Of a stretch of 64,000 nucleotides of DNA, positions 1 through 64,000 are shown piece by piece. Origin of the DNA: Phycisphaeraceae bacterium (GTDB lineage Bacteria > Planctomycetota > Phycisphaerae > Phycisphaerales > Zrk34). Positions within the stretch are counted from its first letter, which is position 1, and every line of letters begins with the position of its first letter. The translations under genes were made by a program, and so were the position numbers. The notes under the pieces are model-generated. The model searched no databases. It had not been told where the DNA came from and saw only the letters and a list, made by a program, of their open reading frames with translations. The DNA lies in contig JANQHD010000002.1 in assembly GCA_028282805.1 (NCBI GenBank), positions 1 to 64,000 of the forward strand. The letters run 5' to 3'.

Positions 1-2175
1 GACGCTGACCACCTCGGCGTTCGGGCCGTCGGTGATCTTGCCGCTGCCGCCGGTGGTTTCGTTGCCGATCTTGATCGACGTGCCGGCCGCGGTGTCGAAC
101 ACGAACGTGCTGGTGCCGGTGTCGTCGTTCGTGAGCGTGGCGTCGATCGTCAGCGAGCCGCCGGTCGTCACGATGTTGTGGTTGGCGTTGCCCTTACCGC
201 TGAAGTCGCCGGTGAGAGTGTTGTCGCCAGCGGTGTTCTCGATGTGGGCGTCGTCCGTCGACCGGCTGCCGAGGTTGAACGCATCGGCGAGGGTCAGGTT
301 GCCGCCCGAGCCGTCGAGTTGCAGCGTGCCGGTGGCGAAGTTGACGATGACGCCGTTGGTGGCGTTGCCGAGGTCGGTGTTGGAGTCAACGATGGTGACG
401 CCGCCGCGCACCGCGACGGTGCCGCTGAAGCCGGCCATCGCGGTGTTGTCGAGGGTGACGGTTTCGGTGGTGGCGTTCTCGCCGATGCGGAGTTCGCCGT
501 CGCCGGTGAGGGTGGTGTCGAAGGCGCCGCTGTAACCGGTGCCCGAGCCGTCGCCCTGAAGGCTGAGGGCCGCGCCCGCGCTGACCGAGATTGCGCTGGT
601 GCCCAGGGGGTTGTCGGCGGTGACCGCGATGTCGCCCTCGGCGATCGTGATATTGCTGCTAAAGCCGCTGTTGTCGGCCGTCAGCAGCAGCGTGCCGCCG
701 CCGGACTTGGTGGTCGCGCCGCCGGCGAGCGGGGCCGCGATTTCGTGCGTGCCGCTGACGTTGTACTCGTTGACGTCGAGCGAACCGCTGGTCAGGTCGT
801 CGAAGGTGATCTGGTTGCCGCCGCTGACGGTCAGCTTGTTGACCACGACGTTGGAGTCGATGTCGATGGTGCGGGCCTCGGAGAAGGTCAGGCCGCTGAA
901 CAGCACGTCGTCGGACACGCCGGGCAGGGCCGGGTCGGTCGACCAATTAGCCGCGGTGTTCCAGTTGCTGTCGCCGTCGGTGATCCACTCGATGATGGCC
1001 GAAGCTTCGAGCGAGAGGATCTGCGAGCCGCCGCCGGTGTCGGTGAGTTTGAAGAACTTGCTGTTGACGATGAGCGATGCGAGCTCCGCGTTGAGCGCGG
1101 CGATGTTCGCGGGGTTCGACCAGTCCGAGGTGTTCGAGATCACCGGGTTGATCCGCGTGCCCTCGATGCTGAAGAAGCCCTGGGCGATCTTGCCGGCGAG
1201 GTTGGAGTTGTTGTTCGACAGGTCGGTGTGGGTCACCGTGCCGGAGCCGGCGGCGCCGGTCCAGTCGAACGCGCCTTCGAAGATGTTGCCACGCAAACCG
1301 TTCGGGTCGCTCACGACGACCGCACCGCTGGAGAAATCGAACATGCGGTCTTCCGTGGTGCCGCCGGAGGCGTTGAGGCGGAGCCAGCCGGCGTTGACGG
1401 TGCCGCCGCTGAGCGTCACGTCGGCGCCGGTGCCGAGTACCGCGAACTCGCTGGAGACGTTGACGGTTGACGTCGCGTCGATGGTGACCAGCGCGGTGTT
1501 GCTGATGTCGAAATCACCGGTGATGGTGACGACCGAGCTGTTGGTGATGTTCATCACCGAAGTCTGCTGCACGTCGATCTCGCCGCTGCCGCCTTCGGAG
1601 GTGATGTTCAGGGCGGTGTTGTCGAGTGTCAGCACCGAGCCGTTGGTCACGCCCAAGGCCCGGCCGTTGGTGTTGGACCGGCTGAGGTTGATCGTCGAGT
1701 TGGTGAAGTTGGCCGTGGTGGCGGTCGTCTGGCCGATGTTCAGGCCGGACAGGCCCACGGCGGTGTTGGCCGAGGTCGGCAGGAGCGACACGGTCGAGTT
1801 GGTGATGTTCAGCGCGCCGCCGTCCAGCTTGACTTGGACGTCTTCGCTGATCACCGGCAGGGTCGTGCCGTCGGCGTTGAGGATGTTCCAGGTGTGACCG
1901 GTGTACAGGTAGTCGATCATGTTCACACCGGGCGTCAGCGCGTCGGGCACGGCGAGCTGGCCGGGGGTGCCGCTGCTGAGCGGTGTCCAGTTGGAACCGA
2001 TGGCCCCATTCGCGGGGAAGACCCCACCGAGTGAGTCGTCCTGCGGTCCGTTTGTCCAGTTGGTGTCTGTCGTGCCGTCCCACGTGTAGGTCTCGGCTTG
2101 GGCGGACGACGACAGGCCAACCAGACCCGCGATCGCCAGTCCAAATAGACAGCTTCGTTTCGAACGCATTGTCAT
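1..2175 (-). CDS. Secreted autotransporter-associated beta-strand repeat protein (C-terminus off the window)
   Basis: Open frame of 725 codons running off the left edge, so the C-terminus is unseen. The ATG at 2175 follows a good AAGGAGA ribosome site. Residues 1-27 form a Sec signal peptide ending SSSAQA before ETYTWDG. The rest is low in Cys and Lys and rich in Gly, Asn, Thr and Ser, with short repeats such as GALNITNSTVSLLP and GGGTLLLTADNSGF (about residue 485), the pattern of autotransporter-associated beta-strand repeats that fold as a beta-helix. No enzyme motif was seen. The role is inferred to be a large exported surface or matrix protein; whether it ends in a beta-barrel or a PEP-CTERM anchor cannot be told here. 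Confidence 0.8.
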   Translation of the reverse strand, partial: MTMRSKRSCLFGLAIAGLVGLSSSAQAETYTWDGTTDTNWTNGPQDDSLGGVFPANGAIGSNWTPLSSGTPGQLAVPDALTPGVNMIDYLYTGHTWNILNADGTTLPVISEDVQVKLDGGALNITNSTVSLLPTSANTAVGLSGLNIGQTTATTANFTNSTINLSRSNTNGRALGVTNGSVLTLDNTALNITSEGGSGEIDVQQTSVMNITNSSVVTITGDFDISNTALVTIDATSTVNVSSEFAVLGTGADVTLSGGTVNAGWLRLNASGGTTEDRMFDFSSGAVVVSDPNGLRGNIFEGAFDWTGAAGSGTVTHTDLSNNNSNLAGKIAQGFFSIEGTRINPVISNTSDWSNPANIAALNAELASLIVNSKFFKLTDTGGGSQILSLEASAIIEWITDGDSNWNTAANWSTDPALPGVSDDVLFSGLTFSEARTIDIDSNVVVNKLTVSGGNQITFDDLTSGSLDVNEYNVSGTHEIAAPLAGGATTKSGGGTLLLTADNSGFSSNITIAEGDIAVTADNPLGTSAISVSAGAALSLQGDGSGTGYSGAFDTTLTGDGELRIGENATTETVTLDNTAMAGFSGTVAVRGGVTIVDSNTDLGNATNGVIVNFATGTLQLDGSGGNLTLADAFNLGSRSTDDAHIENTAGDNTLTGDFSGKGNANHNIVTTGGSLTIDATLTNDDTGTSTFVFDTAAGTSIKIGNETTGGSGKITDGPNAEVVSV

Positions 2176-2617
2176 CGCGAATCTCCTTTTGCCCTCGCAG
2201 CGACACGCTGCAAACGTGATTCTGAATGCCCATCCACAAACAGCACGGCCCAAACCGCAGAACGCGGTCGGGCCGATTAAATCAATGCGTTAAGAAATCG
2301 ATTGATCGGGTGCGATTGCAGCGACAGATGATCGAGCCGGGGGTACGACAAGCAGGCTCCGTCGCGTTGATCATCGAGCAACATGTACGCCACATCATTC
2401 CTCCAGCGACAGGCCCGGCAAATTACGGAATAAGCGTTGTCGCGGGCAGATCGCTCTCCTGCTACTTGTATTCATAAACCCACGATCGCGCGTTAGCACA
2501 GGTTATTCAATAATCGGCATGAATTGTGGTTTTTTTGTGCTAGTAGGTTGCTAAGCTTATAATTGCCAAAGGATTAGCCCCGAAGTACCGATTTAGTGTG
2601 CATGTCGTGATGCGATT
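2176..2617. promoter_or_regulatory. Divergent intergenic region between surface protein and sigma-factor gene
   Basis: No convincing gene is seen in these 442 bases. A short ORF on the plus strand (2226-2477) has no ribosome site and no recognisable protein character. The right half is AT-rich against its surroundings and holds the promoter of the sigma-factor gene. A 7-bp inverted repeat TAGCACA (2494-2500) / TGTGCTA (2536-2542) has its right arm on the -35 element, so it may be an operator. Confidence 0.5.
2535..2563 (+). promoter_or_regulatory. Predicted promoter of the sigma/fecR pair
   Basis: TATAAT at 2558-2563 is a perfect -10 box. TTGTGC at 2535-2540 is a partial -35, with a 17-bp spacer. 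A start near 2570 would leave a leader of about 48 nt before the ATG at 2618. Read by eye only. Confidence 0.5.
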
Positions 2618-3232
2618 ATGGCTAATGAACCGCGTTATCACTTTGAAAACCAACGACGTGTAATGCGCAGGCACCGGAAAATGGACAAAGATCCAACCCA
2701 ACCCGCCCCACAGGATCGGGGCAGCTCGGCGGAGCTGGCGCGGCTGTGGATGTCGGCTCAGCCGGTCGTTTTCGCGTTTGTGCGGTCGCTGGTGACCCGT
2801 TTTGACGACGCGGAAGACATCGTGCAACAGGTCGCGGTCACCGCGGCGGAGAACTTCGATGAGTACGAGCCCTCGCGCCCGTTCAACGCCTGGGCGATCG
2901 GCATCGCCCGCGTGATGGTGATGCGTTATTATGGCAAGTACCAGCCCAAGCACGCGGTCCTGTTCGACAGCCGCATGGTCGACCGGCTCGCCGGAAGCAT
3001 CCAGGGCCAGCACGAGCGCGGCCACTTCCTCAGCGTCAACCTGGAGACCTGTATCGCCAAGCTTTCCGAGCGGGCGCAGAAGATGCTGGACCTGCGCTAC
3101 GTGCGTGACCTGACGCCCAACGAGATCGCCGACCGGCTGGGCACATCCAGCAACACCGTGCGGGTCGGCCTGTACCGGATCCGACAACTGCTCAAGGACT
3201 GCATGGCCACACTTGGCAACGCCGAGAGTTGA
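2618..3232 (+). CDS. ECF-type RNA polymerase sigma factor
   Basis: 204 residues. Region 2 lies at about residues 45-115, with DDAEDIVQQVAVTAAE and FNAWAIGIARVMVMRYYGKYQ as the core-binding and -10-recognition part. Region 4 lies at about 145-195, with LTPNEIADRLGTSSNTVRVG as the helix-turn-helix. This matches the Rhodopirellula/Verrucomicrobium type of sigma-70 factors. The next gene, 6 bp downstream, encodes a FecR-domain membrane protein, so the pair is probably a sigma/regulator switch answering an extracytoplasmic signal. The start is uncertain: the ATG at 2618 lacks a clear ribosome site, and in-frame ATGs occur at 2663 and 2681, still before region 2. Confidence 0.88.
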   Translation: MANEPRYHFENQRRVMRRHRKMDKDPTQPAPQDRGSSAELARLWMSAQPVVFAFVRSLVTRFDDAEDIVQQVAVTAAENFDEYEPSRPFNAWAIGIARVMVMRYYGKYQPKHAVLFDSRMVDRLAGSIQGQHERGHFLSVNLETCIAKLSERAQKMLDLRYVRDLTPNEIADRLGTSSNTVRVGLYRIRQLLKDCMATLGNAES

Positions 3233-3238
3233 TACCAG

Positions 3239-4900
3239 ATGAAACGCGAAGACGCACTGGAACTGATCAGCAAGTACTTCGACCGTGTGATCGATGACCG
3301 GGAGCTGGCGACGCTGCGCAGCTGGCTCGACGAGTCGGACGCGCACATGGACCTGTTCGCCGCGCAGGCGATCATGCACACCGAGATGCACCGCGTGATC
3401 AACGTGCAGGACATCAGCACCATCCGCGGCAGCATCCTCGGTCCCGCTTGCGCCGCGTCCGACCAGAGCGATTCGCACATCCAGCGGGCGCTGCTCACCG
3501 GCCACGAGATCGCCCCGGTCGAACCCGCGGCCCCCGCCCTCCCCAAGCTCGCCGACCGGCCCCGGCCGGCGGCGCAAGGCGAACCCGAATCGCCACGCAA
3601 CATGATCAGCCTGCCCGGCCTGACCATCTACCGGTCGCAGGCCGACGGCCGGTCCAGCATCGGCATCACCGTCAGCCGGCTGTTCGCCGCGGCCGTGGTC
3701 CTGCTGGCGGTCACGGCGGTCAGCATGGTCATCTTCAGCCAGGGCTTCGGCGGCGACCGCTACCTCACGCCCGTCGTCGCCGCCACGCTGACCGAGACCA
3801 ACCAGCCGCAGTGGGCCGAAGCGCAAGCGGGCCTGGAGCAGGGCGACGAGCTCTTGCAGGGCCGCTACACGCTGGACGCGGGGTTCGCGAAGATCAAGAT
3901 GAAGCGCGGCGCCACCGTTTTGCTGCAAGGGCCGTGCGCGTTCGAGCTGGTTGACGACAACACCATCTTCCTCGACCGGGGGCAGGTGGTCGCCACCGTG
4001 CCGCCCGCGGCCAAGCACTTCACCGTGCGCACCGACGCGATGGACCTGGTCGACATCGGCACGCAGTTCGGCGTCAGCGCCGGCTACACCCGCACCCACG
4101 TCGCGGTGTTCCGTGGCGTTGTTGAGCTGCACGAGCCCGGCGACGACGAACCGAGCACCGAAGCCCCCACGCTGACCGAGGGCTGGCAGACCACCGCCCG
4201 GGTCAACAAGCCGATCCCCACGCGGTTCCAGCTGTTGCCGCTCGACCACGACTACGTCCGCACCATCCGCGAGTCGCGCTCGCTGTTGGAGATCAAGGGC
4301 CCGTGCCGCAACTTCCGCTCCCCGCCGCGCGACGCGTCGATCAAACGCCTGAACACCGGCGATCACGCGGTCATCTTCCGCGAGCGCACCCACGTTAGTG
4401 TCGATGATGACCTGGCTAACCTGTTGATCGATTCGTTGACGAACAACAAGAACTACAAGGGCACGATCGACTTCGGCGCCCGGCCGCTGCCCGAGTCCGT
4501 CGACTCGTACCTGGTTCACGCCGAAGACACGAGCAGGCCCGATCGTTGGCGCAGCGTCGAGTTCAGCGTCCGCTTCCCCCGGCGCGTGGTCGGTGTGTTC
4601 AGCCGGACTTCGCAACTGACCGCCTCCGACGCGGCGCTGCAACACCCCGACGTGCAGTACCCCGTCAAGGGGGACCCGCAATACGTCTGGCGCGGTTTCG
4701 AAGACGACAGCGACACCTTCACGATCTCCGAAGACGGGCACACGGTCCACTTTCACCTCACCTATCATTTGGTCGACCAGGTCCGTGTCGTGATCGCCAG
4801 CGAGCCCGAGGCGGGCTTCGAGCCCGAACCCAACCCCGAGCCCGAAATCGAAGTTTCCCCCGTCCCCGAGCACGAAGCCGACCCCGAACTCGGGGCCTGA
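3239..4900 (+). CDS. FecR-domain membrane regulator (sigma-factor partner)
   Basis: 553 residues. The N-terminal 60 residues (KREDALELISKYFDRVIDDR and following) resemble the cytoplasmic anti-sigma-like segment of planctomycete FecR proteins. One membrane helix lies at about 142-167 (AAAVVLLAVTAVSMVIF). The FecR domain lies at about 200-300 and includes VRTDAMDLVDIGTQFGVS and VFRGVVELH. The C-terminal 200 residues are unassigned and end in a Glu/Pro-rich tail of EPEP-type repeats. It should span the inner membrane and relay an outside signal to the sigma factor encoded 6 bp upstream. No TonB receptor or SusC/D genes are next to it, so it is unlikely to be a classical iron-uptake switch. Confidence 0.85.
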   Translation: MKREDALELISKYFDRVIDDRELATLRSWLDESDAHMDLFAAQAIMHTEMHRVINVQDISTIRGSILGPACAASDQSDSHIQRALLTGHEIAPVEPAAPALPKLADRPRPAAQGEPESPRNMISLPGLTIYRSQADGRSSIGITVSRLFAAAVVLLAVTAVSMVIFSQGFGGDRYLTPVVAATLTETNQPQWAEAQAGLEQGDELLQGRYTLDAGFAKIKMKRGATVLLQGPCAFELVDDNTIFLDRGQVVATVPPAAKHFTVRTDAMDLVDIGTQFGVSAGYTRTHVAVFRGVVELHEPGDDEPSTEAPTLTEGWQTTARVNKPIPTRFQLLPLDHDYVRTIRESRSLLEIKGPCRNFRSPPRDASIKRLNTGDHAVIFRERTHVSVDDDLANLLIDSLTNNKNYKGTIDFGARPLPESVDSYLVHAEDTSRPDRWRSVEFSVRFPRRVVGVFSRTSQLTASDAALQHPDVQYPVKGDPQYVWRGFEDDSDTFTISEDGHTVHFHLTYHLVDQVRVVIASEPEAGFEPEPNPEPEIEVSPVPEHEADPELGA

Positions 4901-5036
4901 TGCAAAAACCCCGCCGCCGATCGTCTTAACTATGTAGCTTCGCCGCACCGTACCGCTGCCGCGGTTGTTTTTCGCGTGTGCCGGGCTGGAATGGGTGCGA
5001 ACTTGTCGATATCGTGAGCCGATAGGGATTCAAGCC

Positions 5037-5423
5037 ATGAACTCGCAGACCTCACAACCCGCGCGATGGACCACCGGCCTGGTCGGTTGCCTGTTGCTGT
5101 CGCTGGTCGTGGGCTCGGCGTTGCCGACGCCGGCGGCAGGGGCCGACCGGGGCGATGCCGAAACCTGCGAGGCGGCTTGTTGCCAGCCGACGCCCGAGTG
5201 CTGCTGCACGGGCGATGCGCCCGCCGCGCCGCCTTGCTCGGATGGCGACGGCCAAACCTGCCCCTGCCACCGCATCACAAACGCGCCGCCGACGTTGTTC
5301 GTCGCCGTGTTCGATTCGATCGGCCTGCCCGGCCTTGCCCCGGTGGACGCGGCGTTGAACGACGTCGACCCGCTGGCTGCGCCCGGCGCCGAACGGTCGA
5401 TCGACCACCCACCTCAAGCCTGA
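5037..5423 (+). CDS. Small secreted cysteine-rich protein
   Basis: 128 residues from the ATG at 5037, preceded by AGGGA. A signal peptide covers residues 1 to about 35 (LVGCLLLSLVVGSALPTPAAGA). It is followed by a Cys cluster with ten Cys in about 35 residues (CEAACCQ, ECCCTG, TCPCH) and a Cys-free C-terminus. No family was recognised. It is the first gene before an HlyD/ABC exporter operon, 124 bp upstream of the adaptor. A metal-binding or disulfide-rich periplasmic partner of the exporter is possible, but this is inference from composition and position only. Confidence 0.6.
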   Translation: MNSQTSQPARWTTGLVGCLLLSLVVGSALPTPAAGADRGDAETCEAACCQPTPECCCTGDAPAAPPCSDGDGQTCPCHRITNAPPTLFVAVFDSIGLPGLAPVDAALNDVDPLAAPGAERSIDHPPQA

Positions 5424-5547
5424 CCCGTGACGCCGCGCCCTTCTTGCGCGCGGCAACCCGTGTGAAAACCGACGCGCTTATCTGATCGCTGTGCGGTGGG
5501 TCCGTCCCCCAGCACGGTCACGCTCAACACACGCACGAGTCAACACC

Positions 5548-7110
5548 ATGAACGAACAAAGCCCCGATCCGGGCATCATGCAACTGTCGTCGCAAGGCGG
5601 CGAGCCCGCGGCGAAGCGCATCACCCCGCCACGCCGCCGGTGGGTCAGCCGCCTGGTCCTGCCGGCCGTGATCCTGCTGGCCATGCTGGCGCTGATCGCG
5701 TGGGGCGCGCGCGGCGTGCTGCTGCCCGCCGTCGAAGTCCACACCACGCCCGTGATGGTCAAACCCATCAGCGCACCGGCTCAAACCACTGCGCCCGCGA
5801 CCGGCGGCGCGGTCCTCGTCCAGGCGCCCGGCTGGCTCGAGCCCGACCCGTACCCGATTTACGTCTCGGGCCTGACCGACGGCGTGGTCGAGCGCGTCCT
5901 CGTGCTCGAGGGCCAGCGCGTCACCCGCGGCCAGGTCGTTGCGGAGATGATCGACGACGACGCCCGCCTGGCGCGCGACCGCGCTTTGTCCGAGTTGGCG
6001 ACCGCCCGGGCCAACCTCGACGCTGCGCAGAGCGATTGGGACAGCCCCATCGAGCTCGAACGCCGCGTCGCGGTCACCCGGGCGCAGCTCTCGGAGTCGA
6101 AGTCGCAGCGCCAGCAGTTGGACACCACGATCGAAGAGCGCCGCGCGACCGTCCGCGTGCTCAAGGCGCTTTACGAACGCTACGAAAAAACCGAGTCGGG
6201 CGTCGTGTCGAAGCTCGACGCCGACCAGGCCAGGTTCCGCTTGGACGCGGGGCAGGCCCGGCTGGCCTCGGCCGAGCACCGGCGCGCGGAACTGGACGCG
6301 CAGGTCGCGCGGCACACCGCCGAGCGCAAGGCGGCCGAGCGCGACCTCGAGCTGCGCATCGACGACCGGCGTGCGCTGGCCATCGCCAAGGCCGACGCGC
6401 AGGCGGCGCGGGTCCGCTTGGACGAAGCCGAGCTGCGGCTGAGCCGGACGAAGATCGTCAGCCCCGCCGACGGCGTGGTCATGCAACGGCTCAAGTCGCC
6501 CGGCGACAAGTTGAGGCTGGCCATCGAGGGCCAGCACACCGCGCACGTCGTTCACCTGTACGACCCGAAGCGTTTGCAGGTGCGCGTCGACGTGCCGCTC
6601 GGCGAAGCGGCGCAGGTCGGCGTCGACCAGCGGGCGCAGGTCGTCGTTGACGTGCTGCCCGACCGCACGTTTGCCGGCCGGGTCAGCCGGGTCGTGCCGC
6701 AGGCCGACATCGAAAAGAACACGCTCGAGGTTAAGGTGTCGATCGACGATCCGATCGACGCGCTCAAGCCCGAGATGCTGGCGCGCGTGAAGTTTCTCGA
6801 AACGACCACCGCCGCACCGGCGGGCGCGGGCGCCGCGACCGGCGGCAGGCAATCGGTGGGTGTGTTCATACCGATGCCACTGGTTGGCGGCGCGCACGGT
6901 GCGCCCGCCGAGGTCTGGCTTTACCAGCGCAGCGATTCGACGGCCCGCCGCCGGGCGATCACGCTCGGCCCGCCCGCCGCCGATGGCTGGGTACGCGTGA
7001 CGGCGGGGCTCAAACCGGGCGACGCGATCATCACCGATGCGCCCGGCGACCTGGCCGACGGCCAACGCGTCAAGGTGATCGACCCGAACGAAACGGAGGC
7101 TGCGCGATGA
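5548..7110 (+). CDS. HlyD/MacA-family efflux periplasmic adaptor
   Basis: 520 residues from the ATG at 5548; an upstream in-frame start would add 19 implausible residues. A cytoplasmic N-terminus precedes a membrane anchor at about 33-52. A biotinyl-lipoyl-like half-motif follows at about 92-130 (SGLTDGVVERVLVLEGQRV). A long alpha-hairpin coiled coil spans about 140-300. The second lipoyl half is TKIVSPADGVVMQRL, and a beta-barrel region is DRTFAGRVSRVVPQADI. It should link an inner-membrane ABC exporter to the envelope. Its stop overlaps the ATPase start (ATGA at 7107-7110), so the two are translationally coupled. Confidence 0.9.
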   Translation: MNEQSPDPGIMQLSSQGGEPAAKRITPPRRRWVSRLVLPAVILLAMLALIAWGARGVLLPAVEVHTTPVMVKPISAPAQTTAPATGGAVLVQAPGWLEPDPYPIYVSGLTDGVVERVLVLEGQRVTRGQVVAEMIDDDARLARDRALSELATARANLDAAQSDWDSPIELERRVAVTRAQLSESKSQRQQLDTTIEERRATVRVLKALYERYEKTESGVVSKLDADQARFRLDAGQARLASAEHRRAELDAQVARHTAERKAAERDLELRIDDRRALAIAKADAQAARVRLDEAELRLSRTKIVSPADGVVMQRLKSPGDKLRLAIEGQHTAHVVHLYDPKRLQVRVDVPLGEAAQVGVDQRAQVVVDVLPDRTFAGRVSRVVPQADIEKNTLEVKVSIDDPIDALKPEMLARVKFLETTTAAPAGAGAATGGRQSVGVFIPMPLVGGAHGAPAEVWLYQRSDSTARRRAITLGPPAADGWVRVTAGLKPGDAIITDAPGDLADGQRVKVIDPNETEAAR

Positions 7111-7841
7111 GCATCATCGAATGCCAGAAGCTGACCAAGCAATACACCAAGGGTTCGCAGGTGATCCGCCCGCTCGACGAGCTCGACCTCGAAGTCGACC
7201 GCGGCGCGTTCCTCGCGCTGATGGGGCCCAGCGGCAGCGGCAAGACGACGCTGCTCAACCTGATCGCGGGCATCGACCAGCCGACCTCGGGCAAGCTGAT
7301 CATCGACGGCGACGACATCACGCACCTGTCGCGCAGCCGGCTCGCGGCGTGGCGCAGCGCGTACGTCGGTTACGTGTTCCAGTTGTACAACCTCGTGCCG
7401 GTGCTGACCGCCTACGAGAACGTGGAGCTGCCGTTGCTGTTGCACAAGCTCGGCCGAAGCCAACGCCACGAACGCGTGGCCCGCGCGTTCGAGCTGGTGG
7501 GCCTGCCCGACCGCCACGACCACTACCCGCGTCAGCTGTCGGGCGGGCAGGAGCAGCGTGTGGCCATCGCGCGGGCGATCGTGACCGACCCGGCGATCAT
7601 CGTCGCCGACGAACCGACGGGCGACCTCGACAAGCCCTCGGCCCTGGCGATCATGCAGCTGCTGCAACAGCTCAACGACGAGCTGGGCAAGACGCTGATC
7701 ATGGTCACGCACGACCCGCAGACCGCCGAGTACGCGGACCTGACGCTGCACCTGGACAAGGGGCAGCTGATCGAGTCGGGCACGCACGTGTCGACACACG
7801 AACGCCACGCGCCGTCGGTGGCGGGGGGGGCGGCGTCATGA
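7107..7841 (+). CDS. ABC exporter ATP-binding subunit (MacB/LolD type)
   Basis: 244 residues. Walker A is GPSGSGKTT at about 40-48, the Q-loop lies in VGYVFQLYNLVPVLT, the signature is LSGGQEQRVAIARA at about 144, and Walker B is IIVADEPTGDLD at about 164. The PTGDLD and YNLVPVLT motifs are those of the MacB/LolD branch that works with FtsX-type permeases. It overlaps the adaptor gene by 4 bp and the first permease gene by 4 bp (ATG at 7838), consistent with a single transporter complex. Confidence 0.95.
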   Translation: MSIIECQKLTKQYTKGSQVIRPLDELDLEVDRGAFLALMGPSGSGKTTLLNLIAGIDQPTSGKLIIDGDDITHLSRSRLAAWRSAYVGYVFQLYNLVPVLTAYENVELPLLLHKLGRSQRHERVARAFELVGLPDRHDHYPRQLSGGQEQRVAIARAIVTDPAIIVADEPTGDLDKPSALAIMQLLQQLNDELGKTLIMVTHDPQTAEYADLTLHLDKGQLIESGTHVSTHERHAPSVAGGAAS

Positions 7842-8989
7842 TCGCGGCGCGGTTCATCCCGCTGATCGTCAAGCAGGTCGTCCGCCACCCGGCGCGCAGC
7901 GCGCTGACCATCGGCGGCGTGGCGACGGCGATGTTCTTGTACGTGGCCGTGCAGGCGATGCACCGCGGCGTGGAAGAGGCGACCACGCTCACCGCGAAAG
8001 ACAACACGCTCGTGGTCTACCGCGAGGACCGGTTCTGCCCGTTTACCAGCAGGCTGCCCGAGTATTACCTGCCGAAGATCGCGCAGCTCGACGGCGTGCG
8101 CTCGGTCACGCCCATGAAGGTCGTGGTCAACAACTGTCGGGCGAACCTGGACGTGGTCACGTTCCGTGGCGTGCCGAAGGACACGTTCACCGACACCCAC
8201 GCCAAGCACCTGATCGTGCTCGACGGGTCGTTCGACGGATGGCGCAAGCGCAGCGACGCGGCGCTGGTGGGCAAGGTGCTGGCCGACCGGCGCGGCTTGA
8301 AGGTCGGCGACCGTTTCAACGCGGCGGGCATCTTTGCGTACGTGGCGGGCATCGTCGACTCGCCCGAGCCGCAGGACCAGAACGTGGCGTACGTGAGCCT
8401 GGCGTTCTTGCAGCAGGCGTCGGACCGCAAGCTCGGCACGGTCACGCAGTTCAACGTGCGCGTCGACGACCCGAACGACCTCGAGCGCGTGGCGGGGCGG
8501 ATCGATGCGCTGTTCGACCACGCCGAGCAACCGACCACGACGCGCTCGGAGAAGGCGTTCGTCGCGCAGGCCGCGGCGGACATGATCGAGCTCGTCGGCT
8601 TCACGCGGTACCTGGGCGTCGGCTGCCTCGTGGCGGTGCTGGCGCTGGTGGGCAATGCGATCGTGCTCAGCGTACAGAGCCGGGTCAAGGAGCACGCGAT
8701 CTTGCAGACGCTCGGTTTCACCGGCGCCCTGCTCGGGCGGCTGATCGTCGCCGAGGGCGTGGTGCTCGGCATGGCCGGCGGGCTGCTCGGCACCGCGGGC
8801 GCGCTGGCCGTGATCGAGTGGGGGCAGTTTTCGATGGCCGTGGACGGCGTGAGCATCCCGATCCGCTCGCAGCCGGTGCTGATCGTCACAGGCCTGGCGG
8901 TGTCGATGGTGTTGGGCGTGCTGGCGGGCGTGGTGCCGGCGTGGCAGGCGTCGCGGCGTTCGATCGCCGAGTGCTTCCGCGCGGTGTGA
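7838..8989 (+). CDS. ABC exporter permease, FtsX-like (first)
   Basis: 383 residues from the ATG at 7838, inside the end of the ATPase gene. There is an N-terminal membrane helix (LTIGGVATAMFLYVAVQAM), a periplasmic domain of about 220 residues, and three C-terminal helices including VGCLVAVLALVGNAIVLSV, GVVLGMAGGLLGTAGALAV and VTGLAVSMVLGVLAGVVP. This is the MacB/FtsX topology, here without a fused ATPase. It should pair with the next permease to form the transmembrane dimer. The substrate is unknown; the Cys-rich secreted neighbours at both ends of the operon are the only hint. Confidence 0.9.
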   Translation: MIAARFIPLIVKQVVRHPARSALTIGGVATAMFLYVAVQAMHRGVEEATTLTAKDNTLVVYREDRFCPFTSRLPEYYLPKIAQLDGVRSVTPMKVVVNNCRANLDVVTFRGVPKDTFTDTHAKHLIVLDGSFDGWRKRSDAALVGKVLADRRGLKVGDRFNAAGIFAYVAGIVDSPEPQDQNVAYVSLAFLQQASDRKLGTVTQFNVRVDDPNDLERVAGRIDALFDHAEQPTTTRSEKAFVAQAAADMIELVGFTRYLGVGCLVAVLALVGNAIVLSVQSRVKEHAILQTLGFTGALLGRLIVAEGVVLGMAGGLLGTAGALAVIEWGQFSMAVDGVSIPIRSQPVLIVTGLAVSMVLGVLAGVVPAWQASRRSIAECFRAV

Positions 8990-9008
8990 GTTGCAAGAGG
9001 AGACAGCG

Positions 9009-10175
9009 ATGCGATTGCTGCCGTTCGAATACGCGGTGAGGAACCTGGGGCGTTCGCCGTTGCGCTTGGCGATGAGCGTGCTGGGCGCGGCGCTGGTGGT
9101 GGCGTTGATCATCGCCGCGGGCGGTTTCGTGCGCGGCATGGCGTCGAGCCTCAAGCAGAGCGGCTCGCCGAACAACGTGATACTGCTCGGCGCCGGCAGC
9201 GAAGAATCGATCGAGCGCAGCGAGGTGAGCCCGGCGGTGGCGGGCATCGCGGCAGCGTCGATCAGGGGCATCAAGTCGCGCATGGGTGTGCCGTTCGTTT
9301 CACCCGAGGTGCACATGGCGGTGACCGTTACGGATTCACCGGACCGCGAAACGGATAAGCAGACGGTCGTGCGCGGGGTTTTGCCGGCGGCGTTCCTCGT
9401 GCACCCGCAGGTGCAGATGGTCGAGGGCCGCGCCCCGAACCCCGGTGCTAACGAGATCGCGGTGGGGGCGCTGGCCGCGACGCGCATGGGCTTAGATGAC
9501 GAGAAGCTAGGCGTCGGTCGGTCGGTGTATTTCGACGAGCTGGCGTGGACCGTGGTCGGCCGGTTCGAGGCGCCGGGCACGGTGATGAACGCGGAGGTGT
9601 GGGCGCACCTGAGCGACGTGCAGGTCGCATCGAAGCGCGACAGCCTTTCGTGCGTGGTGGTCACGATGGGCGCACCCGACACGACGCCGGCGCAGGTGTT
9701 TGCCGCCACGCGCACGGACCTGGAGCTGACCGCGATGTCGGAGTCGGCGTACTACCGCAAGCTGGTGTCGTTTTACACGCCGGTGCGGATCATGATCTGG
9801 GTCACGGCGGGGCTGATCGCGCTGGGCGGGGTGTTCGGGGGCTTGAACACGATGTACGCCGCATTCGCCAGCCGGGCGCGCGAGATTGGTATGTTGCGTT
9901 CGCTGGGCTTTTCGCGCCGGGCGGTGATATGGAGCATCACGCAGGAGTCGACGCTCGCCGCGTCGGCGGGGGCGTTGCTCGGCGCGACGGCGGCGCTGTT
10001 GCTGTTGGACGGGGTGACGGTGCGGATATCGATGGGCGCGTTCGGCTTGCGGGTCGACGGGCCGGTGATGGCGATCGGTTTGGCGTCGGGTGTGGCGCTG
10101 GGCATCGCGGGCGCGCTGCCGCCGACGCTGCGGTGTTTGCGCATGCCGATCGCCGAAGCGCTCAAAGCGGCTTGA
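9009..10175 (+). CDS. ABC exporter permease, FtsX-like (second)
   Basis: 388 residues. The ATG at 9009 was chosen because GAGGAG lies 6-7 nt upstream; an alternative TTG at 8991 has no such site. The topology is again one N-terminal helix (LAMSVLGAALVVALIIAAGGFV), a periplasmic domain, and three C-terminal helices (MIWVTAGLIALGGVFGGLN and following). The C-terminal LRCLRMPIAEALKAA is the usual end of FtsX-like permeases. It lies 19 bp after the first permease. The two permeases are similar in layout but not close in sequence, as expected for a heterodimer. Confidence 0.9.
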   Translation: MRLLPFEYAVRNLGRSPLRLAMSVLGAALVVALIIAAGGFVRGMASSLKQSGSPNNVILLGAGSEESIERSEVSPAVAGIAAASIRGIKSRMGVPFVSPEVHMAVTVTDSPDRETDKQTVVRGVLPAAFLVHPQVQMVEGRAPNPGANEIAVGALAATRMGLDDEKLGVGRSVYFDELAWTVVGRFEAPGTVMNAEVWAHLSDVQVASKRDSLSCVVVTMGAPDTTPAQVFAATRTDLELTAMSESAYYRKLVSFYTPVRIMIWVTAGLIALGGVFGGLNTMYAAFASRAREIGMLRSLGFSRRAVIWSITQESTLAASAGALLGATAALLLLDGVTVRISMGAFGLRVDGPVMAIGLASGVALGIAGALPPTLRCLRMPIAEALKAA

Positions 10176-10213
10176 ACAAGCACGGACTAAACTTGCACAC
10201 AAGGAGTGCGACA

Positions 10214-10786
10214 ATGAGAAACGCGATGAATAAAACGGTGACCGGCTTGGCTGTGATCGTGTTGGTGCTGGCCGGTGGCTGCGGCGAATCGGGTACGAAC
10301 GATTCGAAGGCGCCCGCGCCGGACGGCGCCAGCACCGCGCAATTGCCCGAGGGGTTGTGGTTGGCCAGCACGCCGGCGGGGGCGCCGACGGGCATCGCCG
10401 AGTTGAAGGCGTCGGCGAAGACCGGCGACAAGGTCGTGGCGCGTGTGATGATCGGCGGCCGGGTTGCGCCGATGGTGGAGAACATGGCGGTGATGACCGT
10501 AGTCGACGCGTCGCTCGACAACCCGTGCTACGGCGACGACGACCACTGCGAGACGCCGTGGGACTACTGCTGTAACGACCCCGATGTGTTGATGAAGCAG
10601 ACCGCGACCGTGCAGATCAACGACAAGGGGGGCAAGCCGCTGGCGGTTGATGTGACCGGCGCGGGCCTGACACCCGGCAGCGTGGTGGTGGTTGTGGCGA
10701 CCGTGTCGGACCGGCCCAATACGGATACCCTCATACTCAACGCCGAGGGCCTGTTCATCGAGCCGACGCAAGCCGCGCCGCACTGA
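10214..10786 (+). CDS. Putative lipoprotein with CxTPWDYCC motif
   Basis: 190 residues. AAGGAG at 10201-10206 precedes the ATG. Residues 1-23 form a lipoprotein-type signal ending LVLAGGC with Cys23 as the likely lipidated residue. The body has a beta-rich look (GDKVVARVMIGGRVAPMVEN, TVQINDKGGKPLAVDV) and a conserved-looking Cys cluster NPCYGDDDHCETPWDYCC. I recall similar TPWDYCC motifs in other planctomycete proteins, but cannot name a family. It is the last gene of the exporter operon, 38 bp after the second permease. A role as an outer partner or metal-binding component is inference. Confidence 0.7.
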   Translation: MRNAMNKTVTGLAVIVLVLAGGCGESGTNDSKAPAPDGASTAQLPEGLWLASTPAGAPTGIAELKASAKTGDKVVARVMIGGRVAPMVENMAVMTVVDASLDNPCYGDDDHCETPWDYCCNDPDVLMKQTATVQINDKGGKPLAVDVTGAGLTPGSVVVVVATVSDRPNTDTLILNAEGLFIEPTQAAPH

Positions 10787-10897
10787 TCGACATCAATATA
10801 TTGTCATTAAATGGCTTACGTATCGTTTGGCTGCACCATAAGTGGTGGTGGAGCCGGCGTTTGGTATGGATCAGATGACACTGATTTACGAACGCAA

Positions 10898-10916
10898 GTT
10901 AATATGTTATATTAAC
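10898..10916 (+). promoter_or_regulatory. Palindromic operator at the ROK regulator start
   Basis: GTTAATAT and ATATTAAC form a perfect 8-bp inverted repeat around a 3-nt spacer. It ends 6 bp before the ATG at 10923, where it would cover the ribosome site or transcript start. ROK repressors such as XylR bind AT-rich dyads of this kind, so self-repression of the arabinose operon is likely. Confidence 0.7.
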
Positions 10917-10922
10917 TAACTA

Positions 10923-12089
10923 ATGGTTCGCAGCGTCACCGACCTTCGTATTCAAAACACCCGGCGTGTGTTGCAGCACCTGTTGGTGGTGGGGCCCGCC
11001 AGCCGGGCGGACTTGGCGCGCTGCCTTGAACTTTCAAAGCCCACGATCAGCGAGATCACCGCGGAACTGGGTCGGCGGCGGTTGATTCGTGAGGCGTCGA
11101 CGTCGAGCGCCGAGCAGGATCGTTCGCCGGGTCGGCCGAGCACGCCGCTGGAACTCGATCGGCGCACGCCTCGGTTCGTGCTCGTGCAGGTCGGCGTGCG
11201 CGAGACGCGCCTCGCGGCGATGCCGATGCGGGTCGAGGGCACCGACGAGTGGCAGGTTACCGTCGACACGCCCGGCTGCGCCGAGTTGTTCGGCGAGATG
11301 CTCGTCGGCGCGGCCGAGCGGTTGAACGTTGCCGATGCGCTGGGGGTGATCATCAGCGTGCCCGGCTTGGTCGACGAGGCCGAGGGACGCGTGTTGTTCA
11401 GCCCGAACCTGCGCTGGTTGGCCGACGCATCGCTGGTGACGATCTCGCAGAGCATCTGGCGGTTGCCCGTGGTACTGATGCAGGAGATTCGTGCGTTGGC
11501 GCTCGGCCACCACCTGGCGTCGGGGGATGACGACTTCGTGTTGATCGACATCGCCGAGGGCCTCGGCGGCGCGGCCATACTCGGGGGCAAGCTGTACACC
11601 GCGCCGCTGCCGACCGCGATGGAGATCGGCCACACGCAGATCGTCGGCCAACCGCGCCCCTGTGGTTGCGGCGGCACCGGTTGCCTTGAAACGCTGCTGT
11701 CGCACGGGGGGCTGTTGCGCAGCTGGGCCGAGCACCACGACCGGCGGTTCGAGCGTTGGGCGAACCTTGCCGAGCACCTCGCGGCGCACGGTGAGTTGGA
11801 CGCGCGTTGGGTAGAGCCGACGCTCGACGCTGCGGGTTCGGTCATCGGCGGGGCGATGAACATGATCGGTGTGAAGCGCGTCGTGTTCACCGGCGCGGCC
11901 CACGATTTGCCCGAGCCGTTGCGGCGGCGGCTCGACGATTGCATCAGCGCACACAGCCTGTGGGGCAGGCTGAACCAGATCGAATGCCTGTTTGCCCCGC
12001 GTCGCCGGATGCAGGGCATGGTTGCCACGGGGATCGACCGCTTGGTATCGCCGCTTGCCGACAGCGTCGTGCACCCGGTGACGGCGTGA
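10923..12089 (+). CDS. ROK-family transcriptional regulator of the arabinose operon
   Basis: 388 residues. A winged helix lies at about 12-60 (ADLARCLELSKPTISEITAEL). A ROK sugar-kinase-like domain covers the rest. The ROK zinc motif is PCGCGGTGCLE at about residue 242-252. The kinase-type glycine patch is present as VLIDIAEGLGGAAI, but this class acts as a DNA-binding repressor with a sugar ligand, like XylR/NagC. It is the first gene of the arabinose operon, 29 bp before araB, and has a palindrome right over its own start, so it is probably the autoregulated arabinose-responsive switch. Confidence 0.88.
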   Translation: MVRSVTDLRIQNTRRVLQHLLVVGPASRADLARCLELSKPTISEITAELGRRRLIREASTSSAEQDRSPGRPSTPLELDRRTPRFVLVQVGVRETRLAAMPMRVEGTDEWQVTVDTPGCAELFGEMLVGAAERLNVADALGVIISVPGLVDEAEGRVLFSPNLRWLADASLVTISQSIWRLPVVLMQEIRALALGHHLASGDDDFVLIDIAEGLGGAAILGGKLYTAPLPTAMEIGHTQIVGQPRPCGCGGTGCLETLLSHGGLLRSWAEHHDRRFERWANLAEHLAAHGELDARWVEPTLDAAGSVIGGAMNMIGVKRVVFTGAAHDLPEPLRRRLDDCISAHSLWGRLNQIECLFAPRRRMQGMVATGIDRLVSPLADSVVHPVTA

Positions 12090-12118
12090 GACGCGCACTT
12101 TGCAGGAGGTAAGCTCGC

Positions 12119-13807
12119 GTGCCAACGGCCCGCTCAGCCAGTTTTGCGATCGGCGTGGATTACGGGACGAACAGTGTGCGCGCGTTGGTGGTGAATACCG
12201 CCAACGGCCGCGAGGTCGCGACCGCGGTGTACTACTACCCCAGCGGCGAGGCGGGCATACTGCTCGACGCGAAGGACCCGAACCTGGCGAGGCAAAACCC
12301 CGCCGACTACATCGAGGGTTTTTATCGCGCGGTGCGGCGCGCCGTGCGACAGGCGGGCAAGGTGCGCGGGTTCAGGCCCGAACGCGTGGTCGGCATCGGC
12401 GTGGACACGACGGGTTCGACACCGCTGCCCGTCGACCGGGAGGGCGTGCCGCTGGCGTTGCACCCGCGCTTCAGGAGAAACCTTGCGGCGCACGCGTGGC
12501 TGTGGCGCGACCACACGTCGCACGAAGAGGCCGCCGAGATCACCGCGAAGGCACGCCGGTCGCGCACGGATTACCTGGCTAAGTGCGGCGGGGCGTATTC
12601 GAGCGAGTGGTACTGGTCGAAGATACTGCACTGCCGGCGCACGGCGCCGAAGGTGTTCGAGGCGGCGTACAGCTGGGTGGAGTTGTCGGACTTTGTGCCG
12701 GCGTTCATCACGGGCAACACGGACCCGGGCACGATGCCGCGCGGCATCTGCGCGGCGGGGCACAAGGCGATGTTTCACGAGCGGTGGGGTGGGTTGCCGG
12801 GCAAGCGTTTTTTGGCGTCGCTCGACCCTGCGCTAGCGGCGTTGCGCGACCGTTACACGAGCGAGCCGTTGCCGAGCAGCAGGAAGGCGGGCGAGCTGAC
12901 CGCGGCCGTGGCAAAGAAGGTAGGGTTGCCGGCGGGTGTGCCGGTAGCGATCGGCGCGTTCGACGCGCACATGGGCGCGGTGGGCGCGGGCGTGAGGCCG
13001 GGCACACTTGTGAAGATCATCGGTACGAGCACGTGCGACATCGCGGTGTGGCCGATGAGCAAACCGCTGGCCGACGTGCCGGGGCTGTGCGGGATCGTGC
13101 CCGGGTCGGTGATGCCGGGCATGTACGGTTTGGAAGCGGGGCAGTCGGCGGTGGGCGACATATTCAACTGGTTCGTCAAGCACCTTAGCCCAGCGCGGTA
13201 CGGCAACGACGCCGCGGCGCACGCGAAGATCACGCGCGACGCCGAGAAACTGAAGCCCGGCGTCAGCGGTTTACTGGCGCTCGATTGGAACAACGGCAAC
13301 CGGACGGTGTTGGTCGACCCGCTGCTCGGCGGTTTGTTGGTGGGGCAGACGTTGCACACGACCGCCGCGGAGGTTTACCGCGCGCTGGTGGAGGCGACGG
13401 CGTTCGGGGCGCTGACCATTATCAACCGTTTCGAAGGGTACGGCGTGAAGATCAACCAGGTCGTCAACTGCGGGGGCATCTCTGAGAAGAACGGGATGAT
13501 CATGCAGGTGTACGCGGACGTGTGCGACCGGCCGATTAAGATCAGCCGGTCGGCGCAGACCTGTGCGCTGGGGGCGGCGGTGTTCGGCGCGATCGTCGGC
13601 GGGGCGCACCGGAGCGTGACCGCGGCGCAGAAGGCGATGACCGGCACGAAGCCGCACGTGTTCAAGCCGAACCGCGCCAACGCGCGGGTGTACGCCGAGC
13701 TTTACAAGCTTTACCGCCAACTGCACGACACGCTCAGCGCCGAGGGCAGCGCGGGCAACGTGATGAAGGACCTGATCGCCATTCGCGACCGGGCGCGCAA
13801 GGGGTAA
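12119..13807 (+). CDS. araB: Ribulokinase
   Basis: 562 residues starting with GTG at 12119, preceded by CAGGAGGT at 12102-12109. It phosphorylates L-ribulose to L-ribulose 5-phosphate. FGGY-kinase features are visible: the N-terminal phosphate loop IGVDYGTNSVRALVV, the VGIGVDTTGSTPLPVD motif, IIGTSTCDIAVW and the C-terminal FGGY-type VVNCGGISEKNGMIMQVYADVC. The length matches ribulokinases rather than xylulokinases. The context with araD 4 bp downstream and araA supports the call. Cytoplasmic. Confidence 0.95.
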   Translation: MPTARSASFAIGVDYGTNSVRALVVNTANGREVATAVYYYPSGEAGILLDAKDPNLARQNPADYIEGFYRAVRRAVRQAGKVRGFRPERVVGIGVDTTGSTPLPVDREGVPLALHPRFRRNLAAHAWLWRDHTSHEEAAEITAKARRSRTDYLAKCGGAYSSEWYWSKILHCRRTAPKVFEAAYSWVELSDFVPAFITGNTDPGTMPRGICAAGHKAMFHERWGGLPGKRFLASLDPALAALRDRYTSEPLPSSRKAGELTAAVAKKVGLPAGVPVAIGAFDAHMGAVGAGVRPGTLVKIIGTSTCDIAVWPMSKPLADVPGLCGIVPGSVMPGMYGLEAGQSAVGDIFNWFVKHLSPARYGNDAAAHAKITRDAEKLKPGVSGLLALDWNNGNRTVLVDPLLGGLLVGQTLHTTAAEVYRALVEATAFGALTIINRFEGYGVKINQVVNCGGISEKNGMIMQVYADVCDRPIKISRSAQTCALGAAVFGAIVGGAHRSVTAAQKAMTGTKPHVFKPNRANARVYAELYKLYRQLHDTLSAEGSAGNVMKDLIAIRDRARKG

Positions 13808-13811
13808 CGGC

Positions 13812-14501
13812 ATGCTTATCGAACTGAAAAAACAGGTGTGTGAGGCGAACCGCTGGTTGGACAGCCTGGGGTTGGTAACGCTGACCTGGGGCAACGTCAG
13901 CGCGATCGACCGCGACAGCCAGCGCGTGGTGATCAAGCCGAGCGGCGTGGCGTACGCGCAGCTGCGGCCCGAGCACATGGTGGTCGTCGACCTCGACGGC
14001 GAGGTGGTCGAGGGCGATTTGAAACCGAGCTCGGACACGCCGACGCACGTGCTGCTGTATAGGTCTTTCGAGGCCATCGGCGGCATCACGCACACGCACA
14101 GCACGTACGCGACGGCGTTCGCGCAGGCGCGTGAGCAGCTGACGTGTTACGGCACGACGCACGCCGACCATTTCAACGGCCCCGTGCCGATCACGCGGCA
14201 GCTGACCGAGCAAGAGGTCGGAGACGATTACGAGGTAAACACGGGGCGCGTGATCATCGAGCGGTTTGCGGGCTTGGACCCGGTTGCGATGCCCGCGGTG
14301 TTGGTTGCGGGGCATGCGCCGTTTGTGTGGGGCAGGGACGCGACGGATTCGGTGCGCAACGCGGTCGCGCTCGAGGCCGTGGCGCAGATGGCGGCCGCGA
14401 CCCTGCAGATCAAGCCGTTCGCCGAAGGGCTCGAAGATCACGTGCTCGACAAGCATTACCAGCGCAAGCACGGGCCGAACGCGTATTACGGACAGTGCTG
14501 A
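13812..14501 (+). CDS. araD: L-ribulose-5-phosphate 4-epimerase
   Basis: 229 residues, class II aldolase fold. Converts L-ribulose 5-phosphate to D-xylulose 5-phosphate. Metal-ligand histidines are visible in [17 protein letters not shown] and the downstream [16 protein letters not shown]. An N-terminal [14 protein letters not shown] and [10 protein letters not shown] match the family. Length is the usual 230. It starts 4 bp after araB, with its ribosome site in the araB end, so the two are coupled. Confidence 0.95.
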
Positions 14502-14529
14502 CCGGCGCGACGCGCGAAGGGTAGATTGC

Positions 14530-16026
14530 ATGATCGATTATCAACCGTTGGAAGTGTGGTTCATCACGGGCAGCCAGCACCTGTACGGCGAGGAGACGCT
14601 GCGGCGGGTCGACGCCGACTCGCAGCAGATCGTGGCGGGGCTGAACGACGGTGGGCTGCCGATCAAGGTGGTGTTCAAGCCGGTGCTGACGACGCCCGAC
14701 GCGGTCACGCGGGTGCTCGGCGACGCCGACGCTACGCCGAATTGCGTCGGGCTCATCGCGTGGATGCACACGTTCAGCCCGGCGAAGATGTGGGTGCGCG
14801 GCCTGAAGCGCCTGCGCACGCCGCTGTGCCACCTGCATACGCAGTTCAACCGCGACATACCGTGGTCGACCATCGACATGGATTTCATGAACCTCAACCA
14901 GTCGGCCCACGGCGGGCGCGAGTTCGGGTTCATCTGTTCGCGGCTGAGGCTGGAGCGCAAGGTCGTCGTCGGCCACTGGCGGCAGCCGTCGGTGCGCGAC
15001 AAGTTGGACAAGTGGATGCGGGCGGCGGCGGCGTGGCACGATGCGCAGGGCATGCGGATCGCGCGCCTCGGCGACAACATGCGGCAGGTCGCGGTGACCG
15101 AGGGCGACAAGGTCGAGGCCGAGGCCGTGTTTGGTTACGCGGTCAACGGCTACGGGCTCGGCGACCTGACGGCGCAGCTCGACGCGGTGGCGGATGCGGA
15201 CGTCGACCGTTTGTGCGATGAGTACGGCGAGCAATACGAACTCGCCGCGTCGCTGCAAGCCGGCGGTGAGAAGCGCCAATCGCTGCGCGACGCGGCGCGG
15301 ATCGAGCTCGGTTTGCGTTCGTTTCTGGCCGAGGGCGGGTTCAAGGCGTTCACCGACACGTTCGAGAACCTGCACGGCTTGAAGCAGCTGCCGGGCATCG
15401 CGGCGCAGCGGTTGATGGCCGACGGCTACGGCTTCGGCGCGGAAGGCGACTGGAAGCACGCGGCGCTCGTGCGGCAGATGAAGGTGATGGCGCACGGGCT
15501 TAGGGGGGGCACGAGCTTCATGGAGGACTACACGTACCACCTCGACCCGGCCGGGCCGAGCGTGCTGGGGGCGCACATGCTGGAGATCTGCCCGAGCATC
15601 GCCGCGCACCAACCCAGGTGCGAGGTGCACCCGCTGGGCATCGGCGGCAAGGAAGACCCGGTGCGGCTGGTGTTCGATGGCGCGACCGGGCCGGCGGTCA
15701 ACGCGACGGTGGTCGACATGGGCGATCGTTTTCGCGTGGTGGTCAACACGGTCGAGGCGGTCGAGCCGTTGCAGCCGCTGCCGAACCTGCCGGTGGCGCG
15801 GACGCTGTGGCAACCGAAGCCGGACCTCGAGACCGCGGCGGCGGCGTGGGTCTACGCGGGCGGCGCGCACCACACGGGCTACTCGTTGGCGCTGACGGCC
15901 GAGCACATGGAAGACTTCGCGGCGGTGGCGGGCGTGGAACTGCTGGTGATCGACGACCAAACCTCGTTGCGCGATTTCCGCAGCGAGCTCCGTTGGAACC
16001 ACGCGGCGTACACGCTGCAACGATAG
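14530..16026 (+). CDS. araA: L-arabinose isomerase
   Basis: 498 residues from the ATG at 14530, which opens the family signature [19 protein letters not shown]. Converts L-arabinose to L-ribulose, using Mn2+. The motifs containing catalytic Glu and metal-binding His are present: [21 protein letters not shown] and the late [13 protein letters not shown]. Length is typical. With araB and araD it completes the pathway to xylulose 5-phosphate. It lies 28 bp after araD and 45 bp before the transporter gene. Confidence 0.96.
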
Positions 16027-16071
16027 AGCCAAACACCACAGGGGAACACCGGCACAGGAGCGCTCGGCACC

Positions 16072-18150
16072 ATGCAGACACTCGACTGGATCATGATCGG
16101 CGGTTACTTCGCGATGTTGATCGGCGTCGCGGCCTACGCCACACACCGCAGGCAGCGGACCTCGGAGGATTACTTTCTCGCCGGTCGGCACCTCGGCTGG
16201 TTCATCGTTGGCGCTTCGATCTTCGCGTCGAACATCGGCTCGGAGCACCTGGTCGGCTTGGCCGGTTCGGGCACGACCGACGGCGTGGCGATGGCGCACT
16301 ACGAGCTGCACGCGTGGTGCCTGCTCATCTTGGGGTGGGTTTTTGTGCCGTTCTTCATGCGGTCGAAGGTGTTCACGATGCCCGAGTTCCTCGAGAGGCG
16401 TTTCAGCCCGAACAGCCGGTGGGTGCTGTCGATCATCTCGCTGGTCGCGTACGTGGTGACGAAGATCGCCGTGGGCATTTTCGCCGGCGGGATCGTGTTC
16501 GAGGTGCTGCTGCCGGACATCAACTTCCTCGGCATGGACAGCTTCTGGTTGGGCTCGATCCTGGTTCTGGTGTTCACGGGCCTGTACACCACGCTCGGCG
16601 GCTTCCGCGCGGTCGCGTACACCGAGGCGCTGCAAACCATCATCCTCATCGCCGGTTCCGCGCTGGTCACGTACTACGGGCTGGCGGCGCTGGGTGGCTG
16701 GTCGGAGCTGAGGGCCACGGTCGGCTCGGACATGTTCAACCTGTGGAAACCGCTCGTGCCCGAGGGCGTGGAGGGCACGTGGGCGCCGGTCGAAGAGTCG
16801 AGCAAGGTCACCGAGTACGGCATCGAAACCACGCGCATCACCAGGCAGGCGTGGTACTTCAACGGCAACTTCCCGTGGCTGGGCATGCTGATCTGCGCGC
16901 CGATCATCGGCCTGTGGTACTGGTGCACCGACCAGTACATCGTGCAGCGCGCCCTGGGCGCGCCCAACGAGCAGCAGGCCCGCCGCGGTTCGGTCTTCGC
17001 CGGCATGCTCAAGCTGCTGCCCGTGTTCATCTTCATCATCCCCGGCATGATCTGCATCGCGCTGACCATCAAGGCGCAGACCGGCAACATCGAAGGCATG
17101 AACTTCGACAAGATGTTCAAGACCGGCCGGGTCGTCATGCCCGCCGAGATCATGGCGATGGACGCGTACCGGCCGTACGTGGTCGAGGTGGAAGAAACCA
17201 AGGGCGACCCGACGCCCGTGGTGAAGAAGATCGACCTGGACAAGATGGCCGCGGAATCTCCCGAGACGCTCGAGCAGGTCCGCCGAGACCAGTTCTTCGT
17301 GCCGTTCAAGGATTACTTTTCCACCGACGGGCAGCGCATCGACCTGGAGAAACTGCGGGCCGACGACCCCGACGGCGAGAAGATGGCCTACCTGCTGCAA
17401 CTGGCGCAGGGCAGCCTCTCCGACAGCGGCAAGGGCATGAGCTTCCCCATGATGGTGACCAACGTCCTGCCCACAGGGGTGCGCGGCGTCGTGGTCGCGG
17501 GGCTGCTGGCGGCGTTGATGAGTTCTTTGGCCGGCGTGTTCAACGCGTGCTCGACGCTGTTCACGATCGACTTCTACCGCAAGCTCAAGCCGCAGACTTC
17601 CGAAGCGGGCCTGGTGCGGATCGGGCGCATCGCCACGTTCGTGATGGTCTGCATCGGGCTGGGTTGGATCCCCGTGATCCAGGGCTCCGAAGGGTTGTAC
17701 TACTACCTCCAGTCGGTGCAGGGCTACCTCGCGCCGCCGATCTTCGTGGTGTTCTTCCTCGGCGTGTTCTGGAAACGGCTCAACGGGCCCGGCTGCCTGG
17801 CGGTGCTGATCGTGGGCTTTTTGATGGGCCTGTTCCGCATGGCCGTCGACACCCCGCCGAAGGTGATCGACGGTTTCGCCTACGAGGAACATTCGTTCTT
17901 GTGGGTGGTCCACAAGATCTACTTCCAGTACTACAGCGCGTTGATCTTTATCGTCTGTTGCGTCGTGATGGTGATCGTCAGCTACCTGACCGCCGCGCCG
18001 GACTACGCGAAGATCTCCGGCCTGACCTACGGCACGCTCACCGAGGAGCACCGCAGCGCGTCGCGCAAGAGCTGGGGCGCGATCGACCTCATCGCCTCGC
18101 TGGCCGTGCTCGCGGCGATCGTGGCGGCGTACATGTACTTCAACGGTTAG
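16072..18150 (+). CDS. Sodium:solute symporter (SSS family), probable arabinose importer
   Basis: 692 residues, longer than the usual 500-550 of SSS proteins. Many membrane helices are visible, starting with LDWIMIGGYFAMLIGVAAY and including the family signature region IFASNIGSEHLVGLAGSG. A hydrophilic insert of roughly 120 residues (about 335-455, containing TKGDPTPVVKKIDLDK) interrupts the helices and explains the extra length. CAGGAG lies 11 nt before the ATG. Position directly after araA makes it the likely L-arabinose/Na+ symporter; substrate is inferred from context. Confidence 0.88.
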   Translation: MQTLDWIMIGGYFAMLIGVAAYATHRRQRTSEDYFLAGRHLGWFIVGASIFASNIGSEHLVGLAGSGTTDGVAMAHYELHAWCLLILGWVFVPFFMRSKVFTMPEFLERRFSPNSRWVLSIISLVAYVVTKIAVGIFAGGIVFEVLLPDINFLGMDSFWLGSILVLVFTGLYTTLGGFRAVAYTEALQTIILIAGSALVTYYGLAALGGWSELRATVGSDMFNLWKPLVPEGVEGTWAPVEESSKVTEYGIETTRITRQAWYFNGNFPWLGMLICAPIIGLWYWCTDQYIVQRALGAPNEQQARRGSVFAGMLKLLPVFIFIIPGMICIALTIKAQTGNIEGMNFDKMFKTGRVVMPAEIMAMDAYRPYVVEVEETKGDPTPVVKKIDLDKMAAESPETLEQVRRDQFFVPFKDYFSTDGQRIDLEKLRADDPDGEKMAYLLQLAQGSLSDSGKGMSFPMMVTNVLPTGVRGVVVAGLLAALMSSLAGVFNACSTLFTIDFYRKLKPQTSEAGLVRIGRIATFVMVCIGLGWIPVIQGSEGLYYYLQSVQGYLAPPIFVVFFLGVFWKRLNGPGCLAVLIVGFLMGLFRMAVDTPPKVIDGFAYEEHSFLWVVHKIYFQYYSALIFIVCCVVMVIVSYLTAAPDYAKISGLTYGTLTEEHRSASRKSWGAIDLIASLAVLAAIVAAYMYFNG

Positions 18151-18210
18151 GGCGAAGAGCGGTCACGCGCTCGGCGCCAACTTCGGCGGTTTGCCCGCGG
18201 GACGCCGCTG

Positions 18211-20958
18211 TCACGGTTGACGCCCGTTCGCGCGGTTTTCCAGCATTTCGCGCAGCTTGTCGCGGTGCGCCCGGGCTTGCGAGTCGGCCTCGGCGGCACG
18301 CCCGACGTCGCCGGTGCGGCGCAGGGCGTGGGCGCGTGTGCGGTGGGCGTCGGCCAGCGCCGCGTGCAGGTACCACATCTCGGGCCGGTCTTCCAGCAAT
18401 TGCGCGGTGCGCGTGGTGTTCATCTCGGCCAGCGTGACCGCTTCGTCCGGCTTGCCCCGGCGGAGCACGATACGCGCCAGGTGGTTGCGGTACATTGCCT
18501 CCCACACCTGGTACGTGACAACCTGGGGGAACGCGTCGGCGAGTTGCGTTTGCCGTTCGAGCGCGAGGCGGTCGCTGTGTTCGGCTTCTTCCAGCATGCC
18601 CAGCTTGCGGAACACGTCGCCGCGCTTGTGGTAGATGTGCGCCTGTGACGCGAGGTAACGCGGCCGGTTGGGGTACCGGCTGGTCAACCGCTTGGAAAGC
18701 GCCAGCGCCTTGTCGAGGCGGTCGGCGATCTGCGGGGCGACCAACTCGACCGGGCCCGGCAGGATCGCCTCGACCGCGGCGTAGGTCTCGCACAGGTCGA
18801 AACGGTAAATCGCTTCGTGCGGGTGCTCTTCGACGAGCTGCTCGAGCAGCTCGATGGCCTGGTCGACGACGTTGCGGTGGCCCTGTTCGGGCGGCGCAAC
18901 GTACTCGCGGTAGCACAGCGCCAACCAGTAACGGTAGTCGGGGTTTTGCGGCTGTTCGTCGCTGATCTGCTTGAGCAGTTCGATAGCCCTCTCGATGTGT
19001 CGCACGCGCGCCTCGACCCGCGGCCCCCAGCGCGGGTGAACTTCACGACGCGGCGCGCCCCGGTGGCCCGGTGGCTCGGTTAACACCTCCGGCGCGACCC
19101 GCACGCCCATCAGGTAATGCGTCTGCGCCCTTGCGAAGCGGACGGCCGGTTGCGTCGGGTCGTCGATTGACTGCAAAACACGCAACGCGCGCTCGTGAGC
19201 TTGGTTGGCGTCGTCGACCCGGCGCAACAGGCGGCACACCCGGCCGAGCTCGTTGCAGGTTTCGGCCAAGCCGATGCAAGCCGCGGTGTCGGCCGGGTCT
19301 GTGTCGATCAGCGCGGCGAACGCTTCGATCGCCTTGCGGTAGGCGTCGAGGGACTGGTCGTATTGGCCGAGCAGTTGGCGGATGTCGCCGACGCGTCGCC
19401 GGGCGTCGGCGGCGCGGCGTTGCAGCGCGACATTGTCGTCGGTCGGCTCGGCCAACTGATCGTAGAACGGCAACATCTCTTCGAGCAGCGCGGCGGTCTC
19501 TTGCGTGATGGCTGGTTGGCCGGTGATCTGAATGCTCGTGCCGTCCGCATCGTTGAGGGTGAGGCTGGCTTGTGTCGCGCGGTTCGGGCCGAGGCGGGCA
19601 AACACCTTGTCGAGCGCTTCACCGGCGACGCCCGCCACGAACTCGGCGCGTTGCCGTTGGGTTGCTTCGTTTTGCAAGGCGCTTCGAGTTTGCACGTAAC
19701 CGACGCTAGCCACGACCGCCACCGCGACCAGCAGCAGCGCCGTGGTCGCGGACAGCGCGGCGACGGGCTTGTTGCGTTTTGACCAGCGCCACAAACGCTC
19801 GGCCGGGCCCACCCGCCGCGCGTGTATCGGCCGATCTTCGACGAACCGACGGAGGTCGTCGGCCAGCTCGGCGGCGGTGGCGTAGCGGTGTTCGGGCTGC
19901 CGCGCGGTCGCCTTGAGCACGACCGTTTCGATGTCGCGCGGGATCGTGGCGTTGAGCGATCGCAGCGGCGCAGGTGCGTGTTGTGAAACCTGGTGGATCA
20001 ACGCCGAGCGGCCGGTCTGACCGTAAGCGGGCTGAAGCGTCAACAGCTCGTAAAGCGTCAGGCCCAGGCTGTAGATGTCGGATCGCTCATCGGTGCGGCC
20101 GCCCAGCCGCTCGGGGGCGAGGTAGCGCAGCGTGCCGGTCAGGTCGCCGGCCTGGGTGACCTGCGAAGCCTCGGCGGCGTGGGCGAGGCCGAAGTCGGCA
20201 ATCCACACCGATCCCTTCTCGTCGAGCAACAGGTTCGACGGTTTGATGTCGCGGTGCAACGTGCCGTGTTCGTGAGCGTACGCGAGCGCGCCCGCGGCCT
20301 GCACGCCAAGCCTCGCCACGGCTCGATAGAAGGTTGTGCTCTGTGTCACGGGGCGCTCGCCCGGTTGCTCACCGACGAGGCTGCGGATCACGGGTTGCAA
20401 CGTTTCGTCGCACGGCGTGTTGTGCTGATGGGATAGGTTTTCGATGACGCGGTCCAGCCCCACGCCGCCGACGTGCTGCATGGTGTAGAAGTGGAAGCCG
20501 TCTTCTTCCCCGACGCTGTAGACCTGCACGATGTTCGTGTGGTGCAGGCGTGAGGCGAGTTGGGCTTCGCGCTTGAAGCGGGCGAGCTGTCGTTCTTCCA
20601 GCAGCGCCTGGCGCGGCAGCACCTTCAGCGCCACGCGGCGGCCCAGCGATACCTGTTCGGCCTCGTACACGATACCCATGCCGCCCCGGCCGATCTCGCG
20701 GATGATGCGGAAGTCACCGAGCCGTTCGAGTTGCACCGGGCCCAACGACGCCAGGCCGTTGGATGAACGCTCGCTGCGCGCTTTGAGGCGCTCCATCGCG
20801 GCGATGGTGGGGAACAGCTCGCGGATCTGCTCGGCGAGCTCGGGGTGGGCGGAAGCGTACTCCGCCACCGACGGCGAGAGGCCCATCCGTTGGCGGCTGG
20901 CGAAGTCCTCGGCGAGCACTTCCAGCGGGTCGCGATCCGACGTCGGCTCATCCGTCAT
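18211..20958 (-). CDS. Membrane Ser/Thr protein kinase with TPR C-terminus
   Basis: 915 residues. An N-terminal leader of about 75 residues precedes a full Hanks-type kinase domain: glycine loop IGRGGMGIVYEAEQ, RRVALKVLPRQ lysine, HRDIKPSNLLLD catalytic loop at about 234, and ADFGLAH. One membrane helix lies at about 396-425 (LLLVAVAVVASVGYV). The rest is helical with TPR-like repeats, expected outside or in the periplasm-like space. It overlaps the upstream sigma-factor gene by 11 bp, the planctomycete arrangement in which sigma and kinase act in one signalling unit. No loss of a key kinase residue was seen. Confidence 0.92.
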   Translation of the reverse strand: MTDEPTSDRDPLEVLAEDFASRQRMGLSPSVAEYASAHPELAEQIRELFPTIAAMERLKARSERSSNGLASLGPVQLERLGDFRIIREIGRGGMGIVYEAEQVSLGRRVALKVLPRQALLEERQLARFKREAQLASRLHHTNIVQVYSVGEEDGFHFYTMQHVGGVGLDRVIENLSHQHNTPCDETLQPVIRSLVGEQPGERPVTQSTTFYRAVARLGVQAAGALAYAHEHGTLHRDIKPSNLLLDEKGSVWIADFGLAHAAEASQVTQAGDLTGTLRYLAPERLGGRTDERSDIYSLGLTLYELLTLQPAYGQTGRSALIHQVSQHAPAPLRSLNATIPRDIETVVLKATARQPEHRYATAAELADDLRRFVEDRPIHARRVGPAERLWRWSKRNKPVAALSATTALLLVAVAVVASVGYVQTRSALQNEATQRQRAEFVAGVAGEALDKVFARLGPNRATQASLTLNDADGTSIQITGQPAITQETAALLEEMLPFYDQLAEPTDDNVALQRRAADARRRVGDIRQLLGQYDQSLDAYRKAIEAFAALIDTDPADTAACIGLAETCNELGRVCRLLRRVDDANQAHERALRVLQSIDDPTQPAVRFARAQTHYLMGVRVAPEVLTEPPGHRGAPRREVHPRWGPRVEARVRHIERAIELLKQISDEQPQNPDYRYWLALCYREYVAPPEQGHRNVVDQAIELLEQLVEEHPHEAIYRFDLCETYAAVEAILPGPVELVAPQIADRLDKALALSKRLTSRYPNRPRYLASQAHIYHKRGDVFRKLGMLEEAEHSDRLALERQTQLADAFPQVVTYQVWEAMYRNHLARIVLRRGKPDEAVTLAEMNTTRTAQLLEDRPEMWYLHAALADAHRTRAHALRRTGDVGRAAEADSQARAHRDKLREMLENRANGRQP

Positions 20959-21592
20959 GGGGCGTCTCCACCGCGCCCGGCAGGGCCGCGAGCACCTGTT
21001 TGAGCCGTTGCAGGGCGCGCACGTAGCGGATGCTCGCCGCCTTGGGCTCGATGCCCAGCACCTCGGCGACCTCGCCGTTGCTCAGTTCCTCGAAGTGCCG
21101 CAGGGCCAGCACTTCCTGGTCGATCTCGCTCATGGTCGCGATGGCGGATTGGACTTCGTCGACCGTCTCGCCGCGCACCGCGGCCTGGCTGGGGCTGGTC
21201 CAATCGCCGGCCAGGCAGATCGCCAGCGAGGCCGAGGTTGCTTGTGGGTAGCGGTTGATCATGGGCACCTCGCGCCCCGCGTCGCGCATGGCCGTGCCCA
21301 GGTGCCTGCGGTGCACGTCGATGAGCGTTTGTTGGACGATCAACCGCAGCCAGAGGAAAGGCGAGGTGAACCCGTCTTCGCCGTAGTGCGCGATGCGCTG
21401 GCGCGCCGCGAGGAACGCCTCTTGCAACACGTCGTCGACGTCGGCCCGCCCGGCCAGGCGGCGGTCCATGCGGAAGTTCACGATCCGCCACAGGCGCGCC
21501 CGGTGCATCGCCAACAGCTCGCCCAGCGCCTCGGCGTCGCCGCGTCGCAGCCGGCCGTCCAAGCCCTCCGGTCTCGATGGTGATTCCGTCAT
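20948..21592 (-). CDS. ECF RNA polymerase sigma factor (kinase-linked)
   Basis: 214 residues. Region 2 at about 30-95 contains ADVDDVLQEAFLAARQRI and SPFLWLRLIVQQTLIDVHRRH. Region 4 at about 150-200 contains EVLALRHFEELSNGEVAEVLG and KAASIRYVRALQRL. It is the planctomycete type encoded with Ser/Thr kinases. The kinase gene starts inside its last codons (11-bp overlap). A possible -10 (TAGAAT, 21639-21634 on the minus strand) lies about 40 bp upstream of the ATG. Confidence 0.9.
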   Translation of the reverse strand: MTESPSRPEGLDGRLRRGDAEALGELLAMHRARLWRIVNFRMDRRLAGRADVDDVLQEAFLAARQRIAHYGEDGFTSPFLWLRLIVQQTLIDVHRRHLGTAMRDAGREVPMINRYPQATSASLAICLAGDWTSPSQAAVRGETVDEVQSAIATMSEIDQEVLALRHFEELSNGEVAEVLGIEPKAASIRYVRALQRLKQVLAALPGAVETPHDG

Positions 21593-21832
21593 CAGGTGGG
21601 GCCATGGTTGGTAAAACGCGAAAAGACACCGTGATTCTACTGCCCGCCCGGTTTTCTGAACACCTCACCACGCCCGCCCGACCACGACGGATAGAGCGTA
21701 AAAAAGTTCGGCGGGCCTGTAGATCAGACGCCTTGACGCCCGTTCTACAAACCTGGCAGCAACCTACTTGCCGGCGGCGGAACGGTGGGGTCTAGTTCCC
21801 TGGCGGTGGGGCAACGAGCAGGAGTTACCCAG

Positions 21833-23548
21833 ATGAACAAGGGGCAAGCACTCGCAGCGACGTTGGTCGGTTTCGTGGTGGCCACGGTCACGTGGGCCGG
21901 TGATTACGCCGTGGTCGATACCGGTCAGACGGGCTTTTACAACAACACCACCGCGATCGCTGCGCCGTCGTTCGGCGACGCGTTCTACGGGCAGGACGCG
22001 CAGTTCGCCGGCAACCAACCCAGCTACACGGTCAGCGGTGACGGGTTGACGGTGTTAGACACCGTGACCGGTTTGACTTGGACACAGGGCGCCGATTGGA
22101 GCGGCAACGGGGTGCTCAACGCGAGCGACAAGATGACCTACGCCGAGGCCGTCGCGTACGTCGACACGCTCAACGCGCAGAACTACGGCGGGTACAACGA
22201 CTGGCAGCTGCCGTCGATCAAGCAGCTGTATTCGTTGATCGACTACCGGGGCACGGACCCGAACCCGATGGCCGGCAACAGCGCGGGGCTGACGCCTTTC
22301 ATCGACGACAGCGCGTTCGAGTTCGCTTACGGGGACACTTCGGCCGGCGAGCGCATCATCGACTCGCAGTGGGCGACGAGCACGCTGTACGTCGGCACGG
22401 TGATGAACGGCACGCAGGCCATGTTCGGCGTGAACTTCGCGGACGGGCGCATCAAGGGCTACCCCGCGGTCGGCGGGCCCGGCGGCGTCGACAAGGAGTA
22501 TTACGTGCGCTTCTGCCGGGGTAACGACGCCTACGGTGTCAACGATTTCAAAGACAACGGCAACGGCACCATCAGCGACGGCGCGACGGATTTGATGTGG
22601 GCACAGTCGGACAGCGGCGTGGGCATGGGCTGGGAAGACGCGTTGGCGTGGGTCCAGCAGAAGAACGCCGAAAATTACCTTGGGCACAACGACTGGCGGC
22701 TGCCCAACGCCAAGGAACTGCAGAGCTTATTGGATTACACGCGTTCGCCCGACACGACCGGCTCGGCGGCGATCGACCCGCTGTTCGACGCGACGGCCAT
22801 CACCAACGAGGCCGGGCAGGCGGACTACGCCTTTTACTGGTCGGGCACGACCTTTCTGCGCTTCACCGGTTCGGCGAGCGCCGCGGTGTACGTGTGCTTC
22901 GGGCGCGGCCTCGGCTCGATGAACGGGGTCGACGTGATCGACGTGCACGGCGCGGGCTGTCAGCGCAGCGACCCGAAGGACGGTGACCCGGGTGACTACC
23001 CGAGCTGGGGCAACGGCCCGCAGGGCGATGTGCAGCGCGTGTTCAACTACGTGCGGCTCGTGCGCGACTTCGTCGAAGGCGATTACGATTTCGACGGCGA
23101 CGTCGACGATGTAGACATCGACCTGTTCATCGGCAAGCTCGGCGGCACCGCGCCCGACGATGCGCCTTACGACCTCGACGGCGACGGGCAGGTCACCCTG
23201 GCGGATTACGAGCAGCACGCGACAACCTTGTTGCGGTGGGAGAACACGGCTCAAGGTCAGAGCGGTTGGGGCACGGTGCTCGCCGACTGCAACCGCGATG
23301 GCGAGGTGACGCTGGTCGACCTGAACACGCTAGGGGCGAGCTTCGGCCAGGCCGGCGGCTGGGCCGCGGGCGATGCCAACGGCGACGGTCAGATCACGCT
23401 GGCCGACTTGAACGCGCTCGGCGTCAACTTCGGCCAGGGTGTGCTGGTTGCGCCCGAGGCGGGCGCGGCCGTCACGCCCGAGCCCGCGGGCTTGTTGTTG
23501 CTCGGCCTGGGTGGGTTGGCCATCGCTCGGCGTCGCGCCGTTCGGTAA
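21833..23548 (+). CDS. Exported DUF1566 protein with dockerin-like repeats and PEP-CTERM anchor
   Basis: 571 residues from the ATG at 21833, with AGGAG 8-9 nt upstream. A signal peptide ends near VTWAGDY. Two DUF1566 (Lcl C-terminal) modules follow, recognised by NDWQLPSIKQLYSLIDY and NDWRLPNAKELQSLLDY with conserved WATSTLYV-type segments. At about 420-545 come four Ca2+-binding dockerin-like loops (DFDGDVDDVDID, DLDGDGQVTLAD, DCNRDGEVTLVD, DANGDGQITLAD). The C-terminus TPEPAGLLLLGLGGLAIARRR is a PEP-CTERM sorting signal. It is expected to be sorted and anchored or released at the surface by an exosortase. Substrate unknown. Confidence 0.88.
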   Translation: MNKGQALAATLVGFVVATVTWAGDYAVVDTGQTGFYNNTTAIAAPSFGDAFYGQDAQFAGNQPSYTVSGDGLTVLDTVTGLTWTQGADWSGNGVLNASDKMTYAEAVAYVDTLNAQNYGGYNDWQLPSIKQLYSLIDYRGTDPNPMAGNSAGLTPFIDDSAFEFAYGDTSAGERIIDSQWATSTLYVGTVMNGTQAMFGVNFADGRIKGYPAVGGPGGVDKEYYVRFCRGNDAYGVNDFKDNGNGTISDGATDLMWAQSDSGVGMGWEDALAWVQQKNAENYLGHNDWRLPNAKELQSLLDYTRSPDTTGSAAIDPLFDATAITNEAGQADYAFYWSGTTFLRFTGSASAAVYVCFGRGLGSMNGVDVIDVHGAGCQRSDPKDGDPGDYPSWGNGPQGDVQRVFNYVRLVRDFVEGDYDFDGDVDDVDIDLFIGKLGGTAPDDAPYDLDGDGQVTLADYEQHATTLLRWENTAQGQSGWGTVLADCNRDGEVTLVDLNTLGASFGQAGGWAAGDANGDGQITLADLNALGVNFGQGVLVAPEAGAAVTPEPAGLLLLGLGGLAIARRRAVR

Positions 23549-23576
23549 GCTGGATCGTTGCACGAAGGAGCACGCG

Positions 23577-25088
23577 ATGAACACGCGATGCCACGTATTG
23601 ATGATGATCGCGTTCACGCTCGGGTTATGCAGGCTTGCTCATGCGATGGCGTTGCCTTACACCGTCGTCGACACCGGGCAGGTGCGCTGCTACGACAACC
23701 GCACGGAGATCGAATACCCCGAGGCCGGCGCGGCGTACTTCGGGCAGGATGCGCACTACCACGGCAACCAACCGGCTTACCGTGCCAACGGCGACGGCAC
23801 GGTCACCGACTTGAACAGCGGGCTGATGTGGCAGGCCGATCCGGGCGGCAAGAAGACGTACACGCAGGCCGTTGCGGGGGCGGCGCGGTGTCGGACCGGT
23901 GGGTACGATGACTGGCGTTTGCCCACGATCAAGGAGCTGTATTCGCTGATCCAATTCAGCGGGACCGACCCCGACTCGACGGGCCGCGACAGCTCAGAGC
24001 TGAAACCGTTCATCGACACCAACCACTTCAAGTTCAGTTACGGCAAAACGAGCGACGGCGATCGCGTCATCGATTCGCAGTGGGCGACAAGCACGCTGTA
24101 CGTGGGCAGGGTGATGCAAAACCAACGGGCCATGTTCGGCGTGAACTTCGCGGACGGGCGCATCAAGGGTTACCCGGTTGGGCGCGACCGGCGCGGTCGG
24201 GCGAAGACATTTTATGCGATCTACGTGCGTGGCAACACGCGCTATGGCACCAACGACTTCGTTGATAACGGCGACGGCACCGTCACCGACCGCGCCACGG
24301 GGTTGACGTGGATGCGGGTCGACAGCGCGGCGCTCGGGGCCGGCCGCAACAAGGACGGCAAGCTCGACTGGGCCGAGGCGTTGAAGTGGGCGGAGGATTT
24401 GGAGTACGCCGGGCGCGACGACTGGCGGCTGCCCAACGCCAAGGAACTTCAGAGCATCGTGGATTACTCGCGCTCGCCCGACACGACGCGTTCGGCGGCG
24501 ATCGACCCGGTGTTCGAGGCGTCGCCGATCACCAACGAAGGCGGCAAGGCCGACTACGGCCACTACTGGACCAGCACCTCGCACATCAAGCCGACGTCGG
24601 CGGTGGCGGGCGTGTACATCGCGTTCGGTCGCGGTTTGGGTTTCATGACCGACCGGCGCACGAACAAGAAGACGCTGATGGACGTGCACGGCGCCGGCTG
24701 CCAGCGCAGCGACCCCAAGGCCGGCGACCCGGCCCGATGGCCCACCGGCCGCGGCCCGCAGGGCGACGTGTTGCGGATCAACAACCTGGTGCGTTGCGTG
24801 CGCGGCGGCGCGGCCGAGCCACGCACCGCCGGCCCGGGAGTGGAGATGAAGTACACCCACCACCGGCCCGGATCGGCTTCGCAGCCGCGTGGGGACGAGC
24901 GCGTCGGTGCGCCGAGCGGTGGATTCGTCCGCCGGCTCGACCGCGACGGCGACGGCAAGGTTTCCCGCCGGGAGTTCGACGGCCCGCCGGGTCACTTCGA
25001 TCGGCTGGACGGCGACGGCGACGGTTACCTCGGCAACGACGAGGCGCCGGCCGGCCCGCCGCGCCACGGCCGACGGTCGGGCCGTTAA
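23577..25088 (+). CDS. Exported DUF1566 protein with EF-hand tail
   Basis: 503 residues from the ATG at 23577, with AAGGAG 6 nt upstream. A signal peptide ends LCRLAHA. The body is a paralog of the preceding protein, with shared MFGVNFADGRIKGYP and DWRLPNAKELQS. It lacks the dockerin pairs and PEP-CTERM signal. Instead its last 60 residues hold two EF-hand-like loops, DRDGDGKVSRREF and DGDGDGYLGNDE. It is therefore probably released or bound differently from its neighbour. It lies 28 bp after that gene, suggesting cotranscription and tandem duplication with tail exchange. Confidence 0.85.
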   Translation: MNTRCHVLMMIAFTLGLCRLAHAMALPYTVVDTGQVRCYDNRTEIEYPEAGAAYFGQDAHYHGNQPAYRANGDGTVTDLNSGLMWQADPGGKKTYTQAVAGAARCRTGGYDDWRLPTIKELYSLIQFSGTDPDSTGRDSSELKPFIDTNHFKFSYGKTSDGDRVIDSQWATSTLYVGRVMQNQRAMFGVNFADGRIKGYPVGRDRRGRAKTFYAIYVRGNTRYGTNDFVDNGDGTVTDRATGLTWMRVDSAALGAGRNKDGKLDWAEALKWAEDLEYAGRDDWRLPNAKELQSIVDYSRSPDTTRSAAIDPVFEASPITNEGGKADYGHYWTSTSHIKPTSAVAGVYIAFGRGLGFMTDRRTNKKTLMDVHGAGCQRSDPKAGDPARWPTGRGPQGDVLRINNLVRCVRGGAAEPRTAGPGVEMKYTHHRPGSASQPRGDERVGAPSGGFVRRLDRDGDGKVSRREFDGPPGHFDRLDGDGDGYLGNDEAPAGPPRHGRRSGR

Positions 25089-25129
25089 CGCAACCGCGCA
25101 TCGACACCACGTTTGTGCGCAACGTTGAA

Positions 25130-25148
25130 CCAATCGCCTCACGATTGG
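25130..25148 (+). terminator. Stem-loop between DUF1566 gene and hydrolase-sulfatase gene
   Basis: CCAATCG / CGATTGG pair perfectly over 7 bp with a 5-nt loop. There is no clear T-run after it, so it may be a weak terminator, a processing site or attenuator rather than a strong intrinsic terminator. Confidence 0.35.
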
Positions 25149-25186
25149 CGTCATGGTGTTGTGTCACCCCGTGGAGCATGCTCAAG

Positions 25187-27766
25187 ATGTCGCAACACAC
25201 GTCCGCCGTACTCGCGATGGCGCTCGCCGCCGTCATGACCTTCAGCCATCACACGAACGCCGAGGCTTTCGAGCCCGTGCCCGGTCGCTGGTCGGCCGAA
25301 CGGGCCAACGCCTGGTACGACAAGCTGGATTGGCCCGTCGGCGCGAACTTCGTGCCCTCGACGGCGATCAACCAGTTGGAGATGTGGCAGGCCGACACGT
25401 TCGACCCCGAAACGATCGATCGCGAGCTCGGTTGGGCGGCGGCGATCGGCATGAACACCATGCGCGTGTTCCTGCACGACGTCGCCTGGCGGCAGGACCC
25501 CGAGGGGTTTTACCGGCGTGTCGATAAGTACCTCGAGATCGCCGACAAGCACGGCATCCGCACGATGATCGTGTTTTTTGACGGCGTGTGGCACCCGCTG
25601 CCCAAGGCGGGCAAGCAGCCCGAGCCGCGGCCCGGCGTGCACAACTCCGGCTGGGTCCAGTCGCCCGGCAAGGTGATCCTCGGCGACCCGTCGCGCCACG
25701 ACGAGCTGAAGCCCTACGTGGTCGGCGTGCTCGAGCGCTACAAGAACGACAAACGCGTGCTGATCTGGGACCTGTTCAACGAGCCGGACAACGGCAACGG
25801 AGGCAAGTGGGGCGGCACCGCCGCGGCCGAGATGCCCGGCCATCTCAAGACCCAGCGCGCCACCGAGCTGCTGCACAAAACCTTCCAGTGGGCGCGACAG
25901 GTCAACCCCTCGCAACCGCTGACCGCCGGCGTGTGGGGCGGGCCCAAGTGGCTGACCAACCCCAGCACGATCGACCGCGTCTCGATCGAAAACTCCGACA
26001 TCGTCTCGTTCCACACCTACCACGGCCCCGACGGCGCGCGGAAGATCGCCGAGTCGATGGTCGAACTCGGCCGCCCGCTGATGTGCACCGAGTACATGGC
26101 CCGCGGCAACAACTCGACGTTCCAGGGCATCCTGCCGATCTTCCACAAGCACCGCATCGGCGCGTACAACTGGGGCCTGGTCGACGGCAAGTCGCAGACG
26201 ATCTACCCGTGGGACTCGTGGGGCAAGCCATACACCGCCGAGCCGGAGCCGTGGTTCCACGACGTGTTCCGCAAGGACGGCACGCCGTACGCGCGGCAAG
26301 AGGTCGAGCTCATCCGCAAGCTGACCCGGCAGGCGAAAGCGGGAGCCCGTGCCGAGGGTAAGCCGAACGTGCTGTTGATCCTCGTGGACGATTTGAAACC
26401 GGCGCTGGGCGCGTATGGCGATGAGCTCGCGCACTCGCCGAACCTCGACCGGTTGTGTGCGCGTGGCATGCGGTTCGACCGGGCGTACTGCAACCAGGCG
26501 GTTTGCGCCCCGTCGCGCAACAACCTGATGACCTCCATGCGCTCGACCACGCTCGGCGTCTACGGGCTGAGCACGCACTTCCGCAAGGCTGCGCCCGACG
26601 CGGTCACGATGCCGCAGCACTTCATGAAGCACGGCTACCGCGCCGAAGGCGTCGGCAAGGTGTTCCACATCGGCCACGGCAACACCGACGACGCACGCTC
26701 GTGGTCGGTGCCGTTCCACAAGGAAAGCCCGATCGACTACGTGATGACCGAGAGCACCGGGGGAACGTTGACGCGCGAGGAGGGCCTGTTCAACAACTAC
26801 AACAAGGGCAACCCGTGGAAGCTGCCGCGCGGCGCGGCATGGGAAGACCCACCGGTCGAAGACGACGCCTACGCCGACGGGCGCATCGCGCTCGAGGGCA
26901 TCCGTCGGCTGCGCGCCGCCAAGGGGCGCGACGAGCCGTTCTTTATCGCGCTGGGCTTTACCAAGCCGCACCTGCCGTTCTGTGCGCCGAAAAAGTACTG
27001 GGACCTGTACAACCCCGACGACTTCGAGCTGGCGAAGAACACCAAGCCGCCCGCGGGGGCGCCCGAGTACGCCAAGAAGGGGGCCAAGGGCGAGATCGGT
27101 GCATACACGCCCGTGCCCGCCGGCAGGGAACCGATCGACGACCAGCTGGCCAGAAAACTGATTCACGGCTACTACGCGTCGCTGAGCTACATGGATGCGC
27201 AGGTCGGCATGGTCATCGACGAGCTCGATCGGCTGGGGCTGGCCGACAACACGATCGTCGTGCTGTGGGGCGATCACGGCTACCACTTCGGGCACCACGG
27301 CTCGTGGACCAAACACACCAACTACGAGCAGGACAACCGCATACCGATCGTGTTCGTTGCACCGGGCGTGGTCAAGCCCAACGCGCACTCCGACGCGTTC
27401 GTGGAGACGGTGGACATCTACCCCACGCTCGCCGAATTGGCGGGCCTGCCCGCGCCGACCGGCCCGCAGACGATCGACGGCGAGAGCCTCGCGGCGGTTT
27501 TGACGGGCAAGGCGGACGCGGTGCGCGATCACGCGTACCACTGTTTCCCGAGGGCCAAACGCCTCGGTCGCGCGATCCGCACCGAGCGGTACCGCATGGT
27601 CGAGTGGAAACCGATCGGCGCGCCGGCCTCGGACGCGGAGTACGAGTTGTACGATTACGAAACCGACCCGTTGGAGACGCAGAACATCGCCGCCGATCGG
27701 CCCGAGGTGCTGGCAAAGCTCAAAGCGATCCTCGCCCGGCACCCCGAAGCCAAGCCCTGGCGGTAG
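25187..27766 (+). CDS. Secreted glycoside hydrolase - sulfatase fusion
   Basis: 859 residues in one uninterrupted frame; an in-frame ATG at 25178 is an alternative start. A signal peptide ends HHTNAEA. Residues about 30-385 form a TIM-barrel glycosidase of clan GH-A type: acid/base Glu in IWDLFNEPDN (about 198) and nucleophile Glu in LMCTEYM (about 301). Residues about 390-859 are a type I sulfatase of the iduronate-2-sulfatase-like group: metal Asp in LILVDDLKP, formylglycine motif CAPSR (about 440), and GDHGYHFGHHGSWTKHT (about 694). Both active sites look intact. It should remove a sulfate and cleave a glycosidic bond of a sulfated, probably algal, polysaccharide outside the cytoplasm. An anaerobic or FGE-type maturase must act on the Cys; none is in the window. 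Confidence 0.88.
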   Translation: MSQHTSAVLAMALAAVMTFSHHTNAEAFEPVPGRWSAERANAWYDKLDWPVGANFVPSTAINQLEMWQADTFDPETIDRELGWAAAIGMNTMRVFLHDVAWRQDPEGFYRRVDKYLEIADKHGIRTMIVFFDGVWHPLPKAGKQPEPRPGVHNSGWVQSPGKVILGDPSRHDELKPYVVGVLERYKNDKRVLIWDLFNEPDNGNGGKWGGTAAAEMPGHLKTQRATELLHKTFQWARQVNPSQPLTAGVWGGPKWLTNPSTIDRVSIENSDIVSFHTYHGPDGARKIAESMVELGRPLMCTEYMARGNNSTFQGILPIFHKHRIGAYNWGLVDGKSQTIYPWDSWGKPYTAEPEPWFHDVFRKDGTPYARQEVELIRKLTRQAKAGARAEGKPNVLLILVDDLKPALGAYGDELAHSPNLDRLCARGMRFDRAYCNQAVCAPSRNNLMTSMRSTTLGVYGLSTHFRKAAPDAVTMPQHFMKHGYRAEGVGKVFHIGHGNTDDARSWSVPFHKESPIDYVMTESTGGTLTREEGLFNNYNKGNPWKLPRGAAWEDPPVEDDAYADGRIALEGIRRLRAAKGRDEPFFIALGFTKPHLPFCAPKKYWDLYNPDDFELAKNTKPPAGAPEYAKKGAKGEIGAYTPVPAGREPIDDQLARKLIHGYYASLSYMDAQVGMVIDELDRLGLADNTIVVLWGDHGYHFGHHGSWTKHTNYEQDNRIPIVFVAPGVVKPNAHSDAFVETVDIYPTLAELAGLPAPTGPQTIDGESLAAVLTGKADAVRDHAYHCFPRAKRLGRAIRTERYRMVEWKPIGAPASDAEYELYDYETDPLETQNIAADRPEVLAKLKAILARHPEAKPWR

Positions 27767-27779
27767 GCGTCACCCCCGC

Positions 27780-28883
27780 TTAACCCACCGCGTCGGTTCG
27801 CTGTTGCAGCCATTCGACGGCCTGCGGCCACAGCTCGCGTGCGGCGCGTGAGCCGACGGCCAGGCCGATGTGGCCGGCGGGCAGCTTGATCGTCTTGCGG
27901 TCGTTCGAGCCGACCAGGTCGTTGAACGGCTCGGACTGGGTGCAGGGCACCAGGTCGTCGCGCGTGGCCATCAGGTTCAGCACCGGGCAGGTGATCCGCT
28001 TGAGGTCGACGTGCTTGCCCGCGACGTGCAGCTCGTTGCGCGCCAGCTGGTTCTGCTGGTAGAGGTACTTGACGAACTCGCGGTACACCTCGCCGGGGAT
28101 GGGGATGTTGTCGTTCAGCCAGGTCTCCATGGTCAGGAACTCGTGGATGAACTTGTCGTCGTCGATGCGTTCGACGAGCGTGATCGGCTTCTGCAACAGG
28201 TTGGCCACGGGCTTGAGCATGAGGAACGACCATTGGAGGAACTCGGCGGGGCAGTTGCCGAACGCGTCGACGAAGCCGTCGACGTCGAAGTTCTCCTCGT
28301 CGCACCACTGGTTGAGCAGGCCCTCGCGCGTGCTGAAGTCGATGCCCGAGGCCAGCAGGATGAAGTTGCGCACACGCCGCGGGTGCAGCGCGGTGTACAT
28401 CGTGTTCAACGTGCCGCCCATGCAGTAGCCGAGCAGGTTGACCTGTTCGACGCCGCAGCGGTCGGCCAGCTCGTCGACCATGCGCGGGATGTAGCCGTTG
28501 ACGTAGGTGTCGAGCGACTCGTTGCGGTCGGCGTGGGTGGGCTTGCCCCAGTCGATGAGGTAGGTGTCGAACCCGGCCTTGACGAAGTGCTCGACCACGC
28601 TCTTGCCCGGCAGCAGGTCGAGGATGTACGGCCGGTTGACCAGCGCGAAGACGAACAGCAGCGGCTGGCGGTACTTCGGCGGCTCGTCGGTGAGGTAGTG
28701 CAGCAGCTTCACCCGGCCGTCGTGGTGGATCACCTCGGACGGGGTCGCGCCGCGGCGCACCTGTTGGGCCTTCTGCACGAGCGACGGCAGCTTGCTCATG
28801 CGTTGGAAGTGGTCGAGGGTCGCTTCGTACACCGCCCGGGCGGGCGCGCCCCATTGGGTTGCGGTGGGGTTGTGTTCGTTCAT
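27780..28883 (-). CDS. phaC: Poly(3-hydroxyalkanoate) synthase, class III PhaC-type
   Basis: 367 residues from the ATG at 28883; AGGAG lies 8 nt upstream of it, but only 2 nt from the alternative ATG at 28889. The alpha/beta-hydrolase core carries the PHA-synthase lipase-like box GYCMGG with catalytic Cys at about 154, Asp in MATRDDLVP (about 309) and His in PAGHIGL (about 337). Its length fits class III/IV synthases, which need a second subunit. It polymerises 3-hydroxyacyl-CoA on granules. It is the last gene of a minus-strand PHA cluster and lies 21 bp after a PhaE/PhaM-like gene. Confidence 0.93.
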   Translation of the reverse strand: MNEHNPTATQWGAPARAVYEATLDHFQRMSKLPSLVQKAQQVRRGATPSEVIHHDGRVKLLHYLTDEPPKYRQPLLFVFALVNRPYILDLLPGKSVVEHFVKAGFDTYLIDWGKPTHADRNESLDTYVNGYIPRMVDELADRCGVEQVNLLGYCMGGTLNTMYTALHPRRVRNFILLASGIDFSTREGLLNQWCDEENFDVDGFVDAFGNCPAEFLQWSFLMLKPVANLLQKPITLVERIDDDKFIHEFLTMETWLNDNIPIPGEVYREFVKYLYQQNQLARNELHVAGKHVDLKRITCPVLNLMATRDDLVPCTQSEPFNDLVGSNDRKTIKLPAGHIGLAVGSRAARELWPQAVEWLQQRTDAVG

Positions 28884-28904
28884 GCGCATCGCTCCTGTCG
28901 GCGG

Positions 28905-29453
28905 TCAGCGGGCCGACTTGCGGGCCTTCTTCTTACTCGTCTTCTTTCGCGTGGTCTTCTTCTTCGCGCTGGTGTGCTTCGCTTGCTTCGTGGTCTTGCC
29001 GGCTGGCTTTTGCTTTTCAAGGGCGTCGATCCGGTCGTTGATCGCGTCGAGGTGCGCGATCAGCTGGTCGAACGTCTCGTTGACGCGCTGCTCCAGGCTG
29101 GCGATGCTGTGCAGGAGCCGGTCGGCGTCCTGCCGGCTGGCGCCCTGCATGGTGTGTTGCCAGTCGCCGAGTTGGCCGACCATCTGCTTGCGGAGCTCGA
29201 TGGCGGACTTCATGGAGTCGCGCATCATCGACAGGAACTCCTCGGAGCGCATGTACCGATCGCACGCCTGCGACCATGTGTTGAAAAACGTATCGCGCAT
29301 CTGTCGGGCCATGTCCGGTGAGGCCGCGTCCCCGGGCATGGACATGCCGCTGGCGGCCATCTTCGCGGCGAAGTCGGACCACATCTTGGTGAACAGGTCG
29401 CCGGCGGCGGCGAAGCCGTTGCCCGCGGTCTCTTGTGAGGTCGTCGTGCTCAC
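28905..29453 (-). CDS. PhaE/PhaM-like PHA synthase partner with histone-like tail
   Basis: 182 residues. The first about 130 are helical, with heptad-like LHSIASLEQRVNETFDQLIAHLDAI, similar in style to PhaE subunits and phasins. The last about 35 residues are almost pure Lys, Arg, Thr, Ser and Ala (KKKTTRKKTSKKKARK), like histone H1/AlgP tails. It lies directly before phaC, where class III synthases have phaE. In beta-proteobacteria, PhaM combines synthase activation with such a tail and ties granules to DNA. A similar double role here is inference. It is shorter than usual PhaE. Confidence 0.7.
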   Translation of the reverse strand: MSTTTSQETAGNGFAAAGDLFTKMWSDFAAKMAASGMSMPGDAASPDMARQMRDTFFNTWSQACDRYMRSEEFLSMMRDSMKSAIELRKQMVGQLGDWQHTMQGASRQDADRLLHSIASLEQRVNETFDQLIAHLDAINDRIDALEKQKPAGKTTKQAKHTSAKKKTTRKKTSKKKARKSAR

Positions 29454-29471
29454 GGTGGGTCTCCAATCGGT

Positions 29472-30650
29472 TTACATTCTTTCCACGGCGAGCACCACGG
29501 ACTCGCCGCCCCCGATGCACAGCGCGGCGATGCCGACCTTGGCGTCCCGGCGCTTCAGCGCGTTGAGCAGCGTCACGAGGATGCGGGAACCGCTGGCGCC
29601 GATCGGGTGGCCTAGCGCGACTGCGCCGCCGAGCACGTTGACCTTCTCGTGGGGGATGTCCAGCTCGCGCATGGCCGCGAGCGGGACGCACGAGAACGCC
29701 TCGTTGATCTCGAACAGGTCCACGTCGTCGACGGTCAGCTCCAGCCGGCGCATCAGCGCGTGCATGCCTCGGATCGGCGCGAGCGTGAACCACTCGGGGT
29801 CGCGCGACATGCTGCTGTAGCCGAGGATACGCGCCTCGGGGGTGATGCCCAGTTCCTCGACCTTGCGCTCGGACAGCACGCAGACCGCCGCCGCGCCGTC
29901 GTTGACGCTCGAGGCGTTGCCCGCGGTGACGGTGCCGGTCTCGCCGAAGGCCGGCTTGAGCGAGCGCAGCTTCGCTTCGTCGAAGCGTTGGGGCTCTTCG
30001 TCTTCCGACACAAGCAGCGTGTCGCGCTTCTGCCGCACCTCCACCGGCTCGATCTCCGCGGCGAACGCGCCCTCGGCGATCGACCGGCGGGCACGCTGGT
30101 AGCTGGCCACGGCGAAGTCGTCCTGGTCCTGGCGTGAGAGGCAGCGGTCGTCGGCGCACCGGTCGCCGAGCAGGCCCATGTGGATGTCGCCGTAGGTGTC
30201 CCACAGGCCGTCGTAGATGAGGGTGTCGACGAGCGTGCCGTTGCCCATGCGGTAGCCGGTGCGGGCGCGGTCGAGCACGTAGGGGGCGCGGGTCATGTTC
30301 TCGGTGCCGCCGGCGACGACGAGCTCGGCGTCGTCGCACTGGACGTACTGCGCGGCGAGCATGACGGCCTTGAGCCCCGAGCCGCAGACCTTGTTGATGG
30401 TCATCGCGGGCACCTCGACGGGCAGGCCGGCGTTGATGGAGCACTGCCGGGCCACGTTCTGGCCGAGCCCGGCGCTGATGACGTTGCCCATGATCACTTC
30501 GTCGACGTCGCCGCCGCGTGCGCCGAGGCGTTTGAGCGAGGCGCGGATGGCGGCGCCGCCGAGCCGGGCCGCGGGCACCTCGGCGAACGCACCGCAGAAG
30601 CGGCCGATGGGGGTGCGGGCGGACCCTGCGATATAGACCGGCTTGAGCAT
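29472..30650 (-). CDS. phaA: Acetyl-CoA C-acetyltransferase (beta-ketothiolase)
   Basis: 392 residues from the ATG at 30650 (GGGAG 6 nt upstream; an upstream GTG was rejected). Condenses two acetyl-CoA to acetoacetyl-CoA, the first step of polyhydroxybutyrate synthesis. The acyl-Cys lies in TINKVCGSGLKA (C89), the catalytic His in GHPIGASGSR and the second Cys in ALCIGGGES. Typical length. Biosynthetic role follows from position between phasin-like, phaE-like and phaC genes. Confidence 0.94.
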   Translation of the reverse strand: MLKPVYIAGSARTPIGRFCGAFAEVPAARLGGAAIRASLKRLGARGGDVDEVIMGNVISAGLGQNVARQCSINAGLPVEVPAMTINKVCGSGLKAVMLAAQYVQCDDAELVVAGGTENMTRAPYVLDRARTGYRMGNGTLVDTLIYDGLWDTYGDIHMGLLGDRCADDRCLSRQDQDDFAVASYQRARRSIAEGAFAAEIEPVEVRQKRDTLLVSEDEEPQRFDEAKLRSLKPAFGETGTVTAGNASSVNDGAAAVCVLSERKVEELGITPEARILGYSSMSRDPEWFTLAPIRGMHALMRRLELTVDDVDLFEINEAFSCVPLAAMRELDIPHEKVNVLGGAVALGHPIGASGSRILVTLLNALKRRDAKVGIAALCIGGGESVVLAVERM

Positions 30651-30754
30651 CACGTACTCCCAACCACGGAGATGACGCGTTTGTTCGAAGCGTGGTGAGT
30701 CGCCGGTGCGATGCCCCGGTTGGTCATCACGCGATCGGCGCCCTCCGCGGCGTT

Positions 30755-31204
30755 TCAGCCGGCGCTGTCGGCCGATTGGGCGCCCTGCTTACGGGCGAGG
30801 TCCACCCACACCTTGGCGAACCGCTCGTTGGCCTCCAGCGTGGACTGCACGTTGTCCTGGACCGCCTGCAGCGATTGCTGCCACAGCTCGTTGAGCTTTT
30901 TCTGGGCGGCTTCGATCGACTCGGCGTGGCCGACCTCGAACGCCTTGTTGAGCAGGTCGAGGCTCTGATGGGTTCCTTGTTCCATCATCGACAGCGACTG
31001 CTGGGCGTTCTGCTTCCACTGCTCGACCGCCTCGGTGATCACGACCTGGGGGTTGTTGCCGTTGCTCTGAGCATCCGCGAGCTGATCCGACCACCACGAC
31101 GCGACGTCTTGCTGAATCTGCAAGCCGGACTTCATCGCCTGGAAGTAGGTCTGCCCGGCTTCGTCGAGCAATTCGATCATCCGTTCATGCGCGTTGCCTG
31201 GCAT
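30755..31204 (-). CDS. Phasin-like PHA granule protein
   Basis: 149 residues, acidic and amphipathic-helical, rich in Gln, Ala and Glu with no Cys. Examples are IQQDVASWWSDQLADAQ and LWQQSLQAVQDNVQSTLEANERFA. This is the character of phasins, which coat PHA granules. It lies between phaA and phaR, and a sequence motif shared with the phaR promoter region lies upstream of it, fitting PhaR-controlled phasin expression. Pairwise similarity to named phasin families could not be tested. Confidence 0.7.
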   Translation of the reverse strand: MPGNAHERMIELLDEAGQTYFQAMKSGLQIQQDVASWWSDQLADAQSNGNNPQVVITEAVEQWKQNAQQSLSMMEQGTHQSLDLLNKAFEVGHAESIEAAQKKLNELWQQSLQAVQDNVQSTLEANERFAKVWVDLARKQGAQSADSAG

Positions 31205-31315
31205 AATCCACCGTCCTTTTGAAGTGTGGGCCCGCCGCGGGCCCGAGAGGGTGTTCCGTATCCGACACGTTCTAAGCTACGCGGGCCGGGCCACAGATAC
31301 AAGACAAAATTGGTA

Positions 31316-31334
31316 AATTTTAATGCGATTGCAC
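31316..31334 (-). promoter_or_regulatory. Candidate PhaR operator upstream of the phasin-like gene
   Basis: On the minus strand the sequence fits GTGCAANNGCANNAAAATT. The same 19-bp pattern occurs between phaR and the divergent reductase gene. It lies about 110 bp upstream of the phasin-like ATG. PhaR proteins bind TGC/GCA-rich sites and control phasin genes. Confidence 0.55.
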
Positions 31335-31391
31335 AAAAACGCATCCACGTGATCGCAAACGGGGTTCGGGGGGCGCCGGGGGCGGGGTGGA

Positions 31392-31889
31392 TCAGTCCGG
31401 CTCGCTCGCGGCGAACTGGCTGTGCATCTTCTCGACGCTGCGGGTGAGCCGGTTGATGCGTTCGTGCAGGTCGGCGGCGGGCTCCGTGGCGGGGGCGGCG
31501 GCTGCGTCCACGGCGCCCAGGCCCATCAACTGCCGCATCTGCTGTTCCATGGTGTTGCGCGAGTGCAGGAACCACTCAAAGGCCTGGTTGAAATAGACCT
31601 CCATGAACTCGCGCACCAGCGGCTCGTTCGAGCGGATAATGTGGTGCAACAGCGAATTGGGCAGCCACGCCAGCTTGAAACTGTCCATCTCCAGCAGGAT
31701 CTGGCTCAGCACGTTGACGGTGATGTCCCGGCCGGTCTTTGAGTCGGTGACCGTGACCTCGTGGCCGGCGAGGATGAGCTGGTGGATCTGTTCGAGGGTG
31801 ACGTGGCAGCTGCGCGTCGAGTCGTAGAAGCGCCGGTTGGGGTACTTCTTGATCGACAGGTGCGCGTGGGGGGCGGGTGCGTCTGTCAT
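31392..31889 (-). CDS. phaR: Polyhydroxyalkanoate synthesis regulator PhaR
   Basis: 165 residues. The N-terminal PHB/PHA DNA-binding domain is clear: IKKYPNRRFYDSTRSCHVTL, with LEQIHQLILAGHEVTVTDSKTGRDI. A middle PHB-accumulation region follows (LSQILLEMDSFK, FMEVYFNQAFEWFLHSRN). The tail from about 130 is a short coiled coil. PhaR senses free granule surface and represses phasin and often its own gene. It is divergent from the reductase gene with a 149-bp shared control region. Confidence 0.92.
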   Translation of the reverse strand: MTDAPAPHAHLSIKKYPNRRFYDSTRSCHVTLEQIHQLILAGHEVTVTDSKTGRDITVNVLSQILLEMDSFKLAWLPNSLLHHIIRSNEPLVREFMEVYFNQAFEWFLHSRNTMEQQMRQLMGLGAVDAAAAPATEPAADLHERINRLTRSVEKMHSQFAASEPD

Positions 31890-31956
31890 GATGATGCTCG
31901 GTACTGCATGCGGCCGAACAGGGTTTGTCGTATCACCCCCATCGTAACACGAAATA

Positions 31957-31975
31957 GTGCAAATGCAAAAAAATT
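31957..31975 (+). promoter_or_regulatory. Candidate PhaR operator between phaR and the reductase gene
   Basis: Fits GTGCAANNGCANNAAAATT, matching the site upstream of the phasin-like gene. It lies 68 bp upstream of the phaR ATG and 64 bp upstream of the reductase ATG, so binding could control both directions. Confidence 0.55.
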
Positions 31976-32038
31976 CTGGCGATCCTGACGCAATCGGGAT
32001 ATGTTGGTATTCAAACGGGACGCAAAAGGAGCCTTGCG

Positions 32039-32857
32039 ATGCAGATCGACGGGAAAGTGGCGGTGGTCACGGGTGCGGCCAGCGGGATCGGGTTGGCGAC
32101 GGTCGAGCGGCTCGCCGCGCAAGGCGTTGGCGCGGTGGCGATGGTCGACATGGCCGAGGCGGTGCGCGCCGCCGCCGAGCGGTGCGGCGCAAATCACCCC
32201 GACACACGCTTCGCGGCCTGGGTCGGCGACACGACCGACGCCGAGTTTCGGCGGGCGGTGTTCGACGAGGCCGCCGACGCCTTCGGGCAGATCGCCCGCA
32301 TCTGTGTGCCGGCGGCGGGCATCACGCGTGATCGGCTCGGCGCGAAGGTCGACCGCGAGACCGGCAAGGCGGCGCTCTACCCCAGCGAAGATTTCAAGCT
32401 CGTTGTCGACGTCAACCTTGTCGCGCCGGTGTACTGGTCGCTGGAGATGGTCGGCCGCCTCGCCGAGTGGCGCAAGCAGCAAGGCCTCAAGGGGTGGAAG
32501 CCCGACGAGGGCGTCCAGGCGACGACCGTGTTCATCGGCTCGATCTCGTCGCGCGGCAACCGGGGGCAGGTGTCGTACGCGTCGACCAAGGCGGGCCTGG
32601 TCGGCGCCGCCGCGTCGCTGACGCAGGAAGGCATGTTCTACGGTGCGCGGTGCGTGGTGGTGCACCCCGGCTTCACCGACACGCCCATGGTCGGGGCGAT
32701 GCCCGACGACCTGGTCAACGACACGATCCTTGCGCACACGCACCTCAAGCGTTTGATCGATACGCGCGAGATCGCCGAGGCGGTCTGCTTCATGATCGGC
32801 AACTCGGCGGTCAGCGGCTCGCTGTGGGTCGACGCCGGCTGGCAACCGCCCGCGTAG
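32039..32857 (+). CDS. Short-chain dehydrogenase/reductase, probable acetoacetyl-CoA reductase
   Basis: 272 residues; AAAGGAG lies about 9 nt upstream. NAD(P)-binding motif VTGAASGIGLA at the N-terminus, catalytic Ser in GSISSRGNRG, and Tyr/Lys in VSYASTKAG. It is longer than typical PhaB (about 246), with an insert around 100-155 (KVDRETGKAALYPS and AEWRKQQGLKGWKPDEG). Divergent from phaR and beside the only thiolase and synthase genes, it is the likely source of 3-hydroxybutyryl-CoA, but SDR specificity cannot be read from sequence, so another 3-hydroxyacyl substrate is possible. Confidence 0.8.
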   Translation: MQIDGKVAVVTGAASGIGLATVERLAAQGVGAVAMVDMAEAVRAAAERCGANHPDTRFAAWVGDTTDAEFRRAVFDEAADAFGQIARICVPAAGITRDRLGAKVDRETGKAALYPSEDFKLVVDVNLVAPVYWSLEMVGRLAEWRKQQGLKGWKPDEGVQATTVFIGSISSRGNRGQVSYASTKAGLVGAAASLTQEGMFYGARCVVVHPGFTDTPMVGAMPDDLVNDTILAHTHLKRLIDTREIAEAVCFMIGNSAVSGSLWVDAGWQPPA

Positions 32858-32899
32858 GCAGGGCGTCGCGCGGCAGACGAACAGACGGGAAGCCCGGCC

Positions 32900-35644
32900 A
32901 TGTCGGTGAAGAACCTCGACAAGATCTTCAGCCCCCATCGCTTGGCCGTCATGGGCTCGGCCGAGCAAGCCGGGCGCACCGACGAGGTGATCCTGCACAA
33001 CCTGATGGAGTCCGACTTCCGCGGGGTGATCTACCCGATCGTGCCCGACCGCGAGTCGGTGCTGGGCGTACCGGCTTACGGGCGGGTGTCGGCCCTGCCC
33101 AACACGGCGGACCTGGCGGTGATCTGTCGACCCGCCGAACAGGTCGCCGACGCGGTGCGCGACTGCGGCGCGGCGGGGGTGCCGGGCGTGCTGATCCTCA
33201 GCCCCGGCTTCCGCGACAACGACCCGGGCGGCGCCGCGCGTTTGACGGAGTTGCGTGAGGTCGTGCGCGAGTGGCCCGACCTGCGCGTGATCGGGCCGAA
33301 CTCACTGGGCGTGATCAACACGGCTTTGGGCATGAACGCCAGCCTCAGCCCGTCGATGCCGCGCACCGGTCGGCTCACGTTCCTCTCGCAGTCGCGCTCG
33401 CTGTCCAGCGCGATCGTCGACCGCGCGGTCGACCGCGGCGTGCGCCTGGCGCACTTCGTGTCCGTCGGCCACATGATGAACGTCAGCTTCGGCGACCTGA
33501 TCGATTACTTCAGCAGCGAGCGGCACACCAAGTCGCTGATCCTGTACCTGCACTCGGTCAAGGAGCCGCGCAGCTTCATGTCGGCGGCGCGGGCGTTCGC
33601 CCGGCTCAAACCGATCGTGGCCTACAAGGCCGGCCGCCACCACGTCTCGGCGCGGGCGACCGCGTCGCACACCGGCCAGCTCGTCGCCGAAGACATGGTC
33701 TACGAGGCGGCGTTCCAGCGTGCCGGCATCGTGCGCGCGATGGAACTCGACGACATCTTCGACGTCGCCGAGCTGCTGGCCAGCCAGCGCCTGCCCAAGG
33801 GCCCGCGCCTCGCGATCGTTTCCAACTCCGGCGCGGCGGCGGTCGTGGCCGTCGATTACCTGTTGGCGCACGACGGGGTGCCGGCGGAACTGGGCGCCGA
33901 AACGCTCGAACAGCTCGCCGCCGATTACCCGTGCAGCCAGCCCACCGGCAACCCGGTCAACATCTCCGAAGACGCCTCGGCCGAGTGCTTCGTCAAGGTG
34001 ACGCAGGCCGTCGTCAACGACCGCAACGTCGACGCGGTTGTCGTGCTGCTCACGCCGCAACTGCTCACGCAGCCGACGCAGACCGCCAAGCGGTTGGCGC
34101 TGTTCGCCAAGTCGACGACCAAGCCGATCCTCGCCGCTTGGATCGGCGGCCACCGCATCCGGCGCGGTATCTCCATCCTCAACCAGGCCGGCCTGCCCAC
34201 CCACGGCACGCCCGAGCACGCTGTCCGCACGTTCATGCACCTCGTCGGCTACGCCAGCAACCTGGAGATGATCTACGAAACACCGCGCGAGGTGCCTATC
34301 CAACAGAAGGTCGACCGCAACGCCGTGCGCCGCGAACTGCGCGCGCTCGTCGACGCCGGCCAAGCCGTGTTAGACCCCACGCAAGCCGAACGCCTACTCA
34401 CGGCGTACGGCATCCCGGTCTGCCGGTCGACCACCGCGCACCACCGCGACGAAGCGGTGCACATCGCCGAGCGATTGAACTGTGACGCCGTCGTGCTCAA
34501 GGCGTTGACCTCGCCGCCGATGGTGCACAAGGCCGACATCGGCGGCGTGGCGCTCGAGTTGAGCACCGCCGACGAGGTCGCCGCCGCCTACGACAAGATC
34601 GAGGCCGCGGTCCGTGCGACCGACGCCGACTTCGAGCCGTGCGGCGTGACGGTCCAGCCCATGGTCCACCACGACCAGGCGTTCGAGATGATCCTCGGCG
34701 CCAAGACCGACCCCACGTTCGGCCCCGTCGTGATGATCGGCATGGGCGGCGTGACGACCAACATCCTTCAAGACCGCTCGGTCGGCTTGCCGCCGCTCAA
34801 CGAACGGCTCGCGCGCCACATGCTCGAGTCGTTGCGCGCCTGGCCCTTGCTGCAAGGCTACCGCGGCCGGCAGGGCGTCGACGTCGATGCGTTGCTCGAG
34901 GTGCTCATCCGTTTTTCGTACCTCGTGGCGAACCACCCGTCGATCGCCGAGATCGACATCAACCCGTTCATCGCCTCACAAAACACGATGCTCGCGCTCG
35001 ACGCAACGGTACTGTTGGCCGGCAGCACGGCGCGCTTCTCGCTCGACCGGCCCTACCAGCACCTGGCGATCCGCCCGTACCCCGAAGAGTACGTGCAACA
35101 CGTCGAGCTGCGCGACGGCACGCGCGTCTGCCTGCGCCCGATCCGCCCGGAGGACGAGCCACGTTGGCACGAACTGCTGAGCCAGTGCTCCGACGAATCG
35201 ATCCGACACCGGTTCCGCACGATGTTCCAGCGCATGTCGCACGACATGGCGTCGCGCTACTGCTTCATCGACTACGACCGCGAGATCACGCTGGTCGGCG
35301 AGCTCGAACAGGGCGGGCGCAAGCAGCTCATCGCCGCGGGCGGTTTGGCGGCGATGACCGACCGCCAGTCGGCCGAGTTCTCCGTGCTCGTCGTCGACGC
35401 TTGGCAGGGCAAGGGGCAGGGCGGCATCCTGCTGGATCATTGCCTGGGCATCGCGCGGGCGTGGGGGATGACGGAGGTGTTCGCCGAGACCGACCCGGAC
35501 AACCACCGCATGCTCGCCGCCTTCGAACGCCGCGGCTTCGTTCGCCGCCCGACCGAACCCGACGACGACGCGGTCACGGTCTTCAAACGACTCGACGATC
35601 CGGAACAGCCGCCCGCACCCGGGGCTGACATGTCGTTCACCTAA
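32900..35644 (+). CDS. ADP-forming acyl-CoA synthetase fused to GNAT acetyltransferase
   Basis: 914 residues. Order: CoA-binding domain (about 1-130), succinyl-CoA-ligase-like flavodoxin domains (about 150-460) with the phospho-His region in ATASHTGQLVAED, ATP-grasp domain (about 480-700, with CDAVVLKALTSPPMVHKADI), and a C-terminal GNAT domain (about 735-905, with AEFSVLVVDAWQGKGQGG as acetyl-CoA site). This is the architecture of Pat/PatZ protein lysine acetyltransferases. In PatZ-type proteins the synthetase half is catalytically dead, but here the phospho-His segment is present, so real acyl-CoA synthesis remains possible. It lies 42 bp after the reductase gene. Confidence 0.9.
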   Translation: MSVKNLDKIFSPHRLAVMGSAEQAGRTDEVILHNLMESDFRGVIYPIVPDRESVLGVPAYGRVSALPNTADLAVICRPAEQVADAVRDCGAAGVPGVLILSPGFRDNDPGGAARLTELREVVREWPDLRVIGPNSLGVINTALGMNASLSPSMPRTGRLTFLSQSRSLSSAIVDRAVDRGVRLAHFVSVGHMMNVSFGDLIDYFSSERHTKSLILYLHSVKEPRSFMSAARAFARLKPIVAYKAGRHHVSARATASHTGQLVAEDMVYEAAFQRAGIVRAMELDDIFDVAELLASQRLPKGPRLAIVSNSGAAAVVAVDYLLAHDGVPAELGAETLEQLAADYPCSQPTGNPVNISEDASAECFVKVTQAVVNDRNVDAVVVLLTPQLLTQPTQTAKRLALFAKSTTKPILAAWIGGHRIRRGISILNQAGLPTHGTPEHAVRTFMHLVGYASNLEMIYETPREVPIQQKVDRNAVRRELRALVDAGQAVLDPTQAERLLTAYGIPVCRSTTAHHRDEAVHIAERLNCDAVVLKALTSPPMVHKADIGGVALELSTADEVAAAYDKIEAAVRATDADFEPCGVTVQPMVHHDQAFEMILGAKTDPTFGPVVMIGMGGVTTNILQDRSVGLPPLNERLARHMLESLRAWPLLQGYRGRQGVDVDALLEVLIRFSYLVANHPSIAEIDINPFIASQNTMLALDATVLLAGSTARFSLDRPYQHLAIRPYPEEYVQHVELRDGTRVCLRPIRPEDEPRWHELLSQCSDESIRHRFRTMFQRMSHDMASRYCFIDYDREITLVGELEQGGRKQLIAAGGLAAMTDRQSAEFSVLVVDAWQGKGQGGILLDHCLGIARAWGMTEVFAETDPDNHRMLAAFERRGFVRRPTEPDDDAVTVFKRLDDPEQPPAPGADMSFT

Positions 35645-35717
35645 CGGCGTCGGCATCGGTCGTCCGCGTTTTGCCTGTTTGTACAAGATATGCCAGCACT
35701 CGATCGCCGTGTTCTGC

Positions 35718-35745
35718 TTGCGATCGGAAGTGTCCCTGATACAAT
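35718..35745 (+). promoter_or_regulatory. Predicted promoter of the plus-strand Tad operon
   Basis: TTGCGA (35718-35723) and TACAAT (35740-35745) with a 16-bp spacer, 80 bp before the secretin ATG. Confidence 0.5.
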
Positions 35746-35764
35746 GTTTTCCGCTTGGGACACT
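35729..35764 (+). promoter_or_regulatory. Inverted repeat bracketing the Tad operon -10 box
   Basis: AGTGTCCC (35729-35736) and GGGACACT (35757-35764) are perfect 8-bp inverted arms with 20 bp between them, and the predicted -10 lies inside. It is placed as expected for a repressor operator covering the transcription start. Confidence 0.5.
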
Positions 35765-35824
35765 CACCGCGCGGGGATCAATTCTGGTCCCGCGTGACAT
35801 TCACACTTCGGACACGGCGCGGCC

Positions 35825-37741
35825 ATGGATGACGCTACGATGTCGATGATCGGGGCAAGCTCGAAACGTTTGGCGTTTGTCGTTGCGCTTGCCGTCATGT
35901 CTGTCGCCCCGTGCCCGGCGCAGACCATCACCACTTCGAGCGACCCGACCCAGCCCACCGTGGTCACCGTGCAGACCACCGAGGCGAGCGAGCCGGAGAA
36001 GACGGACGACGGCCTGCCGCCGCTCGGCCCGTCGGTCTGCGAGGTGACCGTCTCGGAGTACATGACGGTCGACCTGCTGGCGCAGAACGTGCGGATGTCG
36101 ACCGTGCTCCAGCACCTGGGCGTCAAGAGCCGGCGGAACATCATCCTCGCCAGCGGCGCCGACCGCGTGGTCAGCGCCACGCTCTACGGCGTGCCGTATT
36201 ACGAGGCGCTCGAAGCCCTGCTCGAGGCCAACGGCCTGGGCTACATCGAGCGCGGTGAGTTCATCAAGGTCTACGCCGCAGACGACCTCGAGAAACGCCT
36301 GCTCAGCGAGGCAGGCCCGCAAACGAAAGTGATCAAGCTCGACTACCTCCGACCGGATGACGCGAAAGAAGCGGTCGGCGCGCTGCTGTCGGACATCGGC
36401 AAGGTCTCCGTCACCAAGGACGACGAAGAGCTCGACGCCGGCACCACCGCCACTTCCGTCGCCGAGCAGCAGGAGCAAGAGGACAAGGTCTACACGCCCA
36501 ACAAGGACGAGTACCCCGTGTTCAACTCGTTGGTGGTGTTCGACTACCAGCCGAACATCGACCGGATCGAGCAGCTGCTCGCCGAGCTCGACACCCGGCC
36601 GGACCAGGTGCTGCTCGAGGCGACGATCATCCAGGCCACGCTCAACGAGCAGAACGCGTTCGGCGTCGACTTCGCGCTGATCGGCGACGTGCAGTTCACC
36701 GAGTTCTTCCGCTTCCCCGAGACGTTCGACCCGCTGAGCCGGCCCGACCGCGGCGACCCCGGCACGCTCGCGCCCGACGTCGACCGCAACGACGGGTTCA
36801 TCGTGTCGGACCCGGGCAACACCGGCCAGGGCGACGCGACGATCCGCGGCGGCATCACCTTCGGCGACGCCGGCATCTTCATCCGCGCCCTCGACAAGGT
36901 CACCGACGTGACACTGCTGTCGAACCCCAAGGTGCTCGCGCTCAACCGACAGCGGGCCAAGGTGCTCGTGGGCACGCGCGTCGGCTACTTCGAAACCACC
37001 ACCGTCGAGAACCAGGTGCTCCAGTCGCTGAAGTTCATCGACACCGGCATCTCGCTCGACGTCCGCCCGTTCATCATGAAGGACGGCCGCATCCGCCTCG
37101 AGCTTTCCCCGAAGGTCTCGGCGGTCAAGTTCCGCGAGGTGCAGGACGCGCAGGGCGTGACCAGCGACATCCCCGACGAGGACGTGCAGACGGTGTCGAC
37201 CGACATCATGGTGCCGCCGGGCCACACCGCGGTGCTCGGCGGCCTGTTCCGTGAGGACGTGCGGCGTGAGCGCTCGCAGGTGCCGATACTCGGCGACATC
37301 CCGCTGGCCGGCGCGGCGTTCAAGGGCCACGACGACGCCATCGACCGCGTCGAGATCATCTTCATGATCAAGCCGACCATCTTGCGGGAGGGCGAGCTGA
37401 TCGAGCAGGGCAAGGAGGGGATGCGCTACTGGGACCGGGTGAGGACGGGCACGCGGCTGGGCTTGCTGCCGTGGAGCCGGGAGTTGCAGAGCGCCAAGCA
37501 CAACCTCGAGGCCGAACGGCTCGCCGCGGCCGGCGACATGGACAAGGCGCTGTGGCACCTGCGCCGTTCGCTGGAGCTGAACCCGCAACAGCCGGAGACG
37601 ATCCGCATCCGTGAACGGCTGGTCGCGCACGCCGACGACTGGACACACGACAGCTTTCTGCGACGGACCATCGAAGCCCAGAGCCGCGCCGCGGAGGAAG
37701 CCCACGCCGCCGCGACCGCCACCACGGAGGTCACGCCATGA
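35825..37741 (+). CDS. Secretin of the Tad/Flp pilus (CpaC/RcpA type) with TPR tail
   Basis: 638 residues; an in-frame ATG at 35840 is an alternative start, neither having a strong ribosome site. Signal peptide to about residue 37 (ending PCPAQ). N-domains at about 85-265, secretin pore domain at about 290-530 with the conserved VPPGHTAVLGGLFRED and KPTILREGE. Residues about 555-615 resemble a TPR hairpin (LAAAGDMDKALWHLRRSLELN), an unusual addition. It should form the outer-membrane channel of the pilus. The stop overlaps the next gene start by 4 bp (ATGA at 37738). Confidence 0.9.
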   Translation: MDDATMSMIGASSKRLAFVVALAVMSVAPCPAQTITTSSDPTQPTVVTVQTTEASEPEKTDDGLPPLGPSVCEVTVSEYMTVDLLAQNVRMSTVLQHLGVKSRRNIILASGADRVVSATLYGVPYYEALEALLEANGLGYIERGEFIKVYAADDLEKRLLSEAGPQTKVIKLDYLRPDDAKEAVGALLSDIGKVSVTKDDEELDAGTTATSVAEQQEQEDKVYTPNKDEYPVFNSLVVFDYQPNIDRIEQLLAELDTRPDQVLLEATIIQATLNEQNAFGVDFALIGDVQFTEFFRFPETFDPLSRPDRGDPGTLAPDVDRNDGFIVSDPGNTGQGDATIRGGITFGDAGIFIRALDKVTDVTLLSNPKVLALNRQRAKVLVGTRVGYFETTTVENQVLQSLKFIDTGISLDVRPFIMKDGRIRLELSPKVSAVKFREVQDAQGVTSDIPDEDVQTVSTDIMVPPGHTAVLGGLFREDVRRERSQVPILGDIPLAGAAFKGHDDAIDRVEIIFMIKPTILREGELIEQGKEGMRYWDRVRTGTRLGLLPWSRELQSAKHNLEAERLAAAGDMDKALWHLRRSLELNPQQPETIRIRERLVAHADDWTHDSFLRRTIEAQSRAAEEAHAAATATTEVTP

Positions 37742-38868
37742 CGCCCCGACACGCCTCAACTTTGGTGTGCGCGGTGCTCGCTGTTCTGGCGTTGACCGCC
37801 TGCGACCCGGGCCACGGCAAGCACACGCAGGCGCTGGCCGACGAGTCGGCGGAGAACCTGCGCGGCATCAAGTCGGCGGCGGCGTTCGACGCGGCCAACC
37901 AGCGGTTCCGCGCCGGCGACTTCGAAGAGGCGCTGAAGCTGGTGCGCCAGTCGACGGCGCTGAACCCGAACGTGGCCGACGCGTACCTGCTCGAGGCGCG
38001 CATCCTCATCGAGGTCGGCCAGCCGCGCAAGGCCTTCGGCGCCATCGAGCGCGGCCGGGCGATCGCGCCCGACGACGCGCGGTTCCCGTACTACCTGGGC
38101 ACCGTGTACGAGAGCGTCGGCCAGAGCGAAGAAGCCCTCGAGCAGTACAAGCTGGCCGCGGGCATGGACACCGGCAGCCCGCAGTACGGCCTGGCGGCGA
38201 GCGAGATGCTCATCGAGATGGGCCGGCTTGATGAGGCCGAGGCGTATGTCAAGCAACAGATCGAGACCTTCACCTTCACCGCGGGCCTGTACCAGACGCG
38301 CGGCCACGTCGCCCTGATGCGCGAGGACCACGACCTGGCGGTGGAGATGTTCGCCTCGGCGGTGACGCTCGACCCCGACGAGATGTCGTTGCGGGAAGAC
38401 CTGTCGCGGATGCTGGTGATCGTGGGGCGTTACGCCGAGGCCGAGTTGCAGCTGCGGCGGATACTGGAGCACCGCGCGTACGCGGCGCGGCGCGACCTGC
38501 GCCACCTGCACGTGCGTTGCCTGCTCGAGATCGACCAGCCGGTCGAGGCGCGCACGATCCTGCGCCAACTGATCCGCGACAAGAACGGCCGGGACTACGA
38601 GGCGTGGACGCGCATGGTCGACGTGGCGCTGATCCTCAACGACGACGCGGTGTTGCGCGACGCGGCCAGCCGGATGATGGCCCTGCAACCGAAGCGGCCC
38701 GACGGCTACCTGGCGCTGGCGCTTTGGCAGCACCGGCAGGGCGACCCGGCGGGGGCGAAGCGGGCGCTGCAACGCTGCGGCGAGTTTGCGCCGGACGACC
38801 CGGCGGTGCGGCAGTTCCTGCGCATGATCGAGTTAGAACAGACGGCAGTTTCCAACGCCGGCGCTTGA
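37738..38868 (+). CDS. TPR lipoprotein, TadD-like
   Basis: 376 residues. A lipoprotein signal ends LALTAC (Cys about 22). About eight TPR units follow, e.g. GDFEEALKLVRQSTALNPNVADAY and GQSEEALEQYKLAAGMD. TadD lipoproteins assist secretin assembly in Tad systems. It is coupled to the secretin gene by a 4-bp overlap and lies 31 bp before cpaB. Confidence 0.82.
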   Translation: MTPRHASTLVCAVLAVLALTACDPGHGKHTQALADESAENLRGIKSAAAFDAANQRFRAGDFEEALKLVRQSTALNPNVADAYLLEARILIEVGQPRKAFGAIERGRAIAPDDARFPYYLGTVYESVGQSEEALEQYKLAAGMDTGSPQYGLAASEMLIEMGRLDEAEAYVKQQIETFTFTAGLYQTRGHVALMREDHDLAVEMFASAVTLDPDEMSLREDLSRMLVIVGRYAEAELQLRRILEHRAYAARRDLRHLHVRCLLEIDQPVEARTILRQLIRDKNGRDYEAWTRMVDVALILNDDAVLRDAASRMMALQPKRPDGYLALALWQHRQGDPAGAKRALQRCGEFAPDDPAVRQFLRMIELEQTAVSNAGA

Positions 38869-38899
38869 ACGACGCGGCCGCGAAGGGGTGGGTTGAACC

Positions 38900-39730
38900 A
38901 TGGCAAACACCGACACCAATCGTATCACGCTGATCGTCGCGGTCGTCGCCGGGATCATGGCGATGGGCATGGCGTTCGTGTACCTCCGCTCGGTGAGCGG
39001 CGCGGCCGCCGAACAGCCCAAGGCAGAGCCGATGACCAAGGTCGTGGTTGCGAAACACAAGCTCAACGCCAACCACGTGCTCCAACCAGACCAGGACCTC
39101 GACATCGACATGATGCCGAGCAAGTTCGCCCGCAAGAACGTCAAGGCCAGCGAGATCGACGCGGTGCGCGGCCGGCGCATCACGCGCCCGCTTCCCGCGG
39201 GCCACCCGCTGCTGCACAGCGACCTGGTCGCGATCGCGGACTTGGACCTGGCGCCGGGCACGGTGGCGATGTCGCTGGACGTCGACCGCGCGGGCGGGTT
39301 GGTGGGCATCCTCGTGCCGGGGGACAAGGTCGACGTCGTGGTCTCGCACCCCAAGCCCGCCGAGAAGCCCGGCCGCAGCTCGTTGCCGTCCAACCTCGAC
39401 CCGAACAACACCGGTGCCCTGGTCGGCGCGGTGATGGACTCGGTCATGTCGCAGGTCGGCAGCTACAGCCCCGAGTGGGAATCGAACATCGTGCTATCGA
39501 ACGTGGAGGTGTTGGCGGTGGGCACGCGCCTGAACCTGTCGCGCCAGCAGATGCTGCTTTCGGAAGACCGCGGCCTGCGCGGCGGCGGCACGACCGTCAC
39601 GCTCCAGCTGACCCGCGAAGACGCCATCAAGCTCATCGGCGCGCGCGGGGGCGGGTCGAACCTGATCACGCTGTTGCTCCTGCCCAAACCGGAAACCGGC
39701 GCCTCGCTCGGCGGGGGCTCGTTGCAATAA
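38900..39730 (+). CDS. cpaB: Flp pilus assembly protein CpaB (RcpC)
   Basis: 276 residues. Membrane helix at about 10-28. SAF domain at about 45-115 (KVVVAKHKLNANHVLQPDQDL, RGRRITRPLPAGHPLLHSDL). The RcpC domain follows with GTVAMSLDVDRAGGLVGILVPGDKVDVV. It is periplasmic and works with the secretin. The AGG..GG-type ribosome site is weak. Confidence 0.92.
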   Translation: MANTDTNRITLIVAVVAGIMAMGMAFVYLRSVSGAAAEQPKAEPMTKVVVAKHKLNANHVLQPDQDLDIDMMPSKFARKNVKASEIDAVRGRRITRPLPAGHPLLHSDLVAIADLDLAPGTVAMSLDVDRAGGLVGILVPGDKVDVVVSHPKPAEKPGRSSLPSNLDPNNTGALVGAVMDSVMSQVGSYSPEWESNIVLSNVEVLAVGTRLNLSRQQMLLSEDRGLRGGGTTVTLQLTREDAIKLIGARGGGSNLITLLLLPKPETGASLGGGSLQ

Positions 39731-39785
39731 GAAACACACGGCCGAACGCCGCCTCGGCCACAACTTGTTCATCTGCCGTATAACC

Positions 39786-41672
39786 ATGCGCGTTGTCGTA
39801 CAAGACACACTGAAAAACCGCCACTGGGTGGCGTACGAAGGGCGGGCCGGCTTCACCGTCGGGCGCAGCCCCGACTGCACCATCGCCCTGGCCGACTCGA
39901 AGTTCGTCTCCCGCAGGCACCTGACCGTCGAGCGCACCGAGGCGGGGTGGGAGGTGCAGGTGCACCCGGGCGTGATGAGCGTTGAGGTCGACGGCGCCAC
40001 GCTCGGGCCGGGCGACCGCAGGCTGCTGTCGGCGGTGAGCCAGATCCAACTGGCCGAGTACGTGCTCGCGGTGATGCGCGACGTGGTCGACACCGAGGAG
40101 GTCGGCCCGGCGCAGACCGTCGAAGACATCGACCGCTTGCAGCGCGACATCCACGCCGCGGTGCTCGACCGCATGGACCTGCGCCGCAGCGGCGCCTCGG
40201 CGATGCGGGCCGACGACGAAACCCTCGACCGCATCAGCGGCATCGTCGACGAGCTGCTGCGTTACGACTTCGCCGACCGCTTGCAGCCTCGCTCCGCGGC
40301 GCGCATGCGCATGGTGCTCATGGCGCTGGAAGCCCGCCTGCTCAAGCTGGTTTCCGGCAGCGGGACCGATGCGCTGGGCGTGGGACAGGTCAAGACGCCC
40401 GGCCACAACATCGCCCTGGAGAACACGGCCGAGGAATACGACCGCCGGCTGTCGCGCCGGCTCGAGCTGAAGCTGGTCGAGGGGGCCGACGGCGACGACC
40501 TGGTCGCCATCACCACGCACCTGCCCGAGCACGTGCCGTTGATGATGGAGCAGATGCCCGAGAACGTGCAGATGTACCTGATCGCGCGGTTCCTCAAGAA
40601 GGTCGTGTGCGACATGATCTTCGGGCTGGGGCCGTTGCAGGACCTGCTCGACACGCCGTCGATCACGGAGATCATGATCGTCAGCCCGACGCAGGTGTAC
40701 ATCGAACGCGACGGCAAGGTGATCCGCTCCAACCGCACGTTCCTCGGCGCCGACGCGCTGCTGAGCGTGATCGAACGCATCGTCGCGCCGCTGGGCCGGC
40801 GGGTGGACCGTTCGCAGCCGCTGGTTGACGCGCGATTGCCCGACGGGTCGCGCGTCAACGCGATCATCCCGCCGCTGGCGCTGAAGGGCCCGTGCCTGAC
40901 CATCCGCCGGTTCCCCTCCACTCGCATCACCGCGGCGGACCTGGTGCGCTGGCAGTCGCTCAGCCCGCAGGCGTGCGCCCTGCTCGAGGCGTCGGTCAAG
41001 GGCAAGCGCAACATCCTCATCTCCGGCGGCACCGGTTCGGGCAAGACGACGCTGCTGAACGTGTTGTCGAGCTTCATCCCCGAAGCCGAGCGCATCGTCA
41101 CCATCGAAGACTCGGCCGAGTTGCAGGTTCAGCAGGAGCACGTGGTCAGCCTCGAGACCCGCCCGGCCAACGTCGAGGGCGAGGGCGCGGTGACGATCCG
41201 CGACCTGATCAAGAACGCGCTGCGCATGCGGCCGGACCGGATCATCGTCGGCGAGTGCCGCGGCGGTGAGGCGTTCGACATGCTCCAGGCGATGAACACG
41301 GGCCATGAGGGCTCGATGACCACGGTGCACGCGAATAACGCCGCCGACACGGTCGCGCGCGTCGAGGCGATGTGCCTGATGGCGGTGGAGATCCCCATCG
41401 CCGCCATCCGCCAGCAGGTCGCCCAGGCGCTGGACATGATCGTGTACGTGCGCCGCCTGCCTGACGGCCGGCGCATGGTCACCGAGGTGTGCGAGGTCGC
41501 GGGCATCAACCCGCACACCGGCGAGATCGACATCCGCCCGATCATGCTCGCCGACATCCACGCAGACAGACCACGGCTCGAACACAACGGGTTCATCCCC
41601 ACGTTCCTCGGCGACCTGGCGCGCGACGACCTGCTCGACGTCGAGGCCCTGTTTGCGAAGGGGTCGGCATGA
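39786..41672 (+). CDS. cpaF: FHA-domain - CpaF/TadA pilus ATPase fusion
   Basis: 628 residues from the ATG at 39786. Residues about 1-95 are an FHA phosphothreonine-binding domain with the conserved FTVGRSPDCTIAL and SRRHLTVER. The rest is a CpaF secretion ATPase: all-alpha and N2 region from about 180, Walker A GGTGSGKTT at about 415, Asp box ITIEDSAELQ, Walker B-like RIIVGECRGGEA and His box TTVHANNAADT. It powers pilus assembly on the cytoplasmic face. FHA fusion implies docking to a phosphorylated partner; a membrane Ser/Thr kinase is encoded four genes on. Its stop overlaps the next start (ATGA). Confidence 0.93.
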   Translation: MRVVVQDTLKNRHWVAYEGRAGFTVGRSPDCTIALADSKFVSRRHLTVERTEAGWEVQVHPGVMSVEVDGATLGPGDRRLLSAVSQIQLAEYVLAVMRDVVDTEEVGPAQTVEDIDRLQRDIHAAVLDRMDLRRSGASAMRADDETLDRISGIVDELLRYDFADRLQPRSAARMRMVLMALEARLLKLVSGSGTDALGVGQVKTPGHNIALENTAEEYDRRLSRRLELKLVEGADGDDLVAITTHLPEHVPLMMEQMPENVQMYLIARFLKKVVCDMIFGLGPLQDLLDTPSITEIMIVSPTQVYIERDGKVIRSNRTFLGADALLSVIERIVAPLGRRVDRSQPLVDARLPDGSRVNAIIPPLALKGPCLTIRRFPSTRITAADLVRWQSLSPQACALLEASVKGKRNILISGGTGSGKTTLLNVLSSFIPEAERIVTIEDSAELQVQQEHVVSLETRPANVEGEGAVTIRDLIKNALRMRPDRIIVGECRGGEAFDMLQAMNTGHEGSMTTVHANNAADTVARVEAMCLMAVEIPIAAIRQQVAQALDMIVYVRRLPDGRRMVTEVCEVAGINPHTGEIDIRPIMLADIHADRPRLEHNGFIPTFLGDLARDDLLDVEALFAKGSA

Positions 41673-42508
41673 ACCTGCTGCTCGCCAGCCTGCTCGCCGG
41701 CCTGAGCATCGCGATGCTCACCTGGGCGTTCCGCGACGACCTGGTCGAGCGTTTCGAGCGCGACATCGACTGGCTGCGGCGGACGATGTGGCGGTTCTCG
41801 CCCGAGCCGTTCAACGCCCGGCCGTGGGTCGTCGGCCTGTACGCCGGGTGGTTCGCGCTGCTGCCGGTGTTCGTGCTGGTCTTCCCGGTGCCGCTGATCG
41901 GGCTGGTGCTCTGGCTGGCGTTGCTGCTGGTCCCGCGCCTGGTGATCGACCGCAAGTGGTCCAAGCACCGCAAGCAGATCGAAACGCAGCTGCCCGACGC
42001 GGTGCTGAAGATATCGTCGGGCGTCGCCTCGGGCATGACGCTGGCCCAGGCGATCACGCACGTCTGCGAGAACCTGGAAGACCCGATCCGCACCGAGTTC
42101 AACCTGATGGCCAACCAGTGGAAGCTGGGCGCGGACCTGATCACGACCGTGGAGGAATCGAAGCGTCGCCTGCAACTGGAGAACTTCAACCTGTTCGCCT
42201 CGGCCCTGGCGACGAACGCGCGCATGGGCGGCAACGTGGTCGACACGCTCGAACGTTTGGCGCATTCGCTCGAAGCGATCGCCCACATGAGGCACGAGGT
42301 CTACGCCGCCACCGCCGAGGGCCGCGCCAACATCAAGGTGCTCGCCGTCGCCCCGGCGATCATGCTCGGCCTGGCGTGCTTCATCGACATCGGCGCGGTG
42401 GGCATGCTGTTCACCACGCCCGTCGGGTGGGTGCTGCTGCTCATCGCCGGGACGCTCACGGCGACGGGGACCATCTGGGCCATGAACATCGTGAACGCGG
42501 ACGTGTAA
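41669..42508 (+). CDS. tadB: Tad inner-membrane platform protein TadB
   Basis: 279 residues from the ATG at 41669, overlapping the ATPase stop by 4 bp. T2SS-F-type fold: N-terminal helix, then helices at VVGLYAGWFALLPVFVLVF and LIGLVLWLALLLVPRLVID, the conserved cytoplasmic segment (QLPDAVLKISSGVASGMTLAQAI, VVDTLERLAHSLEAIAHM), and two C-terminal helices. It couples the ATPase to pilin extraction. Confidence 0.9.
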   Translation: MNLLLASLLAGLSIAMLTWAFRDDLVERFERDIDWLRRTMWRFSPEPFNARPWVVGLYAGWFALLPVFVLVFPVPLIGLVLWLALLLVPRLVIDRKWSKHRKQIETQLPDAVLKISSGVASGMTLAQAITHVCENLEDPIRTEFNLMANQWKLGADLITTVEESKRRLQLENFNLFASALATNARMGGNVVDTLERLAHSLEAIAHMRHEVYAATAEGRANIKVLAVAPAIMLGLACFIDIGAVGMLFTTPVGWVLLLIAGTLTATGTIWAMNIVNADV

Positions 42509-42512
42509 GCTC

Positions 42513-43442
42513 ATGCCGATCAACCCCGACATCGTGCTCCTCGGTGCGGCCCTGGCCACGGGCGTCGCCGTGGCGTGCGCGCTGCGGGTGGCGATGCGCA
42601 TGGCCAGCCCGGTCGCGGCGCTGCACGGCTCGATCACGCGCGAAGCCCGGCAGGCCAAACGCAGCGAGCTGGCCGACCACTCGGCCCTGTTTCGCGTGGC
42701 GCTGGTCGCGCTGCCCGCCGCCACCGTCGTCGCCCGGCGCATCCCGCTGGGCACCACCGCCGAGTCCATCACCGAACGCTACCAGTTGGCCGGCTGGCCC
42801 GGCGGGCTCGAAGACGACGAGCTGCTCGGCCTCGGCCTGCTGCTGGGGTTGGTGCTCGTCGTTCCCGCGGTGTTGGTCATCGTCATGTTCAAACCCATCG
42901 CCGCGCCGCTTGGGCTCGTCGCCGTGCTATTCGGCTTCGGCCTGGTCAGCGCGCAGCTCGGGTCGATGGCGACCAAACGCCAGCGCACGATCGCCCGCAC
43001 CATGCCGTTCGTGTTGGACTTGCTCTCGCTGACCACGCGTGCCGGCGCGTCGACCCGCCAGGCGATCCAGCGCGTGCGCCTCGACTACCAGAACCACCCG
43101 ATCGGCGAGGAGTTCGCGGGCATCGAGGCCGACCTCGACACCGGCACCACGCTGTCCGAGGCGATGAAGCGGCTGGCCGAGCGCGTGCCCGTCGCCGAGA
43201 TCCGCACGTTCAGCGACGAGGTGGTCCAATCCGAAAGCCTCGGCCAACCGCTCGCCGACACGCTCGAACGCCTTTCCGACCGCTTCCGCACCAAACGCGT
43301 GCAGGACGCGCAGGCCACCGCCGGCAAGGCCAAGGTCATGGTGCTCATCCCGGGCATGCTCGTGTTCATCGCGGTGCTGGAGTTGCTCTTTGCGCCGTGG
43401 ATCGTCCGCTGGTTCTATGGAGGCTTCGGCGGCGTGATGTGA
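42513..43442 (+). CDS. tadC: Tad inner-membrane platform protein TadC
   Basis: 309 residues. Second T2SS-F-type protein, with membrane helices at LLGLVLVVPAVLVIVMF and LGLVAVLFGFGLVSAQL, the segment MPFVLDLLSLTTRAGASTRQAIQ, and a C-terminal helix VMVLIPGMLVFIAVLELLF. It starts 4 bp after tadB and probably forms a heteromer with TadB. Confidence 0.9.
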   Translation: MPINPDIVLLGAALATGVAVACALRVAMRMASPVAALHGSITREARQAKRSELADHSALFRVALVALPAATVVARRIPLGTTAESITERYQLAGWPGGLEDDELLGLGLLLGLVLVVPAVLVIVMFKPIAAPLGLVAVLFGFGLVSAQLGSMATKRQRTIARTMPFVLDLLSLTTRAGASTRQAIQRVRLDYQNHPIGEEFAGIEADLDTGTTLSEAMKRLAERVPVAEIRTFSDEVVQSESLGQPLADTLERLSDRFRTKRVQDAQATAGKAKVMVLIPGMLVFIAVLELLFAPWIVRWFYGGFGGVM

Positions 43443-43464
43443 GTCACGCCGCGTATGATTCGCT

Positions 43465-44283
43465 ATGGCTTTCTACGTCACGGTCATCTCGGGCATCGAC
43501 CAGGGCAAGGTCGTCCGCATCGACGACAAGCCCTGCACCGTCGGCCGGTCGCCCAACGCGGCGTTGTCGCTGGAAGACCCGTCCGTCGGCTTCGAGCACG
43601 TCGTGCTCACCGGCGAGGGCGGCAAGCTGTTCGTCGAAAACCTCTCCACGCTCGGCACACGCGTGCGCGGCCGGGTCATCGAAGCACGCACCGCCCTGGC
43701 GTCGGGCGAACAGGTCACCCTCTCCGACAGCTGCAAGCTCGAGGTCGGCAAGACCGGCGACGCGTCCGCCAAACAAAGCGGGTCGCGCGTCGTGACGCTG
43801 GCGGTGGTCGTGTTGTTGCTGGCGGTCGTCGTCGGCGGGGCGGCGGTGGTCATGAAACAGCGGGCACACGAGGCCGGCCCGCCCGGCATCCGCGAGATCC
43901 ACTGGCAGACCGGCTACACCCGGATCAGCCAGCGGCTCGAGCAGTGGGCCAAGGCGGGGCGGTTCGACCCGCACATGGTGGTGATGTTCCACGAGGCCTG
44001 GCGGCTGGAGCAGAGCGGCGACCTCGTCGCGGCGCGCGAGGCCTGGCTCGACCTGCAGAAAGCGCTGATGACCGCGCACCTCGTCGGGGCGATGGAACCC
44101 AAAGACACCTTCGCTTCGCACGGTGGCAACTCCACCACGGCGCTCGGCGTGGTCATGGGCTGGGACCCCGACCACTCCAGCGACGACTTCCAGTTCGACA
44201 CCGACGGCGCCTACGCCGAGGCGACCTGGGCCTTCATCGTGCAACGCGTGCTCATCCTTAAGAAACGGATCGATCAGCAATGA
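43465..44283 (+). CDS. Membrane protein with N-terminal FHA domain
   Basis: 272 residues. FHA domain at about 1-92 (VRIDDKPCTVGRSPNAALSL, NLSTLGTRVRGRVIEA). The usual Ser-x-x-His pair is reduced to FEHVVL. One membrane helix at about 113-134 (VVTLAVVVLLLAVVVGGAAVV) and an outer domain of about 130 residues without known match. The start overlaps nothing but lies 22 bp after tadC; its stop overlaps the kinase start by 4 bp. It is probably an adaptor or sensor for the adjacent kinase. Confidence 0.82.
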   Translation: MAFYVTVISGIDQGKVVRIDDKPCTVGRSPNAALSLEDPSVGFEHVVLTGEGGKLFVENLSTLGTRVRGRVIEARTALASGEQVTLSDSCKLEVGKTGDASAKQSGSRVVTLAVVVLLLAVVVGGAAVVMKQRAHEAGPPGIREIHWQTGYTRISQRLEQWAKAGRFDPHMVVMFHEAWRLEQSGDLVAAREAWLDLQKALMTAHLVGAMEPKDTFASHGGNSTTALGVVMGWDPDHSSDDFQFDTDGAYAEATWAFIVQRVLILKKRIDQQ

Positions 44284-46802
44284 GCCATCAGATCAAGGAT
44301 TTCATCGTCGGCGACCTGATCGGGCGCGACGGGCGCAACAGCGTCTACGAAGCGACCCAGGTCATGGGCCAGGGCCTGACCCGGCCGGCCGCGCTCAAGC
44401 TATTGCACGGCTGGGACACCAGCGACCCGACCGAGATCGAGCAGCTCTCCCACGAGGTGCAGATGATGATCGAGGTCGGCACCGCGCCGCACGTGCTGAC
44501 GGTGTACGACTTCGGCGTCGACGAGGAAATGGGCCCGTGGATTGCGATGGAACGCGCCATGGGCAACCTCAACGCCGAACTGACCGACGAACCGGTCAAG
44601 CCCAACGCCGTCCGCTTGCTGCTGCGTCAGATGCTCGAGGCGCTGGCCGTGCTGCACACCGCCAACCCGCCCATCACCCACCGCGACGTCAAGCCGCGCA
44701 ACATCCTCCGCACCGCCAACAACGCCTGGGTGCTCAGCGACTTCTCCCTCGCCACGCGCGACGAGTCGCAGAAGACGATGGACAAGCTCACCGTCAAGTA
44801 CGCCGCGCCCGAACTGCTCGACACCAGCCACGGCCCGGAGAGCACGGCCGTCGACCTCTACGCGCTGGGTTTCAGCGCCTACGAGTACGCGCTCGGCCAA
44901 GAGCTGTTCCGCGCACAGTTCCCGTCGATCTTCGACCCCTACGCCGGCGACGAAGAGCAGCACGCCGACGACCGCAGCAAGTGGATGTACTGGCACTCGT
45001 CGGTGCAGATGCAAGTGCCGCCGGTCAAGGAGCTGATCCCCGACTTCCCCGAAGACCTTTCCGACACCATTGCCTCGTTGATGACCAAGCCGCTGGCCGA
45101 ACGCGTCGGATCGGCCGCCGAGGCGCTGGAGATGATGTCCGACACGTCCGCGATCGACGTGTCGATGCTGCGCCCGGCCAAGAAAGAACCCCGCAAGGAC
45201 ACCCAGCCCGTGGTGTCGCTGCGGACCGGCCTGCTGGCGGTGCTGACGTTGGCGCTGGTGGCCGTGTTGGTGTTCTTCCTGCTGCCGAACCTGCTGTTCA
45301 GCCCGAAGCTGCAACTGGCGCAAAAGAAGTTCGCGGCCGACACGCCGATGATCGCGGTCTCCGGGCGCGTGAGCAACCTGCCCAGGGGCGGCAAGGCGCA
45401 GATCGCCGTAAAAGAAACGGGGATGTTCCCGGTCTCGTTCGATAGCGCGGGCAACTTCATCGCGGAAGCGAAGGCGCCCAGGCTGGAAACGACGCGCGCC
45501 CAGTTCATCCTCCGCGACCGCGCGAACAAGGTGGTCATCAGCCGGTTCTTTGACCTGGAGCGCCACCCGCCGAAGCAGGTGTCGATCAAGATCGTCAGCC
45601 GGCCCGCCATCGCCGGCGCCACCGTGCGTGCGCGATCCACCACCGCCACGGGTGCGCCTCAAGAAGTCACCACCGATGCCGCGGGTGTCGCGGCGCTGAA
45701 GATGCCGTACGGCACTTTCGACATCGAGATCACCCACCCCCGCTACCAAACGGTAACGAGCACGCCCGACACCGGCATCGACCCGACCAAGGTGCTGAAC
45801 CTGAAGATGGTGCCGCTGAGCAAGGCCGACATCGCCGACAAACGCAGCCGTTTGGAGAAGGAGATCGAAGAACTCAAGCGCCGCGCCGAAGCGGGCGACC
45901 CCGAGGCGATCGCCCTGCTGAAACAGAAACAGAGAGAGCTCGATTTGCTCGGCCCGAAGGATGAAGACAAGGGCGACGGCGTCGGGCAGATCGATCGCCC
46001 GCTCACCCCCGCGGAACGCAAAGCGCAACTCGAACAGCGACTCAGGGAACTGGCTGATCGCAACGACCCCGAAGCGATCGCCGAGAGGCAGCGCATCCAG
46101 CGCGAGCTGCGTATGTTGAACGAAGGCAGACCGGCCGCTTCCGTCCGCCAGGATTTGCAAGATCGCAAGGCGCAGATCGATGCGCGGATCGAAGAGCTTC
46201 GCCGCCGCGCCGAGGCGGGCGATCCGGCGGCCAAGGCCGAGTTGGAGAAGCTGCTGCGTGAGAAGGAGATCATCGAAGCCATGGAGCGCGGCGACATCAC
46301 GCCCGAGCAGGCGGCGGCCCTGATCAAGGGCACGCTCGGCTTCGACAAGATCGACGAACAGACCCTGCTCAGCGTGCCGTTGCCGCGCCTCAAGATCTTC
46401 GTCAAGAATAACGTGCCCACCGGCGCGATCCGTGTGGACGAGATCCCCGCGCTGGACAAGCTGCGTGTCAGCGGCCCGGTGTTGAACGAGAAGGAGCTGA
46501 CGACCCTGCTCATCCGCCTCGGCCCGGCGCTCAAGCGGCTGCAACTCGAGCTGCGCGTCGACCCCGGCGAACTGTGCGACGGGCTGGAGTCGGTGCTGAC
46601 CAAGTCCGGTTACGAGAAGGTCCGCGTGCACCCGTTCCTCTCGGAAACCAAGCACCACTCGCTGCTCGTGCAGTTCGATGACGACGGCCAAGCCGGCCGC
46701 GCCAACGCCGCCCGGCAGATCGCGTCGACCTTCGTGGTCGAGCCCGACCTGGTCAGCGTGCAGGGCTTGCGCAGCGAACCGGCGCAGCAGGAAACCGAGT
46801 AA
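44280..46802 (+). CDS. Membrane Ser/Thr protein kinase linked to the Tad locus
   Basis: 840 residues. Kinase domain about 1-290: IGRDGRNSVYEATQ, AALKLLHGW lysine, HRDVKPRNILR catalytic loop, and SDFSLAT in place of DFG. The Gly-to-Ser change is unusual but compatible with activity. Membrane helix about 313-335 (LLAVLTLALVAVLVFFLLP). The outer part has a beta-sandwich-like carboxypeptidase-regulatory segment (about 350-520), then a charged coiled coil with repeats RRAEAGDPEA and RRRAEAGDPAA, and a C-terminal globular domain. As last gene of the pilus operon, beside two FHA proteins, it is the probable phospho-writer. Confidence 0.88.
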   Translation: MSHQIKDFIVGDLIGRDGRNSVYEATQVMGQGLTRPAALKLLHGWDTSDPTEIEQLSHEVQMMIEVGTAPHVLTVYDFGVDEEMGPWIAMERAMGNLNAELTDEPVKPNAVRLLLRQMLEALAVLHTANPPITHRDVKPRNILRTANNAWVLSDFSLATRDESQKTMDKLTVKYAAPELLDTSHGPESTAVDLYALGFSAYEYALGQELFRAQFPSIFDPYAGDEEQHADDRSKWMYWHSSVQMQVPPVKELIPDFPEDLSDTIASLMTKPLAERVGSAAEALEMMSDTSAIDVSMLRPAKKEPRKDTQPVVSLRTGLLAVLTLALVAVLVFFLLPNLLFSPKLQLAQKKFAADTPMIAVSGRVSNLPRGGKAQIAVKETGMFPVSFDSAGNFIAEAKAPRLETTRAQFILRDRANKVVISRFFDLERHPPKQVSIKIVSRPAIAGATVRARSTTATGAPQEVTTDAAGVAALKMPYGTFDIEITHPRYQTVTSTPDTGIDPTKVLNLKMVPLSKADIADKRSRLEKEIEELKRRAEAGDPEAIALLKQKQRELDLLGPKDEDKGDGVGQIDRPLTPAERKAQLEQRLRELADRNDPEAIAERQRIQRELRMLNEGRPAASVRQDLQDRKAQIDARIEELRRRAEAGDPAAKAELEKLLREKEIIEAMERGDITPEQAAALIKGTLGFDKIDEQTLLSVPLPRLKIFVKNNVPTGAIRVDEIPALDKLRVSGPVLNEKELTTLLIRLGPALKRLQLELRVDPGELCDGLESVLTKSGYEKVRVHPFLSETKHHSLLVQFDDDGQAGRANAARQIASTFVVEPDLVSVQGLRSEPAQQETE

Positions 46803-46808
46803 GCAAGT

Positions 46809-47384
46809 TCACCCGCCCAGTTGCAGCGACCAGGCGATGTCGTCGTCGATGGTGTGTTCGAGGACGCCCTCGAACCACTCGCGCACGAGGTCGCCCTCGT
46901 CGGCGTGCTGGCTGTACACGAACGGGTAACTCGACCAGGTCCACGGCGAACGCGCGGTGTAGGCCCGGCGGTCGAGCGTGATCGACCCGTCGAACGGGCC
47001 GAACCCCGCGCTGTAGTTGACCTTGAGCTTCGCGCCGGACTCGGCGACGGGGTTGGGCAGCTCGGTCGGGTCGGGCGCGCCGGGGGGTTGGTTGATCGCG
47101 CTGAAGTCGGCCGCCTCGGGGTTGTCGTAATACCCCTGGCCGTGCGGTTTGCTGGGCGCCGGGTTGGAAAGGGTCGGGTGGTCGAGGTCGTGGAAGCCCA
47201 CCGCGGTGCCCTCGAAGGTCACGCGGTACGCCTCGATGCGCGTCATCTGGTCGCCCGCCCAGATGTTGTAGATCGCCGGCGAGACGAGCATGAAGAAGTA
47301 GAGCACGACGAGCATGAGCATCAGCTCCGTCGCCGCGACGCCGCGCCGGTCAGTGGCTGAAGATTTCGTCGTAGTCGTTGGCAT
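46809..47384 (-). CDS. TadE-type minor pseudopilin
   Basis: 191 residues. The N-terminus DRRG/VAATELMLMLVVLYFFML is a type IVb prepilin leader: Gly15 at -1 and Glu at +5, then a hydrophobic helix. The remaining domain is soluble with no Cys. It should be cleaved by the prepilin peptidase encoded in the same operon. It is the last gene of the minus-strand Tad operon and overlaps the previous gene by 35 bp. Confidence 0.78.
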   Translation of the reverse strand: MPTTTTKSSATDRRGVAATELMLMLVVLYFFMLVSPAIYNIWAGDQMTRIEAYRVTFEGTAVGFHDLDHPTLSNPAPSKPHGQGYYDNPEAADFSAINQPPGAPDPTELPNPVAESGAKLKVNYSAGFGPFDGSITLDRRAYTARSPWTWSSYPFVYSQHADEGDLVREWFEGVLEHTIDDDIAWSLQLGG

Positions 47385-48801
47385 GGCTCGAACCGATCCC
47401 CATCGCGTCGAACATGTTGTTGATCGCCGGGTTGCTCCTGCGGGTGTGGTCCAGCTGGTCGATCTCCGTGAGCCGCGGCTGCCACTGCCAGCCCGCGGTG
47501 GACCACACGCGGTAGGGCAGGACGGTGACGTTGAACCGGACCGTGCTCATGAGGATGCTGTTCTCGGTCTCGCTGTACCAGTTGAACGTCTCGGCCTGCG
47601 CCGCGGCGGTGACGTGGCCGGTGTCGTTGATCGCGTACTTGAAGAAGCCCGGTGCGAGGAAGCGGTCGCGGATGTCGGGGTACTGCGCAATCGCGATGAC
47701 CGAGTAGTACTGCTTATCGTCGAGGCTGCCGGGGTGGGTCTCCCAGAAACGCTGATGGGCGGGGATGTGGAAGTCGTCGTGGTAGATGCCGGCGAACGCG
47801 GCCAGCGAGACCGCGCTGGTCACCATCCAGAAGATCTTCGCCTTGCCGATGTCGTTCATCTGCTCGAGCAGGCCCTTGTCGTCGGAATCGTCGACGTCGG
47901 TGTCTTTCTTGTCGTTGGGGTCTTTCTTCTCTTCTTCCTTCTCCCACCGGCTCTGCTGCACATCGTTGCCCGAGGCCTTGTACCAGCCGTTGTCGTCGAT
48001 GAAGAATCGCGCGGCCAGCAGCCACAGCGCCGGCGCGAAGTTGTCGACGAACGTGCCGCGCTTGACGGGCGCGTGGACCCGGTTCACGCGGTTCTGCCCG
48101 GGCTCGACGAGCGTGATATCGACGCCGTAGTAATCGCCGATCGACGCGCGTTGCGCCTCGATCACGGTGGGCAAGGCGGCCACCAGGTTCCTTTGGTAGG
48201 CGGCCAGGTCGCCGGTCTGGCGCAGGAACCGGCCCGAGAAGCCGCGGATGATCCCGCCCCCGCCCAGCGCCGCGTCGAGGAACCGCACGTACGCCACCGC
48301 CTCCGCGGCGATGCGGGCCAACTCGTAAAACAGGTACGCCAGCGCCACCGGCAGCGTCCACGGCGGGGCGAAGTTCAGCGAGTTGAACCGCGGGATCACG
48401 GTGCGCACGAGGTGGATCACCCACATGATGGGCACGCCGATCATCACCGCGGCCGACGCCTGGGCCGAGGTCTGCGCGGTGAGGTTGCGCAGCATGATCA
48501 TGTTCGTCGCGGTGACCTGGTTCATCGCCCGGCTCTTCCACAGCGCCGCGGAGTAGGCGGCCGAGTCGGCGGCGGTCTGGGCGTGGATCTTCGCCGAGGC
48601 GACCCGGCCGGTGTTCCAGACCGCGGCGGTCGCGACGTACATCGTCGACGCCATGAACACGAACAGGATCGTCACGTTCGCCAGCCGGCAGCGGTGCAAA
48701 CGCATGATGCGCTGGATCAGGGTCAGGTGCGCACGGAACGCCGACGTGTCGCCCACGACCAGCCGCCACCCGCGTTTTGTCCAGCGCTTTGCGCGGCTCA
48801 T
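47350..48801 (-). CDS. TadG-like pilus assembly protein
   Basis: 483 residues. A cationic N-terminus of about 40 residues precedes a membrane helix (VTILFVFMASTMYVATAAV) and then SAKIHAQTAADSAAYSAALW, the hallmark of Tad-associated TadG/TadE-like proteins. A second hydrophobic region is at about 130-165. A charged segment EEEKKDPNDKKDTDVDDSDD lies near 295. It lacks the +5 Glu of prepilins, so it is probably not processed. Confidence 0.75.
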   Translation of the reverse strand: MSRAKRWTKRGWRLVVGDTSAFRAHLTLIQRIMRLHRCRLANVTILFVFMASTMYVATAAVWNTGRVASAKIHAQTAADSAAYSAALWKSRAMNQVTATNMIMLRNLTAQTSAQASAAVMIGVPIMWVIHLVRTVIPRFNSLNFAPPWTLPVALAYLFYELARIAAEAVAYVRFLDAALGGGGIIRGFSGRFLRQTGDLAAYQRNLVAALPTVIEAQRASIGDYYGVDITLVEPGQNRVNRVHAPVKRGTFVDNFAPALWLLAARFFIDDNGWYKASGNDVQQSRWEKEEEKKDPNDKKDTDVDDSDDKGLLEQMNDIGKAKIFWMVTSAVSLAAFAGIYHDDFHIPAHQRFWETHPGSLDDKQYYSVIAIAQYPDIRDRFLAPGFFKYAINDTGHVTAAAQAETFNWYSETENSILMSTVRFNVTVLPYRVWSTAGWQWQPRLTEIDQLDHTRRSNPAINNMFDAMGIGSSHANDYDEIFSH

Positions 48802-48810
48802 GCTTGTTCC

Positions 48811-50019
48811 TTACGGCGTGCGGCCCGGGAGGGGCACGTAATCGAACCCGCCCGGCGAGATCAACGGAAGCCCCGTCCGCGAGCCGGTCGACTGGATACG
48901 GCTCGCGTGCGTGAGCGTGATCACGTTCGCCTTCAGCGTCGGGTCGTACTCGGTCAGGCCCGGCACCAGGCTCAGGCCCGGCAGCGTCAGCGGCAACCGG
49001 TAATGGACCGTCACCTCCACGCTCTTGGGCGCGATGTAGTTGTCGATGTCGACCCCCGGGCTCCACCCCGCGAACGGGTTGGGGATCTGGATCATGTCGC
49101 CGATGTCCCGGACCACGTCCAGGAACGGGTCGAACGCCAGCGACCGGAACGCGCGCAGCAGCGAGCCCGAGATCGGGTTGGTCTTCGGCAGCGGCACGCC
49201 CAGCGCATTGCTCAGCTGCTTGTTGAACTCCTTCTCGATCATCTTCAGCACCTTGTCGAAGACCGCCTCGACGAGGCCTGCGAAGATTTCGCCGAACGGC
49301 GAGAACGAGTCGGGCATGGTGTACTCGAGGCGTGTTTTCAGGAAGTCGACGTCGAACTCGGCGGTGGTCGCGGCCTCGGAAAACAGGCGGCGCATCGTGT
49401 AGTCCTTGTTGTTCACCCACAGCTGCTGCTCGTGCATCAGCCGATCGATCGCGATGGCGTTGCGCGAGCCGGGCGGTCGGTGGGCGATCGACGCGAGCAC
49501 GCGCTCGGCGGTCTGTTCGGCGGCCTGCTGGCCGTCGGCCTTGATCTGGTCGGTGAACGAGTTGGCGAAGTTCGCCAGGCCGCCGCCGAAGTCGAGCTTG
49601 CGCTCCATATGGACCGTCGCCGAGCGGGCCGCGGCGAACGACGCGTAGCGCACCGTCAGCGAGGCGTGGGCGATGATCATGAGTTGGAAGATGATCGAGA
49701 ACAGCAGGAACAGGGCCGGCAGCGCCAGCGCGAACTCGGTGGCGACCGTGCCGCGCTGCGCCGCGTGCAGGCGGAGGAACGACCGCATCCGCCTCAGCTG
49801 CCGCGCCGCGATCAGCCAGATCAACACGATCGCGCACGCGCCGGTGACCAGGGCGGACGCCATCACCGTCGCGAGCCGGGCTTGCGGGTCCAGCCGGAGC
49901 AAGTCCATCGCCCAGTGGGGGTGCGCGACGACCAGCAGCGCCAGGTAGCCGATGGCGACGAGGCTCACGACCGCCGCGGCGCGGGCGAGCGTCTGTCGCG
50001 TTGGGGTCGGTCGGCTCAT
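48811..50019 (-). CDS. TadE-like protein with N-terminal membrane extension
   Basis: 402 residues. The TadE motif QRG/TVATEFALALPALFLLF sits at about residues 89-107, not at the N-terminus. It is preceded by two extra hydrophobic segments (AAAVVSLVAIGYLALLVV, VMASALVTGACAIVLIWLI). Standard prepilin peptidase cleavage at Gly90 would release the extension. The downstream domain begins SLTVRYASFAAARSATV. The start overlaps the peptidase stop by 4 bp. Function within the pilus is inferred from the operon. Confidence 0.75.
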   Translation of the reverse strand: MSRPTPTRQTLARAAAVVSLVAIGYLALLVVAHPHWAMDLLRLDPQARLATVMASALVTGACAIVLIWLIAARQLRRMRSFLRLHAAQRGTVATEFALALPALFLLFSIIFQLMIIAHASLTVRYASFAAARSATVHMERKLDFGGGLANFANSFTDQIKADGQQAAEQTAERVLASIAHRPPGSRNAIAIDRLMHEQQLWVNNKDYTMRRLFSEAATTAEFDVDFLKTRLEYTMPDSFSPFGEIFAGLVEAVFDKVLKMIEKEFNKQLSNALGVPLPKTNPISGSLLRAFRSLAFDPFLDVVRDIGDMIQIPNPFAGWSPGVDIDNYIAPKSVEVTVHYRLPLTLPGLSLVPGLTEYDPTLKANVITLTHASRIQSTGSRTGLPLISPGGFDYVPLPGRTP

Positions 50020-50813
50020 CCGGACAACACCGTCAGGCTCTGCTGCACCGCCACGTGCACGTTGAACAGCGGCACCGTCAGGTAACCGCCCAGCAGCGAA
50101 AACACGAACGGCGCCTGGTGCCGGCCGAAGTGGCCCGGCTCGGCTACCTTGCGTGTGGTGATCGTTTCGAAGAGGAACAGGAACACGCCCTGGATCAGGC
50201 TCACCAGCTTGCCGCGCACCGCGAGGTTGATGACGCCGATGACCGCGGCGATCATCAGGGTGTTGACCAACACGGGCACCACCGCTTGGAAACCGAGCAA
50301 CGCGCCGACGGCGGTCATGAGTTTGACGTCACCGCCGCCCAGGCCCCGCATGGCGAACCCGCCGATGCCGATCCCCGCGCACAGCGCGAAGCCGAGCAGC
50401 ACGTCGCGCCACGCCGCGGCCCCCAGCCACAGCGACGCGTAGTCGACGCCGGTCGCCTGCAACAGCGGGTTGACGCCCAGCCCGATCGCCAGCCCGATCA
50501 GCAGGGCGGGGTAGTTCAAGCGGTTGGGGATCATGCTCTTGGTGGTGTCGAACCACGCGCCCACGACCAACACGCCGAACACCACCATCTCGACGAAGTA
50601 CCCCCGGCTGCGGTCGCCGAGGATGACCTGCAACAGCGACGCCGCGACCGCGCACACGCTCAGGCCGATCACCCACGCGGTGGGCGCACGGAAACGGGCC
50701 CGCGGTTCGGTCGGGGCCTCGACGTGCTGCGCGTCGGGTTCGTCCGGCAGCGGCAGCGACGAGCTTTCGGCTTCGGCGCCGATCGTGGGTCCTCCTGCGC
50801 GTGCCCGACCCAC
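50016..50813 (-). CDS. Prepilin peptidase (TadV/CpaA)
   Basis: 265 residues from a GTG at 50813. A24 aspartic protease with the two catalytic Asp motifs GAWFDTTKSMIPN (about 88) and GGGDVKL (about 162) and six or more membrane helices. The start is uncertain: a perfect AGGAGG lies at 50796-50791 on the minus strand, inside the assigned N-terminus, 7 nt before an in-frame ATC codon (50783). If that rare start is real, ten residues are lost. It should process the two Flp prepilins and the pseudopilin. Confidence 0.9.
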   Translation of the reverse strand: MGRARAGGPTIGAEAESSSLPLPDEPDAQHVEAPTEPRARFRAPTAWVIGLSVCAVAASLLQVILGDRSRGYFVEMVVFGVLVVGAWFDTTKSMIPNRLNYPALLIGLAIGLGVNPLLQATGVDYASLWLGAAAWRDVLLGFALCAGIGIGGFAMRGLGGGDVKLMTAVGALLGFQAVVPVLVNTLMIAAVIGVINLAVRGKLVSLIQGVFLFLFETITTRKVAEPGHFGRHQAPFVFSLLGGYLTVPLFNVHVAVQQSLTVLSG

Positions 50814-50861
50814 ACCGCATCGATGCGCGACGGACGCGACCGGGTGGGCGGCGCGTGCCGT

Positions 50862-51086
50862 TTACGGGGCTTCGAACTTCGGCTGCTCGGCGGCCTCGTC
50901 CATCTCGCCGGCCTTCTCGCTCATGCGGTCCGAGGCCCACATGATGAACGCGTAGATCGCGATCAACACGACCAACGCCACCACGATCAACAGCACCCAC
51001 TCAACGGTGTTCGGTCCCGATTCGTCCTTGTGCAACCGACGCAGGAAGCTGGCGGCCCGATCCTTGGTTCGCTTGACTAGATTCAC
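50862..51086 (-). CDS. Flp-type IVb prepilin (major pilin candidate)
   Basis: 74 residues from a GTG at 51086, chosen because CGGAGA lies 7 nt upstream. The leader ends KDESG and the mature part starts PNTVEWVLLIVVALVVLIAI, with Gly at -1 and Glu at +5, as in type IVb Flp prepilins. A C-terminal acidic tail of about 20 residues follows. It is the likely main pilin subunit. Confidence 0.85.
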   Translation of the reverse strand: MNLVKRTKDRAASFLRRLHKDESGPNTVEWVLLIVVALVVLIAIYAFIMWASDRMSEKAGEMDEAAEQPKFEAP

Positions 51087-51198
51087 GGCAGATCTCCGTA
51101 CCTGGCCAGAAGAGATTGGTTTGTCCGACCGCGCACTCCCGTCGCGTCGGAACGGCACCGCCGCATTATAGACGATGCGGCGCGTTGACACACCACAT

Positions 51199-51375
51199 TT
51201 AAAGGATCGGCATGCTGATGATCGTCGCCGTGCGGTAGAACTGGTACAGCACGATCACCGAGATGTACCAGCTCGCCGTCCCCGCCAGCACCATCGCCGC
51301 CGTCGCCACCAGCACCCACTCGGCCATCATCTGGCCGGTCTCGCACCGGTGCAGGCGTTTGAGCAGGTCCCGCAT
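51199..51375 (-). CDS. Second small Flp-like prepilin
   Basis: 58 residues from the ATG at 51375, 2 nt after the cpaF-2 stop, with GAGGG upstream. The leader is KRLHRCETG and the mature part QMMAEWVLVATAAMVLAG, again Gly at -1 and Glu at +5. It parallels the neighbouring pilin (RRLHKDESG, NTVEWVLL), so the two are probably tandem duplicates. The mature domain is almost only the hydrophobic helix, so it may be a minor or capping pilin. Confidence 0.75.
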   Translation of the reverse strand: MRDLLKRLHRCETGQMMAEWVLVATAAMVLAGTASWYISVIVLYQFYRTATIISMPIL

Positions 51376-51377
51376 GA

Positions 51378-52514
51378 TCAACCCTCGAACAGCGGTTTCG
51401 TCAGCTTCACTTCGCCGGCTAAACCCATCCAGCTTACCTCGTCGGCGAAGCCCGGCCGCCGGCCCGTGGCGACCAACTCCGGCTCGCCGCCCTTGATTTC
51501 TAGCGCGAACAGGTCCGCCAGCTTGTAGTTGTTGGCCCGGTCGTCGTAATCCACCTCGCTGATGTGCGTGATCAGCCGCCGGCCCGACGGCAGGCGCGAG
51601 GTCTGGATGATCAGGTCCACCGCCATCGCGATCTGCCGACGCAGCGCCGCCAGCGGCAGGCCCAAGTCCGCCATCAGGCACATCGTCTCCAGCCGGCCGC
51701 ACGACTGCGACGGGGTGTCGGCGTGGAGCGTGGCGAGCGTGCCGCTGTGGCCCGAGCTCATGGCCTGGATCATGTCCAGCGCCTCGCCGCGACGCACCTC
51801 GCCCACCACGATCCGGTCCGGCCGCATCCGCAGCGACGTGACGAACAGGTCGCGCACCGTCACCTCACCCTCGCCGAACTCGTCGGCCCGGCGGGCCTCC
51901 ATCTGCACGGTGTGCTCGACCTGCATCTGCAACTCGCGCGTGTCCTCGATGATGACCACGCGCTGCGACGGGTCGAACCAGGTGCTCAGGATGTTCAACA
52001 GGGTGGTCTTGCCCGAGCCGGTGCCGCCGGAGACGATGATGTTCTTCTTCGCCTTAACGGCGATGCGCATCATCTCCACGGCCTGCTCGGTGGCCGCTTT
52101 CTTCTCGATCAGGAACCGCTCGTTGACCGCCGCGCGGAGGAACCGGCGGATGTTCACCGACACGCCGCCCTCGGTGATCGGCGGCATCACCACGCACACG
52201 CGCGACCCGTCCGGCAGCCGGCCGTCGAGGATCGGTTCCTTGTCGCTGATGGTCTTGCCGCAGAACTGGGCGATGGTGTTCACCGCCGCCAGCAGGGCAC
52301 GCTCGGACTCGAACGCCACGTCGGTCTTCTCGATCCGCCCCGCCCGCTCGACGTAGACCGCGTCGGTGCCGGTGATCATGATCTCCGCCACGGCCGGGTC
52401 GTCGAGCAGTCGCCGCACCGGCCCGAGGAAGTGGCGGATGCCCATCTCGATCACCAACTGGTGACCGTCGTCCCGTTGCGGGGTTTCAGCAGCCGTGGCA
52501 GCGGTATCGTCCAT
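51378..52514 (-). CDS. cpaF: Second CpaF/TadA-type pilus ATPase, without FHA
   Basis: 378 residues. Complete catalytic core: DGRLPDGSRVCVVMPPI, Walker A SGGTGSGKTTLLN at about 163-171, VIIEDTRELQMQ, RIVVGEVRRGEALDM and TLATLHADTPSQ. It lacks the FHA and most of the N-terminal region of the other CpaF. First gene of the minus-strand Tad operon, just before the pilin genes. It may drive a different step (for example retraction or pseudopilin work), or form a mixed hexamer with the FHA-CpaF. Confidence 0.9.
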   Translation of the reverse strand: MDDTAATAAETPQRDDGHQLVIEMGIRHFLGPVRRLLDDPAVAEIMITGTDAVYVERAGRIEKTDVAFESERALLAAVNTIAQFCGKTISDKEPILDGRLPDGSRVCVVMPPITEGGVSVNIRRFLRAAVNERFLIEKKAATEQAVEMMRIAVKAKKNIIVSGGTGSGKTTLLNILSTWFDPSQRVVIIEDTRELQMQVEHTVQMEARRADEFGEGEVTVRDLFVTSLRMRPDRIVVGEVRRGEALDMIQAMSSGHSGTLATLHADTPSQSCGRLETMCLMADLGLPLAALRRQIAMAVDLIIQTSRLPSGRRLITHISEVDYDDRANNYKLADLFALEIKGGEPELVATGRRPGFADEVSWMGLAGEVKLTKPLFEG

Positions 52515-52552
52515 GATGCTCGCTTCGCGTTGCAGGAGTTGCCGACGGGGGA

Positions 52553-52558
52553 ATTATA
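52553..52558 (-). promoter_or_regulatory. Extended -10 promoter of the minus-strand Tad operon
   Basis: On the minus strand TGGTATAAT gives an extended -10 (TGnTATAAT), about 40 bp before the cpaF-2 ATG. The -35 candidate TTGGTC is weak and 19 bp away, as is common with extended -10 promoters. Confidence 0.55.
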
Positions 52559-52586
52559 CCACAGTTGCCGCGGGGGCGACCAATTA

Positions 52587-52609
52587 CTCAAGAACCGGTT
52601 TAGCTTGAG
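52587..52609. promoter_or_regulatory. Interrupted palindrome upstream of the minus-strand Tad promoter
   Basis: CTCAAG (52587-52592) and CTTGAG (52604-52609) are inverted arms around AACCGGTT, itself palindromic. It lies between the winged-helix gene stop (52637) and the cpaF-2 promoter. It could be an operator or a stem-loop at the end of the winged-helix transcript; no T-run is visible. Confidence 0.4.
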
Positions 52610-52636
52610 ACAAGCCGCGATCGACGGGGGTGCGAT

Positions 52637-52948
52637 CTATTCGAGGGCGATCTCGAGCAGGTCTTCGATGCGGGCGTTGCGTTCGACGGGGTGGCGCAGG
52701 CGGCGGCTGAGGTGGATCTTGTAGGCGTTGCGTCGGCCGATGCGTTGGCGTGTCAATACTTTCGCTTCTTCGAGCTCGTGGACGATCTTCTGGACGGCGC
52801 GCTCGGTGATGCCGACCTTGTCGGCGACGTCGCGCAGGCGCTGCTCGGGGTCGCGGGCGAGGCAGATCAGCACGTGCGAGTGGTTGGTCAGGAAGGTCCA
52901 GCCCGGGGGCGCGGTGGTAGTGCGATTGCGGCTGTTGGTGCTCGCCAT
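52637..52948 (-). CDS. Winged-helix transcriptional regulator
   Basis: 103 residues. A winged helix at about 20-80: HVLICLARDPEQRLRDVADK, GITERAVQKIVHELEEAKVL, RIGRRNAYKI as the wing. ArsR/MarR-like without a metal-binding Cys set. AGGAG lies about 8 nt before the ATG. It is divergent from the DUF4914-type gene, and the shared intergenic region carries TTCGCGAA palindromes, so it probably controls itself and that gene. Confidence 0.85.
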   Translation of the reverse strand: MASTNSRNRTTTAPPGWTFLTNHSHVLICLARDPEQRLRDVADKVGITERAVQKIVHELEEAKVLTRQRIGRRNAYKIHLSRRLRHPVERNARIEDLLEIALE

Positions 52949-52975
52949 GGCCGGACTCCTGTGTGGTTAGGGCTT

Positions 52976-52998
52976 ATTCGCGATTGAATATTCGCGAA
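52976..52998. promoter_or_regulatory. Tandem TTCGCGA(A) operator near the winged-helix gene
   Basis: TTCGCGA at 52977-52983 and the perfect palindrome TTCGCGAA at 52991-52998 have starts 14 bp apart. They lie just downstream of the winged-helix promoter, where a repressor would block its own transcription. Confidence 0.6.
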
Positions 52999-53009
52999 AC
53001 CTCATTCGT

Positions 53010-53037
53010 ATTTTACGGCTTCCGATCTGTAAATCAA
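53010..53037 (-). promoter_or_regulatory. Predicted promoter of the winged-helix gene
   Basis: On the minus strand TTGATT (53037-53032) and TAAAAT (53015-53010) with a 16-bp spacer; the TTCGCGAA site follows at the expected transcription start. Confidence 0.5.
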
Positions 53038-53057
53038 GGCGGATCAGCGGACTTCGG

Positions 53058-53087
53058 TTGACAGTCTCTGTAAATGCGAACTATAAT
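53058..53087 (+). promoter_or_regulatory. Perfect-consensus sigma-70 promoter of the DUF4914-type gene
   Basis: TTGACA (53058-53063) and TATAAT (53082-53087) both match consensus exactly, with an 18-bp spacer. A TTCGCGAA palindrome at 53101-53108 sits just after the expected transcript start. Confidence 0.75.
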
Positions 53088-53100
53088 TCGTGTGTTAGGA

Positions 53101-53108
53101 TTCGCGAA
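53101..53108. promoter_or_regulatory. TTCGCGAA operator of the DUF4914-type gene
   Basis: Perfect 8-bp palindrome, same as at 52991-52998, placed about 14 bp after the -10 box and 48 bp before the ATG. Likely site of the divergent winged-helix regulator. Confidence 0.6.
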
Positions 53109-53155
53109 AATAAATACTTAATATTTGCCAAGGCCACCGCAACGGAGGACCGGAA

Positions 53156-55066
53156 ATGACACAAGCACAAGACCGACTACGGATCAACCTGCCGCCCGAG
53201 GCCGCCGACCTGCTGACGCGTGCGCCGCGGGCGGTGGTGGCCTCCGGCATCGACGACCTGCTGGAGCTGGCGGTGTGCGACGCCGACGCCACGGGTTGGC
53301 ACGAGGTGGCCTACGACGTGCCCGGGCGAGGCCGGGTGCTCGAGGCGCGGGCGTGCCGCGTGCGGAACGGGGTCGCCGCGAACTACGAAGAGCCCTACAT
53401 GCGCCGGCGCGACCCGGACTGCATGGTGGTGGGGGACCAGCAGGTGACGAACAAGGTTCGCTACGAAGACCGCTTCGGCGAATCGTTTGGGCAGCTGCGC
53501 GAGGACACCTTCGAATGGATGGCGCAGCAGGAGCTGGCGGTGTTCGCCTTCACGGCGGGGGTCGGGCGCAAGGGGCTCGACGCGGTGGTCATCGCGCCGG
53601 CCAACGCGGGGTTCTTCGCCCTCGGGTTGGCGCTGCTCCAGGGCATCCGCCCGGTCGACGAGCTGACCGATGACTTCAAGCCCTCGGTGGTCATCTACGT
53701 GGCCCCGCCGTTTCGGCACACGCATTTCGAGGGCCGGCAGGTGGTCGTGCACAACCGCACCGAAGAGCTGTACGAGCTGTTCAGCTACAACCTGTACCCG
53801 GGGCCGAGCGCCAAGAAGGGCATCTACGGTGTGCTGATCGACCGCGGCGAACGCGAGGGTTGGGTCACCGCGCACTGTTCGACCGTGCAGGTGATCACGC
53901 CTTACGACAACACCGTGACCATCATGCACGAGGGCGCCAGCGGCGGCGGCAAGAGCGAGATGCTCGAGCACATCCACCGCGAAGACGACGGCCGGCTGCT
54001 GATCGGGCGCAACACGGTCACGGGCGAGAAGCGCCACCTGACCCTGCCCCTGGCGTGCCAGCTGCGGCCGGTGACCGACGACATGGCGTTGTGCCCGGAG
54101 CACATCCAGGACCCGGCGTTGGGCAAGCTGCGCCTGCGGGACGCCGAGGACGCGTGGTTCGTGCGCGTCAACCACATCGACCAGTACGGCACGGACCCGC
54201 ACCTGGAGCGGTTGTCGCTCGACCCGCCGCAGCCGTTGCTGTTTTTGAACATCGACGCGGTGCCGGATAGCCGGGCGCTGATCTGGGAGCACACCGAAGA
54301 CGAACCCGGCGTGCCGTGCCCCAACCCGCGCGTGATCCTGCCGCGGCAGATGGTGCCCGGCATCGTGGACGGGGCGGTGACGGTGGACGTGCGCAGCTTC
54401 GGTGTGCGCACGCCACCCTGCACGCGCGAGCGCCCCTCGTACGGGATACTGGGCTTGTTCCACGTGCTGCCGCCGGCCCTGGCGTGGTTGTGGCGCTTGA
54501 CCGCGCCGCGCGGCCACGCCAACCCGAGCATCGTCGACACCGGAGGGATGACCTCGGAGGGCGTCGGTTCGTACTGGCCGTTCGCCACGGGTCGGCGCGT
54601 CGACCAGGCCAATTTGTTGTACGACCAGGTGGTGCGATCTCACAACACGCTGTTCGTGTTGTGCCCGAACCAGCACGTCGGCGCGTGGGAGGTCGGGTTC
54701 ATGCCGCAGTGGATCACGCGCGAGTACCTGGCCCGTCGCGGTCAGGCGGAGTTCCAAGCGGAGCAGATCGAGCCCGCCCGCTGCCCGCTGCTGGGCTACA
54801 GCCTGCGTCACCTGCAGGTCGAGGGCACCGCGATCAGCCACTGGTTCTTGCAGGTGGAGACGCAGCCCGAGGTGGGCGAGGGGGCGTACGACGCGGGTGC
54901 CGCGGAGCTGCGCACGTTCTTCCGCGAGCAGTTGGAACAGTTCCTCGAACCGGACCTTCACCCTCACGGGCGCGCGATCATCGAGGCCTGCCTGGAGGAC
55001 GCGAGCGTGGCGGACTACCAGCGCCTGTCGGTGTTCGAAGACCAACCCGTGCCGGCCGGCGGGTGA
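53156..55066 (+). CDS. DUF4914-type protein with PEPCK-like P-loop
   Basis: 636 residues; GGAGG lies 7 nt before the ATG. I recognise it from memory as the DUF4914 type; no reaction is known to me. A P-loop-like HEGASGGGKSEMLEHI at about 262 resembles the kinase loop of phosphoenolpyruvate carboxykinase or HPr kinase, and is preceded by a beta-rich N-terminal half (VITPYDNTVTIMHEG). The following segments VRNHIDQYGTDP-like (RVNHIDQYGTD) and FLNIDAVPDSRALIWEHTED are acidic and may bind metal. No signal peptide. It has a very strong, probably regulated promoter. Cytosolic ATP- or GTP-dependent enzyme is inference. Confidence 0.75.
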   Translation: MTQAQDRLRINLPPEAADLLTRAPRAVVASGIDDLLELAVCDADATGWHEVAYDVPGRGRVLEARACRVRNGVAANYEEPYMRRRDPDCMVVGDQQVTNKVRYEDRFGESFGQLREDTFEWMAQQELAVFAFTAGVGRKGLDAVVIAPANAGFFALGLALLQGIRPVDELTDDFKPSVVIYVAPPFRHTHFEGRQVVVHNRTEELYELFSYNLYPGPSAKKGIYGVLIDRGEREGWVTAHCSTVQVITPYDNTVTIMHEGASGGGKSEMLEHIHREDDGRLLIGRNTVTGEKRHLTLPLACQLRPVTDDMALCPEHIQDPALGKLRLRDAEDAWFVRVNHIDQYGTDPHLERLSLDPPQPLLFLNIDAVPDSRALIWEHTEDEPGVPCPNPRVILPRQMVPGIVDGAVTVDVRSFGVRTPPCTRERPSYGILGLFHVLPPALAWLWRLTAPRGHANPSIVDTGGMTSEGVGSYWPFATGRRVDQANLLYDQVVRSHNTLFVLCPNQHVGAWEVGFMPQWITREYLARRGQAEFQAEQIEPARCPLLGYSLRHLQVEGTAISHWFLQVETQPEVGEGAYDAGAAELRTFFREQLEQFLEPDLHPHGRAIIEACLEDASVADYQRLSVFEDQPVPAGG

Positions 55067-55077
55067 GTTCGACGGCG

Positions 55078-55716
55078 TTAGTTGTCGTGGTTGTTCGCCA
55101 GCGTTGAAACCTCGTCGCACGGGCGCGTCAGGCCGATCCGCCGTTCGACCTCGCGGATCAGGCGGGGGTCGTCGATGCAGATCGCCTGCATCCCGACCCG
55201 CTTAGCGCCGGCGACGTTGTCCAGTTGGTCGTCGATGAACAGCGCGCGGCCCGGGTCGGGCAGTTCACCGGCCACACGCTCGAAGAAGCGCGGGTCGGGC
55301 TTGACCAAGCCCTCTTGCTCGGAGATGAACACGCGTCGGAAACACTCGGCCAACCCGTAGCGCTTGATCCTACGGTGCAGCCAGGTCGTGCGGTGGTTCG
55401 ACATCACCCAGAGGGGGACCTGCGCACTCCAGTGGGTCAGGTGCGCCGCGACGGGGCCCGGCCGGTAGTGGGTCTCGAGCAGGACCTGCCAGCACTCGGT
55501 ATCGCCGAGCGAACCGGTGAGCCGACGCCACAGCGCTTCGTCGTCGACCTCGCCCAGCCAGGCCGGCGTGCGCAGCTCTTGCATCCAACGGCGTAGCACG
55601 TCTTCGGGGCGCTGGTGGGTCATCTCCGCCAGGGTCGTGAGGAACGACTTGAAGGGGTTGTTGAAGCACACACCGTGCGCATCGAGGATCAGGTAATCGA
55701 CGGTTGGCTCGCTCAT
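55078..55716 (-). CDS. HAD-superfamily protein with altered motif I
   Basis: 212 residues from the ATG at 55716, overlapping the upstream gene stop by 4 bp. HAD motif II Ser/Thr lies in WVMSNHRTTW, motif III Lys in EGLVKPDPRFF and motif IV in ALFIDDQLDNVAGA. Motif I reads LILDAHGVCFNN: the nucleophile Asp is there but the second Asp (general acid/base) is His. The cap is a small helical insert after motif I. The protein could be a phosphatase with changed mechanism or a binding protein. It is coupled to a kinase gene. Confidence 0.82.
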   Translation of the reverse strand: MSEPTVDYLILDAHGVCFNNPFKSFLTTLAEMTHQRPEDVLRRWMQELRTPAWLGEVDDEALWRRLTGSLGDTECWQVLLETHYRPGPVAAHLTHWSAQVPLWVMSNHRTTWLHRRIKRYGLAECFRRVFISEQEGLVKPDPRFFERVAGELPDPGRALFIDDQLDNVAGAKRVGMQAICIDDPRLIREVERRIGLTRPCDEVSTLANNHDN

Positions 55717-56648
55717 GCGTGCGCCCCTGTTGCTTGGCTGGGTTGGTCGACCTGCGCGACGATCTGGTCCACGATGCGCTGCGTCAGCCGGTTGGGGTTG
55801 GCGATGTCGTAGATCGCTACGCCGTGGGCCTCGGCCATCTCGACCAGGTCGGCCTGGATCGCGCGGATGCGGGGCAGGTTTGTCAGGTGGCGCTTGCCGC
55901 CGCGCGCCGGCTCGCCGTTGAGCCGGTGGGACAGGTGGGCGCGGTGGAGGCGCTCGTCGCCCAATACCAGCAGCATCTCGACCACGATGGGCCGGGTCGC
56001 GTGATCGCAGAGGGCCTCGGTGATCTGGCCGGGCAGCATGTGCACGCCCTCGACGATCACGCTGCGCTTCTCGGTGGCGAGGCGTATGGCCACCGCCCCG
56101 GTCGCGGCGCCGACCGCGTGGGCCTGGCGGTCGAAGCTGCCCAGCTGGGCGCGCTCGCTCATTCCCTTGGGGCTCTCGAACGTCGAAAGGTGCAACTCGG
56201 GCAACACCGTCGCGGGGATCACCGTCCGCAAGACCTCGCGGATCGTGTCGGTGGTGACCACGCGGGTGATGCCCAGCCGCACCGCTAACCGTGTGGCGAG
56301 CGTCGACTTGCCCACGCCCGGCGCCCCGCCGAACGCGATCACCAGCGGCCGGCCTGAGCGCTTGACCTTGCGCCAGGCGCGGTAGCGGGCGGCGTGCTCG
56401 GCGCCGATGTGCTGGTCGATCTTGCCCACGGCCATGTCCGCCAGCGTTTCGGCGTCGATCTCGTTGAGGTGGCGCTCGTGCAGCTCGCGCTGGACCTCGG
56501 CCGCGATCGCGTAGGCGCGGTCCGTGGTCAGGCCGGTCGCGAGGATGCTCGTGGCCAGCAAGCCCTTGGAGAAGGGCAGGCCGGTGCCATCGGGGTCGCG
56601 CACCTGCACCCATTCGGTTTCGCCTTGGGGGGTCAGATCGTTGGGCAT
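55713..56648 (-). CDS. P-loop kinase related to 2-phosphoglycerate kinase
   Basis: 311 residues. The N-terminal about 90 residues form an ATP-cone-like domain (LPFSKGLLATSILATGLTTD, YAIAAEVQRELHERH). The C-terminal kinase has Walker A GGAPGVGKSTLATRLA at about 105, VVTTDTIREVLR and VIVEGVHMLPGQI. This order matches archaeal 2-phosphoglycerate kinases of cyclic 2,3-diphosphoglycerate synthesis, and related bacterial proteins of unclear substrate. AGAAGGAG lies before the ATG. Its gene overlaps the HAD gene by 4 bp, suggesting a kinase/phosphatase pair for one metabolite. Confidence 0.75.
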   Translation of the reverse strand: MPNDLTPQGETEWVQVRDPDGTGLPFSKGLLATSILATGLTTDRAYAIAAEVQRELHERHLNEIDAETLADMAVGKIDQHIGAEHAARYRAWRKVKRSGRPLVIAFGGAPGVGKSTLATRLAVRLGITRVVTTDTIREVLRTVIPATVLPELHLSTFESPKGMSERAQLGSFDRQAHAVGAATGAVAIRLATEKRSVIVEGVHMLPGQITEALCDHATRPIVVEMLLVLGDERLHRAHLSHRLNGEPARGGKRHLTNLPRIRAIQADLVEMAEAHGVAIYDIANPNRLTQRIVDQIVAQVDQPSQATGAHA

Positions 56649-56742
56649 CGTGTCGGCTCCTTCTGTCGCGGGGCTCGGGCGATCGTATGGTACAACGCAC
56701 CGGCGCTTGCGGCGTTTCGGATCGACATAATCTTAGGCAGGG

Positions 56743-56791
56743 TATATTCGATCTGATCTAATTAAATCGCAGATAGTTTGTAATGGTCTAA
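56743..56791 (+). promoter_or_regulatory. Regulatory sites upstream of the antiporter gene
   Basis: AT-rich stretch with a dyad ATCTG (56751-56755) / CAGAT (56770-56774), which has the form of a LysR-type site, and TTTGTAATGGTCTAA at 56777-56791. The last matches 14 of 15 positions upstream of the HPF-like gene, in the same orientation to the gene. Confidence 0.55.
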
Positions 56792-56794
56792 TAC

Positions 56795-56884
56795 GCCGGG
56801 GCGGCTATCAATGTAGGCGAATCACCGCCAAAGACCGGCACGACGCGTTTGCGCGTGCCCCGACCGGCCGGGCAACGCCCGGCC
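56795..56884 (+). ncRNA. Structured 5' leader of the antiporter mRNA
   Basis: Three hairpins can be drawn: GGCGG/CCGCC (56800-56804, 56825-56829), GGCACG/CGTGCC (56837-56842, 56854-56859) and a perfect GGCCGGGC-aac-GCCCGGCC (56866-56884). CGGGGC (56797-56802) could instead pair with GCCCCG (56857-56862), which excludes the first two. The ribosome site GGAG (56898-56901) follows. It looks like a cis-regulatory RNA, possibly ion-sensing, but it was not matched to a known riboswitch class. Confidence 0.4.
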
Positions 56885-56907
56885 CTTGTCATGGATTGGA
56901 GCTTGTG

Positions 56908-58209
56908 ATGCGTAAGGTGGGAATCTATTCTGCGCTGCTGCTGGCCGGCCTGGTCGCCTCGCAGTGGGTGCCTGCCCTGGTCGGCGGCGCCGCCGACGCG
57001 GTGGCGCTGTGGGTCCGCGTGTTCACGATGACGGGCTTGGCCTTCATCATGATCCACGTCGGCTTCGAGTTCCACATCGACAAGTCGAACCTGCGCAAGT
57101 ACGGCTGGGATTACGTGGTCGCCTTCACCGCCGCCACGTTCCCGTGGATCTTCGTCACGCTCTACTTCGTCTTCGTGATGCTGCCGGCCAACGTCTGGGG
57201 CGGGTGGGACGCGTGGAGCGAGTCGCTGCTGGCCGGGCGTTTCGCGGCGCCGACGTCGGCGGGCGTGCTGTTCTCCATGCTTGCCGCGGCGGGCCTGACC
57301 GCCACCTGGCTGTTCCGCAAGGCGCGCATCCTCGCGATCTTCGACGACCTCGACACCGTGCTGCTGATGATCCCGCTCAAGATGATGATGGTGGGCCTCG
57401 CGTGGCAACTGGGCCTGGTGGTGTTGCTGTTGGTGGGGTTGCTCGGCGTGGCGTACCTCTACCTGCACCGCGTATCCATGCCCGTGACCTGGCGCTGGGT
57501 GCTCGGTTATGCGCTGGGCATCACGCTGATCAGCGAGCTGGTCTACGCAGGCACCAAGGCGTTCGACCCGAACGTGCCGATCCACATCGAGGTCTTGTTG
57601 CCGGCCTTTGCGCTGGGCTGCATCGCGCGGCCGCGCCGCAGCGACGCCGGGGGCGAACCGTTTGATGCGAAAGACCCGATCGCCGTGGAAGCCGCGCTGC
57701 ACCGCGTGTTGGAGACGCCCGAAGAACGCCGCGCTTCGACGTACATCTCCGGCACGTTCATGGTGCTGGTCGGGCTGAGCATGCCGGTGATCTTCGGCGG
57801 CCTGTCCGGGCCCGCCGTCGATCCGGCCACGGTGACCGCGGCCCAGCCGGACATGAGCTGGGGGCAGATCGGCCTGCACGTGCTGGCGATCACCGTGTTG
57901 AGCAACCTCGGCAAGATGTTCCCCGCGTTCTGTTATCGGCGTGAGGCGCACTGGCGCGAGCGGTTGGCCGTGGCCGTGGGCATGTGGCCGCGCGGCGAGG
58001 TCGGCGCCGGGGTGCTGGTCGTGAGCCTCAGCTACGGCATCGGCGGCCCCGTCGTGACCGTGGCCATGCTCAGCCTCGCGCTCAACCTGATCCTCAGCGG
58101 TGTGTTCATCATGATGGTCCGAGGCCTATTGGCCGGCGTTCCGGGCGATGAGACGCCGGGTGCTGACGCGCCTGCGGCGCCCGGCGGTCGGCGAGAGCAG
58201 GCCGCGTAG
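56908..58209 (+). CDS. Cation/proton antiporter (NhaP/Kef type) membrane protein
   Basis: 433 residues from the ATG at 56908 (GGAG 6 nt upstream; an upstream TTG was rejected). About eleven hydrophobic helices, starting YSALLLAGLVASQWVPALVGG. Segments such as TMTGLAFIMIHVGFEFHIDKSNL and GMWPRGEVGAGVLVVSLSYGIG resemble the Kef/CPA2 sodium/proton-antiporter fold, where RGEVG-type motifs are typical. The C-terminus is hydrophilic. It exchanges Na+ or K+ for H+ by inference. Next to it are a universal stress gene and, on the far side, an NhaR-like regulator. Confidence 0.85.
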   Translation: MRKVGIYSALLLAGLVASQWVPALVGGAADAVALWVRVFTMTGLAFIMIHVGFEFHIDKSNLRKYGWDYVVAFTAATFPWIFVTLYFVFVMLPANVWGGWDAWSESLLAGRFAAPTSAGVLFSMLAAAGLTATWLFRKARILAIFDDLDTVLLMIPLKMMMVGLAWQLGLVVLLLVGLLGVAYLYLHRVSMPVTWRWVLGYALGITLISELVYAGTKAFDPNVPIHIEVLLPAFALGCIARPRRSDAGGEPFDAKDPIAVEAALHRVLETPEERRASTYISGTFMVLVGLSMPVIFGGLSGPAVDPATVTAAQPDMSWGQIGLHVLAITVLSNLGKMFPAFCYRREAHWRERLAVAVGMWPRGEVGAGVLVVSLSYGIGGPVVTVAMLSLALNLILSGVFIMMVRGLLAGVPGDETPGADAPAAPGGRREQAA

Positions 58210-58260
58210 CACGATACCCCGCCGGTCCGAGTGGGCCGGCCATCAGAAAGGTGGCTTGAA

Positions 58261-59088
58261 ATGATCCGCAAACTCCTCGTCGGACTGACCGGTACGCCGT
58301 TCACCCCGGTCGCGATCCAGCGTGCGATCGAGCTGTCCAAGCGACACCAGGCGGCGGTGACGGGGATCGCCGTGTCCAACCGCATGGCCGCGGCGAACGT
58401 GGCGCCCCTGGCGATGGTGAGCCAATCCGCCGCCCGCAAGAAGCGGGCCGAGCGCATCGAGCTGCTCGAGCGCAGGGTGCACGAATCCATCGACGCGTTC
58501 GAAGCCGCGTGCAGGGAAGCCGGCGTGCGCCACGACGTGGTCAACGCCAGCGGCGACCCGATCCGCACGGTCTGCGACCACTGGCGCTACCACGATGCGC
58601 TGATCTTGGGGTTGCGCGGCCTGTTCGATTACGGGGTGTTCGATGAGCCGCAGGACGCGCTGCTGCAACTCATCGGTTCGGGCGTGCGCCCGATCATCGC
58701 CGTCTCGCAACAGTTCCGGTCGATCGATCGCGTCCTCATCGCCTACAGCGGCAGCCTCGAATCCGCCAAGGCGATGAAGCGCTTCATCCAGTTGAGCCTC
58801 TGGCCCGATGTCACCGTGCGCCTGGTCCATTTCGGCGGCAGCGAGCGCCAAGGCCAACGTCTTCTGACCGATGCGCAGAGCTACTGCCGCGAGTGGGGCG
58901 TCGAGGCCGAGACCGATCGCGTCGCCGGCTCGGCCCGCAACCAGTTGCTCATCTACGCCCAGCGGTGGAACACCGACCTGGTCGTGCTGGGCAACAGCGC
59001 ACGCAACGTCGTGTCGCGCCGGATCCTCGGATCGACCACGTACCGCGTGATCCGCCAGTCACCCCTGCCGCTGTTCCTGGCTCACTGA
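58261..59088 (+). CDS. Universal stress protein family protein
   Basis: 275 residues; AAAGGTGG lies 6 nt before the ATG. Two USP-like halves: MIRKLLVGLTGTPFTPVAIQR at the start, and VLIAYSGSLESAKAMKRFIQ from about 158, ending GNSARNVVSRRILGSTTYRVIRQSPLPLFLA with the USP-type G-x-x-x-x-R-x-x-G-S/T nucleotide loop. It follows the antiporter by 51 bp, as with antiporter-USP pairs that sense ATP or c-di-AMP. Cytoplasmic. Confidence 0.87.
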   Translation: MIRKLLVGLTGTPFTPVAIQRAIELSKRHQAAVTGIAVSNRMAAANVAPLAMVSQSAARKKRAERIELLERRVHESIDAFEAACREAGVRHDVVNASGDPIRTVCDHWRYHDALILGLRGLFDYGVFDEPQDALLQLIGSGVRPIIAVSQQFRSIDRVLIAYSGSLESAKAMKRFIQLSLWPDVTVRLVHFGGSERQGQRLLTDAQSYCREWGVEAETDRVAGSARNQLLIYAQRWNTDLVVLGNSARNVVSRRILGSTTYRVIRQSPLPLFLAH

Positions 59089-59104
59089 TTGGTTGGTGAC
59101 GCGT

Positions 59105-60025
59105 TTACGAACCGGCTGCGGATCGACGCCGTGCCCGAAGGTGGTGCTGATACTCGGCGGTCCGCTCCAGCAGCTCGAAGTCGATCAGCGCATACGGCAG
59201 CAAACCGCCTCGGCGCAGCAGCCCGTCGCCCGCCGGTCGCACGATGATGTGCTGCGGCTTGTGGTCCAGGACCATGAAGCCTTTCGCGCGCAGCTCGTGG
59301 GCGACGCGCGAGGTGATCGGGTCGAGTTCGTCGACCGTGAGCAGCCCGGCTTCGACCGCCTCTTGCAGATCCAGGCCGTGCACCCAGTGGAACAACACCA
59401 CGTAGACCCGGTCCGAAGCGAGCGACACGGGCTGCTCCGACGCGGCCTGGTCGGCTTCGATCTCGCGCAGCGCGCGGTCCAGGTGGCTCGCCTTCCGCCC
59501 CAACCGCCAGTCGGCCTCGACGACCGGGGCACGGTAGATCGCCAGCGGCCGCTTGGTGCAAATCCGCAGGTCGCTCGGGCCGAACCGGCCGCGTCGCAGG
59601 TCCATCAACACGCCGAACTCCTGGAACGGGTCGAGGAAACGCGCGCGCTCGGCCGCCTGTTCGTCGATCGCGCCGTCGAACGTCGAACGGATGTCCAGCG
59701 GCACGTCCTGGGCGAATCGCGAGACCTTGACCACGAAGTCGAGCGGGCGTTCGGCGTGCTCGCGCATCCGCAAGCGGTACACGGTGCCCGTGCCCGTGGT
59801 CATGCGTTGGCCTTCCGTGATGTACCGGCGGTTGAGGTACCAGCCCGCCGGGTCGAGGTAGCCGATCAACGGCAGGCCGTAACGCGTCACGTACAGCGTG
59901 CCCCCGGCGGGGTCGTCGAACACGCGGTAATCCACGCCGTAAACGCGCGCCGCTCGGCCGGGCACGCACATGGCGGACGGCCCGACCGAGGCGGCACTCG
60001 ATGAGAAAGGGGTTTGTTTTTGCAT
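59105..60025 (-). CDS. Kinase-fold protein of unknown substrate
   Basis: 306 residues from the ATG at 60025, which shares one base with the HPF-like gene stop (TAATG). Kinase-like elements are visible: VVKVSRFAQD as a possible lysine strand, FMVLDHKPQHIIVRP in place of HRDLKPxNIL, and YALIDFELLERT in place of DFG. The pattern is close to lipopolysaccharide/aminoglycoside-type small kinases rather than Hanks kinases. The N-terminus carries RYGLPLIGYLDPAGWY. No family could be named. The gene is coupled to an HPF-like protein gene. Confidence 0.65.
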   Translation of the reverse strand: MQKQTPFSSSAASVGPSAMCVPGRAARVYGVDYRVFDDPAGGTLYVTRYGLPLIGYLDPAGWYLNRRYITEGQRMTTGTGTVYRLRMREHAERPLDFVVKVSRFAQDVPLDIRSTFDGAIDEQAAERARFLDPFQEFGVLMDLRRGRFGPSDLRICTKRPLAIYRAPVVEADWRLGRKASHLDRALREIEADQAASEQPVSLASDRVYVVLFHWVHGLDLQEAVEAGLLTVDELDPITSRVAHELRAKGFMVLDHKPQHIIVRPAGDGLLRRGGLLPYALIDFELLERTAEYQHHLRARRRSAAGS

Positions 60026-60363
60026 TACCGCAAGCCCCGCGCCCTCGTGCGCCGGCGGCGGCGGTGTTGGCGTTGGACGCGCTTCACGACCGAACGCCGT
60101 GCGCGTTCCGCGGCCGCGTCGACGGCGGTGTAGTGGCTGTCGCCCCAGGCGTTGACGCACACGAGTTGGCCGTTGTTCAGCGCGACCTGTACCGCGGCGC
60201 CGCTCAGGCGGTCGGGCGACCGCCCGTCGCCGGCGTTCAGCTTGATCAGTATGTGTCGGACCCGGTCGGTCATCCGCGCCAGCGGTTGGATCACGCGGCG
60301 CTCGGCGAACCGGGTCAGTGCTTCCGAGCGGTCGATCCCGATGTGCTTGACCTGCCATCTCAT
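60025..60363 (-). CDS. HPF/RaiA-like ribosome-associated protein
   Basis: 112 residues, preceded by AAAAGGAG. The N-terminal about 90 residues have the HPF/RaiA layout (MRWQVKHIGIDRSEAL, AERARRSVVKRVQ), forming a beta-alpha-beta-beta-beta-alpha fold, and the C-terminus is a strongly basic tail (QRQHRRRRRTRARG), suited to ribosome binding. Long C-terminal dimerisation domain absent, so it is the short HPF form. It probably stalls ribosomes under stress. Its promoter region overlaps that of the divergent NhaR-like gene. Confidence 0.75.
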   Translation of the reverse strand: MRWQVKHIGIDRSEALTRFAERRVIQPLARMTDRVRHILIKLNAGDGRSPDRLSGAAVQVALNNGQLVCVNAWGDSHYTAVDAAAERARRSVVKRVQRQHRRRRRTRARGLR

Positions 60364-60381
60364 GTCTTGACTCCTTTTTGC

Positions 60382-60411
60382 TTGTTCACCGGTATCATCG
60401 CCCCGTATAAA
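60382..60411 (+). promoter_or_regulatory. Predicted promoter of the NhaR-like gene
   Basis: TTGTTC (60382-60387) and TATAAA (60406-60411) with an 18-bp spacer; the shared 15-bp motif follows directly at the expected transcription start. Confidence 0.45.
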
Positions 60412-60414
60412 TAC

Positions 60415-60429
60415 TTAGACCATTAGAAA
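60415..60429 (-). promoter_or_regulatory. Shared motif in the HPF-like / NhaR-like divergent region
   Basis: On the minus strand TTTCTAATGGTCTAA, matching 14 of 15 positions with 56777-56791 upstream of the antiporter. AATATTCGAT at 60441-60450 also has a near copy (56743-56752) there. A LysR box or alternative promoter element. Confidence 0.55.
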
Positions 60430-60472
60430 TCCACACATGGAATATTCGATATGCGCTATCTATACTCCGGGC

Positions 60473-61372
60473 ATGGAATGGCTCAACTACCACCACCTGC
60501 TGTACTTCTGGACCGTGGCGCGGGAGGGCACCATCGCGCGGGCCTCGGAGAAGCTGCTGCTCGCGCCGCCGACCATCAGCGCCCAGATCAAGGCGCTGGA
60601 GGCCTCGCTGGGGGAGAAGCTCTTCGAGCGTCGCGGCCGCCGGCTCGTGCTCACCGACACCGGCGAGATGGTCTACGACTACGCCAACGAGATGTTCTCG
60701 ATCGGGCGCGAGCTGCTCAGCGCGTTGCGCCAGGAGAAACGCGACCGCCCCCTGCGTTTCCACGTGGGGATCACCGATGCGTTGCCGAAGCTCGTGGTTC
60801 ACGAGCTGTTGCGGCCCGCCTTCGAGATGGACCGACCCGTGCAGTTGATCTGCCGCGAGGGGAAGATCGAAGCGCTGCTCAGCGAGCTGGCCACGCACCA
60901 GTTGGACGTGGTGCTGGCCGACACGCCGGGCTCGCCGCTGACCGCCATCAAGTCGTTCAACCACCGGCTCGGCGGCGCCACGATCGCGCTGCTGGCCGAG
61001 CCGAAGCTGGCCCGGCGCCTGAAGCGCGAGTTCCCCACCTCGCTGGACGATGCGCCGGCCGTGCTGCCGACCACGAACGTCGCCACGCGACGCGCGCTGG
61101 ACCGGTGGTTTACGCGGATTGACGTGGCGCCCCACATCGTCGCCGAGGTCGAGGACAGCGCCCTGATCAAGGTCTTCGCCAACCAGGGGCTCGGTTTCAT
61201 GGCGGTGCCGGGCGTGATCGCGCAGGCCGTCTGTGATCGGTACGACCTCAAAGAGGTCGGCCAGGCGGAAGAGTGTGTCGAACAGTTTTACGCCATCACC
61301 GTTGAACGCCGGATCAAGCACCCCGCGGCGATCGCGATCACCCAGGCGGCACGCGACCGGTTGTTTGCCTGA
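60473..61372 (+). CDS. nhaR: LysR-family regulator, NhaR-like
   Basis: 299 residues from the ATG at 60473, chosen because MEWLNYHHLLYFWTVAREGT matches the NhaR start; an upstream in-frame ATG at 60437 adds 12 residues. LysR helix-turn-helix GTIARASEKLLLAPPTISAQI. Effector domain from about 90 (RPLRFHVGITDALPKLVVHE). NhaR senses Na+ and activates the nhaA antiporter gene. Here an antiporter gene 3.6 kb away shares an upstream 15-bp motif with this region, supporting the same job. Confidence 0.85.
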   Translation: MEWLNYHHLLYFWTVAREGTIARASEKLLLAPPTISAQIKALEASLGEKLFERRGRRLVLTDTGEMVYDYANEMFSIGRELLSALRQEKRDRPLRFHVGITDALPKLVVHELLRPAFEMDRPVQLICREGKIEALLSELATHQLDVVLADTPGSPLTAIKSFNHRLGGATIALLAEPKLARRLKREFPTSLDDAPAVLPTTNVATRRALDRWFTRIDVAPHIVAEVEDSALIKVFANQGLGFMAVPGVIAQAVCDRYDLKEVGQAEECVEQFYAITVERRIKHPAAIAITQAARDRLFA

Positions 61373-61517
61373 CACGCTTCAACGGGCGGGGTGTTCGAGC
61401 CGGGTTATCGAGGAACGATTGAGCTAGAATGGCCGGTTTGCTGGTGTGTTCAAACGCGGGATCGACCCTAAGCCGAACTTGAGGTTGCACGAACATCTGG
61501 CCTCGGAGTGTTGAGTC

Positions 61518-62558
61518 ATGGTTTTGCTTATTGTTTTTCTGCTGTCGGCGCTTTCGGTATCGTTCCTTTGCTCGCTGCTGGAGGCGGTGCTGTTGAGCGT
61601 GCCGCGGTCGTATGTCGGCGTGCTGGTTGAGCAAGGCAGCGTCGCCGGTCAGCGCCTGGCGCGCATGAAGGAGGATGTCGACAAGCCGCTGGCGGCCATC
61701 CTGACCCTGAACACCTTCGCGCACACGCTGGGGGCGGCGGGTGTGGGGGCGGAGGCGGCGCTGCTGTGGGGCGACGCTTGGGTGGGGGTGGTGAGCTTTG
61801 TCGTGACCCTGCTGGTGCTGGTGTTCTCGGAGATCATCCCCAAGACGCTGGGCGCGGTGCACGCCAAGCGCCTGGCGCCGTTTGTCGCTTGGGTGGTCCA
61901 CGGCTTGATGGTGGTCCTGCGGCCGGTCGTGGCGGCGTGTAAGTGGGTCTCCAAGTGTTTTGCGGGTCGGACGCACGGCGCGCCGCGGCTCGGCCGTGAT
62001 GAGGTCCGCAGCCTCGCGATGGTGGCGTTGAAGGAAGGGGCGATCGACTCGACCGAAGCGGCCGTGCTGCGGAACCTGATCGCGCTGCGCGAGATCACGG
62101 TCGAGCAGATCATGACCCCGCGGACGGTCGTGTTTGCCCTGCGCGCGGACCAGACGGTGGGGCAGGTGACCGAGGCCGGGCCGCCGTCGTTCGCGAGGAT
62201 ACCGATCATCGGCGCCTCGCTGGACGACCCGAAGGGGCTGGTCCACCGCCGGGACCTCTACAAGGCCTTGAGCGACGGCCAAACGCAAACCGCCCTGGGC
62301 GACCTGGTGCAGCCGCTGCACGTCGTGCCGGGGTTGGCGAAGCTGTCGGTCATCCTCAACAAGTTCGTGCAACGGCGCGAGCAGTTGTTCCTGGTCGTCG
62401 ACGAGTACGGCAGCAGCGTGGGCATCGTGACGCTGGAAGACGTGATCGAAACGCTGTTGGGCATGGAGATCGTCGACGAGACCGATCCCGCCGAGGATAT
62501 GCAGGCGCTGGCGAAAAAACTGTCGGCCGAGCGACGGCAGGGCGGGGGGCCGGGCTGA
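61518..62558 (+). CDS. CNNM-domain protein with CBS pair
   Basis: 346 residues. CNNM/DUF21 membrane domain about 1-180 with three to four helices (VLLIVFLLSALSVSFLCSLLEAVLLSV; FVVTLLVLVFSEIIPKTLG). Two CBS modules at about 195-330 (REITVEQIMTPRTVVFAL; FLVVDEYGSSVGIVTLEDVIETLLG). It ends without the CorC/HlyC C-terminal domain. Such proteins are linked to Mg2+ or Co2+ homeostasis. A possible -10 TAGAAT lies at 61425-61430. Convergent with the next gene. Confidence 0.88.
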   Translation: MVLLIVFLLSALSVSFLCSLLEAVLLSVPRSYVGVLVEQGSVAGQRLARMKEDVDKPLAAILTLNTFAHTLGAAGVGAEAALLWGDAWVGVVSFVVTLLVLVFSEIIPKTLGAVHAKRLAPFVAWVVHGLMVVLRPVVAACKWVSKCFAGRTHGAPRLGRDEVRSLAMVALKEGAIDSTEAAVLRNLIALREITVEQIMTPRTVVFALRADQTVGQVTEAGPPSFARIPIIGASLDDPKGLVHRRDLYKALSDGQTQTALGDLVQPLHVVPGLAKLSVILNKFVQRREQLFLVVDEYGSSVGIVTLEDVIETLLGMEIVDETDPAEDMQALAKKLSAERRQGGGPG

Positions 62559-62582
62559 CACGGGCGTCGGCCGCGCGGTGGG

Positions 62583-63515
62583 TCAGGTTTCCTCTTCGAG
62601 CACCCAGACCGCGTCCGCAATGGGTAAGTGATCTGGCTCTTGCCTGGCTTTGTCGACCTGGGCCTGGGTGGCCATGACGATGCTGAAGACCTTCGCGTCC
62701 GGCCGACGGGCGCGGATCAACTGGGGGATGCCGCCGTCTTGCTCGACGTGGAAGCGACCGACCACCAGGACGATCGGCCGTTGCTTGGGTGTTAAAGCCC
62801 CGACGACCGAGTCGGCCATCGTGGCGTCCCACATCGTTTGGGCGCGCCAGAAACCTTCGATCCGCTCGGGCGTCATTTTTTGGCCGTGCGATTCGCCGCT
62901 GAACATCTTGAAGAAGCGATCCCGGTAACCGCCGGTCGGCTGGGGCTCGGGGAACACGAAGGTCGCGCGTTGGACCGGCGTCATCGCTTCGAGGTGGGCG
63001 TAGCCCTTCGTCCGGGCCAAGCGCACGTAGCGGCGTGGGGCGTTGGCGGCGATCACCGGGCGCTTGTTTTGTTTCGCCGTGAGCAACATCGGGCCGTGGG
63101 CGAAGGAGAAGCCGTCGGGCTTGATGGGCGTTTCCATGCCCAGCCAGTCGTCGAGCTCGATCTGTTGGTCGCGTTCGATGAACTCCAACGCGAGCACCGC
63201 GCCGGGCTTTGCCTCGACAATGGCTTGCCACAACGCGTTGGCCGCGGCCAGGCCTTGGGCGTTTTTGTGGACCTCGCCGATCAGGACGATGTCGGCCCGG
63301 CTCGCACGCGCGATCAATGCTTCCGCCGTGAGCGGATGAAACGCTCGGCCGTCCAGGCAGGCGGTGTGATTCAGCGGCGTGAGGTCTTTGACCGGAAAGG
63401 CCAAGGGTTGATCTTGCTTGGCCGCGGTCTGGCAGCCGCTGGCGACGCACGCGAGGGCGGCGATCAGCAGCAGGCCGTGGCGGGCTTGCGGTGTGGGGCG
63501 GTCGTGGGTTTTCAT
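62583..63515 (-). CDS. ChaN-like putative lipoprotein
   Basis: 310 residues from the ATG at 63515. Lipoprotein signal ending LACVASGC. The ChaN/DUF399 fold is marked by ADIVLIGEVHKNAQG, VLALEFIERDQQIELD, and the C-terminal IVLVVGRFHVEQDGGI. ChaN-family proteins bind haem in Campylobacter; general function is unknown. Outer-membrane or periplasmic lipoprotein. GT3 glycogen synthase gene lies upstream, 43 bp away. Confidence 0.85.
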   Translation of the reverse strand: MKTHDRPTPQARHGLLLIAALACVASGCQTAAKQDQPLAFPVKDLTPLNHTACLDGRAFHPLTAEALIARASRADIVLIGEVHKNAQGLAAANALWQAIVEAKPGAVLALEFIERDQQIELDDWLGMETPIKPDGFSFAHGPMLLTAKQNKRPVIAANAPRRYVRLARTKGYAHLEAMTPVQRATFVFPEPQPTGGYRDRFFKMFSGESHGQKMTPERIEGFWRAQTMWDATMADSVVGALTPKQRPIVLVVGRFHVEQDGGIPQLIRARRPDAKVFSIVMATQAQVDKARQEPDHLPIADAVWVLEEET

Positions 63516-63543
63516 CTGATTTGTTCTCGAATCGTTGCGGGTT

Positions 63544-63559
63544 AAGCCGCGAGCGGCTT
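63544..63559 (-). terminator. Stem-loop after the glycogen synthase gene
   Basis: AAGCCG / CGGCTT pair over 6 bp with a 4-nt loop, directly at the glycogen synthase stop codon. Lacks a T-run, so termination is uncertain. Confidence 0.3.
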
Positions 63560-64000
63560 TACGGGTGGGCCAGCATCGCGGCGTGGTCGTGGGCGGCGTG
63601 GTAGTGTCGGCCGAGGTTGTGCCAGTCGAAGTCGGTCGCCGACGCCTCGACCTTGTTGCGCTGCATGATGCGCTGCCGGCGGTCGAGCGTGACGAACTCG
63701 AACATCTTGTTCGCCACATAATCCACCGTCTCGTCGAACGACGCGTGTCGCCGCGGCGCGATGTGGATGCCCATCTCGTCGGCGTTCTCGTAGTGCTTGG
63801 CGACGTACGCGCCGAAGCCCGACAAGTCGGACGTGATCGCGGGGATGCCGCGCGCGACGCACTCGAGCGGGGTGTAGCCCCACGGCTCGTAGTAGCTGGG
63901 GAACACGCCCAGGTGGCAGCCGCGCACGAACTGGTCGTACTCCATGCCGAACAGCGGGTTGCCCGGCGAAACAAAGTCGGGGTGGTAGATCACCTTGACC
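63559..64000 (-). CDS. Glycogen synthase, eukaryote-type GT3 family (C-terminal part)
   Basis: 147 residues of the C-terminus; the rest is beyond the right edge. YDQFVRGCHLGVFPSYYEPWGYTP, split here by reading as YDQFVRGCHLGVF and PSYYEPWGYTPLECVA, matches yeast/animal glycogen synthases (GT3), including the C-terminal Glu-rich motif YYEPWGYTP that binds UDP-glucose and Glu of the E-x7-E motif. It transfers glucose from UDP-glucose to glycogen. GT3 enzymes occur in some bacteria. Stop at 63559. Confidence 0.9.
   Translation of the reverse strand, partial: VKVIYHPDFVSPGNPLFGMEYDQFVRGCHLGVFPSYYEPWGYTPLECVARGIPAITSDLSGFGAYVAKHYENADEMGIHIAPRRHASFDETVDYVANKMFEFVTLDRRQRIMQRNKVEASATDFDWHNLGRHYHAAHDHAAMLAHP

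Follow-up and report, generated by a model that had tools for sequence, protein, structure and literature searches.

A transmembrane kinase and FHA proteins in the two-motor Tad pilus loci of planctomycetes: a predicted phosphothreonine relay, apparently decayed in one locus type

In many planctomycetes, to judge from gene order and residue conservation, a kinase and phosphate-reading FHA domains appear to be built into the Tad pilus machine. The kinase, an FHA-bearing CpaF motor (FHA-CpaF), and an FHA membrane protein (FHA-TM) form a conserved set, and comparison of loci supports its standing where CpaE-type Tad loci have CpaE. The reading preferred here, at a probability of roughly 0.5, is that of a planctomycete two-motor Tad apparatus in which an inner-membrane kinase/FHA module would replace CpaE, with a relay predicted in two locus types (B and B′) and decayed in the type (A) to which the locus described below belongs. 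To our knowledge, the gating and placement of Tad motors are poorly understood outside CpaE systems.

The window—that is, the whole stretch of 64,000 nucleotides analyzed, from contig JANQHD010000002.1 of a Phycisphaeraceae bacterium—contains the following Tad genes, those on the forward strand facing those on the reverse strand.

35825..37741, +, secretin (CpaC/RcpA-like); PF00263, E 1.5e-37
37738..38868, +, TPR lipoprotein (TadD-like); TPR_19, E 2e-25; its homologue adjoins CpaC in G355
38900..39730, +, CpaB/RcpC; PF16976, E 2.5e-15, SAF domain
39786..41672, +, FHA-CpaF motor; FHA PF00498, E 1.1e-6; T2SSE, E 3.3e-61
41669..42508, +, TadB platform protein; PF00482 (T2SSF), E 9.3e-16
42513..43442, +, TadC platform protein; PF00482 (T2SSF), E 2.2e-17
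43465..44283, +, FHA-TM; FHA, E 1.8e-7; one TM helix
44280..46802, +, transmembrane Hanks-type kinase; Pkinase, E 1e-26; one TM helix; periplasmic CarboxypepD_reg domain
46809..47384, -, candidate TadE-like pseudopilin, from its position and N-terminal hydrophobic segment; no Pfam match
47350..48801, -, TadG-like protein; PF13400, E 1.1e-6, above cut-off
48811..50019, -, TadE-like protein; PF07811, E 3e-6, above cut-off
50016..50813, -, prepilin peptidase (CpaA/TadV); PF01478, E 7.6e-14
50862..51191, -, candidate Flp-type pilin; PF16982 (Flp1_like), E 1.5e-4, under the curated cut-off
51378..52514, -, CpaF2, a second CpaF motor without FHA; PF00437, E 4.9e-48; Walker A/B intact

Among the components by which a Tad/Flp system is recognized, CpaF/TadA ATPase, TadB, TadC, secretin, CpaB, and prepilin peptidase are all present. 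The genes for FHA-CpaF and TadB, and likewise those for FHA-TM and the kinase, overlap by 4 bp. The best NCBIfam model for FHA-CpaF is that of the TadA family, with a score under the equivalog cut-off of the model, and the N-terminal FHA domain gives the motor the class III CpaF architecture. The first-pass annotation had placed an FHA domain at the N-terminus of the cpaF product, which the two domain matches bear out, and had described a second FHA protein and a transmembrane kinase downstream in the same overlapping operon, in agreement with the open reading frames, domains, and 4-bp overlaps. It nevertheless understated the case, having overlooked CpaF2, the convergent pilin and prepilin peptidase genes, and a second locus in the same genome (contig C32) with FHA-CpaF, FHA-TM, a kinase, and an FHA-less CpaF in the type B layout.

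Several other genes were noted in this genome. The window contains an ECF sigma factor gene followed by that of a TPR-repeat kinase, which has no relation to the Tad kinase (18211-21592, reverse strand; kinase at 18211-20958), and a cluster for PHA synthesis with a PhaC-like synthase subunit, a thiolase, and a PHA regulator (27780-31889, reverse strand). A DUF4914 protein that matches its Pfam model over the full length (1015.6 bits) adjoins the Tad locus (53156-55066, forward strand), and an FHA-GAF-histidine kinase fusion is encoded on contig C32 (L085:2010-3779).

When planctomycete Tad loci were surveyed for the same trio, the layout was found to recur across Planctomycetota. Within the order, a Tad-type kinase (full-length or contig-truncated) occurs in 20 of 61 genomes, of which 19 also encode a full-length FHA-CpaF, the exception (G008) being a fragmented assembly; the other 41 genomes contain neither Tad-type kinase nor FHA-CpaF. 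Of these 19 genomes, 17 have the two genes in a single locus; the genes lie on different contigs in G004 and are separated by 73 kb in G025. Wider sampling, by a motor-profile search and a class-wide kinase search, yielded 40 further Tad-linked kinases from other orders of the class; because the sampled sequences are related, many of them coming from MAGs, these and all other counts given here overstate the number of independent events.

Four kinds of locus were distinguished. Type A is the layout of the window and comprises seven loci (the window, G017:C51, G233, G355, G091, G212, and the Phycisphaerales MAG OFTM382); type B is the layout of the C32 locus, in this order; type B′ is its counterpart in other orders of the class; and type C is a third kind, from genomes of the f32, f82, and f73 families. 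Types B and B′ are commoner than type A. Some loci deserve separate mention. A type B locus in G017 (L041/L060, G017:C14), where a type A locus occurs as well, shows no detectable TadC or FHA-TM after TadB. A MAG labelled Deltaproteobacteria (OFTM108, L108) carries FHA-CpaF, FHA-TM, kinase, and FHA-less CpaF that branch among planctomycete sequences, the result of either transfer or a mislabelled bin. The Tad loci L101 and L104 (G302, G138) encode several canonical FHA proteins, among them one that has a pair of FHA domains, together with two kinases, one of which bears an FHA domain of its own.

Standard Tad systems use TadZ/CpaE, and its reported absence from the window was borne out and could be extended to the genome. 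At the sensitivity of a search with a receiver + AAA_31 protein from the classic Tad locus of a relative, no CpaE was found near the window locus, near the C32 locus, or elsewhere in the genome, which is 99.8% complete; the only match (E 1.6e-7) is a ParA-family protein that has no receiver domain. A search with Pfam TadZ_N (PF16968) is uninformative in this respect, because the positive controls gave no match either. In classic Tad loci of the same order (G006:C104, G034, and G037), CpaE, with its receiver and AAA_31 domains, lies directly before an FHA-less CpaF, and these loci contain neither FHA nor kinase. One genome, G006, holds both kinds of locus.

The Walker A and B motifs are intact in both motors, Walker A of the window FHA-CpaF being located at residue 414. 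In the motor tree, FHA-CpaF proteins of types A, B, and C form one clade (support 100/93) and their FHA-less partners a separate clade (support 100/100), indicating that the two-motor arrangement is old. FHA-CpaF and CpaF2 could split extension and retraction between them. Types A and C, joined at a node with support of 81/59, may share a single loss of FHA-TM recognition. All four types retain paired CpaF motors in one Tad locus, an arrangement also seen in Myxococcota (L116, L126).

FHA domains that read phosphothreonine use an SRxH motif and an Asn as contact residues. Neither FHA domain of the window has the full Arg/Ser/His/Asn set, both lacking the Asn. The FHA domain of the motor (approximately residues 24-89) retains GR27, S42, R43, and H45, but not the Asn of the NG motif, where it reads VMSV. 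FHA-TM, which consists of a cytoplasmic FHA domain, one TM helix, and a helical periplasmic domain, is degenerate (GFEH, STLGT), with only Arg and His remaining of the contact residues. Judging from the predicted model—that is, with a confidence of 83-91 across the FHA domain, and with GarA/OdhI as the best solved matches (rmsd 1.3-1.4 Å)—the FHA fold is not in doubt, and the variation lies in the phosphothreonine-contact residues. The losses extend throughout type A: the Asn is absent from the motor FHA in 7/7 loci and from FHA-TM in 7/7, and FHA-TM, having also lost Ser and/or Arg, is degenerate in its contact residues in all seven.

In type B, R, S, R, H, N, and G of FHA-TM are invariant in 16/16 sequences (hypergeometric p 1e-6), which have a mean column identity of only 37%; the Asn is missing from every motor FHA, the Ser is mostly replaced by Ala, and some conserved columns of this domain lie outside the phosphothreonine site. 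In type B′, it is the motor FHA that keeps R, S, R, and H (28/28 loci from other orders) and Asn (27/28; p 6e-5), with the Asn of FHA-TM lost in 16 of 18. By these residues, the canonical reader differs by lineage, being FHA-TM in B and the motor in B′. R, S, and N are mostly present in the type C motor FHA, and a further relative, G100, has a canonical FHA-TM. A model in which both FHA domains read phosphothreonine was considered and rejected, nearly every B/B′ locus having a single canonical FHA.

The window kinase retains all five catalytic residues (K40, E59, D136, N141, and D154), with DFS in place of DFG and a degenerate Gly loop; a WMYWH insert is located near residue 235 and the TM helix at about 317-335. 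Its periplasmic part was modeled, at low confidence, as an Ig/transthyretin-like domain followed by a coiled coil. A BON or ring-building reading of the C-terminus was also considered, and is not claimed because the model is of low confidence (pLDDT 63, pTM 0.29) and the fold matches are weak and mainly Ig/transthyretin-like. Among type A kinases, a catalytic residue has been lost in four of seven. The G233 kinase is intact, HND is found in that of G017, the Asn is gone from that of OFTM382, and three near homologues of the window kinase (G355, G091, and G212) are pseudokinases. Each pseudokinase sits in a locus with a degenerate FHA-TM (Fisher p 0.002-0.005, from hand-entered counts uncorrected for kinship). 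By comparison, K, HRD, Asn, and DFG are kept in 40/40 type B′ kinases, counts from which the catalytic Glu of helix C was excluded because its alignment is unreliable in some of them, and in all type B kinases but one (DLG). An RWMxWH-type insert is common to Tad-linked kinases of types A, B, B′, and C and is absent from the other kinases examined, and the periplasmic domains vary by lineage (CarboxypepD/PEGA, TPR, and CusF/DUF5666). A search of the genome for a cognate PP2C phosphatase gave no PF13672 match, while PF13672 controls were matched in seven genomes.

In the cytoplasmic linker of the type B kinases, T-x-x-[LIV]-P stands directly before the TM helix in all 20 kinases of this discovery set (for example, PTAPLPKRSK), and the remainder of the linker is unalignable. 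In the C32 kinase, the Thr of the motif is T322. The motif arises in 2.3% of shuffled linkers on average and occurs in 0/13 non-Tad kinases; its Thr is the sole invariant Thr in an alignment of 19 kinases, with a local conservation of 0.19. The pattern was fixed first and then applied to the 40 kinases from other orders, which were obtained afterwards. Among the 38 readable linkers, the Thr is present in 38 and the motif in 35, the misses being TAPMP (twice) and TAPLT. Further relatives have ATVALP (G100) and PTAVVP (Planctomycetota bin.536). The motif occurs in 0/6 type A and 0/3 type C kinases, and the type C motor FHA site is largely kept without it, so that a rule of writer, site, and reader is not universal. 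The window kinase likewise lacks the motif, and has in its linker a T-x-x-V (DTQPV) that is unconserved across type A; given this sequence and the five catalytic residues, some kinase activity is possible.

The pattern of writer, phosphosite, and reader in B/B′ loci is consistent with a phosphothreonine switch. From the computed gene set, linkage, residues, and motif, we infer that the kinase would phosphorylate the juxtamembrane Thr of T-x-x-[LIV]-P, on itself or in trans, and that the phosphothreonine would dock the canonical FHA domain, either that of FHA-TM beside the motor (type B) or the motor's own (type B′). Docking would hold or gather FHA-CpaF at the envelope assembly site, or gate it there, and would be controlled by a periplasmic signal through the periplasmic domain of the kinase. 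In its full form, this mechanism would be a Tad-dedicated relay in which the juxtamembrane phosphothreonine recruits the motor via an FHA domain that belongs to the motor in some lineages and to a membrane adaptor in others, the relay taking the place of CpaE-type control in a machine with two motors. It is put forward tentatively, at slightly less than even odds.

The first-pass annotation had suggested a phosphothreonine switch controlling the assembly or position of the pilus motor; a switch fits the relatives, but is not supported for the window's own locus, with its degenerate FHA-TM, lost motor Asn, DFS, missing motif, and pseudokinase homologues. A simple phospho-switch is doubtful in type A as judged from its residues, because FHA-TM contacts are lost in 7/7 loci, the motor Asn in 7/7, and a kinase catalytic residue in 4/7. 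Here the relay would have decayed, with no canonical FHA, the motif gone, and the kinase drifting towards a pseudokinase. Since it looks decayed, the likeliest main role of the window proteins is that of a scaffold, independent of phosphorylation, linking motor, membrane, and periplasm. Some kinase activity may persist or have been rewired, and there may be crosstalk with the type B locus elsewhere in this genome, which is intact.

The strongest competitor to a decayed type A relay is the original proposal taken literally, in which an active window kinase makes phosphothreonine, FHA-CpaF (and FHA-TM) reads it, and the motor switches. It is unlikely, even though the kinase keeps K, E, D, N, and D, the motor FHA keeps Arg, Ser, Arg, and His, and its counterpart in B′ loci is the canonical reader there: the reader losses are uniform across type A, the operon has been kept where four of seven kinases lost catalytic residues, and the juxtamembrane motif is missing. 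That FHA contact residues matter is indicated by the T6SS protein Fha of Agrobacterium, whose R30A/S46A form served as the non-binding control and whose phosphothreonine binding is required for T6SS activation (PMC3953482).

Rather less probable still is a structural role for kinase and FHA proteins in every lineage, with T-x-x-[LIV]-P serving as a phosphorylation-independent docking peptide. Persistence of pseudokinases and degenerate FHA domains in intact loci, conserved columns outside the phosphothreonine site in the motor FHA of type B, and the T3SS YscD family as a structural FHA-like precedent would all suit such a role, which is opposed by the conservation of catalytic residues in about 60 type B/B′ kinases and of canonical FHA contacts in whichever protein retains them. 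A general envelope or stress kinase merely housed in the Tad operon and acting elsewhere in the cell, as the abundance of planctomycete kinases and their lineage-variable periplasmic domains might suggest, is improbable given the insert common to the Tad-linked kinases and a presence or absence that tracks FHA-CpaF.

Under the preferred reading of a kinase/FHA module in place of CpaE, a conserved locus would pair two CpaF motors, both with intact Walker motifs, with a dedicated kinase and FHA readers; the analysis names one threonine and two reader domains as targets for mutation, and the locus suggests why class III CpaF bears an FHA domain. Type A loci would represent a natural case of writer, site, and reader decaying together.

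Parts of this arrangement have already been published, namely FHA-CpaF as class III CpaF (PMC12019362) and FHA-rich Tad-like loci with KilF (PMC8460266). In the open-access literature, no publication was found that joins a kinase to Tad loci or reports the juxtamembrane motif, the swap of readers, or planctomycete loci with two motors. Class III CpaF (FHA-IDR-CpaF) is one of three CpaF architectures, found mostly in betaproteobacteria, and shares with the window motor an N-terminal FHA domain fused to a Tad motor ATPase; the section describing it deals with a single bifunctional CpaF and mentions neither a kinase nor a second motor or second FHA membrane protein (PMC12019362). The Kil apparatus of Myxococcus likewise combines an FHA-fused ATPase (KilF) and several FHA proteins, for which a signalling role was suggested, in a Tad-like locus; unlike the present system, it is a prey-killing machine, and kinase, TadZ, and CpaE are unmentioned (PMC8460266).

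Matches to the window FHA-TM include the Pfam YscD cytoplasmic model as well as YscD structures, with GarA/OdhI closer in fold, and T3SS YscD/SctD similarly has an FHA-like cytoplasmic domain, a TM helix, and a periplasmic part; the machine is a different one, however, and type B FHA-TM retains the phosphothreonine residues. The docking step resembles that of mycobacterial PknB, a transmembrane kinase whose phosphorylated juxtamembrane segment docks the FHA protein FhaA, although there the context is cell division and morphogenesis, not a pilus motor (PMC12077195). In the T6SS threonine phosphorylation pathway (PpkA/Fha/TssL), which also employs a membrane kinase and an FHA reader, phosphothreonine on an inner-membrane component activates the secretion machine (PMC3953482). 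Kinase and FHA reader are encoded together here as in that pathway; the differences are that no PF13672 PP2C was found in the genome, that the phosphosite is predicted to lie on the kinase, that the reader is perhaps the motor itself, and that the host machine is a Tad pilus.
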